Source of the DNA: Deltaproteobacteria bacterium
Lineage (GTDB): Bacteria; Myxococcota_A; UBA9160; UBA4427
DNA: 64,000 nucleotides
Assembly (NCBI GenBank): GCA_029261855.1
Contig: JAJDAN010000042.1
Location: 124,001-188,000 of the forward strand
Direction of reading: 5' to 3'
Below, piece after piece: positions 1 through 64,000 of this stretch (positions within the stretch are counted from its first letter, which is position 1; the number at the start of each line of letters is the position of its first letter). Below the pieces are notes generated by a model. The model saw only the letters and a list, made by a program, of their open reading frames with translations. It searched no databases and was not told where the DNA came from. Made by a program: the position numbers and the translations under genes.

Positions 1-1499
1 CCCTTCGCCCCTTCCGTCGTCTCGCGAGCGGCCTGCCAGGCGCCCAGGATAGCGACCAGCGGCGAGCCGTCCGGGCCCGGGAGCGTGAGGCCGAGCAGGG
101 TGGCGACGGTGGGCGCGACATCGACCTGGGACATTCTCTGCACGCGCACGCCGGGCCGGACGCCGGCTCCCCACGCCACGAAGCCCACGTCGCTACCCGG
201 GCGGGTGGGGAGGTAGCCGCCGAGGCCCTTGCGCGGGGTGGCCTGGACGATCAGCCCTCGAGCGGTCTTGCCGATGCCGTAGCCCGACCCGCCCTCGAGG
301 CCGAACCAGGCTTCCGGGTCTGCGTCCAGGCGCAGCAGCTCGCTGGCGGGGACGACTCGAAACGCACGCGTGCGTTCCGCTTCTTCCTCGAGCGCCTGCC
401 GGGCCAGGATCGCGCTGTCCTCACTGTCGGCGTACACGACCCCTGCGCCGCCGTAGCTGCGCACGTAGGCGTCCCAGCTGCCGATCCCCGCCCCGAGGTG
501 CATGGGCGCCTGGGTGATCAGGCCGACCCGTTCGAGTGCGACGTTCGGGTAGACGACGGAATGGATCGGGAACAGCGCTCGATCTCCCACGACGATGAAG
601 GTCGTGGTGTCGAGGATCCCCTGAGCCGCGAAGCAGTCGACCATGCGACCGATCGCCTGATCCACCTGAGAGAGCGCGATTCGCTTGCCGTCGCTGTCCG
701 GTCCGTCCCGGGCGATTGCCGTCCCGCTGTTTTCGAACGCGAGCAGCCAGAGCCCGGGTGTCACGGGCTGGCGCGCGATCTCGCACGCGAGCTTCGCGAT
801 CAGCTCGTCCCGCAGCAGGGCGCTCGGCCACGGGATCTGCGCCAGGGTCGGGTCCATTCGGGCCAGCCGATCGAGCACCCAGGGGCTGGCCTCGCCGGAC
901 AGCAGCTCGAACCACCGGGCTTCGGGATCCCGGTCGGGAACGCCCATGTCCGGCAGCAGCAGCCGCACGTCCGCCCCGCGCGTCAGCGGCCAGTTGAGCG
1001 CAGTCGCCGGGATCCCGTTCGCCTCTGCGATGTCCCAGATGGGCGTCCCCTGGATCCGACCCTCGCGCGCAATGCCCCGGACGTGGAGCCCCTGCGGACC
1101 CATCACTTCGTCGCCGAGCACCCGATGCCGCACGGGCAGCAGACCCGTCGCGAGCGTCGCGTGCACCGGATACGGCGCAGCCGGCAACACCGGCGTCATC
1201 GCGTTCGCGTACGCGCCGCGGGCGGCCAGGGTTGCGAGGTTCGGCATCGGGGCGCCGATGCTGCGCACGATGCCCGAACCCGCGCCGTAGTCGGACGGCT
1301 GCAAGCCCGCGACGGAGATCAGGACTACTCGACTCGGCGCCCGGGCCGGTTCGGAACGCGTGATCACCGCACTCACCCCGGCGGCCGGCTTCGCGTCGGG
1401 CTTGGCGCCATCGCCCGCACAAGCGACCCCGCCCACCGCCAGGAACGCAACCAGCAACAGTGTGACGACGGAAGAGACGGTCGACCCGGAGCGTCGCAT
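1..1499 (-). CDS. Alkaline-phosphatase-superfamily (phosphodiesterase/NPP-like) lipoprotein, probable pseudoenzyme, 3' end outside window
   Basis: The ORF track misses this gene because it runs off the left edge. Reading the minus strand from ATG at 1499 gives an uninterrupted frame. It opens with a signal segment ending VGGVAC, a possible lipobox, followed by the alkaline-phosphatase fold: VVLISVAGLQPSD, then MTPVLPAAPYPVHATLATG, and later FIVVGDRALFP. In active type I phosphodiesterase/NPP enzymes the first block carries a metal-binding Asp (SxDGxRxD) and the second the nucleophile Thr (TxPNH). Here these positions read Ala and Pro, and the later SDH motif reads GDR. The start overlaps the stop of the upstream acyltransferase gene (TGATG), so the two are probably translationally coupled. 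The fold is fairly certain; a catalytic role is doubtful. Confidence 0.8.
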   Translation of the reverse strand, partial: MRRSGSTVSSVVTLLLVAFLAVGGVACAGDGAKPDAKPAAGVSAVITRSEPARAPSRVVLISVAGLQPSDYGAGSGIVRSIGAPMPNLATLAARGAYANAMTPVLPAAPYPVHATLATGLLPVRHRVLGDEVMGPQGLHVRGIAREGRIQGTPIWDIAEANGIPATALNWPLTRGADVRLLLPDMGVPDRDPEARWFELLSGEASPWVLDRLARMDPTLAQIPWPSALLRDELIAKLACEIARQPVTPGLWLLAFENSGTAIARDGPDSDGKRIALSQVDQAIGRMVDCFAAQGILDTTTFIVVGDRALFPIHSVVYPNVALERVGLITQAPMHLGAGIGSWDAYVRSYGGAGVVYADSEDSAILARQALEEEAERTRAFRVVPASELLRLDADPEAWFGLEGGSGYGIGKTARGLIVQATPRKGLGGYLPTRPGSDVGFVAWGAGVRPGVRVQRMSQVDVAPTVATLLGLTLPGPDGSPLVAILGAWQAARETTEGAK

Positions 1500-2458
1500 C
1501 AACGGAATACACCTTCCCGTTCGGCGAGGCCCCGCGCGAACATATCGGTGATCGACTTGCGGACGACGTCCACGTGCTTCTGGATGACGGCGTCCTCGTC
1601 CGACGGATCGCCCTCGAAGTGCAGCGGCTCGCCGAAGTAGAAGCGGTACTTGACGGGCATCGGCAACAGGCCGAGGGGCCCGAGCAGGGGAAAGGTGGGG
1701 GTGATCGGCGCCGCCGGTGCCCCCACCAGGCGGCCCAGGGATTCGAGGTTTGCGAGCCCCGGGTTCTGCTCTTCGGAACCGACGAGGGCGACGGGCACGA
1801 TGGGCGTGTTGGTCGACAACGCGAGGCGCAGGAAGCCGAGCCCGAAGCGCTGGAGCTGGTAGCGATCCGAGTACAGCTTGTTCATGCCACGAACGCCTTC
1901 GGGAAAGACCATCACGCATTCCCCGGCCTCGAGCATCTTGATGCAGTTCTCGGGTGTTCCGACCATGGAGCCCATGCGAGCCGCCATCTCGCTGATGAAC
2001 GGCAGCTCCGACACCCAGTACTCGGCCATCGCGCGAGCCACTCGCGGCGGATCGGCCTCGAGCAGCATCGACATCGACAACATCATGCCGTCGAAGGGAA
2101 GCTGCCCGGCGTGGTTGCAGATGAGCAGCACGCGCCCGTCGGGCACGCGGTCGATGTCGTGGTTCTCGACGCGGAAGTAGTAGCGGTAGAGCAACGCCGA
2201 GGGCAGCGATCCCTTGCGGAAGGTCTCCGGGTGGAAGCCGTAGCGATCGAAGCCGTAGTCGTTGAGCGCGATCGGGATGCCGTCCACCCGGTCCTCGATC
2301 TCTTCCTGCAGTCGGCGTACCGCCATGGGCTGGAAGGCGCCGACCAGGTCCGTGAGCGTGGATAGGATCCCGGTGGGCCGCCGACGCTGGCGCAGGGCCT
2401 TCGCCCGCCGGCGTCCGGGCGCGTCGTCCTTGCGGACTGCGGATTTTCGGTCAGCCAT
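1499..2458 (-). CDS. Lysophospholipid acyltransferase family protein (MGAT-like LPLAT)
   Basis: A 319-residue predicted membrane-associated acyltransferase, likely transferring an acyl chain to a lysolipid or related acceptor. Around residue 110 it has LLICNHAGQLPFDG, the NH-G-LPxDG variant of the HX4D catalytic motif, and around residue 165 VMVFPEGVRG, the glycerol-phosphate-binding FPEG motif. The C-terminal block ITPTFPLLGPLGLLPMPVKY is shared with the protein encoded at 9125-10216, so the two are paralogs. The N-terminus is Arg/Lys-rich. The ATG has a good ribosome site (GAGGTGAGGG). It lies downstream of an SDR gene and overlaps the phosphodiesterase-like gene. The true acceptor cannot be told from sequence. 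Confidence 0.88.
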   Translation of the reverse strand: MADRKSAVRKDDAPGRRRAKALRQRRRPTGILSTLTDLVGAFQPMAVRRLQEEIEDRVDGIPIALNDYGFDRYGFHPETFRKGSLPSALLYRYYFRVENHDIDRVPDGRVLLICNHAGQLPFDGMMLSMSMLLEADPPRVARAMAEYWVSELPFISEMAARMGSMVGTPENCIKMLEAGECVMVFPEGVRGMNKLYSDRYQLQRFGLGFLRLALSTNTPIVPVALVGSEEQNPGLANLESLGRLVGAPAAPITPTFPLLGPLGLLPMPVKYRFYFGEPLHFEGDPSDEDAVIQKHVDVVRKSITDMFARGLAEREGVFR

Positions 2459-2472
2459 CCCTCACCTCTTTA

Positions 2473-2505
2473 CTCGCTTGCGGCGCCCTTCTCGCTTGCG
2501 GCGCC
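2473..2505. repeat. Two copies of a 15-bp sequence in an 18-bp tandem
   Basis: CTCGCTTGCGGCGCC occurs at 2473-2487 and again at 2491-2505. It lies in the 87-bp gap between the stop of the SDR gene and the start of the acyltransferase gene. On the minus strand one frame reads GAASEKGAASE followed by TAA, an acidic tail one frame away from the SDR reading frame. Confidence 0.85.
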
Positions 2506-2545
2506 TTCGTCGTCCGCCGAGTTGCCGTCCGCTGCGGCTCGCCCG

Positions 2546-3469
2546 TCACTCCCGGATGCTCGCGAAGATCTCGGGCAGACCGTACTTGCAGCGGAACCCG
2601 GTCGCTTCCGCGAAGCGACTGCCGTCGAGTGACACGGGGTACTTCAGGAAGTCGAGCAGGCCGGCGGGGTACGGCAACATCCCGAAGCGGAACAGACGCC
2701 CGAACAGCCAGCGCGCCGGGGGATCGGGGATGGGCCAGGCCGTGCCGCCCGTCTCCTCGATGGCCGTGTGCAGCGGCACCTCGCCGGGGCCGACCACGTT
2801 GAACACCCCCTGGAGCTGGTGGTCGACGGCCAGGGTCATCGCCTCGGCCAGATCATTTTCGTGAATGAAGGGGATCATCGGGTCGAAGCCCAGCACCGTG
2901 GGGACGCGCCGCTGGCGCAGGTATTCGCGCACCATGCTTGGCACGCGCGGACCCAGCGTGCTGACGGGACGAATCACGCTGGTGCGCAGCTCCGGACGGC
3001 GCCAGATGTTCGTCGAGACCAGGCTGTCGACCTCCACGAGATCGCGGATTTCGGGGTAGTTGCGGCTGGCGGACAGCGGCGTCTCTTCGTCCATCTGGTA
3101 GGGGTTCTCCGGGAACGCCCCGTACACGTAGCCGCTCGACAGCACGACCAGATGACGGACGCCGTACTTCACGCAGTGGTCGAGCAGAAGACGCGTGCCG
3201 CCGACGTTGACCGAGTGACGCTCGCGGTCCGATGCGCGGAAGTGCCGCACGAATCCCATGTGCACCACGGCGTCGGGCCGCGTGGTCCGCACGACGTCTT
3301 CGAACTTCCGCTTCCGCAAATCCACGACGTGGGTGTCGATCCCTCGGGGGCTACTCTTCCAGCGAGAAGTGTCGACACCCGTCACCGCGTACCGGTCCGA
3401 GAGCCGGCGCGCGACCAGACGGCCCAGGCCACCCGCCACCCCGGTCACTAGAACTTTTTCCACTGCCAC
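2546..3469 (-). CDS. Extended SDR / NAD-dependent epimerase-dehydratase family protein
   Basis: A 307-residue Rossmann protein starting at GTG. The N-terminal VLVTGVAGGLGRLVARRL is an intact TGxxGxxG dinucleotide-binding motif, followed by the VVDLR and VVHMGFV strands and LVVLSSGYVYG typical of extended SDRs. The catalytic YxxxK is not obvious: the expected site reads NYPEIRD, so the Lys is missing. It is first in a three-gene minus-strand operon with the acyltransferase and the phosphodiesterase-like gene. A homologous acyltransferase-SDR pair sits at 9.1-11.3 kb. Substrate unknown; a nucleotide-sugar or lipid-linked substrate would fit the context. Confidence 0.85.
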   Translation of the reverse strand: MAVEKVLVTGVAGGLGRLVARRLSDRYAVTGVDTSRWKSSPRGIDTHVVDLRKRKFEDVVRTTRPDAVVHMGFVRHFRASDRERHSVNVGGTRLLLDHCVKYGVRHLVVLSSGYVYGAFPENPYQMDEETPLSASRNYPEIRDLVEVDSLVSTNIWRRPELRTSVIRPVSTLGPRVPSMVREYLRQRRVPTVLGFDPMIPFIHENDLAEAMTLAVDHQLQGVFNVVGPGEVPLHTAIEETGGTAWPIPDPPARWLFGRLFRFGMLPYPAGLLDFLKYPVSLDGSRFAEATGFRCKYGLPEIFASIRE

Positions 3470-3558
3470 TCCGATGACTTACAGAAGGCCGACGAGCCTT
3501 CCAGCCTGAGTTTCGTAATCTAACGCCGAATTCCCGCGAGCACTCCCCCCGGAGGGAT

Positions 3559-4284
3559 GTGGTGGTCGAGCAATCGCCCCGCTTCGAAGAGCTGAAGGTG
3601 CGTCTCCCCGAGCCGGTTTCCGGCGTCGACGAGATTACGACCGTGCTCGGCATCCCCGAATGGTGGCCGACGGGGTCCCGGGTGGCCGTTGCCATCGCAC
3701 ACGGCTCCGCGAGCAACATGGACGACCCGGTCATCGTCGAGCTGGCCGAGCGCCTCACGCGCCGCAAGTTCCTGACCCTGCGATTCAACTTCCCGTTCGG
3801 CGAGGCGGGTAAGAAAAGCGGTGCCGATTCGATGGAAGTCATGGAACGGGGTTTTCGCGCGGCGCTGTCGGTGTTCGGGCGCGACACCACCCAGGCGCCC
3901 GCGCACCTGGTGCTCGGCGGCAAGGGAACCGGTGCCGGCGTCGCGGCCCAACTCGCGACCGCGCGTCTGCGCCTCGCTGGCCTTTTCGCTCTCGGGTACC
4001 CCCTGCACCCCCAGGACAAACCCCAGAAGGCGAACGCCGAGGCTCTCTACCGCATCACCGCGCCGATGCTGTTCATCCAGGGCACCCGCGACCGCCGTTG
4101 TGACGTCGAGACGCTGCGCGAGACCCTGCGCGGGGTCGGCGCCTCCACCCGGCTCCACGTGTGCGAAGACGCCGACCAGAACTTCAAGGCGCCCAAGCGG
4201 TCCCTGCGCAGCGAAGAAGACATCCGCAGCGAAGCCTTCGACGTCCTGTACGACTGGCTGGAAACCATCACCGGCGAGGTCTGA
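3559..4284 (+). CDS. Alpha/beta-hydrolase-fold protein (KANL3/Tex30-like) lacking catalytic Ser and His
   Basis: A 241-residue protein with the KANL3/Tex30 (dienelactone-hydrolase-like) pattern: VAIAHGSASNMDDP near residue 50, RFNFPFGEAGKKS near 75, LVLGGKGTGAGVAAQLA near 115, LFALGYPLHP, and MLFIQGTRDRRCD near 175. Active members read GG(K/R)SMGG at the nucleophile elbow and a DH pair near the C-terminus. Here the nucleophile position is Gly (GGKGTG) and the final motif is DADQNFK, with Gln in place of His. Hydrolysis is therefore unlikely. GTG starts are possible at 3559 or 3562; GGAGGG lies just upstream. A Rieske gene follows 5 bases after its stop codon. Confidence 0.82.
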   Translation: MVVEQSPRFEELKVRLPEPVSGVDEITTVLGIPEWWPTGSRVAVAIAHGSASNMDDPVIVELAERLTRRKFLTLRFNFPFGEAGKKSGADSMEVMERGFRAALSVFGRDTTQAPAHLVLGGKGTGAGVAAQLATARLRLAGLFALGYPLHPQDKPQKANAEALYRITAPMLFIQGTRDRRCDVETLRETLRGVGASTRLHVCEDADQNFKAPKRSLRSEEDIRSEAFDVLYDWLETITGEV

Positions 4285-4289
4285 GCGGC

Positions 4290-4625
4290 GTGTCCGAGGC
4301 AAGCTGGCACGACCTGGGACCCGCAGCGGACTTCCCGGATGACAAGCTCCACGGGCGTCTCATCAAGGGCGTCCGTCTCTGCTACGGCCGCGTCGGGGAA
4401 CGCTTCTTCGCCATCGACGACACCTGTCCCCACGCGGGGGGAAGCCTCACCGAGGGCATGCTCGACGGCGACCTGGTGATCTGTCCCCTCCATGCCTGGG
4501 CCTTCGAAAGTGCCAGCGGACGCTGCGTCGACGACCCGGCCTGCTCCGTTTCCGCCTACCCGGTCCGTGTCGAGGGGGGCATCGTCCAGGTCCAGATCGA
4601 GGAGAGAAGCCGTGCCGAACGCTGA
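4290..4625 (+). CDS. Rieske [2Fe-2S] ferredoxin-like protein (NirD type)
   Basis: A 111-residue single-domain Rieske protein. The cluster ligands are visible as DDTCPHAGGSL (CxH) and VICPLHAWAFE (CxxH), 17-18 residues apart. The track ORF starts further upstream, but that extension is inside the previous gene. GTG at 4290 gives the natural N-terminus (SEASWHDLGP) just after the hydrolase stop. It overlaps the start of the MBL hydrolase gene by 14 bases, which suggests coupled translation. It is likely a soluble electron carrier for an unknown partner. Confidence 0.9.
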   Translation: MSEASWHDLGPAADFPDDKLHGRLIKGVRLCYGRVGERFFAIDDTCPHAGGSLTEGMLDGDLVICPLHAWAFESASGRCVDDPACSVSAYPVRVEGGIVQVQIEERSRAER

Positions 4626-5325
4626 GAACGCCGAAAGCGACCTCTACTTCCGCCAGACCGCCGTCGGCGAGATGGCGAACTTCGCCTACCTGCTGGGCAG
4701 CCTCAGCACGCGCGAGGCGCTGATCGTCGACCCGGCCTGGGAGGTGGATGCCCTGCTCGACCAGGCCGCCGCCGACGGTATGAAGGTCGTGGGTGCCCTC
4801 GTCACCCACTATCACCAGGACCACGTGGGCGGCTCGCTGTTCGGGCACTCGATCGAGGGGCTGGACCGCCTGATGGAACGCAACCCCGTGCCGATCCACG
4901 TCAACAAGCACGAAGCCGCGGGGCTCGTGCAGGTGACGGGCGTGTCCCAGGGCGACCTCGACATCCACGAGGGCGGCGATGTGATCGAAGTCGGCGGCAT
5001 CCGCACCCGCCTGCTTCACACCCCCGGCCACACGCCGGGCTCCCAGTGCTTCCTGGTGGAAGAGACCGACCGCGCCGGTCAGCTGGTTTCGGGAGACACG
5101 CTCTTCCTCGGCAGCTGCGGGCGCGTCGATCTCCCCGGCAGCAACCCCGAGGACATGTACCACTCGCTCACGACGACCCTGAAGCGCCTGCCGGACGACA
5201 CGGTCCTCTACCCCGGGCACCTGTACTCGGCCGACGCACAGTCGACCATGGGCGAGCAGAAGCGAAGCAACCCCTTCCTGCGAGTCACCTCGCTGGAGAT
5301 GTTCCTGGGGTTCATGGGCGTCTGA
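4612..5325 (+). CDS. MBL-fold metallo-hydrolase (glyoxalase II / persulfide dioxygenase-like)
   Basis: A 237-residue metallo-beta-lactamase fold protein. THYHQDHVGG is the THxHxDH metal motif (near residue 65), LLHTPGHTPGS carries the third ligand group, and SGDTLFLGSCGRVDLPGS with YPGHLYS completes the set. This matches the glyoxalase II/ETHE1-like branch. The GTG start at 4612 lies inside the end of the Rieske gene. Glutathione thioester hydrolysis or persulfide oxidation are both possible; the Rieske neighbour hints at redox chemistry but does not settle it. The last codons and stop lie in a 12-bp tandem repeat. Confidence 0.9.
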   Translation: MPNAENAESDLYFRQTAVGEMANFAYLLGSLSTREALIVDPAWEVDALLDQAAADGMKVVGALVTHYHQDHVGGSLFGHSIEGLDRLMERNPVPIHVNKHEAAGLVQVTGVSQGDLDIHEGGDVIEVGGIRTRLLHTPGHTPGSQCFLVEETDRAGQLVSGDTLFLGSCGRVDLPGSNPEDMYHSLTTTLKRLPDDTVLYPGHLYSADAQSTMGEQKRSNPFLRVTSLEMFLGFMGV

Positions 5326-5363
5326 TCGGGCGTCTGATCAGGCGTCTGGCTCGGCGTCCGACC
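5316..5363. repeat. 12-bp tandem repeat, four units, spanning a stop codon
   Basis: Four consecutive units: GGGCGTCTGATC twice exactly, then AGGCGTCTGGCT and CGGCGTCCGACC. The first unit contains the MBL hydrolase end (GGC GTC TGA). Because 12 is a multiple of three, the second unit repeats Gly-Val-stop in the same frame. The array fills the whole gap up to the stop codon of the convergent gene. Confidence 0.9.
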
Positions 5364-5915
5364 CTACTTCTTCTTCGGCGCGTCCGCGGGCTTGCCTCCG
5401 ACGATGATCTCACCCCGCAGGCGAGCGCGCGCCTGATTGTGCGGGTTCACCATCGAGCCCGAGGGCCGCTTGAGGATGTACTCGTAGCGGCCGGGCTTGA
5501 GCTCGCAGAAGCTCGCGAACTCGCCGGGCTGGATCGGCGCGGACTTGAGCTCGTCCTCGACGATCGAGAAGTTGACCAGGCTGTGGCAGATCATGTCCCG
5601 GGCCACTTCGCGCTCGAAGACGATCACGGTCGGGTTCGACGCGTAGCTGATCCAGGCCACCAGCTGGCCTTCCTTCAGGGACACCGACCGCGGGCTGATG
5701 CTCTGGTCGGTGATGAGGACGACCTTGTGGCTCGACTGGCGATAGTCGGGGCTGAGCTGCGGAATGTTGCCCGGCGTGTCGTAGGGGATCTCGGTGGGGC
5801 GCGTGTCCTCAGCCGAGGCGGTCCCGACTGCCATCAGCAGCACGGCGGCCAGGCCCAAGGCCCCGACGCATGCGGCGATCCGAGTCCGGGTTCGAGCGAA
5901 GCGATGGGATGACAT
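5364..5915 (-). CDS. Secreted cupredoxin-like protein
   Basis: A 183-residue protein with an Arg-rich N-terminus, a hydrophobic segment (ALGLAAVLLMAVGTASA) and an AxA signal peptidase site near residue 36. The mature part has SPRSVSLKEGQLVAWISYA, VARDMICHSL and FASFCELKPGRYEYIL. That is the order of a cupredoxin: edge strand, CH segment, then a C-(x)-PGxYxY loop. The usual C-terminal HxxxM ligands are not evident, so metal binding is uncertain. The C-terminus is Lys-rich. It is convergent with the MBL hydrolase. Upstream, the minus strand has a TATAAG hexamer (5971-5976) that could be its -10. Confidence 0.65.
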   Translation of the reverse strand: MSSHRFARTRTRIAACVGALGLAAVLLMAVGTASAEDTRPTEIPYDTPGNIPQLSPDYRQSSHKVVLITDQSISPRSVSLKEGQLVAWISYASNPTVIVFEREVARDMICHSLVNFSIVEDELKSAPIQPGEFASFCELKPGRYEYILKRPSGSMVNPHNQARARLRGEIIVGGKPADAPKKK

Positions 5916-6068
5916 GGGGTGGCGCCTCCAGAAGGCCGGTGTGGGTCGGCGGGACCCGGGGGACTGCGCCCTTATACCATAGTCGACGCAGGCTTAGGGC
6001 GGCATTCGCCGCCCGGGGCCGACCCCGCCCTCGACGGGAAACAACTACGCGACTCCGCGCTCGCCGCG

Positions 6069-6097
6069 TTGAAATCGCCGGACCCGTCTTGTAGGGT
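6069..6097 (+). promoter_or_regulatory. Candidate sigma-70 promoter in the 420-bp region upstream of etfB
   Basis: TTGAAA (6069-6074), a 17-bp spacer and TAGGGT (6092-6097). If used, it gives a leader of about 230 nt before etfB. The intergenic stretch 5916-6336 holds no convincing gene. A second -10-like CATAAT lies at 6312-6317, close to the etfB ribosome site CGGAGG. Confidence 0.4.
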
Positions 6098-6336
6098 CTT
6101 TCCGCCTTTTCCGGTGATCCCACAAGGGGTTCCCGGAACGCGAGATCCGAATCCCACGTGCCACAGAGCCGAAGCGCGACGAGAGACCCGCTCCTGACCG
6201 CCTCGTGGCGGCAGGAAGCCACGGGATCCCTCGCTGCGACTCCCGACGCAACCCCGATCGCGGATAGAGAAGAAACGACGCGCTGAAAGACAGCCGCCCC
6301 CCTTCCCTGCCCATAATACTCCGGAGGCCACGCCCC

Positions 6337-7110
6337 ATGAAGGTCATGGTGTGCCTGAAGCAGGTCCCCCATCAGGACGCGAAGCTCGACATCAATTCCG
6401 ATGGGACCTGGATTCAAGAAGACAACATCAAGTTCGAGATCAACAGCTACGACACCTACGCCCTCGAAGAGGCGCTCCGCATCAAGGACGCCGACGCCGA
6501 CACCGAGGTAGTCGTTGTCTCCATCGGTCCGGATCGCGTCACGCAGGCGCTCCGCACCGCCCTGGGCATGGGCGCTGACCGCGCGGTCCACGTGAACGAC
6601 GCCGAAGCATTCGGCTCGGACGCGTTGTGCGTCGCAAAGGTGCTGGCTGCCGTCGCCAAGGCAGAGAGCCCCGACCTGATCTTCACCGGTCTGATGACGG
6701 ACGACGGCAATTCGTCTGCCGTCCCGCCGATGCTGGCCGAACTGATCGACGTCCCCTCGGCAACCGGCGTCCTCCACACCGAGGCAGCCAACGGCTCGCT
6801 CAAGGTGGAGCGCGAGCTCGAGGGTGGAGCCATCGAGGTCGTCGAGCTGCCGAAGCCCTGCCTGGCCTCGATCCAGACCGGCGCCAATCAGGTCCGCTAC
6901 GCGTCGCTCAAGGGCATCATGCAGGCGAAGAAGAAGCCGATCGACGTCAAGACGGCCGCAGACCTGGGGGTCTCGGACGTCGCCAGCAAGGCGACGATCG
7001 ACAAGGTCTACTCGCCGCCGAAGAACGCGACCGCGGACATCCTTTCTGGCAGCACCGATGAGATCGTTTCCGGCCTCATGGGCAAGATCAAGGAGCTCGG
7101 GGTCCTGTAA
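6337..7110 (+). CDS. etfB: Electron transfer flavoprotein subunit beta
   Basis: A 257-residue EtfB, the AMP-binding subunit of the heterodimeric FAD protein that takes electrons from acyl-CoA dehydrogenases and passes them to the quinone pool. MKVMVCLKQVPHQDAKL and INSYDTYALEEALRIKD are the family N-terminus; LIFTGLMTDDGNSSAVPPMLAE and LPKPCLASIQTGANQVRYASLKGI are the later signatures. The start has the ribosome site CGGAGG. etfA follows after 32 bases. An ETF dehydrogenase (ETF-QO) is not in the window. Confidence 0.96.
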   Translation: MKVMVCLKQVPHQDAKLDINSDGTWIQEDNIKFEINSYDTYALEEALRIKDADADTEVVVVSIGPDRVTQALRTALGMGADRAVHVNDAEAFGSDALCVAKVLAAVAKAESPDLIFTGLMTDDGNSSAVPPMLAELIDVPSATGVLHTEAANGSLKVERELEGGAIEVVELPKPCLASIQTGANQVRYASLKGIMQAKKKPIDVKTAADLGVSDVASKATIDKVYSPPKNATADILSGSTDEIVSGLMGKIKELGVL

Positions 7111-7142
7111 AGGGGCCGCCGCAGCCAAGGAGAAGAGTATCC

Positions 7143-8102
7143 ATGAGCAACATCCTCATCGTTGCAGAGACCCAGAACGGAGCGATCCGCGAGTGCAGCT
7201 ACGAGCTGGTCACGCTCGCGCAGTCGCTCGGTGGAACCGTCAAGAGCCTCGTGATCGGAAGCGGCGTGGGCGACCTCGCCAGTCAGTTCGCGGGCAAGGG
7301 CGGCGGCGAGACCTTCGTCGCCGACGACGCAGCCTTCGCGAACTACAGCGTGGACGCGTGGAACAAGGCGATCCGCGCCGGCGTCGAGGCATCGGGTGCC
7401 GACGTCGTGCTGATCTCGAACACGCCCCAGGGCTGGGACGTCGCGCCGCGCATCGCCGCGGGGCTCGACGTCGCGTTCGTCAGTGACTGCTTCAACGCCG
7501 AGGACCAGGGCGGCAAGCTCGTGTGCTTCCGCCGGGTCTTCAACGGCAAGCTCGACGCGCAGGTCACCTGCGGCGCCGGGAAGGCCGTCCTGACGGTGCA
7601 GCCGGGGTCCAAGGAGCCGTTCTCGGGCTCTGGAGACGGCAGCACGACGGCGCTCTCCGTCGATCTTTCGGGCGTTCGCAGCAAGTTCGTCGAGATCAAG
7701 CAGGCCGAGTCGACGGGTATCGACTTGACCAAGGCCGACGTGGTCGTGTCCGGCGGACGCGGCGTGGGCGATCCGGAGAAGTTCCCGGAGGTGATCCTGC
7801 CCCTCGCCAACGCACTCGGCGGTGCAATGGGTGCTTCGCGCCCCGTGGTGGATGCCGGATGGTTGCCCCACGCGCACCAGGTCGGATCGTCCGGTCAGGT
7901 GGTGACGCCGAAGCTCTACATCGCCTGCGGTATCTCCGGTGCCATCCAGCACCTCGTGGGCATGAAGAACTCGAACTACATCATCGCCATCAACAAGGAC
8001 AAGGACGCGCCCATCTTCGAGGTCGCGAACCTCGGTGTGGTCGGAGACCTGTTCGAGATCGTGCCCGCGCTGACTGCGGCAGTGAAGGCCGCAAAGGGCT
8101 GA
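7143..8102 (+). CDS. etfA: Electron transfer flavoprotein subunit alpha
   Basis: A 319-residue EtfA, the FAD-binding subunit. The C-terminal FAD domain is clear: VVSGGRGVGDPEKFPEV, GASRPVVDAGWLPHAHQVG, LYIACGISGAIQHLVGMK, YIIAINKDKDAPIFEVANLG and VGDLFEIVP. The length is typical. It pairs with etfB upstream and the operon ends at the terminator at 8156-8189. The partner dehydrogenases are elsewhere, though an enoyl-CoA hydratase remnant and an acyl-chain SDR later in the window fit fatty-acid oxidation. Confidence 0.96.
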   Translation: MSNILIVAETQNGAIRECSYELVTLAQSLGGTVKSLVIGSGVGDLASQFAGKGGGETFVADDAAFANYSVDAWNKAIRAGVEASGADVVLISNTPQGWDVAPRIAAGLDVAFVSDCFNAEDQGGKLVCFRRVFNGKLDAQVTCGAGKAVLTVQPGSKEPFSGSGDGSTTALSVDLSGVRSKFVEIKQAESTGIDLTKADVVVSGGRGVGDPEKFPEVILPLANALGGAMGASRPVVDAGWLPHAHQVGSSGQVVTPKLYIACGISGAIQHLVGMKNSNYIIAINKDKDAPIFEVANLGVVGDLFEIVPALTAAVKAAKG

Positions 8103-8155
8103 GCGATACAGCGTTCGAACTCGAACGCACCGGGTACGACGAAAGCGCCACATCG

Positions 8156-8189
8156 AAAGGCCCGCGACGGCGACGTCGCGGGCCTTTTT
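8156..8189 (+). terminator. Rho-independent terminator after etfBA
   Basis: GGCCCGCGAC (8159-8168), a 6-base loop and GTCGCGGGCC (8175-8184) form a perfect 10-bp stem, extended by AAA/TTT, with a T-tract TTTTT. Confidence 0.93.
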
Positions 8190-8210
8190 CGTCGCGATCG
8201 GCGTATTCCG

Positions 8211-8239
8211 TTGACAGCGGGGGCGCCGCCGCATACCTG
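8211..8239 (+). promoter_or_regulatory. Candidate sigma-70 promoter for the parA-like operon
   Basis: A consensus TTGACA (8211-8216), a 17-bp spacer and a weak TACCTG (8234-8239), directly after the etf terminator and 28 bases before the parA-like ATG. Confidence 0.45.
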
Positions 8240-8267
8240 TGGAGTCAACCCCCGGATCGAGTGCGAC

Positions 8268-9125
8268 ATGACTCGACGCATTGCCTTCATCAACGAGAAG
8301 GGGGGGAGTGGCAAGACCACCCTGGTCGCCAACATTGCCTCCCACCTCGCCATGGAACGTGGCCGGCGCACGCTGGCCATCGATATGGATCCCCAGGGCC
8401 AGCTCGGAAAGGTGCTGGGGCTCGATGTCCGCAAGCCCCGCGGCAGCTCCATCGAGCTTCTGGTCGATAGCCTGCTCGGCGATTCGTCCCGCCCGGACGC
8501 CCCGGAAACGGGGGCTCTTCGCCGCGCGCTTCCCATCCAACACACGCGCATCCCGCGCCTGGACGTGATCGTCGCCAACAAGGCGCTGGCTCTCGCGCCC
8601 GGTCTGGCAGACGCGACGCAGGAAACCGGGGACCGCGCTCCCGAACGGCGTCTCGCGCAAAATCTCGACTTGTCACGCGAAGCTCATGCGTACGACTTCG
8701 TGCTGTTCGACGCACCGCCTTCGTTTGGGGCGCTCACCCTGAGCGTCCTGTTGGCTTGCGAGGAAGTGGTGGTGCCGGTGCCCCTGACGTTTCTGGCCAT
8801 CGATGGATTCGCCGAGCTGCTGCGGACGATGGCCATGGTGCGGACACGCTACGGCCACCGGGCGCTCCGGGTGAGCATGGTCGTCCCGACCTTCTACCGG
8901 CGGACCCGCATGGCCCACGAGATCCTCGAGAAGCTCACCACGCGCTTCCCCAAGGAGATCGCCCAGACGATCGTCGGCTTCCACGTCAAGATCGACGAGG
9001 CCCAGTCGCACGGCCTCTCCATCTTCGAGTACGCGCCGCGGGACAAGGGCGCCGTCGTGATGGCCGCTCTCGCCGAAGAGCTCGAAGCCCGCGACCCCCG
9101 CACGAACACTGGAGACCCCGCCTGA
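8268..9125 (+). CDS. ParA/Soj-family ATPase without a ParB partner
   Basis: A 285-residue MinD/ParA-type P-loop ATPase. RRIAFINEKGGSGKTTLVAN is the deviant Walker A motif with the signature Lys. AIDMDPQGQLGKVLG is Walker A-prime, and FVLFDAPPSFGALTLSVLLA is Walker B. ATG at 8268 was chosen over the upstream track start because the protein then begins directly at the first strand. Its stop overlaps the start of an acyltransferase gene (TGATG), and an SDR gene follows by ATGA overlap. No parB, centromere-like sites or replication gene is nearby. A role in positioning the lipid enzymes rather than DNA partition is an inference from context only. Confidence 0.9.
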   Translation: MTRRIAFINEKGGSGKTTLVANIASHLAMERGRRTLAIDMDPQGQLGKVLGLDVRKPRGSSIELLVDSLLGDSSRPDAPETGALRRALPIQHTRIPRLDVIVANKALALAPGLADATQETGDRAPERRLAQNLDLSREAHAYDFVLFDAPPSFGALTLSVLLACEEVVVPVPLTFLAIDGFAELLRTMAMVRTRYGHRALRVSMVVPTFYRRTRMAHEILEKLTTRFPKEIAQTIVGFHVKIDEAQSHGLSIFEYAPRDKGAVVMAALAEELEARDPRTNTGDPA

Positions 9126-10216
9126 TGGACATCACCCCGCGACTCGACCCCGAAGACCCCCTGGCCGACCTCCCCGTGCTGGGACGCGATCCCTTCGAGG
9201 CGCAGGAAGAGTTCGACCCCTTCGCGATCCTGACCGCCACCGCGGGCACGCTGCGCGTCGCTGCCAGCGGACGGGACGCGCCGTCGGTCGAAGGTCTCGA
9301 GCCGGATCCGGTCGTTCCCCTGTCCCTCCACCGCCGGCGGCGGCCTGCGCCGCTACTCGCGGACCTCGACCCGGTACCGCCCCGGGGCATCGTCGAGCGC
9401 TGGCTCGGAGCCGACGAGCGCCAGCGACTGGCTTCCCTGCAACACCTGGTGGACAGCGAGCTCCCCTACGACCGCATGGGGCTGTCCCCCGACGTCCTGC
9501 GCCGGACTTTCCCGATCTTCTACGCCCTCTATCGCCTCTACTTCCGCGTACGCAGCCAGGGCCACGAGCATCTGCCCACCCGTGGACCGGCCATCGTCGC
9601 AGCGAACCACGGCGGTCTCTTGCCTTTCGACGGCGCGATGCTGATCCTCGACGTGCTGCTGCACAGCGATCCGCCGCGGCTGCTGCGCTCCATCGTCGAT
9701 CGCTGGGCGGGGGAGCTGCCCTGGGTCAACATCTTCTACGCGCGCGTCGGGCAGGTGATCGGAACCCGCGAGAACTTCGACGATCTGCTCAGCGATGATC
9801 AGATGGTCCTCGTCTTTCCCGAAGGTGTCGCCGGCATCCGCAAGACCATCGCCCAGCGCAATCGGCTGCAGACCTTCCACATGGGCTTCGTCGAAGAGGC
9901 GCTCCGTCACCAGACGCCCATCGTGCCCGCAGCCGTCATCGGAAGCGACGACCAGACGCCCATCCTCTACGACCTGCCGAACCTGGCGCGCCGGCTCGGC
10001 CTGCCTGCGCTTCCGATCACGCCCACCTTCCCCTGGTTCGGCCCGCTGGGACTGCTGCCGTACCCCGTGCGCTACCGGCTCGTGTACGGCGAGCCACTGG
10101 CGTTCCACGAACGCTTCGCGCCCAAGGACGCAGACGACCCGCGCCTCGTCCGCTATCTGGCCCGGCAGGTCCGGCACCGCATCCAGCGCCTGGTGGACCG
10201 GGAGACGTCGCGATGA
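9125..10216 (+). CDS. Lysophospholipid acyltransferase family protein (second paralog)
   Basis: A 363-residue acyltransferase with a long acidic, low-complexity N-terminus (about 110 residues). The LPLAT domain has AIVAANHGGLLPFDGAM (catalytic NH motif) and VLVFPEGVAG (FPEG motif). The block LPITPTFPWFGPLGLLPYPVRY matches the protein at 1499-2458, so the two are paralogs. It is coupled by overlap to parA upstream and to the SDR gene downstream. The acceptor lipid is unknown. Confidence 0.88.
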   Translation: MDITPRLDPEDPLADLPVLGRDPFEAQEEFDPFAILTATAGTLRVAASGRDAPSVEGLEPDPVVPLSLHRRRRPAPLLADLDPVPPRGIVERWLGADERQRLASLQHLVDSELPYDRMGLSPDVLRRTFPIFYALYRLYFRVRSQGHEHLPTRGPAIVAANHGGLLPFDGAMLILDVLLHSDPPRLLRSIVDRWAGELPWVNIFYARVGQVIGTRENFDDLLSDDQMVLVFPEGVAGIRKTIAQRNRLQTFHMGFVEEALRHQTPIVPAAVIGSDDQTPILYDLPNLARRLGLPALPITPTFPWFGPLGLLPYPVRYRLVYGEPLAFHERFAPKDADDPRLVRYLARQVRHRIQRLVDRETSR

Positions 10217-11256
10217 GCGGAGACCCCGAGCGCCGTCGTGTGCTCGTGAGTCACGCCGACCAGCCCCTCGGTCGCCGCATCGTGAAGCGGCTCTTCTGGG
10301 ACGAGCGAGTTGCACAGGTGCTGGCGATCGGAGACGGTCCGCCGCCCCGGTCCTTCGACCACTTCCTGGCCGCCCCGGACCGCCGCCTGGTCTACGCCCG
10401 GGTCGACCTCAGCCGGCACCGACCGGTGTCGAACCTGTTCCACTCCCAGGTGCGGGCCCACCGGATCGACTCGGTCATCCACGTCCCGAGCCACGGCCCG
10501 GGCGAGTCGCCGAACCGCCCCCTCGTCGCGGGCGTCGCGACGCGCACCGCCGAGGCGCGGCTCGTCCTGCAGCAATGCCTGCAGGACCGCGGCATCCACG
10601 ACCTGATCGTGCTCGGCAGTGCCTTCGTCTACCGGCTGACACCGGGCAATGCCAATCGCATGACGGAAGACAGCGAACTCAACCTCGACCCGGACGCCGC
10701 CGCCGATCTCCGCAGCTGGGTCGACTGCGACATGATCTTCCACGGCGAGGTCCACAACGACGCTCTGCGCGTCGTCCTGCTGCGCGTGCCGACCGTGGTC
10801 TGCGGCGGTGGCGCCGTCTTCTTCCATCCCTCGTTGTCGGCGGTCGAGCGCAACGACTGGCCGGCGCGCGACCTGCGCCCCCTCGGCTTCGACCCGCTCT
10901 GCGCGCTCATCTCGGACAAGGACGTCGCCCTCGCCGCACGGCTCGCGCTCCACTCCCGACACTCGGGCGTGTACAACGTCTCGGGCAACGAGACGCTGCC
11001 GCTCTCCGAGCTCAGCCGCTGGACGGGACAGCGCAGCCTGCCGGTCCCCGGGCCCTTGCTGCGGGTCGCGTCCCGGGTGGCCGGGCTCGCGGGCGGCCAA
11101 TGGCTGCGCGTTTCCGGCGACGGCCCGCAGATGCGATACGGCTTCACCCTGGATACCCGGCGAGCCGCGGAGCAGCTCGGCTTCCGCCCGGGACACCGGA
11201 TCGGACTCGCCCGGGCCGGCGACGGCCGGGTGCAGATCGAGACCCCGGAGATCTGA
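10213..11256 (+). CDS. Degenerate SDR-family (epimerase-like) protein
   Basis: A 347-residue protein aligning in layout with NAD-dependent epimerases: first strand RRVLVSHADQPLGRRIVKRL, VIHVPSH, LIVLGSAFVYRL, and late VYNVSGNETLPLSEL. The glycine-rich motif is broken (SHADQPLG instead of TGxxGxxG), and the YxxxK region reads DAAADLRSWVD, so neither cofactor binding nor catalysis looks intact. It overlaps the acyltransferase stop (ATGA). The equivalent protein in the 1-3.5 kb operon keeps the nucleotide-binding motif. A scaffold or regulatory role is possible. Confidence 0.8.
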   Translation: MSGDPERRRVLVSHADQPLGRRIVKRLFWDERVAQVLAIGDGPPPRSFDHFLAAPDRRLVYARVDLSRHRPVSNLFHSQVRAHRIDSVIHVPSHGPGESPNRPLVAGVATRTAEARLVLQQCLQDRGIHDLIVLGSAFVYRLTPGNANRMTEDSELNLDPDAAADLRSWVDCDMIFHGEVHNDALRVVLLRVPTVVCGGGAVFFHPSLSAVERNDWPARDLRPLGFDPLCALISDKDVALAARLALHSRHSGVYNVSGNETLPLSELSRWTGQRSLPVPGPLLRVASRVAGLAGGQWLRVSGDGPQMRYGFTLDTRRAAEQLGFRPGHRIGLARAGDGRVQIETPEI

Positions 11257-11406
11257 CTCTCCTCGGCGTCACGACCGCTCTCAATTCGAGCGGCCCATCC
11301 GCCGATGACGGGGGACTCGCAGGGGGAAGCCCCTCCGCTATCCTCGGGCGCCCAGCGGCTCCGCACGCCAGCTCGGCCCCCGCAACCCCCTGAAGAGAAA
11401 GAGAAA

Positions 11407-11973
11407 ATGGCAGTCGATACGTCTCAGTTCCGCAACGGGCTCAAGATCGAGCTCGACGGAAATCCCTTCGTGATCACCTACTTCCAGCACGTGAAGCCTG
11501 GCAAGGGCGGCGCCTTCGTCCGCACGAAGGTGAAGAACCTGCTGAACGGCAAGGTGCTGGACAAGACCTTCCGGTCCGGCGAGCGCTGCGAAGAGCCCGA
11601 TGTCCGCGAGGACACCATGCAGTTCCTCTACGAGGACGGCACGGACCTCGTCTTCATGAACACCACCAGCTTCGACCAGATCCCGATCCCCGCCGAAGTC
11701 ATCGGCGACAGCCGCAACTTCCTGGCGGAGAACGCCGAGGTGACGGTGCTGTTCTGGAACGGCAAGCCGGTCAACATCGACCTGCCCTCCTTCGTCGAGG
11801 CCGAAGTGACCCAGTCCGATCCCGGCCTCAAGGGCGACACCAGTTCTGGCGCCTCGAAGCCGGCGACGATCGCGACCGGTGCCACCGTCTCCGTTCCCCT
11901 CTTCATCAAAGAGGGCGACATCATCCGAGTCGACACCCGCACCCGCGAGTACGTCGAGCGGGTCAATCGGTAG
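11407..11973 (+). CDS. efp: Translation elongation factor P
   Basis: A 188-residue EF-P, which relieves ribosome stalling at polyproline stretches. Three OB-type domains of normal length are present: QFRNGLKIELDGNPFVITYFQHVKPGKGGAF, then the middle domain with MQFLYEDGTDLVFMNT, and the C-terminal ATIATGATVSVPLFIKEGDIIRVDTRTREY. The tip of domain I is PGKGG, with the Lys that is beta-lysylated in some bacteria; no modification enzyme (EpmA/EpmB) is in the window. ATG at 11407 is preferred to the track start because the extra 34 residues are unlike EF-P. Confidence 0.97.
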   Translation: MAVDTSQFRNGLKIELDGNPFVITYFQHVKPGKGGAFVRTKVKNLLNGKVLDKTFRSGERCEEPDVREDTMQFLYEDGTDLVFMNTTSFDQIPIPAEVIGDSRNFLAENAEVTVLFWNGKPVNIDLPSFVEAEVTQSDPGLKGDTSSGASKPATIATGATVSVPLFIKEGDIIRVDTRTREYVERVNR

Positions 11974-11985
11974 AGCCCCGGGAAT

Positions 11986-13254
11986 TTGTCCAGCGCGACG
12001 AGCGAGCCGTCCCCCCCGACGCCGCGAGAGCCCCGGCGGGCGATCGTCCTTTCGGGAGGCGGTGCGCGCGGGGCCTACGAAGCCGGCGTACTGCGATTCC
12101 TGCTCGACGACTTCCCGAAGCGCACCGGGATCGAGCCCCAGTTCGACATCGTCTGCGGCACCTCCGTCGGCGCCATCCACGCCTGCTACCTGGCGGGAAC
12201 GGCAGAAGGCGGAGCGAATCGCGGACAGAAGCTCGTCGACATCTGGCGTGAGCTCAAGGTCGACGAGGTCTTCCACTTCACGCCCGCCAGCATCATCAGC
12301 CTGCCCCGGCGTCTGCTCGGGGTCCGCCGCCTGGCCGAGCAGCTGAGGGCCGGGCAGCGACCCGATCGTCTCTTCGGTCTGCTCGACACCGCGCCGCTCG
12401 AGCGCCTGGTGCTCGACGCGATTCCCTGGCAGAACATCCGGCGCAATCTCCGGGCCGGACTCATCGACGCCGTCTGCGTCGCCGCGACGCAGATCGCGAC
12501 GGGACGAGCGGTGGTCTTCATCGAGCAACTGAGCAACGAGGTGCCCGGCTGGCAGGCCGAGACGAACATCCGCATGCAGCCGATCCGGTTGATGCCGGTG
12601 CACGCCATGGCGTCAGCTGCCATCCCGATGCTCTTCCCCGCGGTCCGAGTCGGATCGCGCTACTACGCCGACGGCGGACTGCGACTCAACACACCGCTGT
12701 CCCCGGCCGTACGCCTCGGCGCCAACCGCGTGCTCGTAATCGGCCTGTCCCACGGCGTCCGTCCGACGGTCAGCGAGGCCCTGGCGCAGCAACGCACCGC
12801 CGGCTTCGGAAACCCGATGTTCCTGTTCGGCAAGGTGCTCAACGCCCTGATGCTGAGCCCTCTGGACGCCGACCTCGCGCGCCTGCACTTCATCAACGAG
12901 ATCATCGACAACGGCGAAGAGGCCTTCGGCCCGGACTTCCTCGACCAACTGAATACCGCCGCATCGCGGCGAGAGACCCGAGCCGTCCAGCGCATCACCG
13001 ACCTCACCATCCGCCCGTCCACGGATCTCGGCATGCTGGCCGGAAGCCTCGTCAGTGGCGAGCATGGCAAGCTCGAGCTGTCCGCCTTCCACCGTCTCTT
13101 CATGAAGGCCTTCAGCTCGGACCAGGGCTCACAAGAAGCCGACCTGCTCTCCTATCTCCTCTTCGACGAAAACTTCACCGCCCCCCTCGCCGAGCTGGGC
13201 CACGCCGACGCCATGGCCCGAGAAGAAGAGCTGGTCGCGTTCTTCACCGACTGA
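11986..13254 (+). CDS. Patatin-like phospholipase
   Basis: A 422-residue patatin/RssA-type serine lipase. RAIVLSGGGARGAYEAGVL gives the oxyanion-hole GGGxRG, FDIVCGTSVGAIHACYLAG the GxSxG nucleophile, and YYADGGLRLNTPL the DG dyad. It starts at TTG (TTG TCC AGC), 12 bases after the efp stop. The C-terminal ~150 residues (MLSPLDADLARLHFIN onward) look like the extension found in larger bacterial patatins. It probably hydrolyses membrane phospholipids or lysolipids; there is no signal peptide. Confidence 0.92.
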   Translation: MSSATSEPSPPTPREPRRAIVLSGGGARGAYEAGVLRFLLDDFPKRTGIEPQFDIVCGTSVGAIHACYLAGTAEGGANRGQKLVDIWRELKVDEVFHFTPASIISLPRRLLGVRRLAEQLRAGQRPDRLFGLLDTAPLERLVLDAIPWQNIRRNLRAGLIDAVCVAATQIATGRAVVFIEQLSNEVPGWQAETNIRMQPIRLMPVHAMASAAIPMLFPAVRVGSRYYADGGLRLNTPLSPAVRLGANRVLVIGLSHGVRPTVSEALAQQRTAGFGNPMFLFGKVLNALMLSPLDADLARLHFINEIIDNGEEAFGPDFLDQLNTAASRRETRAVQRITDLTIRPSTDLGMLAGSLVSGEHGKLELSAFHRLFMKAFSSDQGSQEADLLSYLLFDENFTAPLAELGHADAMAREEELVAFFTD

Positions 13255-13407
13255 CCTGCGGGGTTCCGGTGAGATCTCTCCGGCGCGAAGCCGCGGCGTG
13301 GGCCGGGGGCGCGTGCCGAGGAATGACTCGCTGTCTGCATTGGGCTGGAAGGGCTGGTGTTGCCACCACCGCGTGTGTGTCGACTGGAAGGGCTGGGATG
13401 CGCGGCT

Positions 13408-13506
13408 GCGTTTGACTTCCTCTGCACGCGCCCCCGGCCCCCGCCGCTCCCTCTTTCCCTAGAAGAACGGACGAGAGACGGCCGCTCGACGAAAGAACGC
13501 TCGGGT
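13408..13506. repeat. Direct repeat copy 1 (~99 bp)
   Basis: Begins GCGTTTGACTTCCTCTGCAC, continues through CCGCCGCTCCCTCTTTCCCTA and ends GACGAAAGAACGCTCGGG. It matches 13658-13756 with only scattered differences. Confidence 0.88.
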
Positions 13507-13657
13507 GGGAAGAGACGTGGGAAGTCGCTTGCGAGGGTGGCGAGAGTGCCTTGGGTTCGCGGACCTCGGACTGGAGGCCGGCGAAGGCGTAGCCCGCTAC
13601 GTCGAGCCGGCCGGAGGGAGAAGGCCGTGAAGACGAGGTGCTATCGACGCCCGCAGC

Positions 13658-13756
13658 GCGTTTGACTTCCTCTGCACGCGCCCCGGCCCCCGCCGCTCCC
13701 TCTTTCCCTAAGCGACGTGTGTGAGCGACGGCTAGTCGACGAAAGAACGCTCGGGG
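13658..13756. repeat. Direct repeat copy 2 (~99 bp)
   Basis: Starts exactly 250 bp after copy 1. The 5' half is nearly identical; the 3' half has substitutions (AGCGACGTGTGTGAGCGACG versus AGAAGAACGGACGAGAGACG), then the shared GTCGACGAAAGAACGCTCGGG end. Confidence 0.88.
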
Positions 13757-13941
13757 TAGGAGGGGGAGACAGGAGCCACTTGGGTCCCGGTCGCGGAAGG
13801 GTCTGCGACGACGTATGGCATGACGAAGAGTCGGCCAGGGGAAATCAGTCCGCCCAGGGAGGAGCAGACCCTTCCACGACCTGGACCCCTGGTAACAAAC
13901 CCCGCAGCCTACGCGCGACTCGAAGACGCTAAGGTTCGCTT

Positions 13942-14931
13942 GTGCGCGGTGACCAGCTTGCAAGGCAGTGGCAGCTCGTTCAGCATCTGGCTCGCAGCCG
14001 AGTTGGGGTGGGGCTCGACGAGTTGGCGGACGAGCTCGGGTGCGTTCGTCGCACTGTGTATCGCGACCTCGATGCGCTCATGTACGCCGGCTTCCCGGTG
14101 GTCAGCGAGAAGCGCGATGGTCTCGTCTTCTACCGCTTTCTCGACAGCTTCAACCTCGGCGACGTGCCCTTCACCGCCGACGAAGTGCTGGCGCTCGCCT
14201 TCGGCGAAGACCTGCTGCGCAGCCTCGAAGGCACCGTCTTCCACGACTCCATCCGCTCGGCGCTGACCAAGATCCGCGCCAGCCTGGGCCCCGAGCTCAG
14301 CGGCTACCTCGAACGGTTGGGTGAATCGTTTCGCGTGCTGCCCGGGCCTCACAAGCGGTACGCCGAGTCGAAGGAGAAGATCCAGACCCTGAACGACGCC
14401 GTAATCGGCCGGCGCAGCTTGCGCATGCGCTACCGCACCGGGCGCACGGGTGCCGAGAGCGAGCGCGTCCTCGACCCGTACCGGGTCTGGTACCGGGCCG
14501 GGGGGCTCTACGTCATCGGGTTCGACCACCAGAGCGGCGAGATCCGCACCTTCGCCGTGGACCGCATCCAGGAGATCCAGGCCAGCGACGATCGCTTCGA
14601 GATCCGCGACGACTTCGACTTCGATCGCTACACCGCGTCGTCCTTCGGCGTGATCGCCGAGCCGGCGACCCCCGTCGAGATCCTGTTCGAGTCGCGCTGG
14701 GCCACCTACGTCGGCGAGCACACCTGGCACCCGAGCCAGACCCTCGAAGAACGCGCCGATGGGCGCCTCGCGCTGCGGATGGAGGTGGGCGGTACCGCGG
14801 AGCTGGTGAGCTGGGTGCTGTCCTTCGGCGATGGGGCGAGGGTGGTCGAGCCGGAGGGGCTTCGGGACGAGGTCGAACGCAGCCTGAAGGCCGCCCTGGA
14901 CCGGTATCGCGAGGGCGATTCCCCGGCTTGA
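13942..14931 (+). CDS. WYL-domain transcriptional regulator (YafY type)
   Basis: A 329-residue regulator. An N-terminal winged helix (VGLDELADELGCVRRTVYRDLDAL) should bind DNA. The middle WYL domain has VWYRAGGLYVIGFDHQSGEIRTF, and a C-terminal WCX segment ends near EVERSLKAALDRY. The start is GTG. Members respond to ligands or nucleic acid bound by the WYL domain and control stress, DNA-damage or defence genes. It is followed after 31 bases by an acyltransferase gene; no defence genes are adjacent, so the target is unknown. Confidence 0.92.
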   Translation: MRGDQLARQWQLVQHLARSRVGVGLDELADELGCVRRTVYRDLDALMYAGFPVVSEKRDGLVFYRFLDSFNLGDVPFTADEVLALAFGEDLLRSLEGTVFHDSIRSALTKIRASLGPELSGYLERLGESFRVLPGPHKRYAESKEKIQTLNDAVIGRRSLRMRYRTGRTGAESERVLDPYRVWYRAGGLYVIGFDHQSGEIRTFAVDRIQEIQASDDRFEIRDDFDFDRYTASSFGVIAEPATPVEILFESRWATYVGEHTWHPSQTLEERADGRLALRMEVGGTAELVSWVLSFGDGARVVEPEGLRDEVERSLKAALDRYREGDSPA

Positions 14932-14962
14932 CCGGGGCGGCCGGGCGGCCAAGCTCCCTGCC

Positions 14963-15970
14963 ATGCACGCCCTGCTTCAGACTCTGGGGCGACGGGTTCT
15001 CACGGTGCCGGGAGTCGTCGCGCTGTTTGTGCTCGGCCTTGCCACCTCCCCGCTGTGGGTTCCCGTGACCGTGGCCGTCGACGTCCTCGAACGCGGGCGA
15101 AACAGCGCGTTCCGCTGCTGCGCGTACCTCTTCTGGTACCTGGCCTGCGAGCTTCTCGGTCTCGTCGCGGCGGCGGCGGTGCTGCCCTTGCGCCTCGCCG
15201 GGCCGCGCGGGTGGCGACGGGTGAACGCCCGGCTCCAGAACGCCTGGGGCAGATCCCTGTTCCTGGGTGCGCGTTGGGCGTTCGACATCCGCCTCGAGAC
15301 CGAGAGCGCCGAGGTCGCTGCGCGCGGCCCGATCCTGTTGCTCCTCCGTCACGCGACCCTGGTCGACACCTTGATCCCGACCCTGGCGGTCTCGATCCCC
15401 TACGGCCTCGACCTGCGGTACGTGCTCAAGAGCGAGCTCTTGTGGGACCCGTGTCTCGACATCGTCGGCAATCGCATGGGGCACATCTTCGCCCGGCGCC
15501 ACAGTGGCGACGGCGGGGACGAGCTGGCGAGCATCACCGCCCTTGCCCAGGGTCTGGGCCCGGGCGACGGCGTGCTCATCTACCCGGAAGGGACTCGCTT
15601 CTCGACTGAGAAGCGCGACCGGATCCTCGCGCGGCTCGCGGGCGAAGGGGACCCTGGGCGGCTCGAGGACGCGCAGTCCCTTCGGCACGTCCTGCCCCCG
15701 CGCCGCGGCGGCACGCTGGCGCTGCTCGAGGCGGCCCCCAACGCCGACGTGGTCGTCTGCGCACACACCGGTCTCGAGGCCGCCAACCGCTTTCGCGATC
15801 TGTGGCGAGGAGAGATCCGCGGCGCGACCTTGCGCGCGCACTTCTGGCGCATCCCGCGCAGCGAGGTACCGAAAGGCACGGCGGACCGGGCGGCCTGGCT
15901 CCAGCGGGAATGGCAGCGCGTGGACGACTGGATCGACTCCGCGCGCACGGCCGTCGAGCCCGTCCTGTAG
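14963..15970 (+). CDS. 1-acyl-glycerol-3-phosphate acyltransferase-like protein
   Basis: A 335-residue membrane acyltransferase. Two hydrophobic N-terminal segments (VVALFVLGLATSPLW and CELLGLVAAAAVLPL) are followed by LLLLRHATLVDTLIP (HX4D, with Arg instead of the usual Asn before His) and GVLIYPEGTRFS (the EGTR motif). It belongs to a different LPLAT branch from the two MGAT-like paralogs. The stop codon TAG falls in a 13-bp tandem repeat shared with the convergent diiron gene. Confidence 0.87.
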   Translation: MHALLQTLGRRVLTVPGVVALFVLGLATSPLWVPVTVAVDVLERGRNSAFRCCAYLFWYLACELLGLVAAAAVLPLRLAGPRGWRRVNARLQNAWGRSLFLGARWAFDIRLETESAEVAARGPILLLLRHATLVDTLIPTLAVSIPYGLDLRYVLKSELLWDPCLDIVGNRMGHIFARRHSGDGGDELASITALAQGLGPGDGVLIYPEGTRFSTEKRDRILARLAGEGDPGRLEDAQSLRHVLPPRRGGTLALLEAAPNADVVVCAHTGLEAANRFRDLWRGEIRGATLRAHFWRIPRSEVPKGTADRAAWLQREWQRVDDWIDSARTAVEPVL

Positions 15971-16011
15971 ACCCTGTCAGTAGATCCTGTCAGGAGGACC
16001 TGTCAGGCGAG
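15964..16011. repeat. 13-bp tandem repeat containing the stop codons of two convergent genes
   Basis: Three full units CCTGTCAGTAGAT, CCTGTCAGGAGGA and CCTGTCAGGCGAG (15973-16011) plus a shortened unit CCTGTAGAC (15964-15972). The shortened unit contains the TAG of the plus-strand acyltransferase. The last full unit contains the TGA of the minus-strand diiron gene, and each full unit repeats a TGA on the minus strand. Confidence 0.88.
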
Positions 16012-17070
16012 GGACAGGCTCCGCGAGAAGGCGATGTGGCTGTCCGAGATCATGCCCTTGTCGCGCCAGCTCTGCTCGGTGCGCTCGGTCAGCAGCCCGA
16101 GATTGCGCAGGTTCGGCACCACCGTGTGCGTGTAGATGAGGCTGTTCAGCTCGGCGAAGTTGGGCAGCGCCGTGAACATCTGCGTGATGACTTCCGGGTC
16201 GATGTCGTACTTCGGCCCGAAGAGCTTCAGCATGTCCAGCTGCTGGTTGGCGTTGAGCGCCTCGAGCAGACCGAACGCCCAGTCTTCCATCTCGGCCATC
16301 TGCTCGGGCTCGGCCTCGGCGACGACGCGTCGCATGGTGAGTACACCGAAGGCCGCGTGGCGCGACTCGTCGCCTTGCACGCGGTACAGGATGTCGGAGA
16401 ACAGCGGGTTGCGGCATTCCTGGCGCATCATGTCCATGATGCCCACGGCCATGCCCTCGAACAGGCACTGCATGCCGAGGGTCTTCTTCTGCATGCCCTC
16501 GGCCTGGAGCAGCTCGTCGAGCAGGATCTTGAGCGTGCCGCCGATGGGATAGATGGTCCCCATCTTCTCGGACAGGAAGCGCGCGAAGACCTCCACATGG
16601 CGGGCTTCGTCGGCCACCTGGCTCGCCGCGTAGAACTTCTGGTCCATCTTGTCGCAGACGTTCGTCAGCTGGCCGCACAGCTGCAGGGCGGCCTGTTCGC
16701 CGTGCAACAGCTGTGACACGGTGAACGCCAGCTCATCGAAGGCGGCAGCCTTCTGGGTGGCCTCGTCCTTGCCCATCAGCTTGCAGACGTTGGCCATCAT
16801 CGACGCCTCGGGGTTCAGCACCCACTCGTCCTTGCTGACCGGTGCGCTCCAGTCCACGTCCTGGGCGGCGTTCCACTGGCCCTGCTTGCCCTTCTCGTAG
16901 AGGGCCCGCAGCTCTTCGACCTCGCTGCCGTACTCCCAGGTCCAGTGCAGGTCTACCGGGACGTCGACGTCGATCTTCTTGCGCAGATTGGCGAGCTCGT
17001 TCTCGTCCACCCAGTCGATGATCTCGAAGTTTCCGAGCTGCTTGCGGTGATCGGCCAGAATCTTGTCCAC
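16003..17070 (-). CDS. Ferritin-like diiron protein (AurF/R2-like oxygenase candidate)
   Basis: A 355-residue helical protein with two ExxH-type metal motifs: QLLHGEQAALQL then VADEARHVEVFARF, and CLFEGMAVGIMDMM then QGDESRHAAFGVL. This E...ExxH...E...ExxH order is that of R2-like/AurF diiron oxygenases. Start GTG (GTG GAC AAG ATT) has AAGGAG seven bases upstream and lies 11 bases after the TetR stop, so the two form an operon. N-oxygenation or fatty-acyl oxidation are possible roles; the substrate is not indicated. The C-terminus (SLSLA) ends in a tandem repeat. Confidence 0.82.
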   Translation of the reverse strand: MDKILADHRKQLGNFEIIDWVDENELANLRKKIDVDVPVDLHWTWEYGSEVEELRALYEKGKQGQWNAAQDVDWSAPVSKDEWVLNPEASMMANVCKLMGKDEATQKAAAFDELAFTVSQLLHGEQAALQLCGQLTNVCDKMDQKFYAASQVADEARHVEVFARFLSEKMGTIYPIGGTLKILLDELLQAEGMQKKTLGMQCLFEGMAVGIMDMMRQECRNPLFSDILYRVQGDESRHAAFGVLTMRRVVAEAEPEQMAEMEDWAFGLLEALNANQQLDMLKLFGPKYDIDPEVITQMFTALPNFAELNSLIYTHTVVPNLRNLGLLTERTEQSWRDKGMISDSHIAFSRSLSLA

Positions 17071-17081
17071 GGTGTTGCTCC

Positions 17082-17735
17082 TTAGCGGGCGCGTTGGGAA
17101 TCGGTAGCCGGGGTATCGGCGACGATGCCGCCCCGGACGAGCGACTTCAGCTCTCGCTTGCGTTCCTCCACCTGATCGGCAGAAAAGATCGGATTCCCCA
17201 GGATCTCTTCGCCGAGATCCGACGAGGCGAAGTGATAGACGGTGGCACCGATCAGGGTCTGGGTGAGATGCCCGGGAGAGACCGGTCGGAAGACCCCCGC
17301 CTCGACACCCTGGGCGATCAGCGCCTGGAAGCCGCCGATCAGCTGACGCAGGGTTTCCTCGTAGGGGGGCGGTGCTTCGGGGTCGTAGCCGACCTCGTCT
17401 TCCTCGAAGAGGCTGCGGAGTGCCAGCCGTGCCGTGGTCGGATGCTCGGCCAGGCCGTCGACCAGGGCGTCGATCAAGCGCTCGAGGCGAGCCGCCGGGT
17501 CGAGGGTGGCGCGCAGCGCCGGTGCGAGGGAATCGCCCAGCCGTGAAAGCGCGCGCGCCAGCACTTCGTTGTACAGCTCGAGCTTCGTCGGGAAGTGATG
17601 GAACAGGGACGACTTGCCGAGCCCCACGCCCAGGGCGACCTCGCGCATGCCGACTCCGGCATAGCCTCGGCGCGAGAACAGCGACTCGGCGATGTCGAGG
17701 ATCTTGGCGCGCGAGTCGGAGGCGGGGGTCTGCAC
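17082..17735 (-). CDS. TetR/AcrR-family transcriptional repressor
   Basis: A 217-residue regulator with the TetR helix-turn-helix near the N-terminus: AKILDIAESLFSRRGYAGVGMREVALGVGLGKSSLFHHFPTK. The C-terminal ligand domain follows the AcrR-like pattern. It starts at GTG with no visible ribosome site, 8 bases after the -10 of its own promoter, whose spacer is a perfect 16-bp palindrome. It precedes the diiron gene in one operon, so it probably represses both, with a fatty-acyl or aromatic effector as an untested guess. Confidence 0.93.
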   Translation of the reverse strand: MQTPASDSRAKILDIAESLFSRRGYAGVGMREVALGVGLGKSSLFHHFPTKLELYNEVLARALSRLGDSLAPALRATLDPAARLERLIDALVDGLAEHPTTARLALRSLFEEDEVGYDPEAPPPYEETLRQLIGGFQALIAQGVEAGVFRPVSPGHLTQTLIGATVYHFASSDLGEEILGNPIFSADQVEERKRELKSLVRGGIVADTPATDSQRAR

Positions 17736-17743
17736 GGAGACCG

Positions 17744-17772
17744 AACCTACCGACCGATCGGTCGGGTGTCAA
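17744..17772 (-). promoter_or_regulatory. Promoter with TetR-type operator filling the spacer
   Basis: On the minus strand: TTGACA (17772-17767), exactly 17 bases, then TAGGTT (17749-17744). The spacer holds the perfect palindrome CCGACCGATCGGTCGG (17750-17765), typical of TetR operators. Autorepression is the likely use. The start codon begins 8 bases after the -10, implying a leaderless mRNA. Confidence 0.85.
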
Positions 17773-17882
17773 TCCCGGCTCGCCGGTCAGCCCAGCCGGC
17801 GCGATTTCCCGCGCAGCGCCCTGCCCTTAGGCGAATTTCGGCCCAAGGCGGGGTAGGCTGTGCGGCCCCCGAAAGCCCACCC

Positions 17883-20009
17883 ATGAGACCCCCCGATGTC
17901 GCCTGGAAAAGCGCTTTGGTAAGAGGACTGTTGCCGCTTTTCGCGGAGCGGGACGAGAACCGGGTCGGGCCAGCGATCGCGCGAGCGGTAGCACGCGTCG
18001 CGTTGTGCGCAGCGGGCGCCGGGATCGCTCTCGCGCTTCTCTCGGCCTCGCCTGCGGCCGCCCAGATCGACGGCATCGGCGACCCACTCGATCCGGGCCC
18101 CGAGTTCCTCGTGAGCCGCATCGAGGTGCGCTACCGCGACGCGCATCCGGACCAGCCCCCGCTCTCCTCCATCCTGCCCCTGAGCGTTCGCATGGGCACG
18201 GCGACGACCGGCTTCATCGCGCCGCACCCGGATCGTCCGGCGACGTGGATCGAGGTCGGCCGGGACGGTCCGCCCCTGCCCTTCCACGCCGATGCCATCG
18301 GCACGGTGTCTGCGGCGCTGCTCGCCGAGCTGCAGCAACGCGGCTTGCTCGGCGTCTACGTCGAACCCGATCCCTCCGACATCGACATCCTGGCCGAGCG
18401 CGACCTCCGCTCGCCTGGCAACACCGTACTGCGCTTCGTGATCGTGACTGCCCGGGTGCGCCTGCTGCGCACCATCGCGTCGGGCGACCGGGATCTCGGT
18501 GAGTGGAGGATCGACAACGAGGTCCACGACCGCATCCGCGAGCGCTCGCCCATCCAGCCCACGGGCGCCGACGACGAAGACAGCACCGACCTCGTCGACG
18601 GCGATCTGCTCGACGACTACCTCTTCCGTCTGAATCGACACCCGGGCCGACGCGTGGACGCGGCGCTCGCCCCCGCCGACGACGGGCGCGGCGTCTCCCT
18701 CGACTTCCTCGTGACCGAATCGAAGCCCTGGTACGTCTACGCCCAGGTCTCGAACACCGGTACGAACGAGCAAAACGAGTGGCAGCAGCGCTTCGGCTAC
18801 GTGAACAACCAGCTGCTCGACCGGGACGACACGTTCCGCTTCGAGTACTTCCGCGCGGGCCTCGACGACCTGAACGGCGTCAGCCTTTCGTATGACGCTC
18901 CCTGGTTCGACTCGACCCGGCCCTGGTGGTGGGGGCCGCCGAGCGATGGGCCCGACTGGCTGAACTGGCTCGACCGCTCGAAGCTGCCCTGGTTCGGCAA
19001 CGACGACCTGCGCTGGCGGGTCTTCGCGTCGTACACGTCCTACTCGACGGACGTCCGCCTCGGCGACCAGGGCAACGAGAAGATCGACGGCACCGACTTC
19101 GATTTCGGCGGGCGTCTCATCTACAACGCCTTCCAGTACCGGGCCTTCTTCATCGACGTCTTCGGCGGCATGATGGGCCGCGGCATCATCATCGACAACG
19201 ACGCGGCGGACCAGGAAGCGTCGCGCTTCTTCGTGATCCCCCAAGGCGGCATCGAGATGGAACGCATCACCCCCATCTCGACCTTCTTCAGCAACATCAC
19301 CTTCGAGGGTGGCGTCAACCCGGCGAAGTCCCAGGACATCCTCAAGGGCGACGATCCGAGTGGCGGCATCGAGGCCCTGGGGCGCGCACAGCCCGACGAC
19401 ACCTGGGTCGCCATGAAGGGCGACCTCGTCCTCAGCCAATACCTCGAGCCGCTGCTGAATCCTTCGGGCTGGGAAGACCCGACCACCCAGCGCTCGTCGA
19501 CCCTGGCCCATGAGATCGCGCTTTCGGCGCGCGGCCAGTACGCCTTCGGCTATCGCTTGATTCCCCAGGCCGAGGCGGTGGCGGGCGGCCTGTACAGCGT
19601 GCGGGGCTACAAGCAGTCCTCGGCGGTGGGCGACAACGTCATCATCGGCAGCTTCGAGTACCGCTTCCATCTGCCTCACAGCCTGCCCGTGGCACGCGAG
19701 CCGGTGCCGCTGCCGGTGCTCGGTGGCTTCCGGGTGGCACCCCAGCAGGTGTACGGCCGCGCGGACTGGGACTTCATCCTCAGCGCCTTCGTCGACTCGG
19801 CGCTGACGTCTGCCAACGACCGGCCGAACCCGGGCGTCGAGCCCGGCGAGTTCCTGCTGGGCACGGGCCTGGGCGCCGAGCTGATGATCCGCAGCAACTT
19901 CCGTGCGCGTCTCGACTGGGGGGTCGCCCTCAAGAGCACGGATTCGACCACGAACCACGTGGATGCAGGCGATCAGGAGTTCCATCTCTTCTTCCAGGTG
20001 CTGTACTAA
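17883..20009 (+). CDS. TpsB-type outer-membrane transporter (two-partner secretion, ShlB/FhaC-like)
   Basis: A 708-residue outer-membrane barrel protein. It has a signal peptide ending SASPAAAQ near residue 60 (the long N-region means a later start is possible) and POTRA-like periplasmic sequence to about residue 290. The barrel then runs to an aromatic end FHLFFQVLY. GLYSVRGYKQSS near residue 570 is the conserved VRGY motif of the TpsB/Omp85 L6 loop. The gene for its presumed substrate, a very large FHA-like protein, starts 13 bases after the stop. ATG at 17883 follows a TAGGCT -10-like hexamer at 17854. Confidence 0.9.
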   Translation: MRPPDVAWKSALVRGLLPLFAERDENRVGPAIARAVARVALCAAGAGIALALLSASPAAAQIDGIGDPLDPGPEFLVSRIEVRYRDAHPDQPPLSSILPLSVRMGTATTGFIAPHPDRPATWIEVGRDGPPLPFHADAIGTVSAALLAELQQRGLLGVYVEPDPSDIDILAERDLRSPGNTVLRFVIVTARVRLLRTIASGDRDLGEWRIDNEVHDRIRERSPIQPTGADDEDSTDLVDGDLLDDYLFRLNRHPGRRVDAALAPADDGRGVSLDFLVTESKPWYVYAQVSNTGTNEQNEWQQRFGYVNNQLLDRDDTFRFEYFRAGLDDLNGVSLSYDAPWFDSTRPWWWGPPSDGPDWLNWLDRSKLPWFGNDDLRWRVFASYTSYSTDVRLGDQGNEKIDGTDFDFGGRLIYNAFQYRAFFIDVFGGMMGRGIIIDNDAADQEASRFFVIPQGGIEMERITPISTFFSNITFEGGVNPAKSQDILKGDDPSGGIEALGRAQPDDTWVAMKGDLVLSQYLEPLLNPSGWEDPTTQRSSTLAHEIALSARGQYAFGYRLIPQAEAVAGGLYSVRGYKQSSAVGDNVIIGSFEYRFHLPHSLPVAREPVPLPVLGGFRVAPQQVYGRADWDFILSAFVDSALTSANDRPNPGVEPGEFLLGTGLGAELMIRSNFRARLDWGVALKSTDSTTNHVDAGDQEFHLFFQVLY

Positions 20010-20022
20010 TGGGGGGCTGCGG

Positions 20023-23000
20023 ATGAAGGACGAGCCGATGCGATCCAGCCAGCGTCAGAAGCCTGTCGTCCAGGACCTCGGCCGCGTCACGAGACGCTGG
20101 CTGGCGGGTGCCAGTCTGAGCGCGTCTTTCGCACTGGCGTCGGCTGTCGCCCCCGCACCCGCGAGCGCACAGATGGTGGGCGGCGAGGTCACCCACGGCA
20201 GCGCCGCGGTCTCCCAGCGTGCGACCGAAACGGGAACCCACACCCAGATCGACACGGCGACGCGACACACCCGCATGAAATGGGAGCGTCACGACATCCC
20301 GCAAGGTGACTCCGTGCGCGTCCAGCAGCCGAGTAGCAGCTCGTCGTATCTCGCGCAGGTGAGCGACGCCAGCGTCACCACAATCGACGGCATCCTCAGC
20401 TCGAACGGCCAGGTCTGGATCGCGAACCCGGCGGGCGTCTATTTCGGTGGCTCGGCGGTGGTGGACGTCGCGCGCCTGGTGGCCGGAGCCGGCGAGATTT
20501 CGAAGCTCGACTTCGTAAACGGGCGCCGTCGCTTCACGAACATCCAGGGCGAAGTCGTCAACGCCGGATCGATCACGGCGAACCTGGGCGTCACCCTGAT
20601 CGGCCGCGCCGTCGCGAACCACGGTCAGATCGTGACACGCCGGGGCGACATCGTGATGGCCGCCGGGGACGAGGTCTGGGTGAAGCGCCACGACACCCAC
20701 ATCCAGGTGCACATGCCGGACGCTTCGGGTGCGCCGGCGGTCGAGAACACCGGCGTGCTCGAGACCCAGGCGCGCGGTCGCGCCCGGCTCGCAGCAGGTG
20801 ACTTCCTCGGCCTCGCCATCCGCAACACCGGCGAGATCCACTCGCGCACCATCGCCCTGGAAGCCGGCGCCGACAGCATCGTCGAGGTGCGCGGCACTCT
20901 CGACGCCACCCGGGACGAGAGCTACCGCAGTGACAACCGCCGCGGCGGCACGATCGACATCGAGGGCGACCTCATCCTGGTCGACGACGCCGTGATCGAC
21001 GCCTCGGGCCCGACTGGCGGCGGCGAGATCCGCATCGGCGGCGAGGTGGCGGGCGGCGCCCTCAGCGGCGGGCCCGGTACCGCCGAGAACGACAACGGCA
21101 ACCTTCGGAATGCCCGCGGCACCCTCGTGAGCGACGACTCGGTGATCCGCGCCGACGCAACCGATAGCGGTGACGGCGGCAGCATCGTGCTGTGGTCCGA
21201 CGAGCAGACCCAGGTGCTCGGCACGATCTCGGCCGAAGGCGGCGCGGGCGGCGGCGCGGGCGGCTTCATCGAGACGTCCAGCAAGGGCGCGCTGCTCGTG
21301 GACGCCGACGTGTCCGTGGCCGCCCAGGCCGGCGACGCAGGGCTGTGGCTGCTCGACCCGGTGAACGTCCACATCAACGACGCCGAGGCTGCGAATCCCG
21401 CCAACGCGAACCTGCTGCTCACCGAGGCCGCGACGCCCGGCCTGAGCATCTTCGACTTCCTGCCGGACCTCGACGCGACGTCGATTCCGCCGGACTCGTA
21501 CGTGTCGTCGATCAGCATCGAGGACGCGCTGGTGCGCGGGGGCACCGTCTTCGTCACCACCGAGGCGCGCTTCCTGACCCTCACCGGCGACCCGACCGCC
21601 GGCGACATCATCGTCGAGAGCCCGATCAACATCCTGCCGTCGCACCTCGTGCGCCCGAACACCACGGGCACCCTGGTGCTGGTGGCCGCCCAGGACGTCC
21701 AGATCAATGAGGAGATCGCCAGCGACAACCCGAACTTCCGGCTGAACCTCGACCTCATCGCGAACGACAACGAGCTCACCTCGGGCGCCGCGGGCCAGAT
21801 GGAAGAGTCCGACCAATTCGCCGTCGGCGACGTCGTGTTCAACGCCGACATCCGCACCAACGGCGGCTTCGTTAGCGCCCGGGGCGTCAACGTCGACCTG
21901 AACGCCGGCTTCAGCATCGACACGACGCGACTGGAGCTTCCCGCCGACGCAAACGGCGGCTTCGTGCGCTTTTCCGCCGCGAACCCCGTCGTCGGCAACA
22001 ACACCCCCGCCGACGTCACCATCGCGGGCTCGATCTTCACCGACGGCGCCACCTTACTGGCGACGGGGCAGAGCTTCGAACTCGCGGACACCGGCTTCAT
22101 CGACGCCTTCGGCGTGCTCGCCAACAACACCGGCGACGAGGTCGTGAACCTCGGAACCGTCGACCTGGGCTTCCTCGACGACATCGTCATCGACGGCAAC
22201 ATCCAGACGGAAATCCTCGACCTGGCCGGTGCCACCAGTGGCACGGGCAACCTGGTGTTCAACTCGACGGACGCGGCCCTGATCACGATCAGCGCCAATC
22301 AGATCAGCCTGAGCGCCGGCGACGGCGTCCCCAACGATCCGAACGACAACGACACCGACGCCCAGATCCTGATCGGCGCCATGGTCAACTTCATCGATTC
22401 CGGCGACGACATGGCACCGACGGACCCGACGAAGGCGCCCGACGAGTTCCGCTTCCTGCAGGATGCGGCGGTGCTCGACGCCGACCTGCCCGAGGTCACG
22501 CAGTTCGGGGGCAGCAGCGTGGCCGGCATGCGCTACGGCATCGAGTCCCGGGACGGCGCCGCCGACCCCGCCGATTTCGACATCATGCTGAGCAGCCCTG
22601 AGAAGTTCGCCGGCGCGGACCTCGCCCTGGTGTTCCCGGACTCGATCTCCATCGTGAGCGAGATCGCGCCCCTGAACGTGAGCCTGTCGGTGGTCGAAGG
22701 CTTCACGATCACGACCACCCTGGCGAACAACCTGCGCCCGGTCGAGGACCTCGTCGAAGAAGAAGGCGGCATCCTGCGGGTGCACGCGGGTCTGAATGGA
22801 ACCGGCAACCTGTTCTTCGAGGACGGCGTGCTGCTCGAAGCGGCGCGCATCTCGCTGCAGGCCGGTGACACCACTTCCGCCGACAACGGCTCCGGCACCC
22901 AGTCCCAGGTGTTCGCGACGAACACCGACGACATCACCGTCACCTTCAACCCGACCAAGTCCATGGAGATCCGCCAGGACGCGCTGCTCAACGCCGACAA

Positions 23001-26000
23001 CATCCCGGACGCCGATCAGTTCACTCTGGGCATCGCCGAACCCGTCTTCCCCGCCATCGACTACATCCTGCAGTCCGAGGGCGGCGGCATCACCCTGGCC
23101 GACGCCACGAAGGTCTTCCAGACGGATCTGACCCTGACGGCCCGGGACACCATCGAGCTGCAGCAGCCGATCAGCGTGAACAGCATGGACCTCGGCGGTT
23201 TCGCGAGCTTCCAGGTCACGGAAGATCTGCTCGATGCCATCACGATCGAGGCCCGCGACGCGCTGGACCCGGACTACACGCGGACCTTCACCCTGCGCGC
23301 CGGCAACGGCGGCCTCAGCTTCCAGAGCCAGAAGCAGGAAGACGGTCAGACCATCGACCTGCAGCTGCGCGTGGAAGCCGAGAACATCGAGCTGATCGGT
23401 CAGACCATCGACATCTCGACGGGCACGCCGATCTTCCAGCTCGACGACGTCACCTCACCCGAGCGCTTCATCTTCACCCAGGGCAACGACATCGGAGACC
23501 TGGCCCTGCCGACTTCCGCCAACTTCGCGGACGGCCTCGGGCCGAGCGAGCTGTTCGTCGTGCAGTCGACCAGCTCGGTCGACCTCAGCCAGACCGGCCA
23601 GATGACGACCACGACCGATCCGAGCGAGCGCTTCTGGCAGTTCCCGGTCCAGGAGACCACCGAAGTCATCCTCACCGCCATCGCGACCAACGTGCGACGC
23701 CGGGACGGCTTCAACGTCGTGCTGGGCCAGTACGACAACATCTGGGGAGACAGCGTCACCCTGCAGGCCACCTTCGAGCGAGTCGCCGGCCAACTCGAGC
23801 CCATCGGATTCGGCGAGGTCGACGCGAAGAACGTCGCTTCCATCCTGGGCCGCGACCCCAGCATCGACTACACGGAGATCACGCTCCCCCTCGACCCGGC
23901 CGTCGACGGCCCCATGCGCCCGGTGCCCGGCGACCCGGACACCGAGGAGCCGCTCCCGACCCGCAGCTTCAGCATCATCCAGGACGCCGACTTCCTGCTG
24001 AAGGACCCGGCGAGGAACCTGCTGCCGGACTTCGGCGTCACCGACATGAGCCTCGGCGTGCAGCCAGACGGCTACTCCCTGCGCAGCGTGACGGGCTCGA
24101 TCCAGGTGCTGAACGAGCAGCTGCGAGGCACGAACCTCTCGCTGCAGGTCGACCAGGCCGACCAGGTCGGGCAGTCGGACACCCCGGACGAGTTCATCCT
24201 CTTCGACCGCGACGGCCCCCTCGAAGTCACGTCCTTGTTCGCCCAGAAGCGCGGGTCCTTCGAGGTCGGCTACGAGGCGACCGTCAGCGGAAATCCCCTG
24301 AACATCATCGCGGAGCGCGGCATCAGCCTGGTGTCCGATGCCTTCGGAGACAGCGCGAACGGCGACGGCACCCTGAGCTTCGCCGATGGCGTCTTCCTGA
24401 CTGCGGAGAACTTCTTCCTCCAGGCTGGGGTCGGCGGGTCCGGCGAGGGCATCTACATCGATGCGCGCCAGAACGACCCGACCTTCAACCTCGTCGGCGA
24501 CGCCACCTTCGATTTCGTACAGCAGGGACCCATTCGCAACGGTGTCGTTCGCGACGGGGCGAGCTCGTACGACGCGGATCTCAGCGACCTGCAGCTCGAA
24601 GACATCGACTACGGCAGGCTCCCGTCCCAGACCCAGTTCGACCTGACGAACGGACAGCTCGACCGCTACCGCATCGCGAGCCTCCAGGGGGACGTCGAGA
24701 TCAACGATCCGGGCAATGTCCTGATCGGGCGCACCACCAACCTGAGCGCCGGCTCGGCAACCCTCTTCCGCACCCTCACCCTGCGCGCCGACATCGCACC
24801 GGCGGATATGACGCCGCCGGAGACGTGCGCGGTCGATGCCTTCTGCGCCAACGGCGAGAACACGGACCCGAACCTCGTCCTGATCCCCAGCGGATCCAAC
24901 GTCGAGGCCGTCGAGCTGGCCGCGGCCACCATCCTGCTCGAGGCGCCCGAGGGCTACGTCGACGCCGGCGACCCGCGCATCGTCTTCGACGTGCTCGGCC
25001 CCGAGCCGCGGCTCGCCATCCGACAGCTCGACGCGGTGCTCGACATCGACGCCTTCCGCCTGCCGGACCGGCTGCAGATCGTCGGCGGCTTCGACGAGAC
25101 CCCCTACGAGCTGCAGGCCGTGGGCGGCATCACCGTGGGCGAAGAGCTCGCGGGGCGGGTCGAGAACTCGAACCTGATCCTGATCGCGGGCATCCCCGAA
25201 GACGACTTCGAGGCCGCCTTTGGCGCGACCCGCGGCCAGCCTCCGGTACCCGACGACGACGAGGACCTGCCCGACCACGTCTACGACCGCATGTCCGACT
25301 TGAACGGCGACGGCACCGTCAACACGGCGGACCGCGTTCTCTACGACCTGCTCACGCCGTCCCAGGTCACCATCCAGGGCAGCAACTTCTTCGAGCTCAT
25401 CCTGCGCAGCCTCGAGATCGAATCGAGCACCGAAGACGACCTCGCCATCCGCATCGGCGATGTCGAGATCCAGACCGAGGCCGACCAGACCTATCGCGAC
25501 GAGGTCCAGATCATCGGCGACGCGATCCTCACGGCGCGAGCGGGCATCCTCGACCGCCTCGACGCCCTCTTCACCGCCAATGCCAGCAGCATCATCTTCG
25601 AAGAAGAAGTCTACGGCCAGACGCCGGGACAGGACTCGCTGACCGTGCAGGCCACGAATCGCATCCGCTTCGGCAAGAACATCGGCACGCACCTCGACGG
25701 CTTCGGCACCCAGCTGCGCCTCGGGAGCCTCAGCATCAACCTGCAGCAGCTGATCCAGCTCGAGCTGCCGCCGCCCACGCCCCGGGCCGAGTTCGGCAGC
25801 GCGGACCTCGCCGGAACCTTCCGCGTCGCCGCCGACGAAGTGCTGTTGAACGCGAGCTCCGGAGACAGCCAGTCGATCTACAACCGGGCCGTCATCCCGG
25901 ACGCCGCCACCTTCTTCCGCCAGGGCGGCAACCTGCACTTCGACCTCGGCGACGGCGGCGTCCTCCAGATGGGCCAGAACGAGAAGCTTTCCGTGGACGG

Positions 26001-27033
26001 CTTGTCCCTCGTCATCGACGCCCCGAACGGGACCGTGACCGTCGGCGATCTTTCGGCACTCGACCTCATCGACGTGAACGCCGACACGATCCATCTGCTG
26101 CGCCGATCGGGCGCCAAGGTGGTCCGGGCAAACGGTCGCGACACCCAGGACGCCGGCGTCGACTACGTCGCGAAGCAGATCCTGTTCCACGACGAGGGCA
26201 TGATCCACGACAGCAACACCCTGCACCGCAACCAGCAGGGCCAGGGGCGCGACGCGCGCTTCGGCGTCGACGATCCCTTCAACGCTCCCGCCTTCATGGA
26301 CAACTTCTCGGTGCTGAGCCTCGAGTTCAACATCCTGACGGGCGAAGGGCTCGAGTTCGGCGGTGGCGACCTGCCCATCGACGGCATTCCCGACGGCATC
26401 TCCCGCGTTCAACTGGCGGACACCTACCCCGATATCCGCCCCAACGTGCCGATCGCGGTGCCCGCGAACTACCGGGTGCAGGACCCGGGCTCGCTGCGCG
26501 ACGTCGGCATCGACGTCCGACTGCCGACGCCGTCGGAGCTGCGTGCGGCCGCGCGCGGCGCCGCGACCTTCCGCGATCTCGGCAGCATCGAGCGCGTCGC
26601 GGGCAAGACCGTTCTCGACGTCTCCGAGGTGCGCCTCGTCGCCGAGGAGATCGAGCGTGCCGTCGTGCTGCACGACCGGGTCTTTGCCCCGGACGGCAGC
26701 CGGGCCGCCCAGGTGCGGACGATCCTGCAGGCGGCAGCGGACGACTACCGCCGCAGCACGGGTGCCCGCCGCATCGTCGGCTTCGAGCTGCGCCGTTACG
26801 TGCACAACCGGCCCAGCAGCCAGTTCGAGGCCTACCAGGAACTACAAAAGCTCGACTCCCTCTTCCGTCATCACCGCCGGTCCGGCCTGACGCCGACGGA
26901 GTACCACGCCATCCAACGCGAGTGGCTCGAGTCGATCCTGCCGGAGGGCATCAGCCTGCAGGAGTTCGCCGAGTTCATTCATCCGTCGCGCTATGTTCGC
27001 GGCAGCGACGTGTTGGACGTGTTCGGCGACTGA
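20023..27033 (+). CDS. Giant TpsA exoprotein, filamentous-haemagglutinin-like
   Basis: About 2,336 residues, presumably exported by the TpsB upstream. The signal peptide (SASFALASAVAPAPASA) is followed by the TPS secretion domain: SSYLAQVSDASVTTIDGILSS, GQVWIANPAGVYFGG, TLIGRAVANHGQI. The passenger contains LWLLDPVNVHIND near residue 450, then at least six divergent repeats of about 170 residues (hhxxQDAxh core, residues ~810-1830). A single dockerin/EF-hand-like loop DLNGDGTVNTADRVLY lies near residue 1760. The C-terminus is charged with no barrel. ATG at 20038 has a better ribosome site (AAGGA, 7-base spacing) than 20023. Role: a secreted adhesin or surface fibre by family; the ligand is unknown. 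Confidence 0.9.
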   Translation: MKDEPMRSSQRQKPVVQDLGRVTRRWLAGASLSASFALASAVAPAPASAQMVGGEVTHGSAAVSQRATETGTHTQIDTATRHTRMKWERHDIPQGDSVRVQQPSSSSSYLAQVSDASVTTIDGILSSNGQVWIANPAGVYFGGSAVVDVARLVAGAGEISKLDFVNGRRRFTNIQGEVVNAGSITANLGVTLIGRAVANHGQIVTRRGDIVMAAGDEVWVKRHDTHIQVHMPDASGAPAVENTGVLETQARGRARLAAGDFLGLAIRNTGEIHSRTIALEAGADSIVEVRGTLDATRDESYRSDNRRGGTIDIEGDLILVDDAVIDASGPTGGGEIRIGGEVAGGALSGGPGTAENDNGNLRNARGTLVSDDSVIRADATDSGDGGSIVLWSDEQTQVLGTISAEGGAGGGAGGFIETSSKGALLVDADVSVAAQAGDAGLWLLDPVNVHINDAEAANPANANLLLTEAATPGLSIFDFLPDLDATSIPPDSYVSSISIEDALVRGGTVFVTTEARFLTLTGDPTAGDIIVESPINILPSHLVRPNTTGTLVLVAAQDVQINEEIASDNPNFRLNLDLIANDNELTSGAAGQMEESDQFAVGDVVFNADIRTNGGFVSARGVNVDLNAGFSIDTTRLELPADANGGFVRFSAANPVVGNNTPADVTIAGSIFTDGATLLATGQSFELADTGFIDAFGVLANNTGDEVVNLGTVDLGFLDDIVIDGNIQTEILDLAGATSGTGNLVFNSTDAALITISANQISLSAGDGVPNDPNDNDTDAQILIGAMVNFIDSGDDMAPTDPTKAPDEFRFLQDAAVLDADLPEVTQFGGSSVAGMRYGIESRDGAADPADFDIMLSSPEKFAGADLALVFPDSISIVSEIAPLNVSLSVVEGFTITTTLANNLRPVEDLVEEEGGILRVHAGLNGTGNLFFEDGVLLEAARISLQAGDTTSADNGSGTQSQVFATNTDDITVTFNPTKSMEIRQDALLNADNIPDADQFTLGIAEPVFPAIDYILQSEGGGITLADATKVFQTDLTLTARDTIELQQPISVNSMDLGGFASFQVTEDLLDAITIEARDALDPDYTRTFTLRAGNGGLSFQSQKQEDGQTIDLQLRVEAENIELIGQTIDISTGTPIFQLDDVTSPERFIFTQGNDIGDLALPTSANFADGLGPSELFVVQSTSSVDLSQTGQMTTTTDPSERFWQFPVQETTEVILTAIATNVRRRDGFNVVLGQYDNIWGDSVTLQATFERVAGQLEPIGFGEVDAKNVASILGRDPSIDYTEITLPLDPAVDGPMRPVPGDPDTEEPLPTRSFSIIQDADFLLKDPARNLLPDFGVTDMSLGVQPDGYSLRSVTGSIQVLNEQLRGTNLSLQVDQADQVGQSDTPDEFILFDRDGPLEVTSLFAQKRGSFEVGYEATVSGNPLNIIAERGISLVSDAFGDSANGDGTLSFADGVFLTAENFFLQAGVGGSGEGIYIDARQNDPTFNLVGDATFDFVQQGPIRNGVVRDGASSYDADLSDLQLEDIDYGRLPSQTQFDLTNGQLDRYRIASLQGDVEINDPGNVLIGRTTNLSAGSATLFRTLTLRADIAPADMTPPETCAVDAFCANGENTDPNLVLIPSGSNVEAVELAAATILLEAPEGYVDAGDPRIVFDVLGPEPRLAIRQLDAVLDIDAFRLPDRLQIVGGFDETPYELQAVGGITVGEELAGRVENSNLILIAGIPEDDFEAAFGATRGQPPVPDDDEDLPDHVYDRMSDLNGDGTVNTADRVLYDLLTPSQVTIQGSNFFELILRSLEIESSTEDDLAIRIGDVEIQTEADQTYRDEVQIIGDAILTARAGILDRLDALFTANASSIIFEEEVYGQTPGQDSLTVQATNRIRFGKNIGTHLDGFGTQLRLGSLSINLQQLIQLELPPPTPRAEFGSADLAGTFRVAADEVLLNASSGDSQSIYNRAVIPDAATFFRQGGNLHFDLGDGGVLQMGQNEKLSVDGLSLVIDAPNGTVTVGDLSALDLIDVNADTIHLLRRSGAKVVRANGRDTQDAGVDYVAKQILFHDEGMIHDSNTLHRNQQGQGRDARFGVDDPFNAPAFMDNFSVLSLEFNILTGEGLEFGGGDLPIDGIPDGISRVQLADTYPDIRPNVPIAVPANYRVQDPGSLRDVGIDVRLPTPSELRAAARGAATFRDLGSIERVAGKTVLDVSEVRLVAEEIERAVVLHDRVFAPDGSRAAQVRTILQAAADDYRRSTGARRIVGFELRRYVHNRPSSQFEAYQELQKLDSLFRHHRRSGLTPTEYHAIQREWLESILPEGISLQEFAEFIHPSRYVRGSDVLDVFGD
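22441..25540 (+). repeat. Coding repeat region inside TpsA, ~504-540 bp period
   Basis: The core hxhxQDAxh recurs with the Gln codon (or its equivalent) at 22459, 22975, 23479, 23980, 24520 and 25024. Spacings are 516, 504, 501, 540 and 504 bp. Examples are FRFLQDAAVLDADLP, MEIRQDALLNADNIP, FSIIQDADFLL and LAIRQLDAVLDID. A seventh weaker copy (VQIIGDAILTARAG) lies near 25516. Confidence 0.7.
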
Positions 27034-27088
27034 TTCGCGCGCGCTGAGAAGAGGCGAAAGGCGCGAAGACGACCGAGGGAGCAGGACC

Positions 27089-27529
27089 GTGGGTGACGAC
27101 GTCACGCGAGACGTGCAGCCGACCAGCGACGAAGCGATCCGCGAGATCCTGGCCTCTGCGCGCACCATCGCCGTCGTCGGCATCAAGGACGACCCCGCCG
27201 AGGACGCCCATCGCGTGCCCCGCTACATGCAGGACCACGGCTATCGCATCGTGCCGGTGAATCCGAAGGTCGAACGCGTCCTCGGCGAACGCGCCGCTCC
27301 TTCGCTCGCGGGCATCGATCCCCCAGTCGATCTCGTGAACCTGTTCCGAGCGCCCGACCACATCCCGGCGCACGTGGACGAGATCCTGGCCATGTCGCCC
27401 CTGCCCCGAACCGTCTGGATGCAGCTGGGCATCGTGCACGGTGGGGCGGCTGCACGCCTTCGGGCCGCGGGCATCGCGGTGGTACAAGACCGCTGCATCA
27501 TGGTGGACCACCGCCGGCTGATCGCATGA
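27089..27529 (+). CDS. CoA-binding protein (YccU family)
   Basis: A 146-residue small Rossmann protein: EILASARTIAVVGIKDDPAEDAHRVPRYMQDHGYRIVPVNP near the N-terminus, PPVDLVNLFRAPDHIPAHVDE in the middle and VWMQLGIVHGGAAARLRAAGIAVVQDRCIMVDH at the end. This is the whole YccU-type CoA-binding domain. GTG at 27089 is chosen because the track start lies inside TpsA. The next gene overlaps by ATGA. Exact role unknown. Confidence 0.9.
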   Translation: MGDDVTRDVQPTSDEAIREILASARTIAVVGIKDDPAEDAHRVPRYMQDHGYRIVPVNPKVERVLGERAAPSLAGIDPPVDLVNLFRAPDHIPAHVDEILAMSPLPRTVWMQLGIVHGGAAARLRAAGIAVVQDRCIMVDHRRLIA

Positions 27530-27927
27530 CGCGTGAGAGAACGAAGAACCGCATGAGCCCCAAGCGTGGAGACGGCACCGTCTACTCGTCCCAGCACGGA
27601 CGCATGTGTCCCCACTGCGGGCTGCCGGAGAAGCGCTGCCAGTGCCGCGCGAATCCGCGCGGCGCCGGCCGTGACGCGCCCGCCGGCGACGGGATCGCCC
27701 GGGTCCGGCGCGAGAAGAAGGGGCGCGGCGGCAAGACCGTCACGACGGTCACCGGCATCGACCTGCCGCCGGACGCGCTGCGCGACCTCGCCAAGGACCT
27801 GCGGCGCCACTGCGGCACGGGCGGCACCCTGAAGGACGGCATCATCGAGATCCAGGGAGACCACGCCGACAAGGTCGCCGAGGCGCTGGCCGAGCGCGGC
27901 CTGCAGGTGAAACGCGCGGGAGGCTGA
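27526..27927 (+). CDS. SUI1/eIF1-family translation factor (YciH-like)
   Basis: A 133-residue protein. The N-terminus has a possible zinc knuckle (MCPHCGLPEKRCQC). The SUI1 domain follows: GKTVTTVTGIDLPPDALRDLAKDLRRHCGTGGTLKDGIIEIQGDHADKV, with the GTGG turn and KDGxIxIQGD typical of YciH/eIF1. Bacterial members may influence start-site fidelity. ATG overlaps the previous stop; an alternative start lies at 27553. It is convergent with the GT2 gene. Confidence 0.9.
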   Translation: MTRERTKNRMSPKRGDGTVYSSQHGRMCPHCGLPEKRCQCRANPRGAGRDAPAGDGIARVRREKKGRGGKTVTTVTGIDLPPDALRDLAKDLRRHCGTGGTLKDGIIEIQGDHADKVAEALAERGLQVKRAGG

Positions 27928-27934
27928 GCCCCGC

Positions 27935-28651
27935 TCAGCGATCCAGGCGCGCGCGGTATCTGAGCGCTCGGCTCTTCATCCAGCGAACGGCCAGCAGATC
28001 CACCGTCCCCTGGAAGAGCCGGCCCCAGAGCCCGTACTTCGACACGCCGTAGCGACGGGCACGATGCGAGACCGGCACCTCGATGACCCGCGCGCCCTCG
28101 ATCCGCAGCAGGGTCGGCAGGAAACGGTGCATGCCGCGGTAGAGCTTGATGCGCCGCACGAAGGGCGTGCGCATCACCCGCAACGAACAGCCGACGTCGG
28201 TCACCGCTTCGCCGGTCAAGGCGTTGCGCACGGCGTTCGCCACCCGCGAAGACCAGATCTTCACGCGCGTGTCCCGGCGCGTCACCCGCACGCCGTTCAC
28301 CACGTCGACATCCTCCACCAGACACGCGAGCAAGCGCGGGATGTCGGCGGGGTCATTCTGCAGGTCCGCGTCGAGGGTGGCGACCACGGGCGCGCGCACC
28401 ACGGCGAAGCCCGCAGCAAGAGCCGCCGACTGACCGTGGTTCGCATCGAGGGTGACGACCCGAACGCGCGGGTCCTTGCGAACGATCTCGCGCAGCACGT
28501 CCGGACTGCCGTCGCGGCTGCCGTCGTCGACGAGGACGATCTCGAGGGCCTCGCCAAAATCGGCCAGGGCCGCGTCGAGTTCCCGGTGCAGGGGCTCGAG
28601 GGACTCGGCCTCGTCGAAGATCGGGACGACGACCGCGAGGGACGGTTCCAT
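27935..28651 (-). CDS. Family 2 glycosyltransferase (dolichol/polyprenyl-phosphate mannosyltransferase-like)
   Basis: A 238-residue GT-A enzyme: SLAVVVPIFDEAESLEPLHREL, IVLVDDGSRDGSPDVL, ANHGQSAALAAGFAVVRAPVVATLDADLQNDP (DxD) and a C-terminal SHRARRYGVSKYGLWGRL with one hydrophobic stretch. This matches the DPM1/ArnC-like branch that charges polyprenyl phosphate with a sugar. A GT83 integral-membrane transferase that would use such a donor is encoded just beyond the next gene, which supports the pairing. The start overlaps the stop of the upstream unknown gene (TGATG). Confidence 0.92.
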   Translation of the reverse strand: MEPSLAVVVPIFDEAESLEPLHRELDAALADFGEALEIVLVDDGSRDGSPDVLREIVRKDPRVRVVTLDANHGQSAALAAGFAVVRAPVVATLDADLQNDPADIPRLLACLVEDVDVVNGVRVTRRDTRVKIWSSRVANAVRNALTGEAVTDVGCSLRVMRTPFVRRIKLYRGMHRFLPTLLRIEGARVIEVPVSHRARRYGVSKYGLWGRLFQGTVDLLAVRWMKSRALRYRARLDR

Positions 28652-29265
28652 CAGTCCTCGCGCGCCAGGATGAACCAGCTGCCCATGTCCTTTCCCTTGC
28701 GAGCGGCCGACCCGATGCTCACGTGCTCGGAGACCCGTCGCAGGGTGTCGATCATGAAGCCGTACACGAAGCGCGACAGGCCGCGCTCGTTGGAACGGAT
28801 CTCGGGCCAGCCGTCGGGCCAGCCCGCGAGATCGCCGTCGGGCAGGCGGTTGTAGTCGACGAGCACCTCGCGGCGGTTGGTGTCCTCGACGGCCACGAAG
28901 TAGCCGGGGCCCGTCAGCGGCTGCATGGTCTGGAAGTTGAACCCGTAGAGTTCGTCCGGCTTCGCCGGGTCGGCATCCGAGCCGCGACAGAATCGCTTCT
29001 CGAAGTGGGTGAAGACGGGCAAGGTGTTCTTGCCGTGATGGCGGACGGGCTGGAAGGCCGGGACCGTCGGCGCGACGATGTCCGTCAAGGCGAGCGGACC
29101 GAAACCGTCCGCCGCTTCGTACAGCTTCTTCTGGTGCGCCCGCCCCAACGAGCGGATGGCGACGACCCTGTCCGCATGGGAAAGACCGTCGAGAAAGCTC
29201 GCGACCCGCGCGGGCGCGATGCTGCCTTCCAGCTGTCCGTGAAATTCTTCTATGACCGTCGACAT
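28651..29265 (-). CDS. Conserved protein of unknown function
   Basis: 204 residues, no family recognised. Visible features: an N-terminal helical part (LEGSIAPARVASFLDGLSHADRVVAIRSLGRAHQKKLYEAA), then a mixed domain with VRHHGKNTLPVFTHFEKRFCR and GYFVAVEDTNRREVLVDYN. There is no signal peptide or membrane segment. The ATG at 29265 has a strong ribosome site (GGGAGGTG); the longer track start is inside the divergent gene. It is coupled to the GT2 gene and divergent from the GT83 gene by only 42 bases. Confidence 0.75.
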   Translation of the reverse strand: MSTVIEEFHGQLEGSIAPARVASFLDGLSHADRVVAIRSLGRAHQKKLYEAADGFGPLALTDIVAPTVPAFQPVRHHGKNTLPVFTHFEKRFCRGSDADPAKPDELYGFNFQTMQPLTGPGYFVAVEDTNRREVLVDYNRLPDGDLAGWPDGWPEIRSNERGLSRFVYGFMIDTLRRVSEHVSIGSAARKGKDMGSWFILARED

Positions 29266-29307
29266 CGTCACCTCCCAGAGCTGCGCGCGAAAGAGTACCG
29301 TCGATCC

Positions 29308-31002
29308 GTGGCGGACGTGCAGGGGCGAGATCGAATTGCGCTGCTCGCGGCGGCAGCGCTGCTGCTGGGCGCGGGCCTCTCTTCCATCGACTTCTGGGCC
29401 CCGGACGAGCCTCGCTACGGCCAGATCGCCGAGGAGATCCGCTCCTTCGACCACGGCCTCCAGGGGCTCGTGCTGCTGCATCTCGGTGGCGAGCCCTATA
29501 CCCAGAAGCCCCCTCTCTACTACTGGCTCGCCGCGGGCATCGGCAGCATCTCGGGCCACGTCACGGAGACGGCAGCCCGTCTGCCTTCGGTGCTCGCAGG
29601 CATCGCGACCGTCGCGCTCACCTTCGCCTTCGGGCGCCGCCTGTTTCCCGGTCGCACGGCTCCCCTGGTCGCGGGGCTGGTGCTGCTGACGAGCTTCCGT
29701 TTTGCGCACCTCGCGCGGCGCGCCCAACTGGACGTGCTGCTCACGGCCTGCGAGGTCCTCGCGCTGTTCGCGTTCTGGCGCATCGAGAGCACGCGCGACG
29801 ATGCGGCGGCAGACGGGCCGGTCGACGCACGACTCGTCGCGCTTCTGCACGCGGCGCTCGGTGCGGCGGCGCTCACCAAGGGCCCCGTCGGGTGGCTGCC
29901 GCTGCTGGTGATCGCCGCCTATCTCGCGTGGGAGGGCCGGCTCGGCAGCCTTCGCCGCATCGTCCCGGCCTGGGCGCTGCTGCTGTCCGTCGCGCCCGTC
30001 TGCATCTGGATCGCGGCCGCGACGTCGCTCGCGCCGAGCGGCTTCTTCGAAGAAGCCGTCGTCGCCAATGTCTGGGGACGCTTCGTCGAGGCTTCGTCAC
30101 ACATGCGCCCGATCTACTACTACCTCTACCAGCTGCCTGCGGACTTCATGCCGTGGACCCTGCTGCTGCCCCTCGTCCCGTTCTTCCTGTGGCAGCGCGC
30201 ACGCGATGCAGGAAGCCTGCCGCCGGCCTGGCGGCTGCTCGTCGTGTGGGTCGTCGTTCCACTCGTCCTCTTCAGCCTGTCGTCCGGCAAACGCGGGCTC
30301 TATCTACTGCCGGTCTTTCCCGCACTGGCGCTGATGCTGGGCGGGGCCGTCGATGGCTGGCTGCGCAGATACGCGACACTGCCGGCCCTCGTGTCTCGCG
30401 GCAGCCTCGCGCTGGGCGTCGCACTCGCGGGCACCGCCGGGACCGTCGCGGCAACCGGGGGCATCGAAACGAGCGCGTTCCCCGGGTTCGGCGTGTCCGC
30501 CGGAACGGCAGCCACAGTCGCGTGCATCACGACGGTCGGGATCCTGGCGGGGGTGCTCGTCTCCCGATCGCGTGGAGACGCCGGGACCGACCCCTCGGCC
30601 AAACCCCTGGCTCCCCTGCTCGCCGCCGCCGCGACGGTCTTCGCCCTCGAGCTGTTCGTCTTCACGGCGGTCTACCCCGACTTCGACGAGCAGAAGTCAC
30701 CGCGGCCCGTGGCGTTGCTGGCCGCGGGCCTGACCGAGCCCGGCGAGGCCGTCGGCATCTTCGACGACGAAGGCCTGGCGGGCGGCATCTTGTACTACGG
30801 CGACCGCGAAGCGGCGATCCTGCCGCGGCCGGCGCAGGTCGCGGACTTCTTCGCCGAAGGCGGACGCTACGTGGTGCTCGAGCGCTGGAAGCTGCCGTGG
30901 CTCGATCCCGTCGGGCGCTTCCGGGTTCACGCAAGGACTCGTCGCGACGCGCGAGAGCTGGCCATCGTCAGTCTGGAAGACGATTCGCAGAAGTCTCGCT
31001 AA
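29308..31002 (+). CDS. ArnT-like (GT83) integral-membrane glycosyltransferase
   Basis: A 564-residue membrane protein with about a dozen hydrophobic segments. The first periplasmic loop has FWAPDEPRYGQIAEEI, the acidic D-E-x-R-Y motif of GT-C enzymes, and YTQKPPLYYWLAAG, both hallmarks of the ArnT family. ArnT homologs move a sugar (classically aminoarabinose) from undecaprenyl phosphate to lipid A or other acceptors. The C-terminal ~100 residues form a soluble periplasmic domain (EAVGIFDDEGLAGGILYYGDRE). GTG start; the track start is inside the divergent gene. The GT2 gene nearby could make its donor. Confidence 0.9.
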   Translation: MADVQGRDRIALLAAAALLLGAGLSSIDFWAPDEPRYGQIAEEIRSFDHGLQGLVLLHLGGEPYTQKPPLYYWLAAGIGSISGHVTETAARLPSVLAGIATVALTFAFGRRLFPGRTAPLVAGLVLLTSFRFAHLARRAQLDVLLTACEVLALFAFWRIESTRDDAAADGPVDARLVALLHAALGAAALTKGPVGWLPLLVIAAYLAWEGRLGSLRRIVPAWALLLSVAPVCIWIAAATSLAPSGFFEEAVVANVWGRFVEASSHMRPIYYYLYQLPADFMPWTLLLPLVPFFLWQRARDAGSLPPAWRLLVVWVVVPLVLFSLSSGKRGLYLLPVFPALALMLGGAVDGWLRRYATLPALVSRGSLALGVALAGTAGTVAATGGIETSAFPGFGVSAGTAATVACITTVGILAGVLVSRSRGDAGTDPSAKPLAPLLAAAATVFALELFVFTAVYPDFDEQKSPRPVALLAAGLTEPGEAVGIFDDEGLAGGILYYGDREAAILPRPAQVADFFAEGGRYVVLERWKLPWLDPVGRFRVHARTRRDARELAIVSLEDDSQKSR

Positions 31003-31273
31003 CAACCTGATCTCAAAGAGCTTCTGGCATTCCAGGGCTGTCGGGAAAGAGCCATTTGTTGTAGGCTCTGCCTCCGCGTGGCGAACAGATCCTGTTCGCA
31101 CCAGCCGACCAAATTCGCAAACGCAGTCGCACGAGCACGAAGAGCCCGGCGCGTCTGGTCGGTGTACGAGATGCACCGGTACGCGAGGGTTCCGCGACAG
31201 GACGCGAGAGTGACGCGCGCCTCGAAGGCGCGAACACTCCCCGCGAGTCGACACAGACAGGAGGGATGATTCC

Positions 31274-32560
31274 ATGGGCGAGACCGCAACCCTGAGCCTG
31301 GGAGACCAGACCATCGAGCTGCCGATCATCGAGGGCACCGAGGGCGAGCGCGCCGTCGACATCACGAAGCTCCGCGCCAAAACGGGCTACGTCACCTACG
31401 ACAACGGCTTCGCGAACACCGGCGCCGTCCGCAGCTCCATCACCTTCATCGACGGCGAGAACGGCATCCTCCGCTACCGGGGCATCCCCATCGAGGAGCT
31501 GGCCGAGAAGAGCGACTTCCTCGAGGTCGCCTACCTGCTGATCTACGGCGTCCTGCCCAAGCAGGACGAGCTCGACTACTTCACCGGGTCGATCCGCCGG
31601 CACACCATGCTGCACGAGGACTTTCGCGCCTTCTTTGGCGCGCTCCCGAAGGACGCGCACCCGATGGCCGCCTGCTCCGCAGCCGTGGGCGCCCTGTCGA
31701 CCTTCTACCCCGACTCCCTCGACCCCAACGACCCGCGCCACATCGAGATCTCGGTGCACCGGCTGATCGCGAAGCTCCCGACCATCGCCGCCTACGCCTA
31801 CAAGCACTCGTTCGGCCAACCCTTCCTCTACCCGCAGAACCGCTTCAACTACGTGGCGAACTTCATGTACATGGCGTTCGCCAATCCCTGCGAAGAGTAT
31901 GAGGTCGACGAGACGATCCGGAAGGCGCTCCACCAGCTCTTCATCCTGCACGCCGATCACGAGCAGAACTGCTCCACCAGCTCGGTGCGTCTCGTGGGCT
32001 CTTCGAAGGTGAATCTCTTCAGCGCCATCGCCGCCGGCATCAACGCGCTCTGGGGCCCGCTGCACGGCGGCGCCAATCAGGCCGTCATCGAGATGCTCGA
32101 GGAGATCCGCGACGAGGGCGTCACCGGCCGCGAGTTCGTCGAACGCGCGAAGAGCAAGGACGACACCTCTCGACTGATGGGCTTCGGCCACCGGGTCTAT
32201 CGCAACTTCGACCCGCGCATGCGGATCATCAAGAAGTCGTGCTTCGAGGTGCTCGACAAGATGGGCGTCCACAGCAAGCTTCTCGAGATCGCAGTCGAGC
32301 TCGAGGAAATCGCCCTCAAGGACGAGTACTTCGTCGAGCGCAAGCTCTACCCGAACGTCGACTTCTACTCGGGCGTCATCTACAACGCCATCGGCATTCC
32401 GGCGCACATGTTCACGGCGCTGTTCGCCATCGGCCGCTTGCCGGGCTGGATCGCGCATTGGATGGAAATGCACGAAGACCCCGAGTTCAAGATCGGCCGA
32501 CCGCGACAGATCTACGAAGGGCCGACCAAGACGCCCTACGTCCCCATCGCGGACCGCTAG
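31274..32560 (+). CDS. gltA: Citrate synthase
   Basis: A 428-residue type II citrate synthase condensing acetyl-CoA and oxaloacetate. Visible are LRYRGIPIEELAEKSDF, HADHEQNCSTSSVRLVGSS, GPLHGGANQAVIEML (catalytic His), MGFGHRVYRNFDPRMRIIKK (His plus substrate Arg) and LYPNVDFYSGVIYNAIGI (Asp). Strong ribosome site AGGAGGGATGA. The 271-bp leader region has an inverted repeat AGAGCC/GGCTCT (31048-31069) overlapping a TAGGCT -10-like hexamer. Confidence 0.97.
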   Translation: MGETATLSLGDQTIELPIIEGTEGERAVDITKLRAKTGYVTYDNGFANTGAVRSSITFIDGENGILRYRGIPIEELAEKSDFLEVAYLLIYGVLPKQDELDYFTGSIRRHTMLHEDFRAFFGALPKDAHPMAACSAAVGALSTFYPDSLDPNDPRHIEISVHRLIAKLPTIAAYAYKHSFGQPFLYPQNRFNYVANFMYMAFANPCEEYEVDETIRKALHQLFILHADHEQNCSTSSVRLVGSSKVNLFSAIAAGINALWGPLHGGANQAVIEMLEEIRDEGVTGREFVERAKSKDDTSRLMGFGHRVYRNFDPRMRIIKKSCFEVLDKMGVHSKLLEIAVELEEIALKDEYFVERKLYPNVDFYSGVIYNAIGIPAHMFTALFAIGRLPGWIAHWMEMHEDPEFKIGRPRQIYEGPTKTPYVPIADR

Positions 32561-32569
32561 AGCGCTCGT

Positions 32570-33403
32570 CTGAAGCCCCGCGCATCCGACTCGTCGAAGC
32601 CCGGGCCCTGCTGGGTCGACGGCCGACTCGTCGCCCGCGACGATCCGGCGCTGTCGCCCGCGGACTCGGCCTTCACCACCGGTCTCGGCTGTTACACCAC
32701 CGCACGCTACCAGGCTGGGCAGGTGCGCTTCGCCGCGCGCCACGCCGCGCGGCTCGTACGCGACGCACGCCGCCTGGGCATCGGAGAGCTGTGCGAAGAC
32801 CGGGTCATCACGGGCCTCGAGGAGACCGGGCGCGCGGCCTTCGGCACCGGCGTCGAAGCCAGTGACGGCATCGTTCGCATCCAGGCCAGCCGAGGCGCCG
32901 ACGGCAGCGTGCATCTGACCGCCGTCCCGCGTGCGACCGGGGACGAGCCCGCGACATGGCGCGCCTGCCTGGCGCCCTTCCCCCACGAGGGCCCCATGCC
33001 CTGGTCGGGCGCGAAGGTGAGCAACCACCTGCTCTTCACCCTGGCCGGCGACCATGCGCGGGGACGGCAGCAGGACGAAGCCATCCTGTGCGACCGAGAC
33101 GGCTACGTGGTCGAGGGATCGCGTTCGAACCTGCTGCTCGTCGGCGAAGACGGCGTCCCCGCGACGCCCGACCTTTCCCGAGGCGGCGTCGCAGGCGTCG
33201 GTCTCGCGGTGCTGCGCGAGCGCGCGCCCGAGATTCGCGAGCGGCACCTGACCCCGGGCGACCTGCGCGCTGCACACGAGCTGCTGGCGGTGAACGCCAT
33301 CCGCGGGCCGCGCCCCGTCGTGGCACTGGACGGACAGCCGATCGGAAACGGTCGGCCCGGCCCCGTCGCCCGGCGTTTACAGGCCCTGTTCGACGCGGCC
33401 TGA
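32570..33403 (+). CDS. Class IV aminotransferase / aminodeoxychorismate-lyase-like PLP enzyme
   Basis: A fold-type IV PLP enzyme. The natural N-terminus CWVDGRLVARDDPALSPADSAFTTGLGCYTTARY lies upstream of the GTG used in the ORF track (32723), which would cut off about 50 conserved residues. Between the in-frame TAG of gltA and this segment the only plausible initiator is CTG at 32570, giving 277 residues. GAKVSNHLLFTLA holds the PLP Lys, and VVEGSRSNLLLVGEDG is the phosphate-binding EGxxSN motif. Branched-chain transaminase, D-amino-acid transaminase or PabC activity cannot be told apart here. Confidence 0.85.
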   Translation: MKPRASDSSKPGPCWVDGRLVARDDPALSPADSAFTTGLGCYTTARYQAGQVRFAARHAARLVRDARRLGIGELCEDRVITGLEETGRAAFGTGVEASDGIVRIQASRGADGSVHLTAVPRATGDEPATWRACLAPFPHEGPMPWSGAKVSNHLLFTLAGDHARGRQQDEAILCDRDGYVVEGSRSNLLLVGEDGVPATPDLSRGGVAGVGLAVLRERAPEIRERHLTPGDLRAAHELLAVNAIRGPRPVVALDGQPIGNGRPGPVARRLQALFDAA

Positions 33404-33488
33404 TCCTCCCCGGCGAGCTACCCTGCGGCTCCCGCAGATTTCCGCCGCAGGGACCCCCTGCTCGCCGCGCCGCCGATAGGAGTGCCCG

Positions 33489-34499
33489 ATGCCCCCCGCC
33501 GCCAACCTCGGAAAGCTCGCTCTCACGCTTCCCGCGCCCTTCTTGTCGGCGTCCCAGTGCGTCGACCTCGCGCGCAAGGCCGAGCAGGAATGGGGATACG
33601 ACGCCATCTGGCTCGCGGAGACCGGGGGCGCCGAGTCCTTCGCCCTTTCGGGCGCGATCGCCCAGGTCACCGAACGCGTCGAAATCGGCACCGCGATCGT
33701 CCCCACCTACAACCGCACTCCCGCGGTACTCGCGTCCGCTGCGGGCACCGTCGCCCAGCTGAGCAACGACCGCTTCATCCTGGGCCTGGGCACATCGAGC
33801 CACGCGATCATCGAGCAGTGGAACGGCATCGCCTTCGAGAAACCGCTCACCCGGATGCGCGAGACCGTCGCGGTCCTGCGTCAGGCGCTCGCCGGTGAGA
33901 AGACCGACTTCGCGGGCAAGACCCTGCACTCGCACGGATTCCGCCTGGGCGCCCTGCCGGGAAAGCCGCTCAAGATCTACCTGGCGGCCCTGCGCGAGAA
34001 GATGATCGAGCTCGCCGGTGAGGCAGGGGACGGACTGATCATCAACTTCATGCCTCTCGACGCCATGCCGAAGATCCTGGGTGCCTATCGCGCGGGCGCC
34101 GAGCGCGCGGGACGCGACGGCAGCAGTGACGATGTCGTGGCGCGCTTCCAGATCTGCGTCACCGACGACGTGCCCTCCGCGCGCAAGCTCGTACGCGCCG
34201 GCTTCGCCGGATACGTGGCAACGCCCGTCTACAACAAGTTCTTCGAGTGGGTCGGATTCGGCGAAGTGGCCGCGGGCGTCAAGAACGCCTTCGCGGCCAA
34301 GGACCGGGCCGGCAGCGCGGCCGCGATGAACGACGACTTCATCGACAGCGTGACCATCCTCGGCAGCGTCGACGAGTGCCGCGAGAAGCTCGCGGCCTTC
34401 GTCGCGGCGGGGGTCACGACCCCGGTCCTCGCGCCCCTCGCCACCAGCCCCCAGGCAGTCGAGGCGGTCTACGAAGCCTTCGCACCGAGCCGGGCGTAG
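33489..34499 (+). CDS. LLM-class (luciferase-like) F420/flavin-dependent oxidoreductase
   Basis: A 336-residue TIM-barrel monooxygenase-like protein: GKLALTLPAPFLSASQCVDLARKAEQEWGYDAIWLAE at the start, IAQVTERVEIGTAIVPTYNRTPAVLASAAGTVAQLSNDRFILGLGTSSH, and VLRQALAGEKTDFAGKTL. These are LLM signatures, closest to the F420-dependent group in which NSN/TSS-like loops bind the deazaflavin. ATG at 33489 has AGGAG upstream. Whether the cofactor is F420 or FMN is not decidable without F420 biosynthesis genes in view. Confidence 0.9.
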   Translation: MPPAANLGKLALTLPAPFLSASQCVDLARKAEQEWGYDAIWLAETGGAESFALSGAIAQVTERVEIGTAIVPTYNRTPAVLASAAGTVAQLSNDRFILGLGTSSHAIIEQWNGIAFEKPLTRMRETVAVLRQALAGEKTDFAGKTLHSHGFRLGALPGKPLKIYLAALREKMIELAGEAGDGLIINFMPLDAMPKILGAYRAGAERAGRDGSSDDVVARFQICVTDDVPSARKLVRAGFAGYVATPVYNKFFEWVGFGEVAAGVKNAFAAKDRAGSAAAMNDDFIDSVTILGSVDECREKLAAFVAAGVTTPVLAPLATSPQAVEAVYEAFAPSRA

Positions 34500-34533
34500 A
34501 ACCTCGGCACCCCGAGCGGAGTCTGTCTTTCGG

Positions 34534-37500
34534 ATGAGAAGCTGCGCAAGAAGCTGGCAGGCGATTGCGGCCGTCTCGGGTCTCGCATTCGCGATCGTGT
34601 TCTCGGCCGGGCCGGTTCGCGCGGCAGACTTCACCGTCAGCAACACCGACGAGCTGCGTCAGGCCATCCTCGACATCAACGAGGTCCCTGACCCGAGCAC
34701 GCCCCACAACATCACGCTCTCCAGCAACATCACGCTGAACTCGTCGCTGACGCCCATCGCGTCGAACGTCAACATTCGCGGTGCCAACTTCACCCTCAGT
34801 GGCGATTCCCGCTTTCAGGTCTTCTTCGTCGACTCTGGCACCGTCAACATCAGCAACCTGACGATCTCGAACGGACTGGCCGCCGGCGGCAACGGCGGCG
34901 TGGGCCGGGCGGGCGGCGGGCTCGGCGCCGGCGGCGGACTCTTCGTCAACACGAACGCCGTGGTCTCGGTTGCGGATGTCGTGTTCCGCAACAACGCGGC
35001 GCGAGGCGGCGACGGCGGCGTCGACGCCGGCCCGAACGTCGGCGGAGGTGGCGGCGGTCTGCACGGCAACGGCGGCGACTTCGGCGGCGGCGGCGGGGGC
35101 TACAACGGAGACGGCGGCACCGACGGCGGCGGCGGCGGCGGACTCGAGGGCAACGGCTTCCCCGGCGCTCCCATCGGCAACGGCAACGGCGGCGGCGAGT
35201 TCGACGACGGAGACGGGGGTCGCGGCAACCCGATCGCCGGCGGCCAGGGTGAGAACGGCGCCGAGTTCGAGGGCGGTGGCTTCGGATCGAACGGCGGCAC
35301 GGGTGGACGCTTTGGGGGTGGCGGCGGCGGCCGCGAGATCGGCGGCGGCGACGGGGGTGACTTCGGCGGCGGCGGCGGATCCGGCGACCCGGGTGACGAG
35401 GACGACGAGACGCCGGTCATCGGTGGCGTCGGCGGACGCGGCGGCTTCGGTGGCGGCGGCGGCGGCAGCAGCAATGCGACGCCGAGTGACGGCGGCTTCG
35501 GCGGCGGCAACGGAACGGTCACGGGAACCGGGGGTGCCGGCTCGAGCCTCGGCGGCGCCGTCTTCGTGCGAACCGGGGGCGAGCTGCAGATCGTCACCAG
35601 TGCGGACGGCGACATCACGACCAACAACAGCGTCCAGCGCGCCCTGGTCGGGTCCGGCACCCCGGATGTTGCCGGGTCGGACCTCTACCTGATGAACGGC
35701 GTCACGACGGAATTCGTCGTCGGAACCGGAGTCACCTCGACCCTGCGCGGAAGCGTCGCGGGCGATGGCGGGCTCCGGAAGGACGGCGAAGGCACCCTCG
35801 TTCTCGCGGGCAGCAACAGCTTCACGGGCGACTCGACCGTCATGCAGGGCGTGCTCCAGGGCACCACCGGGTCGTTCCCCGGCGACATCGTGGTCGAGTC
35901 CGGCGCCATCGTCCGCTTCGAGCAGAGCAACGCCGGCAGCTACAGCGGCGTCCTGTCCGGCGCCGGCGGCCTCGAAAAGAGCGGCACGGGGACCGTCGCC
36001 CTCAGCGGCGACAACAGCTACACGGGCCCGACGGTCATCGACGAAGGCGTCCTCAGCGTCTCGACGGACACCCTGCCCGGCGCCACCAACACGCTGGTCA
36101 ACGTCGACGGCACCCTGCGCTTCGAGCAGAACTTCAACGGCAGCTTTGGCGCGCCGATCACCGGCGACGGCACTCTCGACAAGGCCGGCAGCGGGCGCGT
36201 CACCCTGCTGGCGGACTACGGCACCTGGGCGGGTACGACGACCGTCCGCGGCGGTGAACTCGACCTCGGCGGCGCCGCGATCCTCGGCGGGACCGTCGAC
36301 GTCCGGACGAACGGCAGACTCGCTGGCAACGGCCGCGCGACGGGCGACGTGAGCGTGGCGGGCACCCTGGCCCCGGGCAGCGCCGGCACCATCGACACCC
36401 TCACCATCGACGGTGACCTGACCGTCGACGACAGCGCCACCTTCGAGGTCGACGTCCAGGACGCAGCGAACGCGTCGGACCAGGTCGATGTGGGAGGCCA
36501 GGCAACCCTGTCCGGCAACTCCCTCGTCACCGTGATCCCGGCGTCGGGTGACTACAGCACCACTCGCGTGTACGACATCCTGTTCGCGAGCGGCGGCATC
36601 AGCGGGATTCCGAGCGTGCAGAACGACTTCTGCTTCTTCACGACGGGTCTCGGGATCGCCGGCAACACCTTGCAGCTGACCCTCACCGAAGACCTGCAGC
36701 TCGACGGCGCCTGCTCGCAGAGCAAGAACCAACGCGCCGTGGGCTCGGCGCTCGTCCTGGACGACGTGATCGACGATCCCGAGCTCATGGAGGTACGGGA
36801 CAGTCTCAACGTCCTCACCCAGAGCGAAGTCCCCCACGCCCTCGACCAGATGGGCGGCGAGGGTCTCGCCGGCTTCGGCAACGCGCGGCTGGCCGTCGCG
36901 ACCCAGTTCCTCGGCGCGCTGTCTCAGCGCATGCGACATCCCGACGCGTCGGACGGCGCCCACGACGACGGCGGCGTCCCCTACCCCCTCTCGATGACGC
37001 GCCCTCTGCTGCCGAGCCTCGGGACCAACGCCGCGCTCGCGGGCTCCCTCGACGCCTCGAGCATCACCACGGCCATGGCGCTGCCCGGAGTCGCCGCCAA
37101 CGGGCGACGCCACGCCTCTCCGTTCAGCTTCGTTTCCCTGCGCGGAGAGTCCGGGCTCGGCGGCTGGCTGGACGGCTTCGCGACCTTCGCGTCCATCGAG
37201 GGCACTGGAGGCGGCACGGCCGGCGCGCCCACGAACCAGCTGCCCGACGGCACCCACGACACCGACTTCAATCTGTATGGCACCTCCGGTGGCGTCGACT
37301 GGTCGATCACCGACAGCGTCATGCTCGGTGCGGCCGCCGGCTACACGCGTTCGAAGCTTTCGGTGAGCGACCTCACCACCTGGGGCACCGGAGACACCTT
37401 CCAGGGCGCGGTCTACGGCGCCTTCTCGACGGACCTCTTCTACCTGGGCGGCGTCGCCCGATATGCCTACACGACGATGGAAACGACCCGCCGCGTCAGC

Positions 37501-38034
37501 TTCGGTGGCCTGTACGAGAAGGCCGACGGCGATTTCGACGGCTCGTCGCTGTCGGGCTACGCCGAGGCCGGCCTGGCGTCTCTCGAGCTCGCCGAGTTCT
37601 TCTTCCAGCCGTCGGCGTCCTTTCAGTACACCTACGTCGACACGGAAGAGTTCACCGAGACCGGCGCGCCCGGCCTCAACCTGAACGTCGACAGCGAGAA
37701 CTTCAGCTCCATCGTCACGAACCTGGGGGTTCGCGTGTACCGGCCCTTCTCGATGGACCCGCGGACCGACATCGTGCCCGAGCTGCGGGTGCGCTGGGCA
37801 CACGAATTCGGCGACCTCGACCGCAACGTCGCGGCGCGCTTCGACGACGTGACCACCGGCCCGGCGCTATTCGAAGTCAAGGGAGCGGAGGTCGGCCGGG
37901 ACGTGGCCGTCGTCGGCGTCGGCTGGACCGTGGTCGGCGAGGGGAACGTCAGCCTCAGCCTGAACTACGACGCGACCCTCAATGAGGACATCGTCGCCCA
38001 CACGGCCACCCTCGGCGTCCTGATCTACTGGTAG
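34534..38034 (+). CDS. Autotransporter (type Va secretion) with Gly-rich passenger
   Basis: 1,166 residues. The signal peptide is VSGLAFAIVFSAGPVRAA, followed by beta-helix-like sequence (ISNLTISNGLAAGGNGGVG). An extreme Gly/Asn/Asp-rich stretch covers residues ~107-345. Two or three autotransporter-associated strand repeats follow (LAGSNSFTGDSTVMQGVLQG, LSGDNSYTGPTVIDEGVLSV), then a linker, and the last ~270 residues form the beta-barrel, ending VLIYW with the terminal aromatic required for Bam-dependent insertion. It is followed by a hairpin. Probably a surface adhesin. Confidence 0.94.
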   Translation: MRSCARSWQAIAAVSGLAFAIVFSAGPVRAADFTVSNTDELRQAILDINEVPDPSTPHNITLSSNITLNSSLTPIASNVNIRGANFTLSGDSRFQVFFVDSGTVNISNLTISNGLAAGGNGGVGRAGGGLGAGGGLFVNTNAVVSVADVVFRNNAARGGDGGVDAGPNVGGGGGGLHGNGGDFGGGGGGYNGDGGTDGGGGGGLEGNGFPGAPIGNGNGGGEFDDGDGGRGNPIAGGQGENGAEFEGGGFGSNGGTGGRFGGGGGGREIGGGDGGDFGGGGGSGDPGDEDDETPVIGGVGGRGGFGGGGGGSSNATPSDGGFGGGNGTVTGTGGAGSSLGGAVFVRTGGELQIVTSADGDITTNNSVQRALVGSGTPDVAGSDLYLMNGVTTEFVVGTGVTSTLRGSVAGDGGLRKDGEGTLVLAGSNSFTGDSTVMQGVLQGTTGSFPGDIVVESGAIVRFEQSNAGSYSGVLSGAGGLEKSGTGTVALSGDNSYTGPTVIDEGVLSVSTDTLPGATNTLVNVDGTLRFEQNFNGSFGAPITGDGTLDKAGSGRVTLLADYGTWAGTTTVRGGELDLGGAAILGGTVDVRTNGRLAGNGRATGDVSVAGTLAPGSAGTIDTLTIDGDLTVDDSATFEVDVQDAANASDQVDVGGQATLSGNSLVTVIPASGDYSTTRVYDILFASGGISGIPSVQNDFCFFTTGLGIAGNTLQLTLTEDLQLDGACSQSKNQRAVGSALVLDDVIDDPELMEVRDSLNVLTQSEVPHALDQMGGEGLAGFGNARLAVATQFLGALSQRMRHPDASDGAHDDGGVPYPLSMTRPLLPSLGTNAALAGSLDASSITTAMALPGVAANGRRHASPFSFVSLRGESGLGGWLDGFATFASIEGTGGGTAGAPTNQLPDGTHDTDFNLYGTSGGVDWSITDSVMLGAAAGYTRSKLSVSDLTTWGTGDTFQGAVYGAFSTDLFYLGGVARYAYTTMETTRRVSFGGLYEKADGDFDGSSLSGYAEAGLASLELAEFFFQPSASFQYTYVDTEEFTETGAPGLNLNVDSENFSSIVTNLGVRVYRPFSMDPRTDIVPELRVRWAHEFGDLDRNVAARFDDVTTGPALFEVKGAEVGRDVAVVGVGWTVVGEGNVSLSLNYDATLNEDIVAHTATLGVLIYW

Positions 38035-38064
38035 GCGGCGGGTCGACCGGCGGCAGCCCGCCGC
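38035..38064. terminator. Terminator-like hairpin between convergent genes
   Basis: GCGGCGGG (38035-38042) pairs perfectly with CCCGCCGC (38057-38064). It sits just after the autotransporter stop and before the end of the convergent gene. No T-tract, so function is inferred from position. Confidence 0.55.
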
Positions 38065-38068
38065 TGGG

Positions 38069-38488
38069 TCAGTGGACCGTTTGCCCGGAGAACAGCTCGG
38101 TCAGCACGTCGCGAACGCGCAGCTCCGACAGACCGGGCTTGACCTCGAAGTAGCGGACCTCGAAGTCCGGAGCGGTCATCGACGGGAACTCGTCCGAGAA
38201 GTCCGTAATCAGTCGACCGAAGACTTCCTCGGCCCTGCCGGAATCGAGGTCGGCAAGATGGATCACCGCCCGCTCCCGCGTCATGCGGAAGATCGCGTCT
38301 TCCACACGCAACGCGCTCTGCAGGAACGCTACGAACTCGGGGAACGACGAGTCGCCCTCCCGGGCCGCCAGGCCGAGCACCACAGAGGGCACGGCGTGCT
38401 CTCGGGCGAGATCGCGCGCTCGGTCGAGTAGACCCCGCAGTCGTCGGGGGTCGTCGTTCGTCTGTCCAGCCATCGGGTCTGCAACCAT
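38069..38488 (-). CDS. Short degenerate GGDEF-like protein
   Basis: 139 residues with ATG at 38488 (alternative 38473). The layout VVLGLAAREGDSSFPEFVAFLQSALRVEDAIFRMTRERAVIHLADLDSGRAEEVFGRLITDF resembles a diguanylate cyclase domain: the Phe-rich helix, R-x-D-xhFR, then the position of GGDEF, then hxLxxxDxxxAExhxxRL. The GGDEF site itself reads MTRER, so it cannot be catalytic. There are no other domains and no membrane segment. The longer track ORF runs antisense into ctaA. Similarity is by pattern only, so the assignment is tentative. Confidence 0.6.
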   Translation of the reverse strand: MVADPMAGQTNDDPRRLRGLLDRARDLAREHAVPSVVLGLAAREGDSSFPEFVAFLQSALRVEDAIFRMTRERAVIHLADLDSGRAEEVFGRLITDFSDEFPSMTAPDFEVRYFEVKPGLSELRVRDVLTELFSGQTVH

Positions 38489-38611
38489 AACACCGGCTCT
38501 ATCGTCCCCGATCCGCGGAATCTGAAGGATTCGTGTCGGCCCCGAGGGGTTCACGTTGGCGCACCGAACCGGTTTTCCTACGGTTGGACGCCCTCTTCGG
38601 AGACCCTTCGG

Positions 38612-39526
38612 TTGGCTCAGGACCCGGACGACTTCCCGCAACGCGCACGCAGGCTCGCGCGCGCCTTCGCGTGCATCACCGCACTCACCTACGGCCTGAT
38701 CGTGGTCGGCGCACTCGTTCGCGCACACGGCGCCGGACTCGCCTGTCCCGACTGGCCGCTGTGCTTCGGAGAAGTCGTTCCGCAGTTCGACGTGCGCGTC
38801 GCCTTCGAGTGGGGCCACCGCGCGATTGCGGGCAGCATCTCGCTGCTGTTCCTCGCGGCTTCCGTCGCGGCCCTGCGCGACCCGGTCTTGCGCCCCGCCC
38901 TGCTCGGAAAGATCGTGCTGACCGGCGCTCTGCTCGCGCTGCAGATCCTGCTGGGCGCCCTCACCGTCTGGCAGCTGCTGGCGTCGTGGACCGTCACGTC
39001 ACACCTGCTGACGGGCAACGCCTTCGCCCTCGGCCTGGCGTTCATCACGCGTGCCCTGTTCCACCTGGCTTCGCCGCCCGCACCGCGACCCGCCGTGAGC
39101 ACGGTCACGAGGGCTACGGTCACCGCGACCGCGGCGTTGCTGGTGCTGCAGATGGTCCTCGGCGGACTGGTTGCCTCCCGCTACTCGGGGCTCGCCTGCA
39201 CCGAGTGGCCGACCTGCAACGATGGCGTCTGGTTCCCGGGCTGGGCCGGGGCCCTCGGCATCCACCTCTTCCATCGGCTCGTCGCCTATGCGCTGACCGT
39301 GGCAATCGCCGTCAGCGCCTGGCGCAGCCGCGGTAGCCCGGTGCTCGGCCGCCTGCTCGCAGTTGCCTTCGGTCTCGTGCTCGCTCAGGTGGCGGTCGGG
39401 GTCGCGAACGTCCTGCTGCGGCTGCCCGTCGAGGTCACCGGGCTTCACTCGGCGCTGGCGGCCGGCCTCGTCCTGACCGTGGCACTGGCCCTGGCCGAGG
39501 CCTGGCGCGGGGCGCCGACCCGCTGA
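38612..39526 (+). CDS. ctaA: COX15/CtaA-family heme A synthase
   Basis: A 304-residue protein with eight hydrophobic segments in two similar halves. VGALVRAHGAGLACPDWPLCFG and VGGLVASRYSGLACTEWPTCN-like blocks (LGGLVASRYSGLACTEWPTC) carry the Cys pairs. FEWGHRAIAG, TSHLLTGN, HLFHRLVAYA and TGLHSALAAG supply the His ligands. It converts heme O to heme A for cytochrome oxidase, so an aerobic respiratory chain is expected. TTG start at 38612. Divergent from the GGDEF-like gene. Confidence 0.93.
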   Translation: MAQDPDDFPQRARRLARAFACITALTYGLIVVGALVRAHGAGLACPDWPLCFGEVVPQFDVRVAFEWGHRAIAGSISLLFLAASVAALRDPVLRPALLGKIVLTGALLALQILLGALTVWQLLASWTVTSHLLTGNAFALGLAFITRALFHLASPPAPRPAVSTVTRATVTATAALLVLQMVLGGLVASRYSGLACTEWPTCNDGVWFPGWAGALGIHLFHRLVAYALTVAIAVSAWRSRGSPVLGRLLAVAFGLVLAQVAVGVANVLLRLPVEVTGLHSALAAGLVLTVALALAEAWRGAPTR

Positions 39527-39552
39527 CACCCTGAGCACCCCTGGGCGCACGG

Positions 39553-39561
39553 TGCTACAAC
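39553..39561 (+). promoter_or_regulatory. Extended -10 element immediately before a start codon
   Basis: TGCTACAAC matches TGnTATAAT-type extended -10. It ends 8 bases before ATG at 39570, implying a leaderless transcript. No good -35. Confidence 0.45.
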
Positions 39562-39569
39562 CACCGCCC

Positions 39570-40046
39570 ATGCGCTCCTTTCAGGTCTTTGCCGCCATGT
39601 CTCCCGAAGACGCCGAGGCGTTCTTCGCCCGCATCAAGGAATCGTCGCCGGCGATCTTCACGCAGTCGGTGCACGCGGCCAGCGCGGCCTTGAAGAGCCG
39701 CCCGGCCTTCCTGCTCAAGCAGTCGTTTCCCAAGCAGGCGTCCGCCGTTCGACGAGCCTTGTCCCGCGTCGCCTCGAATCCCCTCGCTGACGAGACCCTG
39801 GCGCTCTACTTCCTCGAAGTCCGCAAAGACCTGCTCACCGAATGGCTCGACACCGCCGGCGTCGAGCACGAAGACGGCGCGCTGAAGGAAGACTCTCCGC
39901 GCGAGCCCGACCCCGACAGCCTGCGCGCCGCCGTCGACAAGTTCCGCAGCGTCGACGACGACCCGGACCGTCTGCTGCTGCTGCGCGCGTACGCCGCACA
40001 GGCTTCCGTCGAGTGGCCCACCCTGGAAGCGCTGATCACGAGCTAG
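39570..40046 (+). CDS. Conserved helical protein of unknown function
   Basis: 158 residues, mostly helical by composition: MSPEDAEAFFARIKESSPAIFTQSVHAASAALKSRPAFLLKQSFPKQASAVRRALSRV, then LYFLEVRKDLLTEWLDTAGVEHEDGALKED and a C-terminal helix. No signal peptide, no Cys, no known motif recognised. ATG at 39570 is preferred to the track start because the -10-like element lies between them. It ends before a strong hairpin. Confidence 0.7.
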   Translation: MRSFQVFAAMSPEDAEAFFARIKESSPAIFTQSVHAASAALKSRPAFLLKQSFPKQASAVRRALSRVASNPLADETLALYFLEVRKDLLTEWLDTAGVEHEDGALKEDSPREPDPDSLRAAVDKFRSVDDDPDRLLLLRAYAAQASVEWPTLEALITS

Positions 40047-40049
40047 GAG

Positions 40050-40085
40050 CCTGTTTCCCCAAGACTGCGTCTTGGGGAATACAGG
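40050..40085. terminator. Bidirectional terminator hairpin between convergent genes
   Basis: TTCCCCAAGAC (40055-40065), loop TGC, GTCTTGGGGAA (40069-40079): a perfect 11-bp stem, extended by CCTGT (40050-40054)/ACAGG (40081-40085) with one bulged base. Confidence 0.85.
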
Positions 40086-40101
40086 CGACGACGCGCCGAG
40101 C

Positions 40102-41019
40102 TCAGGCCTCGCCCTTGAACGACTTCGCGATCATCCCCATCTCGTCCCCGATGCTGTTCGGGATCGTGTAGCCCTCGGTGTCCCGGATCTGATCCAGGTT
40201 CGCCTGGACGTCTTCCGCGCTCACCACCGAGCCGGCACCACCCGGAGCCATCCAACCGGGACAGGCCCCGACGAAGATGCGGGCGAAGCGGCCCCCGCCC
40301 ACCGAGTAGATCTCGTGGGTATGCGGGTTTGCCTCGGACGCGAGGTAGGTCACCAGCGGCGTCACGCAGTCGGGGGCCAGGGAGTCCGCCAGCGGGCCGA
40401 GCAGGTTTTCCGTGAGGCGGGTCTTGGCGATCGGCGCGATCACGTTCGACTTGATGTCGTACTTCGCACCCTCGACGGCGAGCACGTTCGACAGGCCGAC
40501 GAGGCCCATCTTCGCCGCGCCGTAGTTGGTCTGGCCGAAGTTGCCGAAGATCCCCGCCGCCGACGCGGTGAACACGAAGCGGCCGTAGCCGTTGTCCTTC
40601 ATGTTGCGGAACGCGGGCTGGGAAACGAAGAACGCACCCTTCAGGTGTACGTCGATGACGATCTCGAGCTCTTGCGGGGTGAGCTTTGCGAAGGTCTTGT
40701 CCCGCAGGATCCCCGCATTGTTGATGACGATGTCGACCTTGCCGAAATTGTCGATGGCGGTCTGCACGATGGCCTCGCCACCCTCGGGTGTGGCCACGGA
40801 ATCGTGGTTCGAGACCGCCGTGCCGCCCGCCTCCTCGATTTCCTTGACGACCTGGTCGGCCATGCTCGCGGAGGCACCGGTGCCGTCCATGGCGCCGCCG
40901 AGGTCGTTCACGACCACCTTGGCACCGCGCTTGGCGAACTCGAGGGCGTAGGTCTTGCCAAGACCGCCGCCGGCGCCGGTCACGATCGCCACGCGGTCAT
41001 CGAATCGGATCTCACTCAT
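40102..41019 (-). CDS. SDR-family 3-hydroxyacyl-CoA dehydrogenase-like (HSD17B4/MFE-2 N-domain type)
   Basis: A 305-residue classical SDR: VAIVTGAGGGLGKTYALEFAKRGAKVVVNDLGG, the N-terminal pattern of peroxisomal multifunctional enzyme 2. The active site is VFTASAAGIFGNFGQTNYGAAKMGLVGL with Ser and YxxxK intact. INNAGILRDKTF is the NAG motif. The C-terminal part (AEDVQANLDQIRDTEGYTIPNSIGDEM) matches the extension in the same group. It likely oxidises 3-hydroxyacyl-CoA in fatty-acid or sterol side-chain breakdown, which fits the etfBA genes. ATG at 41019. Confidence 0.93.
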   Translation of the reverse strand: MSEIRFDDRVAIVTGAGGGLGKTYALEFAKRGAKVVVNDLGGAMDGTGASASMADQVVKEIEEAGGTAVSNHDSVATPEGGEAIVQTAIDNFGKVDIVINNAGILRDKTFAKLTPQELEIVIDVHLKGAFFVSQPAFRNMKDNGYGRFVFTASAAGIFGNFGQTNYGAAKMGLVGLSNVLAVEGAKYDIKSNVIAPIAKTRLTENLLGPLADSLAPDCVTPLVTYLASEANPHTHEIYSVGGGRFARIFVGACPGWMAPGGAGSVVSAEDVQANLDQIRDTEGYTIPNSIGDEMGMIAKSFKGEA

Positions 41020-41230
41020 CGTCAGTCTTTCCTTTCGGGTCGCTGGGGGGCGTGCGGTGGATGCCCGGCCCCGGGAGACGCGCGAGAATAGCGAAGGCAT
41101 CCCCGCCGAGCCGCACGCCGCAGATCCCCGCTGACCGCTGTAACCGCTGCCGACACCCGTTCCGTATGGCTCGCCGTCCGTCGTTCGACCGGAAGGAACC
41201 ACGGGGAACCGAGAGGGACCGAGACGTCCA

Positions 41231-42223
41231 GTGGATTCGCTACCGAATTTCGAGAAGACCCTGGAGGGCCATGGCCTCGACCGCCCGCGTCGCGCGCGGA
41301 TCACTACCCTCCAGGTCAACATCGGTTTCCAGTGCAACCTCGCCTGCCACCATTGCCATGTGGAGTCCGGCCCGCTGCGGCGCGAGGCCATGGGCCCGCG
41401 GGAGATCGACCGCGTGCTCAGCCTGCTCGAGCGCCACCCGGGAATCGAGGTGCTCGACATCACGGGCGGGGCACCCGAGCTGCACCCGGCGTTCCGACGA
41501 CTCGTGCAGGCGGCGCGCGCGCTCGGCCGGCGGGTGATCGACCGCTGCAACCTGACCGTGCTGTTCGAGCCCGGCCAGGAAGACACGGCGGAATTCCTCG
41601 CAGGGAATCAGGTCGAGATCGTCGCGTCGCTCCCCTGTTACACGCTCGAGAACGTCGAGGCGCAGCGCGGGCGAGGCGTCTTCGACCCGAGCATCGCGGC
41701 ACTGCAACGCCTCAACCGCCTGCGCTATGGCATGCCCGACGGCGGGCTCCGCCTCGACCTCGTCTACAACCCGGTCGGCGCCTTTCTCCCGCCGCCCCAG
41801 GCCGAACTCGAGGCGCGCTACCACCGCGAGCTCGCAGAACGCTTCGGGATCTCGTTCCACCGCCTGATCGCGATCACCAACATGCCGATCAAGCGTTTCC
41901 TCCGCGAGCTCGTCCGCGAGGGACGAGAGGCGGAATACCTGTCGCTGCTTGCGAACAGCTTCAACCCGAAGACCGTCGACGGCTTGATGTGCCGAACCAC
42001 CTTGTCCATAGACCACGCGGGCATGCTGCACGACTGCGACTTCAACCTGGCTCTCGGCATCGGAACGGCTGGCGAGGCTCGCAGCATCTTCGACGTGGAC
42101 GATCTCGACGCCCTCACCGACAATCCGATCGCGACGGGACGTCATTGCCTCGGCTGTACGGCAGGAGCCGGGTCCAGCTGTGGCGGGGTGCTCGTCGACG
42201 CCGCTGCGCAGGAGGCTTCATGA
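41231..42223 (+). CDS. arsS: Arsenosugar-biosynthesis-type radical SAM protein (ArsS family)
   Basis: A 330-residue radical SAM enzyme: TTLQVNIGFQCNLACHHCHVESGPLRREAM contains the CxxxCxxC cluster motif. LDITGGAPELHPAFRRLV, RCNLTVLFEPGQEDTAEFLA, and the DUF3641-type C-terminal domain (FNPKTVDGLMCRTTLSIDHAGMLHDCDFNLALG, HCLGCTAGAGSSCGG) are specific to ArsS. The family adds a deoxyadenosyl group to dimethylarsenic, but many members lack the arsenic methyltransferase ArsM nearby, as here. GTG start. First gene of a three-gene overlapping operon. Confidence 0.93.
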   Translation: MDSLPNFEKTLEGHGLDRPRRARITTLQVNIGFQCNLACHHCHVESGPLRREAMGPREIDRVLSLLERHPGIEVLDITGGAPELHPAFRRLVQAARALGRRVIDRCNLTVLFEPGQEDTAEFLAGNQVEIVASLPCYTLENVEAQRGRGVFDPSIAALQRLNRLRYGMPDGGLRLDLVYNPVGAFLPPPQAELEARYHRELAERFGISFHRLIAITNMPIKRFLRELVREGREAEYLSLLANSFNPKTVDGLMCRTTLSIDHAGMLHDCDFNLALGIGTAGEARSIFDVDDLDALTDNPIATGRHCLGCTAGAGSSCGGVLVDAAAQEAS

Positions 42224-43029
42224 CTGACGACGCGACGGCAGACACAGCGGGGGAGAAGCCAGGGCGACGGTCCCAACTGCTGAAGGTCGCAGGCGGCATC
42301 GTCGCGATCGCCGCGGTCCTGTTGCTGGCGCGGGAAGCCGGCCAGTACGTTCCTGCCCTGGCGGAATGGGTAGACGGCCTGGGCTTCTGGGGACCCCTCG
42401 CATTCATCCTCGCCTACGCGGTCGCTGTCGTGGCGTTCGTGCCCGGTGCGCTGCTCACCCTGGCGGGCGGCGCCATCTTCGACCTGTTGTGGGGCACCGT
42501 CTACGTCTTCATCGCGGCGGTCCTGGGTTCGTCGGCGGCGTTCCTCGTGTCGCGCTACCTGGCGCGTGGCGCCGTGGAAAAACGGCTGCAGGGGAACGCG
42601 CGCTTCGACGCGCTCGACCGCGCCATCGCCGGCCAGGGCCTGAAGATCGTGTTCTTGTTGCGCCTGTCTCCGGCCTTTCCGTTCTCGTTCCTCAACTACG
42701 CGATCGGCCTCACCCGCATCAGCTTCCGCGACTATCTGCTGGCGTCCGTCGGCATGCTCCCGGGAACGGTGCTCTACGTCTACTACGGCAAGCTCGCGGG
42801 GGATGTCGCCGCACTGGCGAGCGGCACGGCGACCGAACGCGGTGCGGGCTACTACGCCGTGCTCGGCATCGGCCTGCTGGCCACCGTGGCCGTCACGGCG
42901 CTGGTCACCCGGATTGCACGTCGCGCCCTGCAAGAGGCGACCGACTCCAATCTGGCCGCAGGCGCTGATCTGACCGCAGGCGCCGATTCAGCCGCCGCAG
43001 GCGCGGCGGGCGAGGAGAGCACCGAATGA
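42220..43029 (+). CDS. TVP38/TMEM64-family (VTT domain) membrane protein
   Basis: A 269-residue membrane protein with about five hydrophobic segments. FVPGALLTLAGGAIFDLLWGTVYVFIAAVLGSSAAFLVSRYLARG and LRLSPAFPFSFLNYAIGLTRISFRDYLLASVGMLPGTVLYVYYG are the VTT/SNARE-associated signatures seen in DedA/TVP38 proteins. Possible roles are lipid scrambling or transport. ATG overlaps the arsS stop (ATGA) with GCAGGAGG upstream. The C-terminal tail has an 18-bp coding repeat (LAAGADLTAGAD). Confidence 0.92.
   Translation: MTDDATADTAGEKPGRRSQLLKVAGGIVAIAAVLLLAREAGQYVPALAEWVDGLGFWGPLAFILAYAVAVVAFVPGALLTLAGGAIFDLLWGTVYVFIAAVLGSSAAFLVSRYLARGAVEKRLQGNARFDALDRAIAGQGLKIVFLLRLSPAFPFSFLNYAIGLTRISFRDYLLASVGMLPGTVLYVYYGKLAGDVAALASGTATERGAGYYAVLGIGLLATVAVTALVTRIARRALQEATDSNLAAGADLTAGADSAAAGAAGEESTE
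42952..43008. repeat. 18-bp coding tandem repeat at the end of the TVP38 gene
   Basis: CTGGCCGCAGGCGCTGAT is followed by CTGACCGCAGGCGCCGAT and a third degenerate unit, encoding LAAGAD-LTAGAD-SAAAGA. Confidence 0.8.
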
Positions 43030-44558
43030 CCCTCCAGCACGACTCCTGGGACGAGACGCTCCTGGGCAACGTCCATCCCCGGGACTGGACGAACCCGAGG
43101 CCCGCGAGCCGCTACGACCTCGTCGCCATCGGCGCCGGGACGGCGGGATTGATCGCCGCATCGGGAGCCGCGGGCCTCGGAGCGCGAGTCGCGTTGATCG
43201 AACGCACCCACATGGGGGGCGACTGCTTGAACGTCGGTTGCGTTCCGTCCAAGGCGCTGCTGCGTTCGGCCCACGTGGCGGCCGAGGTGCGCGATGCGGG
43301 CCGCTACGGCATTCGAGTACCCGGCGACATCGAGGTCGACTTCCCGGCGGTCATGCGCCGCATGAGAGAGGTGCGAGCGAGCATCAGCCCCGTGGACTCG
43401 GTGGCGCGCTATTCCGGTGAGCTCGGCATCGACGTCTTCCTCGGCGACGCGCGCTTCGCGAACCCCGGCGAGATCGAGGTCGACGGCGCGCGCTTGCGCT
43501 TCAAGAAGGCCGTCATCGCCACGGGTGCACGGCCCTTCGTGCCGCCGATCGACGGACTCGAGGACGCCGGCTACCAGACGAACGAGACGATCTTCGACCT
43601 CGAGAAGCTGCCACAGCGGCTGCTCGTGCTCGGCGGCGGGCCCATCGGTTGCGAGCTGGCTCAGGCGTTTCGACGCTTCGGGTCGAAGGTCACGCTGGTC
43701 GAGATGGGTGAGCAGTTCCTGGCGCGGGAAGACCCCGACGCGGCGGCGATCCTGCGCGATGCGTTCGAGCGCGACGGCATCGACGTCCGACTCGGGACGA
43801 CGTTGCGCAAGGTCTCCGGCGCCGCGGTCTCGGGCAACGGGACCACCGTCGACAAGATCGTGACCCTCGAATCGTCCGACGGCACCAGCGAGACGCTCGC
43901 GGTCGACGACATCCTGGTCGCGGTCGGTCGCGTACCGAACGTCGCGGGAATGGGGCTCGAGGAAGCGGGTGTCGAGTTCGACGCCCGCACGGGGGTCACC
44001 GTCGACGACCACCTGCGCACCACCAGCCGCCGCATCTTCGCCGCGGGCGATGTCGCTCTCCGCACCCAGTTCACCCACGCCGCTGACTATTCCGCGCGCA
44101 TCGTGATCCAGAATGCGCTGTTCTTCGGCCGCAAGAAGCTGTCGGCCCTGAACATCCCCTGGTGCACCTACACGTCCCCGGAGATCGCCCACGTCGGTCT
44201 GTATCCGCGGGACGCCGAGGCGCAGGGAATCGAGATCGACAGCTACCAGCGCGACCTCCGTGAGGTCGACCGCGCCATCGCCGAGGGCAACCCCGAGGGC
44301 TTCGTCAAGATCCACACCCGCAAGGGCGGCGACAAGATCGTCGGTGCCACGATCGTCGCGCAGCACGCGGGCGATCTGATCAGCGAGGTCAGCGTGGCGA
44401 TGGCCGCCGGGCTCGGTCTCGGAGGAATCTCGAACGTCATTCACCCCTACCCCACCCAGGCGGACGCCATCCGGCAGGCGGGCGGGGCCTATACGCGCAC
44501 GAGACTGACGCCAGGAATCGAACGCGTATTCGGCTGGATCCTGCGGCTGCAGCGCTAG
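43026..44558 (+). CDS. Mercuric-reductase-like FAD-dependent pyridine nucleotide disulfide oxidoreductase
   Basis: 510 residues, class I FAD disulfide reductase: YDLVAIGAGTAGLIAASGAAGLGARVALIE, THMGGDCLNVGCVPSKALLRS (redox-active CxxxxC), LLVLGGGPIGCELAQAFRRFGSKVTLVEM for NAD(P)H, RRIFAAGDVA and the C-terminal dimer domain with HPYPTQADAIRQAGGAY. The N-terminal HMA domain and C-terminal Cys pair of true MerA are absent, so mercury reduction is not supported. A 28-residue N-terminal extension precedes the Rossmann fold. It overlaps the TVP38 gene by ATGA; TVP38-MerA-like pairs are common, usually of unknown role. Confidence 0.92.
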   Translation: MTLQHDSWDETLLGNVHPRDWTNPRPASRYDLVAIGAGTAGLIAASGAAGLGARVALIERTHMGGDCLNVGCVPSKALLRSAHVAAEVRDAGRYGIRVPGDIEVDFPAVMRRMREVRASISPVDSVARYSGELGIDVFLGDARFANPGEIEVDGARLRFKKAVIATGARPFVPPIDGLEDAGYQTNETIFDLEKLPQRLLVLGGGPIGCELAQAFRRFGSKVTLVEMGEQFLAREDPDAAAILRDAFERDGIDVRLGTTLRKVSGAAVSGNGTTVDKIVTLESSDGTSETLAVDDILVAVGRVPNVAGMGLEEAGVEFDARTGVTVDDHLRTTSRRIFAAGDVALRTQFTHAADYSARIVIQNALFFGRKKLSALNIPWCTYTSPEIAHVGLYPRDAEAQGIEIDSYQRDLREVDRAIAEGNPEGFVKIHTRKGGDKIVGATIVAQHAGDLISEVSVAMAAGLGLGGISNVIHPYPTQADAIRQAGGAYTRTRLTPGIERVFGWILRLQR

Positions 44559-44657
44559 AGGGCGCTCGCGCGTCGACCTTGACCGGACGCTACCAACGGG
44601 GACCGGCAACGAAGTCGGGACCTCAGCAGCCGAGTCCGGTCGGACGATGAGACCGTC

Positions 44658-46295
44658 GTGCTGTATGACCTCGGTCTGATCGCGAGCGTTGCCCTGGGTG
44701 CCTGGTTGGCGCTCGACGTCGCCATGGCGGAAAGCTGGAGACGGCGATCCATCTCCCTCGGCGTGATGGGCGCGACGGGCGCGGTCTGGGCAGCGTGCGA
44801 GCTGATCATCCACACCGCAGACACCCCCGGCGAGCTCGCCGCGATCCGTCGCCTGCTCTACCTGTCCGTCGCTGCATCGACCTTCGCCTGGTACTGGGTG
44901 GCCGTCGAAGCCGACGCGCCGCGCTGGTACCGCCGCTGGCGGGGCTGGGTCGCTCTGCCGTTGATTCCGCTCGCGTTGGCCTGGTCGACGCTGTGGTGGG
45001 CCCCCGACGGCACGCTGATCTCTCTCTACACCGCGGATCCGGCCCACGGACCGCTGTGGATCGCCTGGGCTGGCATCAACTGGACGCTCGCCTGCACCGG
45101 GCTCTTCTACTACATGCGCGCTTGCCTGCGACTGCGACGAGACGACCAGAGCCGCGCGCACGCGCTGGCCGCCGCCGTCACCCTGCCGCTGATCGGGAAC
45201 GTCGCGTACGCCATGGGCTGGATCGACGTCGACCTCGCCCCCTGCCTGTTCGGACCCGTCGCGCTGTTCATCCGCTTCGGCGTGGTCGATCTCGGCCTTG
45301 CCAACTACCTGCCCCTCGCGCGCAGCGACATCCTCGAGCAGCTCGAAGCCGGCGTGGTCGTCGCGGACCTGAGCGGGCGCGTGCTGGATTCGAACGCATC
45401 CGCGGCACGGCTGCTGGGTGTACCCGAGTTGCGCGGCAAGCAGCTCGACGATCTCACCCGCGACCTCACCACCGGGATCGAGGTCCTGAGATTCCCCCTC
45501 GAGAGTCACTACTCACAGACGGGTCAGGCCGCGGTCCTGACGGACCGGCGCGAGACCGTCGAGGCCGAACAACGACTGCAGCTGGCGGGCCGCCTCGAGG
45601 CCATCGGTTCGCTGACGGCGGGCATCGCCCACGAGGTCAACAATCCGCTCGCCTACATCTGCGCGAACCTGAACTCGGTCGAGAAGCTCGTAAGCGAGCT
45701 GACCCGCCCCGAGATCCGGTCGCGCCTGCCCGAGGACCTGCAACGTCTCGTCGAGGACGGAGCCGACGGTCTGGCCGACGCCCAGGAAGGCTTCCAGCGG
45801 ATTTCCCAGCTGGTCGCGCGTCTCAAGGGCTTCGCGCGACGCCCGGAGGCGACCGCGGATGGTCTCACCCACCTCGCCGAGGTCTGTCGCAAGGCCGCGT
45901 CGATGGCGGGGGTGGGCCTGTCCGAAGGCGCGATTCGCGTCGAAGTCGCGGACGACGTGATGGTCCGGGCCAGCGACGACGTCGTCACGCAGATCCTGCT
46001 GAACCTGATGCTCAACGCCGTCCAGGCCAGCGACGACGACCCGCGCATCGAGGTCAGCCTGACCCGACGCGCCGGTGAGATCGAGCTACAGGTTGCCGAC
46101 CGGGGCGAGGGGATCGACGAAGACGCCCTCGACCAGGTCTTCGACCCCTTCTTCACGACCAAGAGATCGGGCAGCGGTCTGGGGCTGAGCCTCAGCTTCG
46201 ACATGGCGCGACGCCTGGGCGGTCGCATCGAGGCCGCCAACCGCGAGGCCGGTGGCGCGGTCTTCTCGCTCTTCCTGCCCGACGCGCCTGCCTGA
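44658..46295 (+). CDS. Orphan sensor histidine kinase with 7TM input domain
   Basis: 545 residues. The first ~220 residues hold about seven hydrophobic segments (histidine kinase N-terminal 7TM type). A PAS-like domain follows (SDILEQLEAGVVVADLSGRVLDSNASAARLLGVPE), then HisKA-type GSLTAGIAHEVNNPLAYICANL with the phosphorylated His, and HATPase_c with LLNLMLNAVQASDD (N box), VADRGEGIDED (G1), FFTTKRSGSGLGLSLS (F/G2). No response regulator is adjacent. GTG start. It is convergent with the anti-sigma gene, five bases apart. Confidence 0.94.
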   Translation: MLYDLGLIASVALGAWLALDVAMAESWRRRSISLGVMGATGAVWAACELIIHTADTPGELAAIRRLLYLSVAASTFAWYWVAVEADAPRWYRRWRGWVALPLIPLALAWSTLWWAPDGTLISLYTADPAHGPLWIAWAGINWTLACTGLFYYMRACLRLRRDDQSRAHALAAAVTLPLIGNVAYAMGWIDVDLAPCLFGPVALFIRFGVVDLGLANYLPLARSDILEQLEAGVVVADLSGRVLDSNASAARLLGVPELRGKQLDDLTRDLTTGIEVLRFPLESHYSQTGQAAVLTDRRETVEAEQRLQLAGRLEAIGSLTAGIAHEVNNPLAYICANLNSVEKLVSELTRPEIRSRLPEDLQRLVEDGADGLADAQEGFQRISQLVARLKGFARRPEATADGLTHLAEVCRKAASMAGVGLSEGAIRVEVADDVMVRASDDVVTQILLNLMLNAVQASDDDPRIEVSLTRRAGEIELQVADRGEGIDEDALDQVFDPFFTTKRSGSGLGLSLSFDMARRLGGRIEAANREAGGAVFSLFLPDAPA

Positions 46296-46300
46296 GACGA

Positions 46301-46549
46301 TCAGCTCGTCTGCTGCTTGCGCGCCGCCAGGATCGCCTGGATCAGCTGCTCCGGGACTTCCGCCGGCGGAGGGCCGTTCTCGTCCTGACAGGCGAAGCGC
46401 CCCAGCCGGATGGTGTCCCGATAGGTGTCGAGGTACGTCTCACACGGCGGGCACAGACGCATGTGTTCTTCGAAGACACGCGTCGGCTCGGACTCGAGAT
46501 CTCCCTCGATGTAGGACATCAGGAAATCGACGAACTCCCGACAGTTCAT
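46301..46549 (-). CDS. Zinc-binding anti-sigma factor (ZAS/zf-HC2), soluble
   Basis: 82 residues: NCREFVDFLMSYIEGDLESEPTRVFEEHMRLCPPCETYLDTYRDTIRL carries HxxxCxxC with an upstream Cys, the ZAS motif. No membrane segment, so a cytoplasmic (possibly redox- or metal-responsive) anti-sigma. ATG overlaps the stop of the sigma gene (ATGA), which fixes its partner. Confidence 0.9.
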   Translation of the reverse strand: MNCREFVDFLMSYIEGDLESEPTRVFEEHMRLCPPCETYLDTYRDTIRLGRFACQDENGPPPAEVPEQLIQAILAARKQQTS

Positions 46550-47163
46550 CTCGACTCCTCGGCATCGTCTGCGCCCGATCTGGAGAAGTGTTCGTCGAGG
46601 AGCTGACGCAATGCCTGCCGGGCGCGGTGCAGGCGCGTCTTGACGGCCGCCTTCGAGAGGCCCAGGGCCTCGGCGGTTTGCTCGGTATCGAATTCTTCGA
46701 TGTCGCGAAGGAGCAGAACGGTTCGGTAGGGGTCGGGAAGCTTCTCGATGGCCTCTCGAACCAGGATTCTCGTCTCTCCGCGCTCGATCAGGCGGTCCGC
46801 GCCGTCCCAGCCTGCCCCGGACACGTGCAGGTGCCCGTTCTCGGCGAAGCGGGGCAGCAGGTCGTCGATGCTCTCCTCGGGCTTGCGCCGACGGGTGCGC
46901 AGCTTCATGAGGCAGGCGTTGACCACGATCCGGTGGAGCCAGGTCGACAGGCGCGCATCCCCGTCGAAGCGATCCATCGCCCGAAACGCCGAGACGAACG
47001 CCTCCTGGACGGCCTCGCGCGCGTCGTCGTCGTTGCCCATGAAGCGCCGGGCGACTGCCAGCATGCGACCCGAGTGTGTCCGCACGAGGACCTCGTACGC
47101 GCTCTCGTCGGCGGCCCGCAGGCCGGCGAGCAGCTTCGCCTCGTCGGGGTCCGGGGCCTTCAC
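46546..47163 (-). CDS. ECF-family RNA polymerase sigma factor
   Basis: 205 residues. Region 2: YEVLVRTHSGRMLAVARRFMGNDDDAREAVQEAFVSAFRAMDRFDGDARLSTWLHRIVVNACLMKLR. Region 4: LPDPYRTVLLLRDIEEFDTEQTAEALGLSKAAVKTRLHRARQALRQLL. GTG start at 47163 overlaps the ArsC-like gene stop (GTGA); the longer track start is inside that gene. A soluble ZAS anti-sigma is coupled downstream. The trigger is unknown; linkage to a thiol-dependent reductase suggests oxidative or metalloid stress. Confidence 0.94.
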   Translation of the reverse strand: MKAPDPDEAKLLAGLRAADESAYEVLVRTHSGRMLAVARRFMGNDDDAREAVQEAFVSAFRAMDRFDGDARLSTWLHRIVVNACLMKLRTRRRKPEESIDDLLPRFAENGHLHVSGAGWDGADRLIERGETRILVREAIEKLPDPYRTVLLLRDIEEFDTEQTAEALGLSKAAVKTRLHRARQALRQLLDEHFSRSGADDAEESR

Positions 47164-47525
47164 AGCAGCTCGAGCACGTCCTCGGGCGGTCGGCCGATCG
47201 CCGCCCGGCTCCCGCGGACGAGAATGGGCCGTTCCATCAAGATCGGAGCGGACGCCGTCGCGGCGAGGATCTCGTCGTCGCTGCTCTCGGCGCTGCAACC
47301 CGCCTCGCGGAATGCCGCTTCCTGCTTGCGGATGAGATCCGACACCGGACGCCCGAGCCGTTCGACGAGGCTCGCGAGTTCCTCTTTCGAAAGCGGGTCC
47401 TTCAGGTACTCGCGAACGGCGAACGCGACACCCTTCTCTTCGAGCAGCGCGAGCGTCGCGCGGCTCTTCGAGCAGCGCGGGTTGTGGAGGAGCAACAGCT
47501 CGTCATCGGATGCGGGGAGCAGCAT
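47160..47525 (-). CDS. ArsC/Spx-family arsenate-reductase-like thioredoxin-fold protein
   Basis: 121 residues. LLLLHNPRCSKSRATLALLEEKG contains the ArsC active Cys in HNPxCxxS/R context. YLKDPLSKEELASLVERLG, LIRKQEAAFREAG and RPILVRGSRAAIGRPPEDVLELL complete the glutaredoxin-coupled ArsC/YfgD pattern. Many members are not proven arsenate reductases. Its stop overlaps the ECF sigma gene start, making it the first gene of the operon. Confidence 0.92.
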   Translation of the reverse strand: MLLPASDDELLLLHNPRCSKSRATLALLEEKGVAFAVREYLKDPLSKEELASLVERLGRPVSDLIRKQEAAFREAGCSAESSDDEILAATASAPILMERPILVRGSRAAIGRPPEDVLELL

Positions 47526-47612
47526 GGCCCGACGCTACCGCCTCTGCGAGACTGCGCACCCCCATCGGACTCCCATCGTACTCCCACCGTAGTAGGAGGG
47601 CCTGAGCAAGCC

Positions 47613-48152
47613 ATGTCTCTGCTGACACGCATCCTGGGAACCCTGCTGTCGTCTGGCGACGCGGCAACCGGCGACGACCCCGACAGCCTGCGACGCATCG
47701 CCGCAGAGTTCGAGGCGCTGCCGCCCGAACGGGCGCGCTTCCTCGCTGCCTTCACCTACGTGCTCGCCCGGGTGGCCCACGCCGACCTGCAGGTCGACGC
47801 CGACGAGCTTCGGCAGATGGAGCGCACCCTCGTCGACCTCGGCGAGCTGTCCGAGAACGAGGCGCGTCTGGCCGTCCAGACGGCCGTCGATCGGGCGGTC
47901 CGGGTCGGTGCCAGCGACAACTACCTGGTGACCCGCGAGCTGCGCCGCATGACCGAGAAGCCAGAGCGCGTGCGCCTGATGCGGAGCCTGCTCGCCGTCG
48001 CCGCTGCGGACGACAGCATCACCGCGACCGAGAGCCGCGAGCTCACGTCCATCGGCGAGGAGCTGGGCTTCAGCCGCGGCGAGATCAGCGCCCTGCGCTT
48101 CGAGTTCCGGGACAAGCTCGCAGAAACGAAGAAGCTCGAGAACGAGCGCTAG
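47613..48152 (+). CDS. TerB-family (tellurite resistance / DjlA-like) protein
   Basis: 179 residues, all-helical TerB fold: ERARFLAAFTYVLARVAHADLQVDADELRQMERTLVDLGELSENEARLAVQTAV and LMRSLLAVAAADDSITATESRELTSIGEELGFSRGEISALRFEFRDKL. The repeated acidic A(H/D)ADxxVxxxE motifs are typical metal-binding positions. AGGAGGG lies upstream of ATG at 47613. It is divergent from the ArsC operon and ends just before the 25-bp tandem array. Confidence 0.88.
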   Translation: MSLLTRILGTLLSSGDAATGDDPDSLRRIAAEFEALPPERARFLAAFTYVLARVAHADLQVDADELRQMERTLVDLGELSENEARLAVQTAVDRAVRVGASDNYLVTRELRRMTEKPERVRLMRSLLAVAAADDSITATESRELTSIGEELGFSRGEISALRFEFRDKLAETKKLENER

Positions 48153-48163
48153 GCCCTCACGAG

Positions 48164-48313
48164 GCGCCCGCGGCTAGTTCCTCACAAAGCGCCTGCGGCT
48201 AGTTCCGAACCAAGCGCCTGCGGCTAGTTCCTCACAAAGCGCCTGCGGCTAGTTTCGAACCAAGCGCCCGCGGCTAGTTCTTCACAAGGCGCCTGCGGCT
48301 AGTTTCGAACCAA
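48164..48313. repeat. 25-bp tandem repeat, six units, alternating two types, spanning a stop codon
   Basis: Units start at 48164, 48189, 48214, 48239, 48264 and 48289, each exactly 25 bp, beginning GCGCCTGCGGCTAG or GCGCCCGCGGCTAG. They alternate TTCCTCACAAA-type and TTCCGAACCAA-type endings, so the higher-order period is 50 bp x3. On the minus strand the units read TTGGTTCGAAACTAG and TTTGTGAGGAACTAG. Unit 48289-48313 provides the last codons and TAG of the RecA-like gene. Confidence 0.97.
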
Positions 48314-48982
48314 CAAGAGCGTCTTCGGGTCGAGCGCCACGTGCAGCTCGCTCAGGTCCGGGTTGTCGTGGTCCTTGAGCGCGCGCAGCACCACCGAGCC
48401 GTCTCCGGGCTCGAGTGCCAGCACGACGCTGACGATGTCGTCCAGCGCCTTCACCTCTTCGGGAATGCCCGTGACCTGCTCGCCCGACGTGGCGAACGAC
48501 AGCCACACCTCGGCGGCCAGCTCCGTGGCCAACGCGCCGACATCGAGCAGGTCCTCGCGACTGATCTCCTCGAGCCCCTCGATCAGGATCAGACTCGGCT
48601 TCGACCCCGCCTCGGACTCGACCTTGACCGCGTCCCGCAACTTGGCCGCGCTGAAGCCCGAGGGCGCGTAGGCTCGGATGCTGCGGTGTTGGTCGACTTC
48701 CGTGTGGGTCGCCGCCGCGTCATCCAGGTGCGTCGAGGACGCGAGCTCTTCATAGACCGTGTCGTAGTGCGCGCGAACGTGGGAGACGGTCTGATCGAGG
48801 GCCACGTGGAGGACGGTGCCCTGGCGCAGCAGCTCGTCCAGAGCGACGCCCACGAGGAACGGTGTCTTGCCGACGCCGTGGCCTGCCACCAGCACGCCGA
48901 TGTTGCCGATGCCGAGGCCGCCGTTGAGACCCTTCTCGAGCAGTCTCAACGGGCTCCGTGCGTTTACGAACTTGCGATACAT
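48299..48982 (-). CDS. RecA/KaiC-like P-loop ATPase of unknown function
   Basis: 227 residues. MYRKFVNARSPLRLLEKGLNGGLGIGNIGVLVAGHGVGKTPFLVGVALDELLRQG contains a Walker A (GHGVGKT). SLILIEGLEEI is a Walker-B-like strand, and AEVWLSFATSGEQVTG resembles the RecA-fold sensor region. There is no DNA-binding or second domain. The last residues LVRN and the TAG lie in the first unit of the 25-bp tandem array. EF-G lies 43 bases upstream in the same direction. A KaiC-like ATP-dependent regulator is an inference. Confidence 0.8.
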   Translation of the reverse strand: MYRKFVNARSPLRLLEKGLNGGLGIGNIGVLVAGHGVGKTPFLVGVALDELLRQGTVLHVALDQTVSHVRAHYDTVYEELASSTHLDDAAATHTEVDQHRSIRAYAPSGFSAAKLRDAVKVESEAGSKPSLILIEGLEEISREDLLDVGALATELAAEVWLSFATSGEQVTGIPEEVKALDDIVSVVLALEPGDGSVVLRALKDHDNPDLSELHVALDPKTLLLVRN

Positions 48983-49025
48983 GCATCTACCTCTGCGAGC
49001 CGGCGCGCTGCGCCGCAGCTCGGCT

Positions 49026-51125
49026 CTAGTCGTCGTCCGGGACCTTCGACTCGTACTTCTCCTTCAGCTCCTTCTGCACTTCGCCGGGAGCCGGGAGATA
49101 GCGCGCGAACTCCATCGAGAATTCGGCCTTGCCCTGGGTGAGGGATCGCAGGTCCGTCGCATAACCGAACATCTCGGACAGGGGCACCTCGGATTCGGTC
49201 CGACTGTACCCCCCTTCCTCCGTGGTTCCGACCACGGTCCCCCGGCGCTGCATGATGCTCTTGAGCATCGCGCCCTGGAATTCCTGGGGCCCCTCGACCT
49301 CCACCTTCATGATCGGCTCGAGGATAACGGGCTTGGCACGACCGTAGAACTCCCGGAAGGCCCCCCTGGCAGCCGCCTGGAACGCCATCTCGGAAGAGTC
49401 GACCGAGTGGGACTTGCCGTCGTTCACGATGATCCGCATCCCGAGCACCGGGAAGCCGATCAGGCGCCCCTTGTCGAGGCACATGCGGAAGCCCTTCTCG
49501 ACGGCGGGGATGTACTCCGTCGGGATCGAGCCGCCCTTGATCTCGCTCACGAACTCGAAATCGGGCGCGTCCTCCTCGGCCGGGATCGGCTCCACGATGC
49601 CGGCGATGCGACCATACTGACCGGAACCACCCGTCTGCTTCTTGTGGGTGTAGTCGAAGGGAACGGACTTCGAAATCGTCTCGCGGTAGGCCACCTGGGG
49701 CGCACCGGTCTCGACTTCGCAGTTGTATTCGCGCTTCATGCGCTCGACGTACACCTCGAGATGCAGCTCGCCCATGCCGGAGATGATGGTCTCGCCGCTC
49801 TCCCGATTGACTTCCGAACGGAAGGTCGGGTCTTCGCGCACGAAGCGACCGAGCGCCTTGCCCATGTTGTCCGACGACTTCTGATCGACGGGCTTCACGG
49901 ACAGCGAGATCACCGCCGCGGGCACGTGCATCGAAGTCATCGAAACGCTGATGCTCTCGTCGGTGAAGGTGTCTCCCGATGCACAGTCGACGCCGAACAG
50001 CGCGACGATGTCGCCGGAGCTCGACTCCTCGATGTCCTGCATCTCGTTGGAATGCATCCGGACCAGCCGGCCCACCTTCACCTTCTTCTGGGTACGGCTG
50101 TTGATGATGGACGTGCCCTTCTTGAGCACGCCCTGGTAGACGCGGCAGTAGGTGAGCTGTCCGTAGCGACCGTCTTCGAGCTTGAAGGCCAGAGCCACCA
50201 CCGGCTTCTCCGGCTTCGGCTCGACGATGATCGGCGCCTCGTCGTTGGTGAGGTCGACCGCCGTGTTCTCGATGTCGAACGGCGACGGCAGGTAGCGGTT
50301 GACCGCGTCGAGCAGCTTCTGGACGCCCTTGTTCTTGTAGGCCGACCCCAGGAAGACGGGCGTCAGGTCCATGGACAGCACGCCGTTGCGCGTGGCCTCG
50401 TGGATCAGCTTCTCGGTCACGCGCTCTTCGAGGATGGCTTCCATCAGCTCGTCGGAGAACATGGAGATCGCGTCGAGCATCTCTTCGCGCGCAACCGCGG
50501 CGGCGTCGACCATGTCGGCCGGGATGTCCTTCTCGACGACGTCTCGACCCTCTTCCCCTTCGAAGTAGATCGCCTTCAGCGTGATGAGATCGATCACGCC
50601 CGCGAACTCGTTCTCGAGGCCGATCGGCAGCTGGAACATCACCGCGTTGTGGGCGAGCTTGTCGCGCAGCTGCTGGGTCACGCGGCGCGGGTCGGCGCCG
50701 GACCGGTCGAGCTTGTTGATGAACGCGATGCGCGGGACCTTGTAGCGCTTCATCTGGCGGTCCACGGTCATCGATTGGGACTGCACGCCCGCGACGCCAC
50801 ACAGGATCAGCACGGCGCCGTCGAGCACGCGCAGGGCACGCTCGACTTCGATCGTGAAGTCCACGTGACCGGGGGTGTCGATGATGTTGATCTGGTGGTT
50901 GTCCCACTCGCAGTAGGTCGCCGCCGACGCGATCGTGATGCCGCGCTCACGTTCGAGCTCCATCGAATCCATCGTCGCGCCGACTTCGTCCTTGCCGCGC
51001 ACCTCGTGGATCGCGTGGATCTTCCCCGTGTAGTAGAGGATCCGCTCGGTCAGCGTCGTCTTGCCCGAATCGATATGGGCGCTGATCCCGATGTTCCGGG
51101 TCTTCGAGAGATCGTTCATTGCCAT
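49026..51125 (-). CDS. fusA: Elongation factor G, spd/mtEFG1 type
   Basis: 699 residues, five-domain translocase GTPase. [20 protein letters not shown] (G1), [24 protein letters not shown] (G3), [12 protein letters not shown] (G4); domain IV has [16 protein letters not shown] and domain [49 protein letters not shown] is characteristic of the mitochondrial EFG1-like bacterial group rather than the common fusA (which reads AHIDAGKTTTTERIL and WMxQEQERG). ATG at 51125 (alternative 51119). No str-operon neighbours (rpsL, rpsG, tuf), consistent with an additional or relocated EF-G. Confidence 0.95.
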
Positions 51126-51346
51126 GATGGCCCGCCTCGTCCGCCGATTGGCTGGACTGATCGCCTGCAGACGCACGACCCGGCCACCCCCCGGTGCCGC
51201 GGTGCGTCGCTGGGAATCTCGTTTGCTGGGTTGGGTTTGGTGGACTTTCGATCTTAGTGGCCGCGCACTTTAGCGAGGTGACGCCGCTGGGGCGAGCCCG
51301 CCTTGGAACGGCGCGTCGAGCCCCGGGGGGAAGCGGCTCGAAATGG

Positions 51347-52108
51347 TCATTTGCCGGGGTCGCGCTCGCGGCCCGCGCGGCTAGAGCCCAGTGCGGCCCG
51401 CCGGTGCCACGCTTCGGCGTCGCCGTCGTACGCGTGTGCCGGCCCCACGACGCACGCCCGACGCGCCGCGCAGCCCACGCCGCAGGCGGGAACCCGGGCG
51501 GACGTCTCGAAGCAGGCCTCGAAGTCGAACGCGCGGTCGCCGACCGCTGCACCCGGGCAGGCGGCGACGCACGGCGCGGCGCATCCGGCGCAAGGGGAGA
51601 AGCCGCAATCCGGATCGCTCGCGGCGAGCGGCCGACTCGACGCCAGTACGGCGCGGATCGACATCCACGGTCCGTACTCGCGGTGGAGCAGAATGCCGAG
51701 TCGGCTGGGTGCCCCGAGGCCAGCGGCCTGGCCGAGGGACACGAGGTCGACGAAGTGCCCCTCGCGACGCTCGAAGTACAGACCCGACGCAGCGTCGTAG
51801 CCCGCGGCCTGTTCGTAGGCCACGGCGGCGCGAACGACACGGGCGAGGACCGCGTCCAGCGGGTCGGGCTCGGTCGCCGCTTCCGGCGCCGCCATGCAGC
51901 CCCGGAAGAACGCCGAGCCGCCGGTCGCCAGCACGACGATGCAGCGAGCACCCGCCAGCAGCGTCGGCGTGCGCCAGGGCGCCGCAACGCGCGCGTCGTA
52001 GTCCTGGGGAGAGAGCACCCCGGCGAGCCCCAGCCCCGCGCGCGCGACCGCCGGGTCGAGGCCCAGGGCCGTCGGACCCGGAGCCGCGGGATCAGCCGAG
52101 TCGCGCAC
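51347..52108 (-). CDS. [4Fe-4S] ferredoxin-type protein, QueG/reductive-dehalogenase-like domain
   Basis: 253 residues. Middle: GHFVDLVSLGQAAGLGAPSRLGILLHREYGPWMSIRAVLAS, the RLG...EYGP/W pattern seen in QueG-related proteins. C-terminal: FSPCAGCAAPCVAACPGAAVGDRAFDFEACFETSARVPACGVGCAARRACV, a CxxCxxxCxxxCP cluster motif and further Cys. It is shorter than QueG, so epoxyqueuosine reduction is not assured. GTG at 52108 overlaps the formyltransferase-like gene end by 17 bases; the track start is inside that gene. Confidence 0.8.
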   Translation of the reverse strand: MRDSADPAAPGPTALGLDPAVARAGLGLAGVLSPQDYDARVAAPWRTPTLLAGARCIVVLATGGSAFFRGCMAAPEAATEPDPLDAVLARVVRAAVAYEQAAGYDAASGLYFERREGHFVDLVSLGQAAGLGAPSRLGILLHREYGPWMSIRAVLASSRPLAASDPDCGFSPCAGCAAPCVAACPGAAVGDRAFDFEACFETSARVPACGVGCAARRACVVGPAHAYDGDAEAWHRRAALGSSRAGRERDPGK

Positions 52109-53015
52109 CGGGCTCGAGGCCGACTTCAGCGGCGGGAACCTTCTTGCCGTCGCCCACCCGCAGCTTCCCGATGGCCAGACGCCCGCCCAGGGCCGCCACC
52201 AGCAAGCGTCCATCTTCCAACCCGAGCAGCGTGCCCGGGGCCTCATTCCCCGCTTCGGGCAATAGCTGCGAGCCGAACAGTCGCACGGGCCCGCCGTCGA
52301 GACGCGCGTGCGCACCCGGGCTGGGATCGCAGCCACGGACTTGCCGGTCGATCTCCGCCGCCGGACGTGACCAGTCGATGCGCGCGACCTCGTCGTCCAC
52401 CAGGCCCTGGAAGCTCGCGCCCTCTTCGGTCTGGGCGGTGAAGGTCGCCGTCCCGTTCGCGATGGCGTCGACGGCCTCGACCACGGCGTCCACGCCGAGG
52501 GCATAGAGCTTGTCGAAATAGAGCGAAGAAACCGTGTCCGACGCGTCGATCGGGACGCCGCCCTTCTGCACGACCAGCGGCCCCTCGTCGACGCCCTCGG
52601 TCACCTGGAAGACGCTGACACCGCTCTCGGTCTCGCCGAGCATGATCTGCCAGGCCAGCGCCGCACCCCCCCGGTACTTCGGCAGCAGGGACGGGTGGAA
52701 GCAGATCGAACGGTGCTTGGGATGGTCGGCGATCTCGGCGGGGATGATCACCGTCGTGAAGGGAAAGACGTTCAGCTCGGCGCCGAGGCTCGCGTACTCG
52801 TCCACCAGCTCGGGGATCGCCTCGCCGCGCTTGCGGAAGCGCTTGTAGCGGAAGAGCCGATAGCCACGCTCTTCCGCGAGTGCCGCGAGCGGGTCCGGGC
52901 GCCCGCTCTCGGGCGGGGCGTAGACGCCGACCACCTCGTGGCCTGCATCCGCGAGACGTTCGGTGACGTCGCGTCCGAACGGGGCCTGGCCGAAGATCGC
53001 GATCCTGAGTCCCAT
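52092..53015 (-). CDS. Formyl-THF hydrolase/formyltransferase-fold protein (ALDH1L1 N-domain-like)
   Basis: 307 residues. RIAIFGQAPFGRDVTERLADAGHEVVGVY, LGAELNVFPFTTVIIPAEI and ICFHPSLLPKYRGGAALAWQIMLGE, then an OB-like C-terminal domain (IDWSRPAAEIDRQVRGCDPSPGAHA). The GAELNV and HPSLLP blocks match the hydrolase domain of 10-formyltetrahydrofolate dehydrogenase more closely than Fmt (the true fmt starts at 63783). His in HPSLLP and the later Asp are plausible catalytic residues. It probably handles formyl groups from 10-formyl-THF. It is followed by the coupled ferredoxin-like gene. Confidence 0.86.
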   Translation of the reverse strand: MGLRIAIFGQAPFGRDVTERLADAGHEVVGVYAPPESGRPDPLAALAEERGYRLFRYKRFRKRGEAIPELVDEYASLGAELNVFPFTTVIIPAEIADHPKHRSICFHPSLLPKYRGGAALAWQIMLGETESGVSVFQVTEGVDEGPLVVQKGGVPIDASDTVSSLYFDKLYALGVDAVVEAVDAIANGTATFTAQTEEGASFQGLVDDEVARIDWSRPAAEIDRQVRGCDPSPGAHARLDGGPVRLFGSQLLPEAGNEAPGTLLGLEDGRLLVAALGGRLAIGKLRVGDGKKVPAAEVGLEPGARLG

Positions 53016-53048
53016 GACAGCTCGTTCCTCGTCCGCGGTCGCCCGCGG

Positions 53049-53714
53049 CTACATGAATGCGCGACGCGTGCCGATCGTACCGCGCGTCTTCGCGGGAATA
53101 CCGTAGGCCAGGCTGTGCGGCTCGATGCAGCCCGTCACCAGGGCGCGCGCACCGATTACCGAGTGCGCGCCGATCTCGCTGCCGCAGGTGACCGTCACAT
53201 CCGACGCCACCCAGACGAACTCGCCGATGCTCACGGGCGCCGACTTCTCGGGCGTCTGATCGTCCACGGCGTGCTCGGAATCATAGACCCGGGTTCCGGG
53301 TCCGATCATCGCCCCTTCGCCCACGTCCACGCGTTCCTTGGCGGACAGCTGGCAGCCGTTGAACCAACAGTCGCGCCCGATCGTGAGGACGGCTCCCGGG
53401 TAGGCGACCAGGCGGATCTTCTCGACCTCGCAGCGCAGCCAGGTGCCGGCGCCCACCTCGACACGCGCGCCGCTGGCGACCTGGAAGCAGATCTCACCGG
53501 GCAGCCGTTCTGCCACCACGTCGGCACCGATCTCGAGCACCGCGCCCGGCTCGAGGTCGAAGCGCGCGACCGCCAGGTTGGTGCTGGCCGAAGGATGGAT
53601 GCGCAGACCGGGGTGGGCCCGTTCGAGGCGACGCAGGCGCGCGCGATCCCAGGCCTGGAGCGCGCGCAGCGCGAACCGCAACCACGCGCCGGGGACACCG
53701 GCCGCGACCGCCAC
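53049..53714 (-). CDS. Left-handed beta-helix (hexapeptide-repeat) acyltransferase-like protein
   Basis: 221 residues with hexapeptide-type repeats over most of the length: FDLEPGAVLEIGADVVAERL, ASGARVEVGAGTWLRC, YPGAVLTIGRDCWFNGCQL, VDVGEGAMIGPGTRVYDSEH, APVSIGEFVWVASDVTVTCGSEIGAHSVIGARALVTG. The end SLAYGIPAKTRGTIG is the usual closing segment of colanic-acid-type acetyltransferases. GTG start one base after the infA stop. Acceptor unknown, probably an envelope sugar. Confidence 0.85.
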   Translation of the reverse strand: MAVAAGVPGAWLRFALRALQAWDRARLRRLERAHPGLRIHPSASTNLAVARFDLEPGAVLEIGADVVAERLPGEICFQVASGARVEVGAGTWLRCEVEKIRLVAYPGAVLTIGRDCWFNGCQLSAKERVDVGEGAMIGPGTRVYDSEHAVDDQTPEKSAPVSIGEFVWVASDVTVTCGSEIGAHSVIGARALVTGCIEPHSLAYGIPAKTRGTIGTRRAFM

Positions 53715-53715
53715 T

Positions 53716-53952
53716 TCAGGGTGCGTTCTGGCCTTCGCGCAGCCGGAACGTGATGAAGCCGTGAGTGGGGTCGTACGGGGAAAGCCCGACCGTGACGCGG
53801 TCCCCCGGAATCACGCGAATCCGGAAGCGCCTCATACGGCCCGAGAGCTGAGCGGTCACGGTCTGGCCGGACTCGAGGGTGATCTGGTAGCGACCTCCGC
53901 CGAGGATCTTCTCGACGCTGCCGGTTGCCTGAATGAGGTCGTCTCGCGCCAA
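53716..53952 (-). CDS. infA: Translation initiation factor IF-1
   Basis: 78 residues, single OB fold binding the A site of the 30S subunit: ARDDLIQATGSVEKILGGGRYQITLESGQTVTAQLSGRMRRFRIRVIPGDRVTVGLSPYDPTHGFITFR. The Gly-Arg-Met-Arg-R-(F/N)-x-I core is clear. Start is TTG. Its usual partner genes (ribosomal proteins, secY) are absent, so this may be a relocated or second copy. It overlaps nothing but abuts the hexapeptide gene. Confidence 0.95.
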   Translation of the reverse strand: MARDDLIQATGSVEKILGGGRYQITLESGQTVTAQLSGRMRRFRIRVIPGDRVTVGLSPYDPTHGFITFRLREGQNAP

Positions 53953-54080
53953 ATCTCTCTCTTTTCGGACCCGCGTCGGATGCAGCCGCAGGGTCAGGTC
54001 GTGGAACGCCCACCGGAATCGAGGGCGGCGAGCAAACTAGCAGACAGGGCCGCTCTCGCGAGCAGACGATCCTCAGGTTC

Positions 54081-54109
54081 TTGAAATTGAAATTCGTTTT
54101 CAATAAAAT
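54081..54109 (+). promoter_or_regulatory. Near-consensus promoter with Fur-box-like palindrome in the spacer
   Basis: TTGAAA (54081-54086), exactly 17 bases, TAAAAT (54104-54109). The inverted repeat ATTGAAA-TTCGT-TTTCAAT (54086-54104, 19 bp) fills the spacer and resembles Fur operators in length, symmetry and AT content. This is the most AT-rich patch in the region. Confidence 0.8.
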
Positions 54110-54151
54110 CCGGCCTTCATCGTCCGCCCTGAATCGCGAAGGAGCCATCCA

Positions 54152-54496
54152 TTGCCCCGTCCCGCCCGTTCGAACCCCTGCTGCCGACGCTGCCGAAATC
54201 AGATCCTGCTCCGAAGGGCCGGGAGCCTCCGGGAAGCGGCTGCTCGGGAAGACGAGCCCATCCTGCTGCGCGCCGCGGTCTGGCTCGAAGGACGTGCGCG
54301 ACGCACCGGTGACCCCGCCCTGTGCCTCGAGGCAGGCCTCCACTACCTGGTACTCGCCGAGCATCCCGACGTGCTGGCCCAGACGGGACTCGCCCAGCAC
54401 TACCTCGCCAAGGCGGACGAATGGCTGCAGCGGGTCTCCGGAGGCGCACTCGAGGGCCAGCGAGAGCCGGTTGCTGGTCGAATCCCGCTCTCATAG
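54152..54496 (+). CDS. Small Cys-containing protein of unknown function, possibly iron-regulated
   Basis: 114 residues from a TTG start with AAGGAG seven bases upstream. The N-terminus PRPARSNPCCRRCRNQ has a CCxxC cluster. The rest is helical with a repeat-like LCLEAGLHYLVLAEHPDVLAQTGLAQHYLAKADEWLQRV. No family recognised. It sits 43 bases downstream of a strong promoter with a Fur-like palindrome and 46 bases before the enoyl-CoA hydratase gene. The strong translation and transcription signals argue it is real despite overlapping a longer shadow ORF. Confidence 0.65.
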   Translation: MPRPARSNPCCRRCRNQILLRRAGSLREAAAREDEPILLRAAVWLEGRARRTGDPALCLEAGLHYLVLAEHPDVLAQTGLAQHYLAKADEWLQRVSGGALEGQREPVAGRIPLS

Positions 54497-54542
54497 CGTC
54501 TCGCGTTCCCAAAAGGCGACGAAAGAAGCGACGAAGGAAGTC

Positions 54543-55314
54543 ATGAAAGAGATCCGGCTGGAGCGCAGCGACACCGGGGTCGTCACCCTGACCCTCAACC
54601 GCCCGCACCGGAAGAACGCGGTGGCAGTCGACATGTGGGAGGAGCTGCGGCGCATCTTTCACGAGGTGTCCCAGAACCCGGACGACCGTGTCCTCGTCGT
54701 CACCGGGGAGGGAGACGCCTTCTGCGCCGGGGGCGGACCTGTCGGCGGGCTCCGGCGACCTCCACCCGATGCAGGCCCTCTCGACGGTCAACACGGCGGC
54801 GCTGGCGCTCCACGAGATCACCGTGCCCACGATCGCCAAGGTCAACGGGGACGCGGTCGGCGCCGGCATGAACCTCGCGCTCGGCTGCGACCTCGTGGTC
54901 GCCGGCGAGAAGGCCCGCTTCTCCGAGATCTTCGTCCGGCGCGCGCTGTCGGTGGACTTCGGCGGCACCTGGCTGCTGCCGCGCCTGATCGGCATGCACA
55001 AGGCGAAGGAGCTGGCCTTCTTCGGAGAGATCATCTCCGCAAGGGAAGCCGAGCGCATCGCCCTCGTGAACCGCGTGCTACCGGACGACGAGCTCGACGC
55101 CTTCGTCGACGCGTGGGCCGCGAAGCTCGTAGCCGGACCGCCCCTGGCGCTTCAGCAGACGAAGAAGATGCTGTCGAACGCCTTCAACCAGGGCCTTTCC
55201 GAAGCCCTCGATGCGGAGGCCGCCTCCCAGGCGGTGAACCTCGCAAGCGAGGACACCCGCGAGGGCTTCCGCGCCTTCCTCGAGAAGCGGGACCCGGTCT
55301 TCAAGGGGCGCTGA
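54543..55314 (+). pseudogene. Enoyl-CoA hydratase/isomerase family gene with a one-base frameshift
   Basis: The crotonase sequence begins MKEIRLERSDTGVVTLTLNRPHRKNAVAVDMWEELRRIF and reaches GEGDAFCAGG in one frame. It continues in the next frame as ADLSAGSGDLHPMQALSTVNTAALALHEITVPTIAKVNGDAVGAGMNLALGCDLVVAG to the stop at 55314. The break is in a run of five Gs at 54729-54733; four Gs would restore AFCAGADLS. All other conserved regions are intact, so the lesion is recent or a sequencing error. The activity would be hydration of enoyl-CoA in fatty-acid breakdown. ATG at 54543. Confidence 0.88.
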
Positions 55315-55343
55315 TCCCGGGCGGGGTCCCGGGACAGTCGTAA

Positions 55344-55435
55344 TGGCGGAGAGGGTGGGATTCGAACCCACGGAAGGCTTGCACCTTCACCTGATTTCGA
55401 GTCAGGCACGTTCAACCGAGCTCCGCCACCTCTCC
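55344..55435 (-). tRNA. tRNA-Ser (anticodon CGA)
   Basis: Minus strand: acceptor GGAGAGG pairs with CCTCTCC, followed by G and an encoded CCA. The anticodon arm is CCTGA-CTCGAAA-TCAGG, giving anticodon CGA. A long variable arm and GTTCGAATCC T-loop are typical of serine tRNAs. Length 92 nt. Confidence 0.95.
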
Positions 55436-55475
55436 GCGGGGGCCGGAACTTAGCAACGGTTGGGCAGACAGGAAA

Positions 55476-55504
55476 TTGACCCCAAATCAGGCGGCCGGTA
55501 GAGT
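55476..55504 (+). promoter_or_regulatory. Sigma-70 promoter of the SRP RNA gene
   Basis: TTGACC (55476-55481), 17-bp spacer, TAGAGT (55499-55504). The predicted start, six to seven bases on, coincides with the 5' end of the folded SRP RNA at 55510-55511. Confidence 0.75.
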
Positions 55505-55509
55505 GACCC

Positions 55510-55647
55510 GGCCTGCGCCGAGTCGTGATCGCAGGGTCCCGCTCGAACTAGAGCTTCGTGAACCCCGTCAGATCCGGAAGGAAGCAGCGGCAGCGGGGCC
55601 TCGGTTGCGTGTGGGGGTGCCCTGCGGTCTCGAGTCGGCGTGAGGCC
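55510..55647 (+). ncRNA. ffs: Bacterial signal recognition particle RNA (4.5S type)
   Basis: The apical SRP motif GTCAGATCCGGAAGGAAGCAGC is present within CCCCGTCAG...CAGCGGGG. The ends pair: GGCCTGCGCCGA with TCGGCGTGAGGCC, and CGCAGGG with CCCTGCG. Ends are inferred from pairing. It directly precedes dnaX, a common arrangement. Confidence 0.93.
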
Positions 55648-55696
55648 GTCGACGGCCCCCAGTGAGATCCACAGCGTCGAAACCAGCGAGGCCCAT

Positions 55697-57691
55697 GTGA
55701 GCTACCAGGTCATCGCGCGAAAGTGGCGTCCCCAGACCTTCGACGAGGTCACGGCACAGAGCCACGTCACGACGCCCCTCCGCAATGCGATCCGGACCGA
55801 ACGCATCCCCCACGCGATCCTGTTCACGGGCCCCCGTGGCGTGGGCAAGACCACCCTCGCCCGCATCCTCGCGCGCTGCCTGAACTGCGAGAACGGGCCC
55901 ACGGAATCGCCCTGCGGCACCTGCTCGGCGTGCAAGGAAATCTCCGAGGGCCGCTCGACGGACGTCCAGGAAGTCGACGCCGCGAGCCGCACCAGCGTCG
56001 ACGACGTGCGCGGGCTGATCGAAGCGATCCGCTATGCGCCCAGCCCGGGCAAGTACCGCATCTTCGTGGTCGACGAAGTACACATGCTTTCGGCTGCGGC
56101 GTTCAACGCGCTGCTCAAGACCCTCGAAGAGCCGCCGCCCTCGAGCCTGTTCGTGTTCGCCACCACGAACCCCGAGAAGATCCCGTTCACCGTCCTCTCC
56201 CGCTGCCAGCGCTACGACCTGCGCCGGATCTCCACCAAGGAGATCAGCGCGAGGCTGCGCGCCATCGCCGAGGCCGAGGACATCACGATTTCCGACTCGA
56301 GCCTGCTGGCCATCGGCCGCGAAGGCGACGGGTCGATGCGCGACGCCCAGACGCTGTTCGACCAGGTGATCGCCTACGGCGGCACGGACGTGCGCGACGA
56401 GGTCGTGAGCGAGGTGCTCGACCTCATCGACCGCCGCCTGCTGCTCGAGATCCTCGAGGCCTGCGTGGATTCGAACCCCGCCGCCGTCCTCGAAGCCTGC
56501 GCGAAGGCCGCTTCCGGCGGCAGCGACCCCAAGCGCCTGTCCGAAGTGCTGGTCGGTCTGCTGCGCGACCTGGTCGTGTTGCGGGTCGCGCCGGATTCCG
56601 AAGGACTGGTCGAGGGCAGCGACGACGAGATCGCCGAGCTGCGCTCCCTGGCCGAACGCACCGAGCCGGCGCGCCTGCGGCGCATGTTCCGCGCCCTGGT
56701 GCGCGAGCAGGAAGACCTGGCCTGGGCGCCGGACGCACTCGCCGTCCTCGAGATGGCGCTCGTGCGAGTCGCCACCCTGGCCGCCGGCGACGACGTGTCG
56801 CGACTGCTCGGGCGCATCGAATCCCTCGAACGCACCCTGGCCGGAGGCGGCCCCGCCGGCCCCGGAAGCGGAGGTCGCGGATCTTCGGGAGGAGGTGCCG
56901 GCGGCAAGGCCAAGCGTTTCTCCGGACCGGGCCGCGACGCCACCCGTCCGCAGCAGCCGACGATCACCGCCGCCGCGCCCCAGAGCGGTGCGACCGCGTC
57001 CCAGGCCAGCGACAGCGCGGCGGAGCCGGTCTCCGCGGCGCCAGTGGAGCCGGTGGAGCTGCCAGCGACGGCGCCGACGACCTCGCCCGCCTCGCCCGCC
57101 TCGCCCGCCCCGACCGCCCCGCCCGTCGCGAGCGTCCCGGAGCCCAGCCCGACCGCCCCGACCCCGCAGCCCGTCACGCTCACGCCGCCCACGCGGCCCG
57201 CACCACAGACTCCGGCTCCGGCCCCGGACGCGCCCGGCATCGGTGCGCCCCTGGACATCGTGTTCGACCGGTTGCGCGCGCGCACCCGGGACGTGAGCGC
57301 CGGGTTGTTCGCGGTGCTCCAGAACGTGCGGCTGGCGGCGCGCGAGCCCGGCCTGCTCCGCTTCGAGACGGCCAACGACTTCGCGCGCAAGCGCCTCGCG
57401 GACCGCAGCGCCGACCTCGAGTCGATCTGCAGCACGTTCTTCGGCGAAGCCACGAAGATCGAGGTGGCGGAAGCCGTCACGGCAAGCCGCGCCGAGACCA
57501 AGCCGCACCACGAGGACACCCGACGCTTGCGACACGAAGCGCTGAACCATCCGCTCGTGAACACGGCCCTCGAGGTTCTCGAGGCCGACATCGTCGAGAT
57601 CCGTCCCCTCGGCACACGCGGACCCGTCCGGACCTCGGTTCCCCCGATGCCGGATGCCGACCTCGACGATCTGGACCCGGCCACCACATGA
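55697..57691 (+). CDS. dnaX: DNA polymerase III subunits gamma/tau
   Basis: 664 residues, clamp-loader ATPase. VSYQVIARKWRPQTFDEVTAQSHV is the N-terminus. HAILFTGPRGVGKTTLARILA is Walker A, CLNCENGPTESPCGTCSAC is the zinc site, VVDEVHMLSAAAFNALLKTLEEPP is Walker B, and LSRCQRYDLRRIS is the arginine-finger region. A Gly/Ser- and Pro/Ala-rich linker spans residues ~390-520, then a C-terminal domain (LDIVFDRLRARTRDVSAGLFAVLQNVRL). GTG at 55697; the track start lies inside the SRP RNA. No obvious AAAAAAG slippery site, so a separate gamma product is not predicted. It overlaps ybaB by ATGA. Confidence 0.96.
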   Translation: MSYQVIARKWRPQTFDEVTAQSHVTTPLRNAIRTERIPHAILFTGPRGVGKTTLARILARCLNCENGPTESPCGTCSACKEISEGRSTDVQEVDAASRTSVDDVRGLIEAIRYAPSPGKYRIFVVDEVHMLSAAAFNALLKTLEEPPPSSLFVFATTNPEKIPFTVLSRCQRYDLRRISTKEISARLRAIAEAEDITISDSSLLAIGREGDGSMRDAQTLFDQVIAYGGTDVRDEVVSEVLDLIDRRLLLEILEACVDSNPAAVLEACAKAASGGSDPKRLSEVLVGLLRDLVVLRVAPDSEGLVEGSDDEIAELRSLAERTEPARLRRMFRALVREQEDLAWAPDALAVLEMALVRVATLAAGDDVSRLLGRIESLERTLAGGGPAGPGSGGRGSSGGGAGGKAKRFSGPGRDATRPQQPTITAAAPQSGATASQASDSAAEPVSAAPVEPVELPATAPTTSPASPASPAPTAPPVASVPEPSPTAPTPQPVTLTPPTRPAPQTPAPAPDAPGIGAPLDIVFDRLRARTRDVSAGLFAVLQNVRLAAREPGLLRFETANDFARKRLADRSADLESICSTFFGEATKIEVAEAVTASRAETKPHHEDTRRLRHEALNHPLVNTALEVLEADIVEIRPLGTRGPVRTSVPPMPDADLDDLDPATT

Positions 57692-58035
57692 GTCCCCCGG
57701 ACCTCGCCGACATCCTGTCCAAGGCCCAGGAGATGCAGGGGCGACTCGCGGAGATCCAACGCGAGCTCGCCACCCGGCGCTTCGAGGGTTCCGCCGGCGG
57801 CGGCATGGTGACCGCCGTCGTCAGTGGCGAGCTGCGCGTGCTCTCCGTCGAAGTCGAGCCGGGTCTCGTGACCGGCGGCGACCGCGAGATGATCCAGGAC
57901 CTGTGCGCGGCAGCCGTCAACGCGGCGCTCGCGAACGCCCAACAAGGTGCCCAGGAAGAGATGCAGCGCCTGACGGGCGGCCTCGGGATCCCGGGCCTCG
58001 GTGGGCTCGGCGGCTTCGGCACGGGAGGCGGCTGA
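57688..58035 (+). CDS. ybaB: YbaB/EbfC nucleoid-associated protein
   Basis: 115 residues. LADILSKAQEMQGRLAEIQRELATRRFEGSAGGGMVTAVVSGELRVLSVEVEP is the YbaB fold (helix, GxV strands), and the C-terminus ends in a Gly-rich tail (GGLGIPGLGGLGGFGTGGG). Dimeric DNA-binding protein. Starts by overlapping the dnaX stop and is followed by recR after six bases, the usual dnaX-ybaB-recR order. Confidence 0.95.
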   Translation: MSPPDLADILSKAQEMQGRLAEIQRELATRRFEGSAGGGMVTAVVSGELRVLSVEVEPGLVTGGDREMIQDLCAAAVNAALANAQQGAQEEMQRLTGGLGIPGLGGLGGFGTGGG

Positions 58036-58041
58036 GCCGGG

Positions 58042-58644
58042 ATGCGCGGATCTCCTGCGATCGACCGTGTGATCGCCAGCCTCAAGCGACTGCCCGGTAT
58101 CGGGGACAAGTCCGCCTCGCGGCTCGCCTTCTTCCTGCTGGGTGCGCCCGACAGTCTGGTTGCCGACCTCGCCGACGCCCTGAGCCGCCTGAAGCAGGAA
58201 ACGGTCATGTGCGCCGACTGCTTCAACCTGGGGGACCGCACGCCCTGCCCCATCTGCTCGGACGACCGCCGGGACGACTCGCTGCTGTGCGTCGTCGAAG
58301 AGCCCGCAGACCTGTCCGCCATCGAGAAGAGCGGCAGCTTCAAGGGCCGCTACCACGTCCTTGGCGGCACCCTGTCCCCCATCGACGGGATGGGCCCGGG
58401 GGAGCTGCGGATCGGCGAACTCGAGCGGCGTGTGCGGTCCGGGGGCATCCGCGAGGTCATCCTCGCCACCAACCCCAACGCCGAGGGCGACGCGACGGCC
58501 CACTACATTGGCGATCGCCTGCGGCCCGCCGGGGTGCTGGTGTCCCGGATCGCCTACGGCATGCCTCTTGGCGGAGACCTCGAGTACGCGGACCACGTGA
58601 CGGTGGGTCGTTCGCTCGAAAACCGCCGCAAGTTCAGCGACTAA
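58042..58644 (+). CDS. recR: Recombination mediator RecR
   Basis: 200 residues. IASLKRLPGIGDKSASRLAFFLL is the N-terminal helix-hairpin-helix. MCADCFNLGDRTPCPICSD holds the four zinc Cys. LLCVVEEPADLSAIEKSGSFKGRYHVLGGTLSPIDGMGPGEL and the TOPRIM-like EVILATNPNAEGDATAHYI complete the protein. Works with RecO/RecF in gap repair. Followed by a GC-rich hairpin. Confidence 0.97.
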   Translation: MRGSPAIDRVIASLKRLPGIGDKSASRLAFFLLGAPDSLVADLADALSRLKQETVMCADCFNLGDRTPCPICSDDRRDDSLLCVVEEPADLSAIEKSGSFKGRYHVLGGTLSPIDGMGPGELRIGELERRVRSGGIREVILATNPNAEGDATAHYIGDRLRPAGVLVSRIAYGMPLGGDLEYADHVTVGRSLENRRKFSD

Positions 58645-58653
58645 GACACAAGG

Positions 58654-58674
58654 GGGGCGCCCCGAAGGCGCCCC
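58654..58674 (+). terminator. Hairpin after recR
   Basis: GGGGCGCC (58654-58661), loop CCGAA, GGCGCCCC (58667-58674), followed by CAAAA rather than a T-tract. A second palindrome CGAGACGCGTCTCG lies at 58686-58699. Confidence 0.6.
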
Positions 58675-58823
58675 TCAAAACGCCCCGAGACGCGTCTCGA
58701 GGCTAAAGCGAAGCCCCAGCACAACCGATCCAAAACCGGTCAGCGAGTTGCCCCACGACCCGCTCATGGTTACCGTCCGGAAGATTGCCCTTCCATTTCG
58801 AGCGGTTACAGAGGCAGGTGCCG

Positions 58824-59312
58824 ATGTTCGACAGCCAGCTTGTGATGCTCGAGGAGGACTTCCGCAGAATTGCGGCGGTAAGCGAGCGGCTGGTCCGTGA
58901 CGCGAACTCCAAGGGCGTCTTCGTCGTCGACAAGGCCGGCCAGCTGATCGCCGAAGCCGGCGAGCTGCGCGGCATCGACAGCACCAGCCTGGCTTCCCTG
59001 ACCGCCGGCTGTATCGCCGCCACCGGCGGCCTCGCCAAGATCGTGGGCGAGGAAGAGTTCCCGATCCACTTCCACCAGGGACAGCGCGACAACCTCCACA
59101 TCACCCTGGTGGGGAGCCGCATGATCCTGGTCGTCATCTTCGACGAGCGCAGCTCGCTGGGCCTCGTCCGCCTCCGTGTCAAGAAGGCCGGCGCCGAGCT
59201 GGCCAAGGTGTTCGAGGAGATCGAGAAGAAGTCCGCGCAGCAGGCGTCCCAGGGCGCAAGCCCCTTCGCCGAAATCACCGACGATGACATCGACAATCTC
59301 TTTTCAGACTGA
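58824..59312 (+). CDS. mglB: MglB, roadblock/LC7 GTPase-activating protein
   Basis: 162 residues from ATG at 58824. DANSKGVFVVDKAGQLIAEAGELRGIDSTSLASLTAGCIAATGGLAKIVGEEEFPIHFHQG and LVVIFDERSSLGLVRLRVKKA follow the Myxococcus MglB sequence closely, down to the C-terminus SPFAEITDDDIDNLFSD. MglB is the GAP for the polarity GTPase MglA, encoded next. The longer track start (TTG at 58785) adds 13 residues not in the family; GCAGGTG precedes 58824. Confidence 0.95.
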   Translation: MFDSQLVMLEEDFRRIAAVSERLVRDANSKGVFVVDKAGQLIAEAGELRGIDSTSLASLTAGCIAATGGLAKIVGEEEFPIHFHQGQRDNLHITLVGSRMILVVIFDERSSLGLVRLRVKKAGAELAKVFEEIEKKSAQQASQGASPFAEITDDDIDNLFSD

Positions 59313-59349
59313 CCCGTTCCCTCTCACCCTGATTCCGACGGCCTGACTC

Positions 59350-59937
59350 TTGTCCTTCATCAACTATTCATCGCGAGAGATCAACTGCAAGATCGTCTAC
59401 TACGGGCCCGGCCTGTGTGGCAAGACGACCAATCTGCAGCACATCTACTCGAAGACGAACCCCGACCTCAAGGGGAAGATGATCTCGCTCGCCACGGAAA
59501 CGGAGCGCACGCTCTTCTTCGACTTCCTGCCCCTGGCGCTCGGACAGATCCGCGGCTTCAAGACCCGCTTCCATCTCTATACGGTGCCGGGCCAGGTCTT
59601 CTACGACGCCAGCCGGAAGCTCATCCTGAAGGGCGTCGACGGCGTGGTGTTCGTGGCCGATAGCCAGATCGAGCGCATGGAGGCCAACGTCGAGAGCCTC
59701 GACAACCTCAAGACGAACCTCGCCGAGCAGGGCTACGAGCTCGCGAAGCTCCCGTACGTCATCCAGTACAACAAGCGAGACCTGCCGAACGCCGCACCCC
59801 TCGAGGAAATGAAGCGCCTCCTCAACCCGAACGGCGTGACGGAGTACGAGGCCTGCGCGACCAACGGCAAGGGCGTCTTCGAGACGCTCAAGGGCGTCGC
59901 CAAGGGCGTCTTGTCCGATCTGAAGAAGCTCCGCTAG
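59350..59937 (+). CDS. mglA: MglA, polarity-determining small GTPase
   Basis: 195 residues, TTG start. [35 protein letters not shown] (P-loop GPGLCGKTT), [50 protein letters not shown] and [10 protein letters not shown] (NKRD) match bacterial MglA nearly residue for residue. In Myxococcus it sets the cell poles for gliding and type IV pili; elsewhere its target can differ. Paired with mglB 37 bases upstream. Confidence 0.97.
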
Positions 59938-59956
59938 CAACGCGGGCGGGTTCTTC

Positions 59957-60649
59957 TCAACAGACGGTTCGGAGCTTGAGACGCGGCAGCGTCTCTCGCA
60001 GGGTCGGGTCGGCGGCGATTGCCTTGCGCAGGGCTGCGGCGGTGCCGAGCTTGCGGCCCGCGGCCAGGATGCGGTTGTCGTAGTCCTCGACGTCGATGGA
60101 CACGACGTCCGGGAACATCGTGCGGAGCGCGTGACTGACGACCGGGGCTTCGTCGAGAGCGTTGCTCACCAGGATGCCGCCCGGCGCGAGCCGCTTCTTG
60201 GCGAGGGCGAGGCCGGGGTCGGGAAGCCAGCCGGGCTTGTGCACGTCGTCGCCCTGCCCCACGAAGACGTCCTCGAAGATCGCATCGTAGTGCGCCTCGT
60301 CTTCGCGCAGGAACGCCAGGGCGTCGCCGACGACGACCTCCACGCCGAGGGCGTCGAGGTCCAGGTGCTCTCGCGCGGCGCGCACCACCGCCGCATCGAA
60401 CTCGACCCCGACGATGTGGCAGGACGGCGCGATGGCGCGCGCGATCCGCGCCGCGCTGCCGCCGCCCAGCCCGAGGACGAGCAGTCGCTTCCGTCGCTTC
60501 GGCGGTAGCGCCAGCAGCGGCGCCGCGATCGCGTCCCAGACCGAGCCCGTGACGGCGCTGCCCGGCTGATAGAACGACGCGAAGGTTCCGTCGACGATCA
60601 GCTCCCGTCCCGAGTCGCCCAGCTTGACGTGCACGCGGCCCCGCTTCAC
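59957..60649 (-). CDS. Spermidine-synthase-like SAM-dependent transferase
   Basis: 230 residues. RLLVLGLGGGSAARIARAIAPSCHIVGVEFDAAVVRAAREHL is the Rossmann motif I and acidic post-motif. VVVGDALAFLREDEAHYDAIFEDVFVGQ follows the spermidine synthase layout, but the Asp pair that binds the polyamine is not clear. GTG at 60649 has GGGAGGAAA upstream; the longer track ORF runs into priA. Many such proteins have unknown substrates. Confidence 0.85.
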   Translation of the reverse strand: MKRGRVHVKLGDSGRELIVDGTFASFYQPGSAVTGSVWDAIAAPLLALPPKRRKRLLVLGLGGGSAARIARAIAPSCHIVGVEFDAAVVRAAREHLDLDALGVEVVVGDALAFLREDEAHYDAIFEDVFVGQGDDVHKPGWLPDPGLALAKKRLAPGGILVSNALDEAPVVSHALRTMFPDVVSIDVEDYDNRILAAGRKLGTAAALRKAIAADPTLRETLPRLKLRTVC

Positions 60650-60700
60650 CCGTTTCCTCCCTGTCGCGGCCGTTGACCTTTCTTCGCGGCCGCCGCCGCA

Positions 60701-60706
60701 TACAAT
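60701..60706 (+). promoter_or_regulatory. -10-like hexamer directly before priA
   Basis: TACAAT ends 7 bases before the priA ATG. A TTGACC at 60673-60678 is 22 bp away, too far for a normal -35. Leaderless start is possible. Confidence 0.35.
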
Positions 60707-60713
60707 TGCCGCC

Positions 60714-63224
60714 ATGCAGGCGACGCTGTTCTCGGAATCCGATGGAGAGACACGCGACCGGATCGTCGTCCGCATCGCCCTGCCGGTCCCCATCGATTCC
60801 GTGTTCGACTACATCGTGCCGGAAGCGATGGCGGAGAATGCCCGACCCGGGCATCGCGCGCTCGTTCCGTTCTCGGGACGCCGTCTCACCGGCGTCATCG
60901 TCGAGCGCCTCGAAGGGGTTCCGCGCCGCACAGCCGATGGCGAAGCCACGCGCAAGCTGGCGCGCATCGACCGGGTCGTAGACGAAGAGCCGGTCGTCTC
61001 CCTCGCCATGATCGGCCTGTTGCGCGAAGCCGCGCACGATCTCCTGTGCCCCATCGGGCTCGCGCTCAACCATGCGTTGCCTCCGGGCTCATCGCCCCGG
61101 GTAGCGCACCGCCTGAAGCTCACCGAGCGCGGCGCGCGCGTCCTTACCGACTCCGCCGCCAGCCCCGCGGCGCACGCGGTCCTCGAAGCGCTCCGCAAAG
61201 GCCCGCTCACACCGGCGAATCTCGCGCGACGCCTGTCCGGCGTGCAGGCACCCGTGCGCGAGCTGACCCAGGACGGGTTGATCGAGAAGATCCAGGTCGA
61301 AACGGGTCCCGGCGTGCGCGAGGCCCGGGAGCGGACGGTGCTGCTGCGCCCGGGCGTCGACACCGAAGCCGCCTGCGCCGGCGCCCTCGCGCGTGCCCCG
61401 AAGCAGGCCGAGCTCTTGCGCCGGATCGAGCGCAGCGGCGAGACGCCCACCCGCGACATCACCCAAGCGAACCCATCCGCCACGAGTCTCCTGCGCAGCC
61501 TGGCCAAGCGGGGCTTCGTCGAGTTCCGCGAGCGGATCGCGCCGCGCAACCTGCTCGGCACCGAGATCGAACGCGACAGCGAGCTGGATCTCACGAACGA
61601 GCAGAACGACGCGCTCGTGGCCATCGAAGCGGCCATGCGCGAGCAGCGTCCCGATCGCTTCCTGCTCCATGGCGTCACCGGCAGCGGCAAGACCGAGGTC
61701 TACCTGCGCGCCGTCGCCTCCGCGCTGCGGGCGGGACGCCAGGCCCTGGTGCTGGTTCCCGAGATCACCCTCACGCACCAGATCGTCGCTCGCCTGCGCG
61801 CACGCTTCGGCGACGAGCTGGCAGTCCTGCACAGCGGATTGCGTCCCGGCGAGCGGCTCGAGCAGTGGCAGCGACTGCGACGGGGCGAAGTGTCCATCGC
61901 AGTGGGCGCGCGCAGCGCGTTGTTCGCCCCCATCGAGAATCTGGGCGTGATCGTCGTCGACGAGGAGCACGACAGCGCCTACAAGAACGAAGAAGGCTTC
62001 CGCTATCACGCCCGGGACCTCGCGGAGCGGCGCGCGAAACTGGCGGGCTGCCCCGTCGTGCTCGGCACCGCGACTCCGTCCCTCGAAACCCGCTACGAGG
62101 CCGACCGCGGCGCCATGCAACGCCTGGTACTGGCGCGCCGCATCGGGGGGCGTCCGCTGCCCGCAGTCGAGATCGTCGATCTCACCGCGGAACGCGCGAA
62201 GGCGCCGCGCGGACGCAAGCTGATCCTCGCGCGGCCCTTGCGTCGGGCGATCACCGAAGCCCTCGCCGCGGGCGGTCAGACCATCCTGTTCCTGAACCGG
62301 CGCGGCTTCTCCACACAGATCTATTGCTTCGACTGCGGCTTCGCCGAGCGCTGCAAGGACTGCGACGTCGCCCTCGTCTACCACACGAGCGACGGCCGGC
62401 TGCGCTGCCACTACTGCGACTACGACAAGCTCCCGCCCGACACCTGCGGCGGCTGCGGCTCGCCCGACACTGCGCTCCTGGGCCTGGGCACCGAACGGCT
62501 CGAGGAAGAGGTCCGCATCCTGTTCCCGGATGCGCGCACCGCGCGCCTCGACCGCGATTCCGCCGCCCGCCGCGGCTTCACCGAAGGCGTCCTCGAAGCG
62601 CTGCGCACGCGCGAGATCGACATCCTGATCGGAACCCAGATGGTCGCGAAGGGGCACGACTTCCCGGGCGTGCAGCTCGTCGGCGTCGTCGCCGCGGACC
62701 TCGGGCTGCACATGCCCGATTTCCGGGCCGCCGAGCGGACCTTCCAGGTGCTGACCCAGGTGGCGGGGCGCGCGGGCCGTGCAGGCACGCCGGGCCGCGT
62801 CGTGCTGCAGACCTGCGTTCCCGACCACTACGCGATCCAGCCCGTGCAGGACCACGACTACGAGACCTTCTACCGCGAAGAGCTCGAGCACCGGGCCGCG
62901 GTCGGGTACCCACCCTTTACACGCCTGTGTCAGGTGCTGGTGTCGGGTCCCGACGAGGCCGCTACCCGCGCTGCAGCGCAGGTCCTCGCGGACGCCGCGA
63001 AGCGCGAAGCGAGTCGCACGGGAGAAGCGGGAGCCGTCGAAATCCTCGGCCCGGCCCCGTCCCCTCTCGCGCGACTGCGCGGACGCTTCCGTTTCCAGCT
63101 GCTCTTCAAGGGCGCAGACCCCGCCCTCCTCGACCGCGTGGCGCGCGACGCCGCAACACGCGCGGGCGCGCTGGCAAAGCCCCTGCGGGCCGTCGTGGAC
63201 GTGAATCCGGGCAGCATGCTATAG
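60714..63224 (+). CDS. priA: Primosomal protein N' (replication restart helicase PriA)
   Basis: 836 residues. The N-terminal 3'-DNA-binding domain (VPIDSVFDYIVPEAMAENARPGHRALVPFSGRRLTGVIVE) precedes the helicase: FLLHGVTGSGKTEVYLRAV (Walker A), IVVDEEHDSAYKNEEGFRYHARDLAERRA (DEEH), and VLGTATPSLET. Zinc site: IYCFDCGFAERCKDCDVALVYHTSDGRLRCHYCDYDKLPPDTCGGCGS. Then LGTERLEEEVRILFPDA and GTQMVAKGHDFPGVQLVGVVAAD. ATG at 60714; upstream residues in the track ORF are not PriA-like. Followed by def. Confidence 0.96.
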   Translation: MQATLFSESDGETRDRIVVRIALPVPIDSVFDYIVPEAMAENARPGHRALVPFSGRRLTGVIVERLEGVPRRTADGEATRKLARIDRVVDEEPVVSLAMIGLLREAAHDLLCPIGLALNHALPPGSSPRVAHRLKLTERGARVLTDSAASPAAHAVLEALRKGPLTPANLARRLSGVQAPVRELTQDGLIEKIQVETGPGVREARERTVLLRPGVDTEAACAGALARAPKQAELLRRIERSGETPTRDITQANPSATSLLRSLAKRGFVEFRERIAPRNLLGTEIERDSELDLTNEQNDALVAIEAAMREQRPDRFLLHGVTGSGKTEVYLRAVASALRAGRQALVLVPEITLTHQIVARLRARFGDELAVLHSGLRPGERLEQWQRLRRGEVSIAVGARSALFAPIENLGVIVVDEEHDSAYKNEEGFRYHARDLAERRAKLAGCPVVLGTATPSLETRYEADRGAMQRLVLARRIGGRPLPAVEIVDLTAERAKAPRGRKLILARPLRRAITEALAAGGQTILFLNRRGFSTQIYCFDCGFAERCKDCDVALVYHTSDGRLRCHYCDYDKLPPDTCGGCGSPDTALLGLGTERLEEEVRILFPDARTARLDRDSAARRGFTEGVLEALRTREIDILIGTQMVAKGHDFPGVQLVGVVAADLGLHMPDFRAAERTFQVLTQVAGRAGRAGTPGRVVLQTCVPDHYAIQPVQDHDYETFYREELEHRAAVGYPPFTRLCQVLVSGPDEAATRAAAQVLADAAKREASRTGEAGAVEILGPAPSPLARLRGRFRFQLLFKGADPALLDRVARDAATRAGALAKPLRAVVDVNPGSML

Positions 63225-63225
63225 A
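63217..63225 (+). promoter_or_regulatory. Extended -10 element directly before def
   Basis: TGCTATAGA (TGnTATAAT-like) overlaps the priA end and finishes 8 bases before the def ATG; TGGACG at 63196-63201 is a possible -35. Suggests a leaderless def-fmt transcript. Confidence 0.5.
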
Positions 63226-63233
63226 ACCGCGCC

Positions 63234-63770
63234 ATGCCTCCCCTGGAAGTGCTCCAATTTCCGGACCCTCGCCTCAAGCGCGTCAGCCGGCCTCTCGACG
63301 GCGTAGACGACGATCTGCGCGCGCTCGCGGCCGAGATGATCGAGGTGATGTACGACGAGCCGGGCATCGGCCTCGCCGCGCCCCAGGTCGGTCACGACAT
63401 CCGTCTCGTCGTGATGGACACCGAATGGAGCGATGAAGGCAGGGAAAAGGACCCCGCGGTCATCATCAACCCGGAAATCCTCACGCGCGAGGGCAAGGTC
63501 AGCTGGGAAGAAGGCTGCCTTTCCGTGCCGGACTTCACCGCCGAGGTCGAGCGGTCCGAGCACATCGTCGTGCGCTACCAGAATCTCGAAGGCGAAGAGG
63601 TGACCGAGGACGTCACCGGCCTGCGGGCCGTCTGCTTCCAGCACGAAGTCGACCATCTCGACGGCGTCCTCTTCATCGACCGCATCAGTCGCCTGCGGCG
63701 CAGCCTCTACGTGAAGCGGCGCAAGAAGCAACTGCGCCTGGAAGAGGAGCCCGCGAGCCTCGAGAGCTGA
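63234..63770 (+). CDS. def: Peptide deformylase
   Basis: 178 residues. GIGLAAPQVG, EEGCLSVPD and QHEVDHLDGVLFID are the three motifs that bind the active-site metal (Cys and two His) and catalyse removal of the N-formyl group. The C-terminus has a basic tail (KRRKKQLRLEEE). Followed after 12 bases by fmt, the classic def-fmt pair. Confidence 0.97.
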   Translation: MPPLEVLQFPDPRLKRVSRPLDGVDDDLRALAAEMIEVMYDEPGIGLAAPQVGHDIRLVVMDTEWSDEGREKDPAVIINPEILTREGKVSWEEGCLSVPDFTAEVERSEHIVVRYQNLEGEEVTEDVTGLRAVCFQHEVDHLDGVLFIDRISRLRRSLYVKRRKKQLRLEEEPASLES

Positions 63771-63782
63771 GGAGCGGACTCC

Positions 63783-64000
63783 TTGGCCGACATCACCTCT
63801 CCCCCCCTGCGGATCGCGTTCTTCGGCACACCCGAGATCGCGGTTCCCACTCTCCTGCGATTGCTCGCGGGCCGGCACGAGGTGCCCGTCGTGGTGAGCC
63901 AACCCGACCGCCGCCGTGGTCGTGGACGCAAGACGTGTCCCTCTCCCGTGTCGGCCGCCGCCGAAGCGGCGGGCATCCCCCTGCTGCGCCCCGAACGCGT
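63783..64000 (+). CDS. fmt: Methionyl-tRNA formyltransferase, 5' part only
   Basis: TTG start at 63783 with GGAG 8 bases upstream. ADITSPPLRIAFFGTPEIAVPTLLRLLAGRHEVPVVVSQPDRRRGRGRK is the Fmt N-terminus (FFGTP, QPDRxxGRG). Truncated by the window end. Position after def confirms the identity and shows that the protein at 52092-53015 is a separate formyl-handling enzyme. Confidence 0.95.
   Translation, partial: MADITSPPLRIAFFGTPEIAVPTLLRLLAGRHEVPVVVSQPDRRRGRGRKTCPSPVSAAAEAAGIPLLRPER

Follow-up and report, generated by a model that had tools for sequence, protein, structure and literature searches.

A putative Fur-controlled gene for an orphan helical protein in an uncultured Myxococcota lineage

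Results

The window, the 64,000-nucleotide (64-kb) stretch of DNA analyzed here, carries at positions 54152–54496 (+ strand) an open reading frame for an orphan protein of 114 residues, predicted to be helical and bearing an N-terminal CCRRC motif. Homologs were found in two other Myxococcota MAGs. Translation starts at a TTG codon (54152), with a Shine-Dalgarno-like AAGGAG (54139–54144, + strand) 7 nt to its 5′ side. Further upstream lie a candidate −35 element, TTGAAA (54081–54086, + strand), and, 17 nt from it, a candidate −10 element, TAAAAT (54104–54109, + strand), both identical in front of the sister-species ortholog. This TTGAAA-17-TAAAAT pair (54081–54109) was the top promoter-like match in a scan of positions 45000–64000 (19 kb), with 10/12 bases; two promoter-like sites were found there versus 0.7 expected from shuffles. 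The surrounding region has ~67% G+C, and the A+T content of the window peaks around the 31-mer at 54081: only 5 overlapping 31-mers out of 63,970 attain 24/31 A+T. A first-pass annotation had described a near-consensus promoter, AT-rich in GC-rich surroundings, followed by AAGGAG and a TTG start, and each of these elements was present.

The gene is flanked on one side by the divergent infA (IF-1; 53716–53952, − strand), which we do not consider part of the regulon. No small gene was seen beside infA in 26 other family loci read, and this neighborhood is thus not conserved together with the small gene. On the other side, 46 nt downstream, begins a crotonase/enoyl-CoA hydratase gene (54543–55314, + strand), perhaps co-transcribed with the small gene in a Fur operon. 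A +1 frameshift within a run of G near 54730 splits it into fragments 54543–54737 and 54688–55314. Its homologs are intact in two family members, so either the assembly is wrong at this point or the gene has recently become a pseudogene. Beyond it, a small bacterial SRP RNA (RF00169, 55530–55629) lies between tRNA-Ser(CGA) (55344–55435, − strand) and a dnaX-like gene.

The promoter is overlapped by a putative Fur-type operator, the imperfect inverted repeat TTGAAATTGAAATTCGTTTTCAA (54081–54103, unstranded; 23 bp), which is symmetric at 18/23 positions and spans the −35 element together with the full spacer. In the classical 19-bp register it reads GAAATTGAAATTCGTTTTC (54083–54101), with 13/19 bases agreeing with the Fur consensus GATAATGATAATCATTATC; this is the E. 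coli consensus, and the lineage's own form of the box resembles TTGAAATTGAAATTCGTTTTCAA. The site was the single best match to GATAATGATAATCATTATC on either strand of the window. With a weight matrix derived from other loci carrying the Fur box and leaving out the window's site, the operator scored 45.4 bits, versus a best of 13.6 bits in 40 Markov shuffles of the window. The Fur-type repeat of the first-pass annotation therefore stands, but not its dimensions: it had been taken as a 19-bp spacer, whereas the spacer is 17 bp and the 23-bp repeat extends over the −35 element as well.

The 6.96-Mb genome (98.6% complete, 91 contigs) was scanned for the same motif by pattern search rather than by matrix. 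Five places matched, the small gene included, and the reversed pattern gave zero matches in the same genome. Because the pattern was designed with knowledge of the window's site and of two initial genome matches, the count of five is no blind census; the weight of the argument is carried by the reversed-pattern control and by the identity of the boxed genes. The first-pass annotation had named absence of the motif before known iron genes as a finding that would refute the assignment, but the motif was found there: upstream of feoA and feoB (C32:324158; FeoB recognized by search, FeoA by eye), at C31:72917 ahead of bfd (PF04324) and bfr (TIGR00754, above cut-off), where two boxes overlap, and upstream of a TonB receptor gene (PF00593, PF07715) at C11:30660. 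This receptor gene is divergent from a FecCD-type importer, and on its other side lie genes encoding a FecCD permease and an ATPase of FecE/heme type. A further site (C24:61510) precedes an operon (L009:2337–5002 and L074) whose products are a porin-like protein of 480 aa, one that matches FMN_bind weakly, and a small membrane protein of 187 aa. This boxed operon may encode a so far undescribed system for iron uptake or reduction.

A Fur protein is encoded in the genome at C38:8312–8665 (PF01475, 119.5 bits). Its closest relatives are Fur proteins in PDB (4e-30) and ferric uptake regulators in NCBIfam. A second, weaker FUR-family (PF01475) paralog is also encoded. No description of a Fur regulon in Myxococcota was found in the literature collection searched.

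An ortholog in G001, the only same-genus MAG compared, shares 58% identity over 90 residues and keeps both the reading frame and the CCRRC start. With dN of 0.35 versus dS of 0.77, and differences between the two genes distributed 24/24/38 over the codon positions, the pattern is that of a coding sequence under purifying selection. The ortholog is preceded by TTGAAATTGAAAATCGATTTCAATAAAATCC, identical to the window at 29/31 bases through the −10 element. The neighboring genes differ: infA and the crotonase gene in the window, oxygenase-like and carotenoid-oxygenase-like genes in G001. The motif also stands before the bfr region (in a bfd-bfr arrangement) and a TonB receptor gene of G001, and before the bfr region and a porin-like gene of the order-mate G056. 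Box and gene have thus been kept together amid different neighbors, and the box recurs at the iron loci of both relatives, which points to it as the iron operator of the lineage.

Two further features were seen in G001. An RND/MMPL-like exporter gene is closely preceded by a Fur-type box (L080, G001:C276:4196) and may also belong to the regulon. The small gene of G001 has an ATG 7 nt after the −10 element (L011:1570–1610), so its transcript is probably leaderless; the window's gene has a Shine-Dalgarno sequence and a TTG 42 nt after the −10 element.

The protein, probably a small cytosolic one, begins MPRPARSNPCCRRC and has C10, C11 and C14 in the CCxxC arrangement described by the first-pass annotation; apart from these three N-terminal cysteines it has one that is unconserved. 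The annotation had assigned it to no known family, and our searches agree: no sequence match was obtained in Pfam, NCBIfam or PDB, even at E up to 1–10, and no relative in viral contigs or the plasmid collection. A Bfd-like [2Fe-2S] ferredoxin identity was rejected, PF04324 having no match in the protein. An AlphaFold prediction made with three sequences gave a helical bundle with helices at residues 12–31, 35–52, 55–69, 72–75 and 80–95. Block-mean pLDDT was 92–97 over residues 31–90, with lower confidence at the start of helix 1, where the CCxxC lies. Foldseek returned no significant fold match (best E = 1.2, TM 0.45).

Scans of order, class and phylum genomes with the single sequence and a three-row profile yielded three convincing family members. 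In GTDB-wide scans the single sequence retrieved none and the profile two, apparently the G001 and G056 loci. Further matches at E of about 3e-4 to 0.01 were judged to be chance; six were translated and gave no recognizable family pattern. A weak G006 match was rejected as reverse to another reading frame and was gone with the profile, and the remaining weak matches were rejected on E-value, internal stops or short coverage. The known members therefore come from three Myxococcota genomes (the window's, G001 and G056), and statements on conservation rest on correspondingly few sequences.

The G056 homolog is more distant (about 31–36% identity). It keeps the core, including H64 and H71, which all three members share, and lacks the N-terminal cysteines; the CCxxC is common to the two same-genus members. 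No box was found on its contig, so neither Fur control nor the CCxxC is family-wide. Its start codon overlaps the stop codon of a peroxiredoxin gene (GTGA), coupling the two translationally. In this peroxiredoxin gene (L012:3711–4330) a TGA codon occurs in frame where the active-site residue is expected (DFTFV-TGA-ATEF), pointing to selenocysteine; the product is probably a selenoprotein. A peroxiredoxin of this type was not found in the window's genome (G000) or in G001 with its C-terminal part as query.

Discussion

The most satisfactory explanation is that the small gene is under Fur control, which we regard as very probable. Its box is the same as that before the iron-uptake and storage genes of the genome, and the gene is thus very probably on when iron is scarce. 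This supports, at the level of sequence, the first-pass reading of an iron-starvation response gene, as does the conservation of the box before the G001 ortholog. Under sufficient iron, metal-loaded Fur would occupy the inverted repeat, and with it the −35 element and spacer of this sigma-70-type promoter, shutting out RNA polymerase. Under iron limitation Fur would leave, and the small gene would be transcribed, possibly together with the crotonase gene. We infer binding by the genome's own Fur, low-iron induction, co-transcription and the biochemical role of the product from these comparisons.

The arrangement matches that of classical Fur-repressed promoters of E. coli and Pseudomonas, with an inverted repeat of GATAAT-like hexamers over the −35 element and spacer, and with the box also before feo, bfd-bfr and TonB receptor genes. 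Fur boxes built from GATAAT hexamers sit at −35/−10 sites (PMC7536154), and Fur occludes polymerase (PMC4506495). It differs in the TTGAAATTGAAATTCGTTTTCAA-like form of the lineage's box, 13/19 to the E. coli consensus, and in being a candidate site identified from sequence.

The protein itself could be a diverged FagA or a Bfd/FeoC-type helper, invisible to sequence search. This would concern identity only and leave Fur control standing. Both Bfd and FeoC are Fur targets of small size, often with cysteines, and bfd provides such a case behind a Fur box in this very genome. In pseudomonads, FagA heads the fagA-fumC-orfX-sodA operon, which has a putative Fur motif and is up-regulated by iron limitation (PMC3377617). 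Compared by description only, FagA and the window's protein are alike as small proteins of obscure function heading a Fur-controlled iron-limitation transcript, but no fumC or sodA lies beside the window's gene. Bfd is separately present and recognizable as a PF04324 [2Fe-2S] protein encoded next to bfr, whereas the small protein is predicted to be all-helical with an N-terminal CCxxC. Since even permissive searches of the three sequence libraries, and Foldseek below E = 1, gave no match, we consider an identity of this kind improbable.

Fur-family operators resemble one another, and the second PF01475 protein might in principle occupy the box. As a PerR-, Zur- or Irr-like regulator it would place the gene in a response to peroxide, zinc or heme, and the translational coupling of the G056 homolog to a peroxiredoxin gene would speak for such control. 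That operon, however, has no box on its contig. The motif marks feoAB, bfd-bfr and a TonB receptor gene, which are classic iron genes, and the main FUR protein is closest to Fur in both NCBIfam and PDB. We therefore think control by another family member quite improbable and retain Fur.

It is very improbable that the box serves the crotonase gene, with the small reading frame a minor leader or passenger, close as that gene follows on the same strand. In G001 the box and the small gene occur together, but the downstream gene is carotenoid-oxygenase-like, and a search of that genome yielded no close crotonase homolog at the threshold applied. For the crotonase homologs of two family members, the sequence read contains no Fur-like box, and the window's crotonase gene is frameshifted. 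Finally, the non-standard TTG start and the few homologs could be taken to mean that the box alone is real and the frame makes no functional protein, a reading that is scarcely tenable beside the same-frame ortholog at 58% identity with its matching CCRRC start, dN below dS, and the confident fold prediction.

With Fur control as the preferred reading, the role of the protein can be narrowed only tentatively, no homolog of known function having turned up to support one. The N-terminal CCxxC could serve as a thiol or metal site. The peroxiredoxin link of the distant homolog points towards redox protection, but that homolog lacks the N-terminal cysteines. AhpD-like and other CxxC partners of peroxiredoxins offer a parallel: they too are helical and carry a CxxC where the first helix begins, and the G056 homolog is peroxiredoxin-coupled. 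The small protein differs in having no Pfam match to such families, and here again the coupled homolog lacks the cysteines. The role we favor, at somewhat less than an even chance, is that of an accessory protein that binds thiols or metal and serves iron sparing or redox protection. A more specific proposal, which we offer as speculation and think unlikely, is a new iron-starvation family of uncultured Myxococcota in which a His-bearing helical core gains a CCxxC and acts as a metal or redox adaptor, able to pair with a selenocysteine peroxiredoxin.

The proposed regulation is ordinary Fur biology; what is new is the protein family only, undescribed in the libraries searched and narrow in distribution. 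Its gene would bring this new family into the Fur regulon, and the sites compared here define the form of the Fur box in an uncultured Myxococcota lineage. Operator-based scanning of this kind can give an orphan protein a condition of use, in this case iron scarcity.
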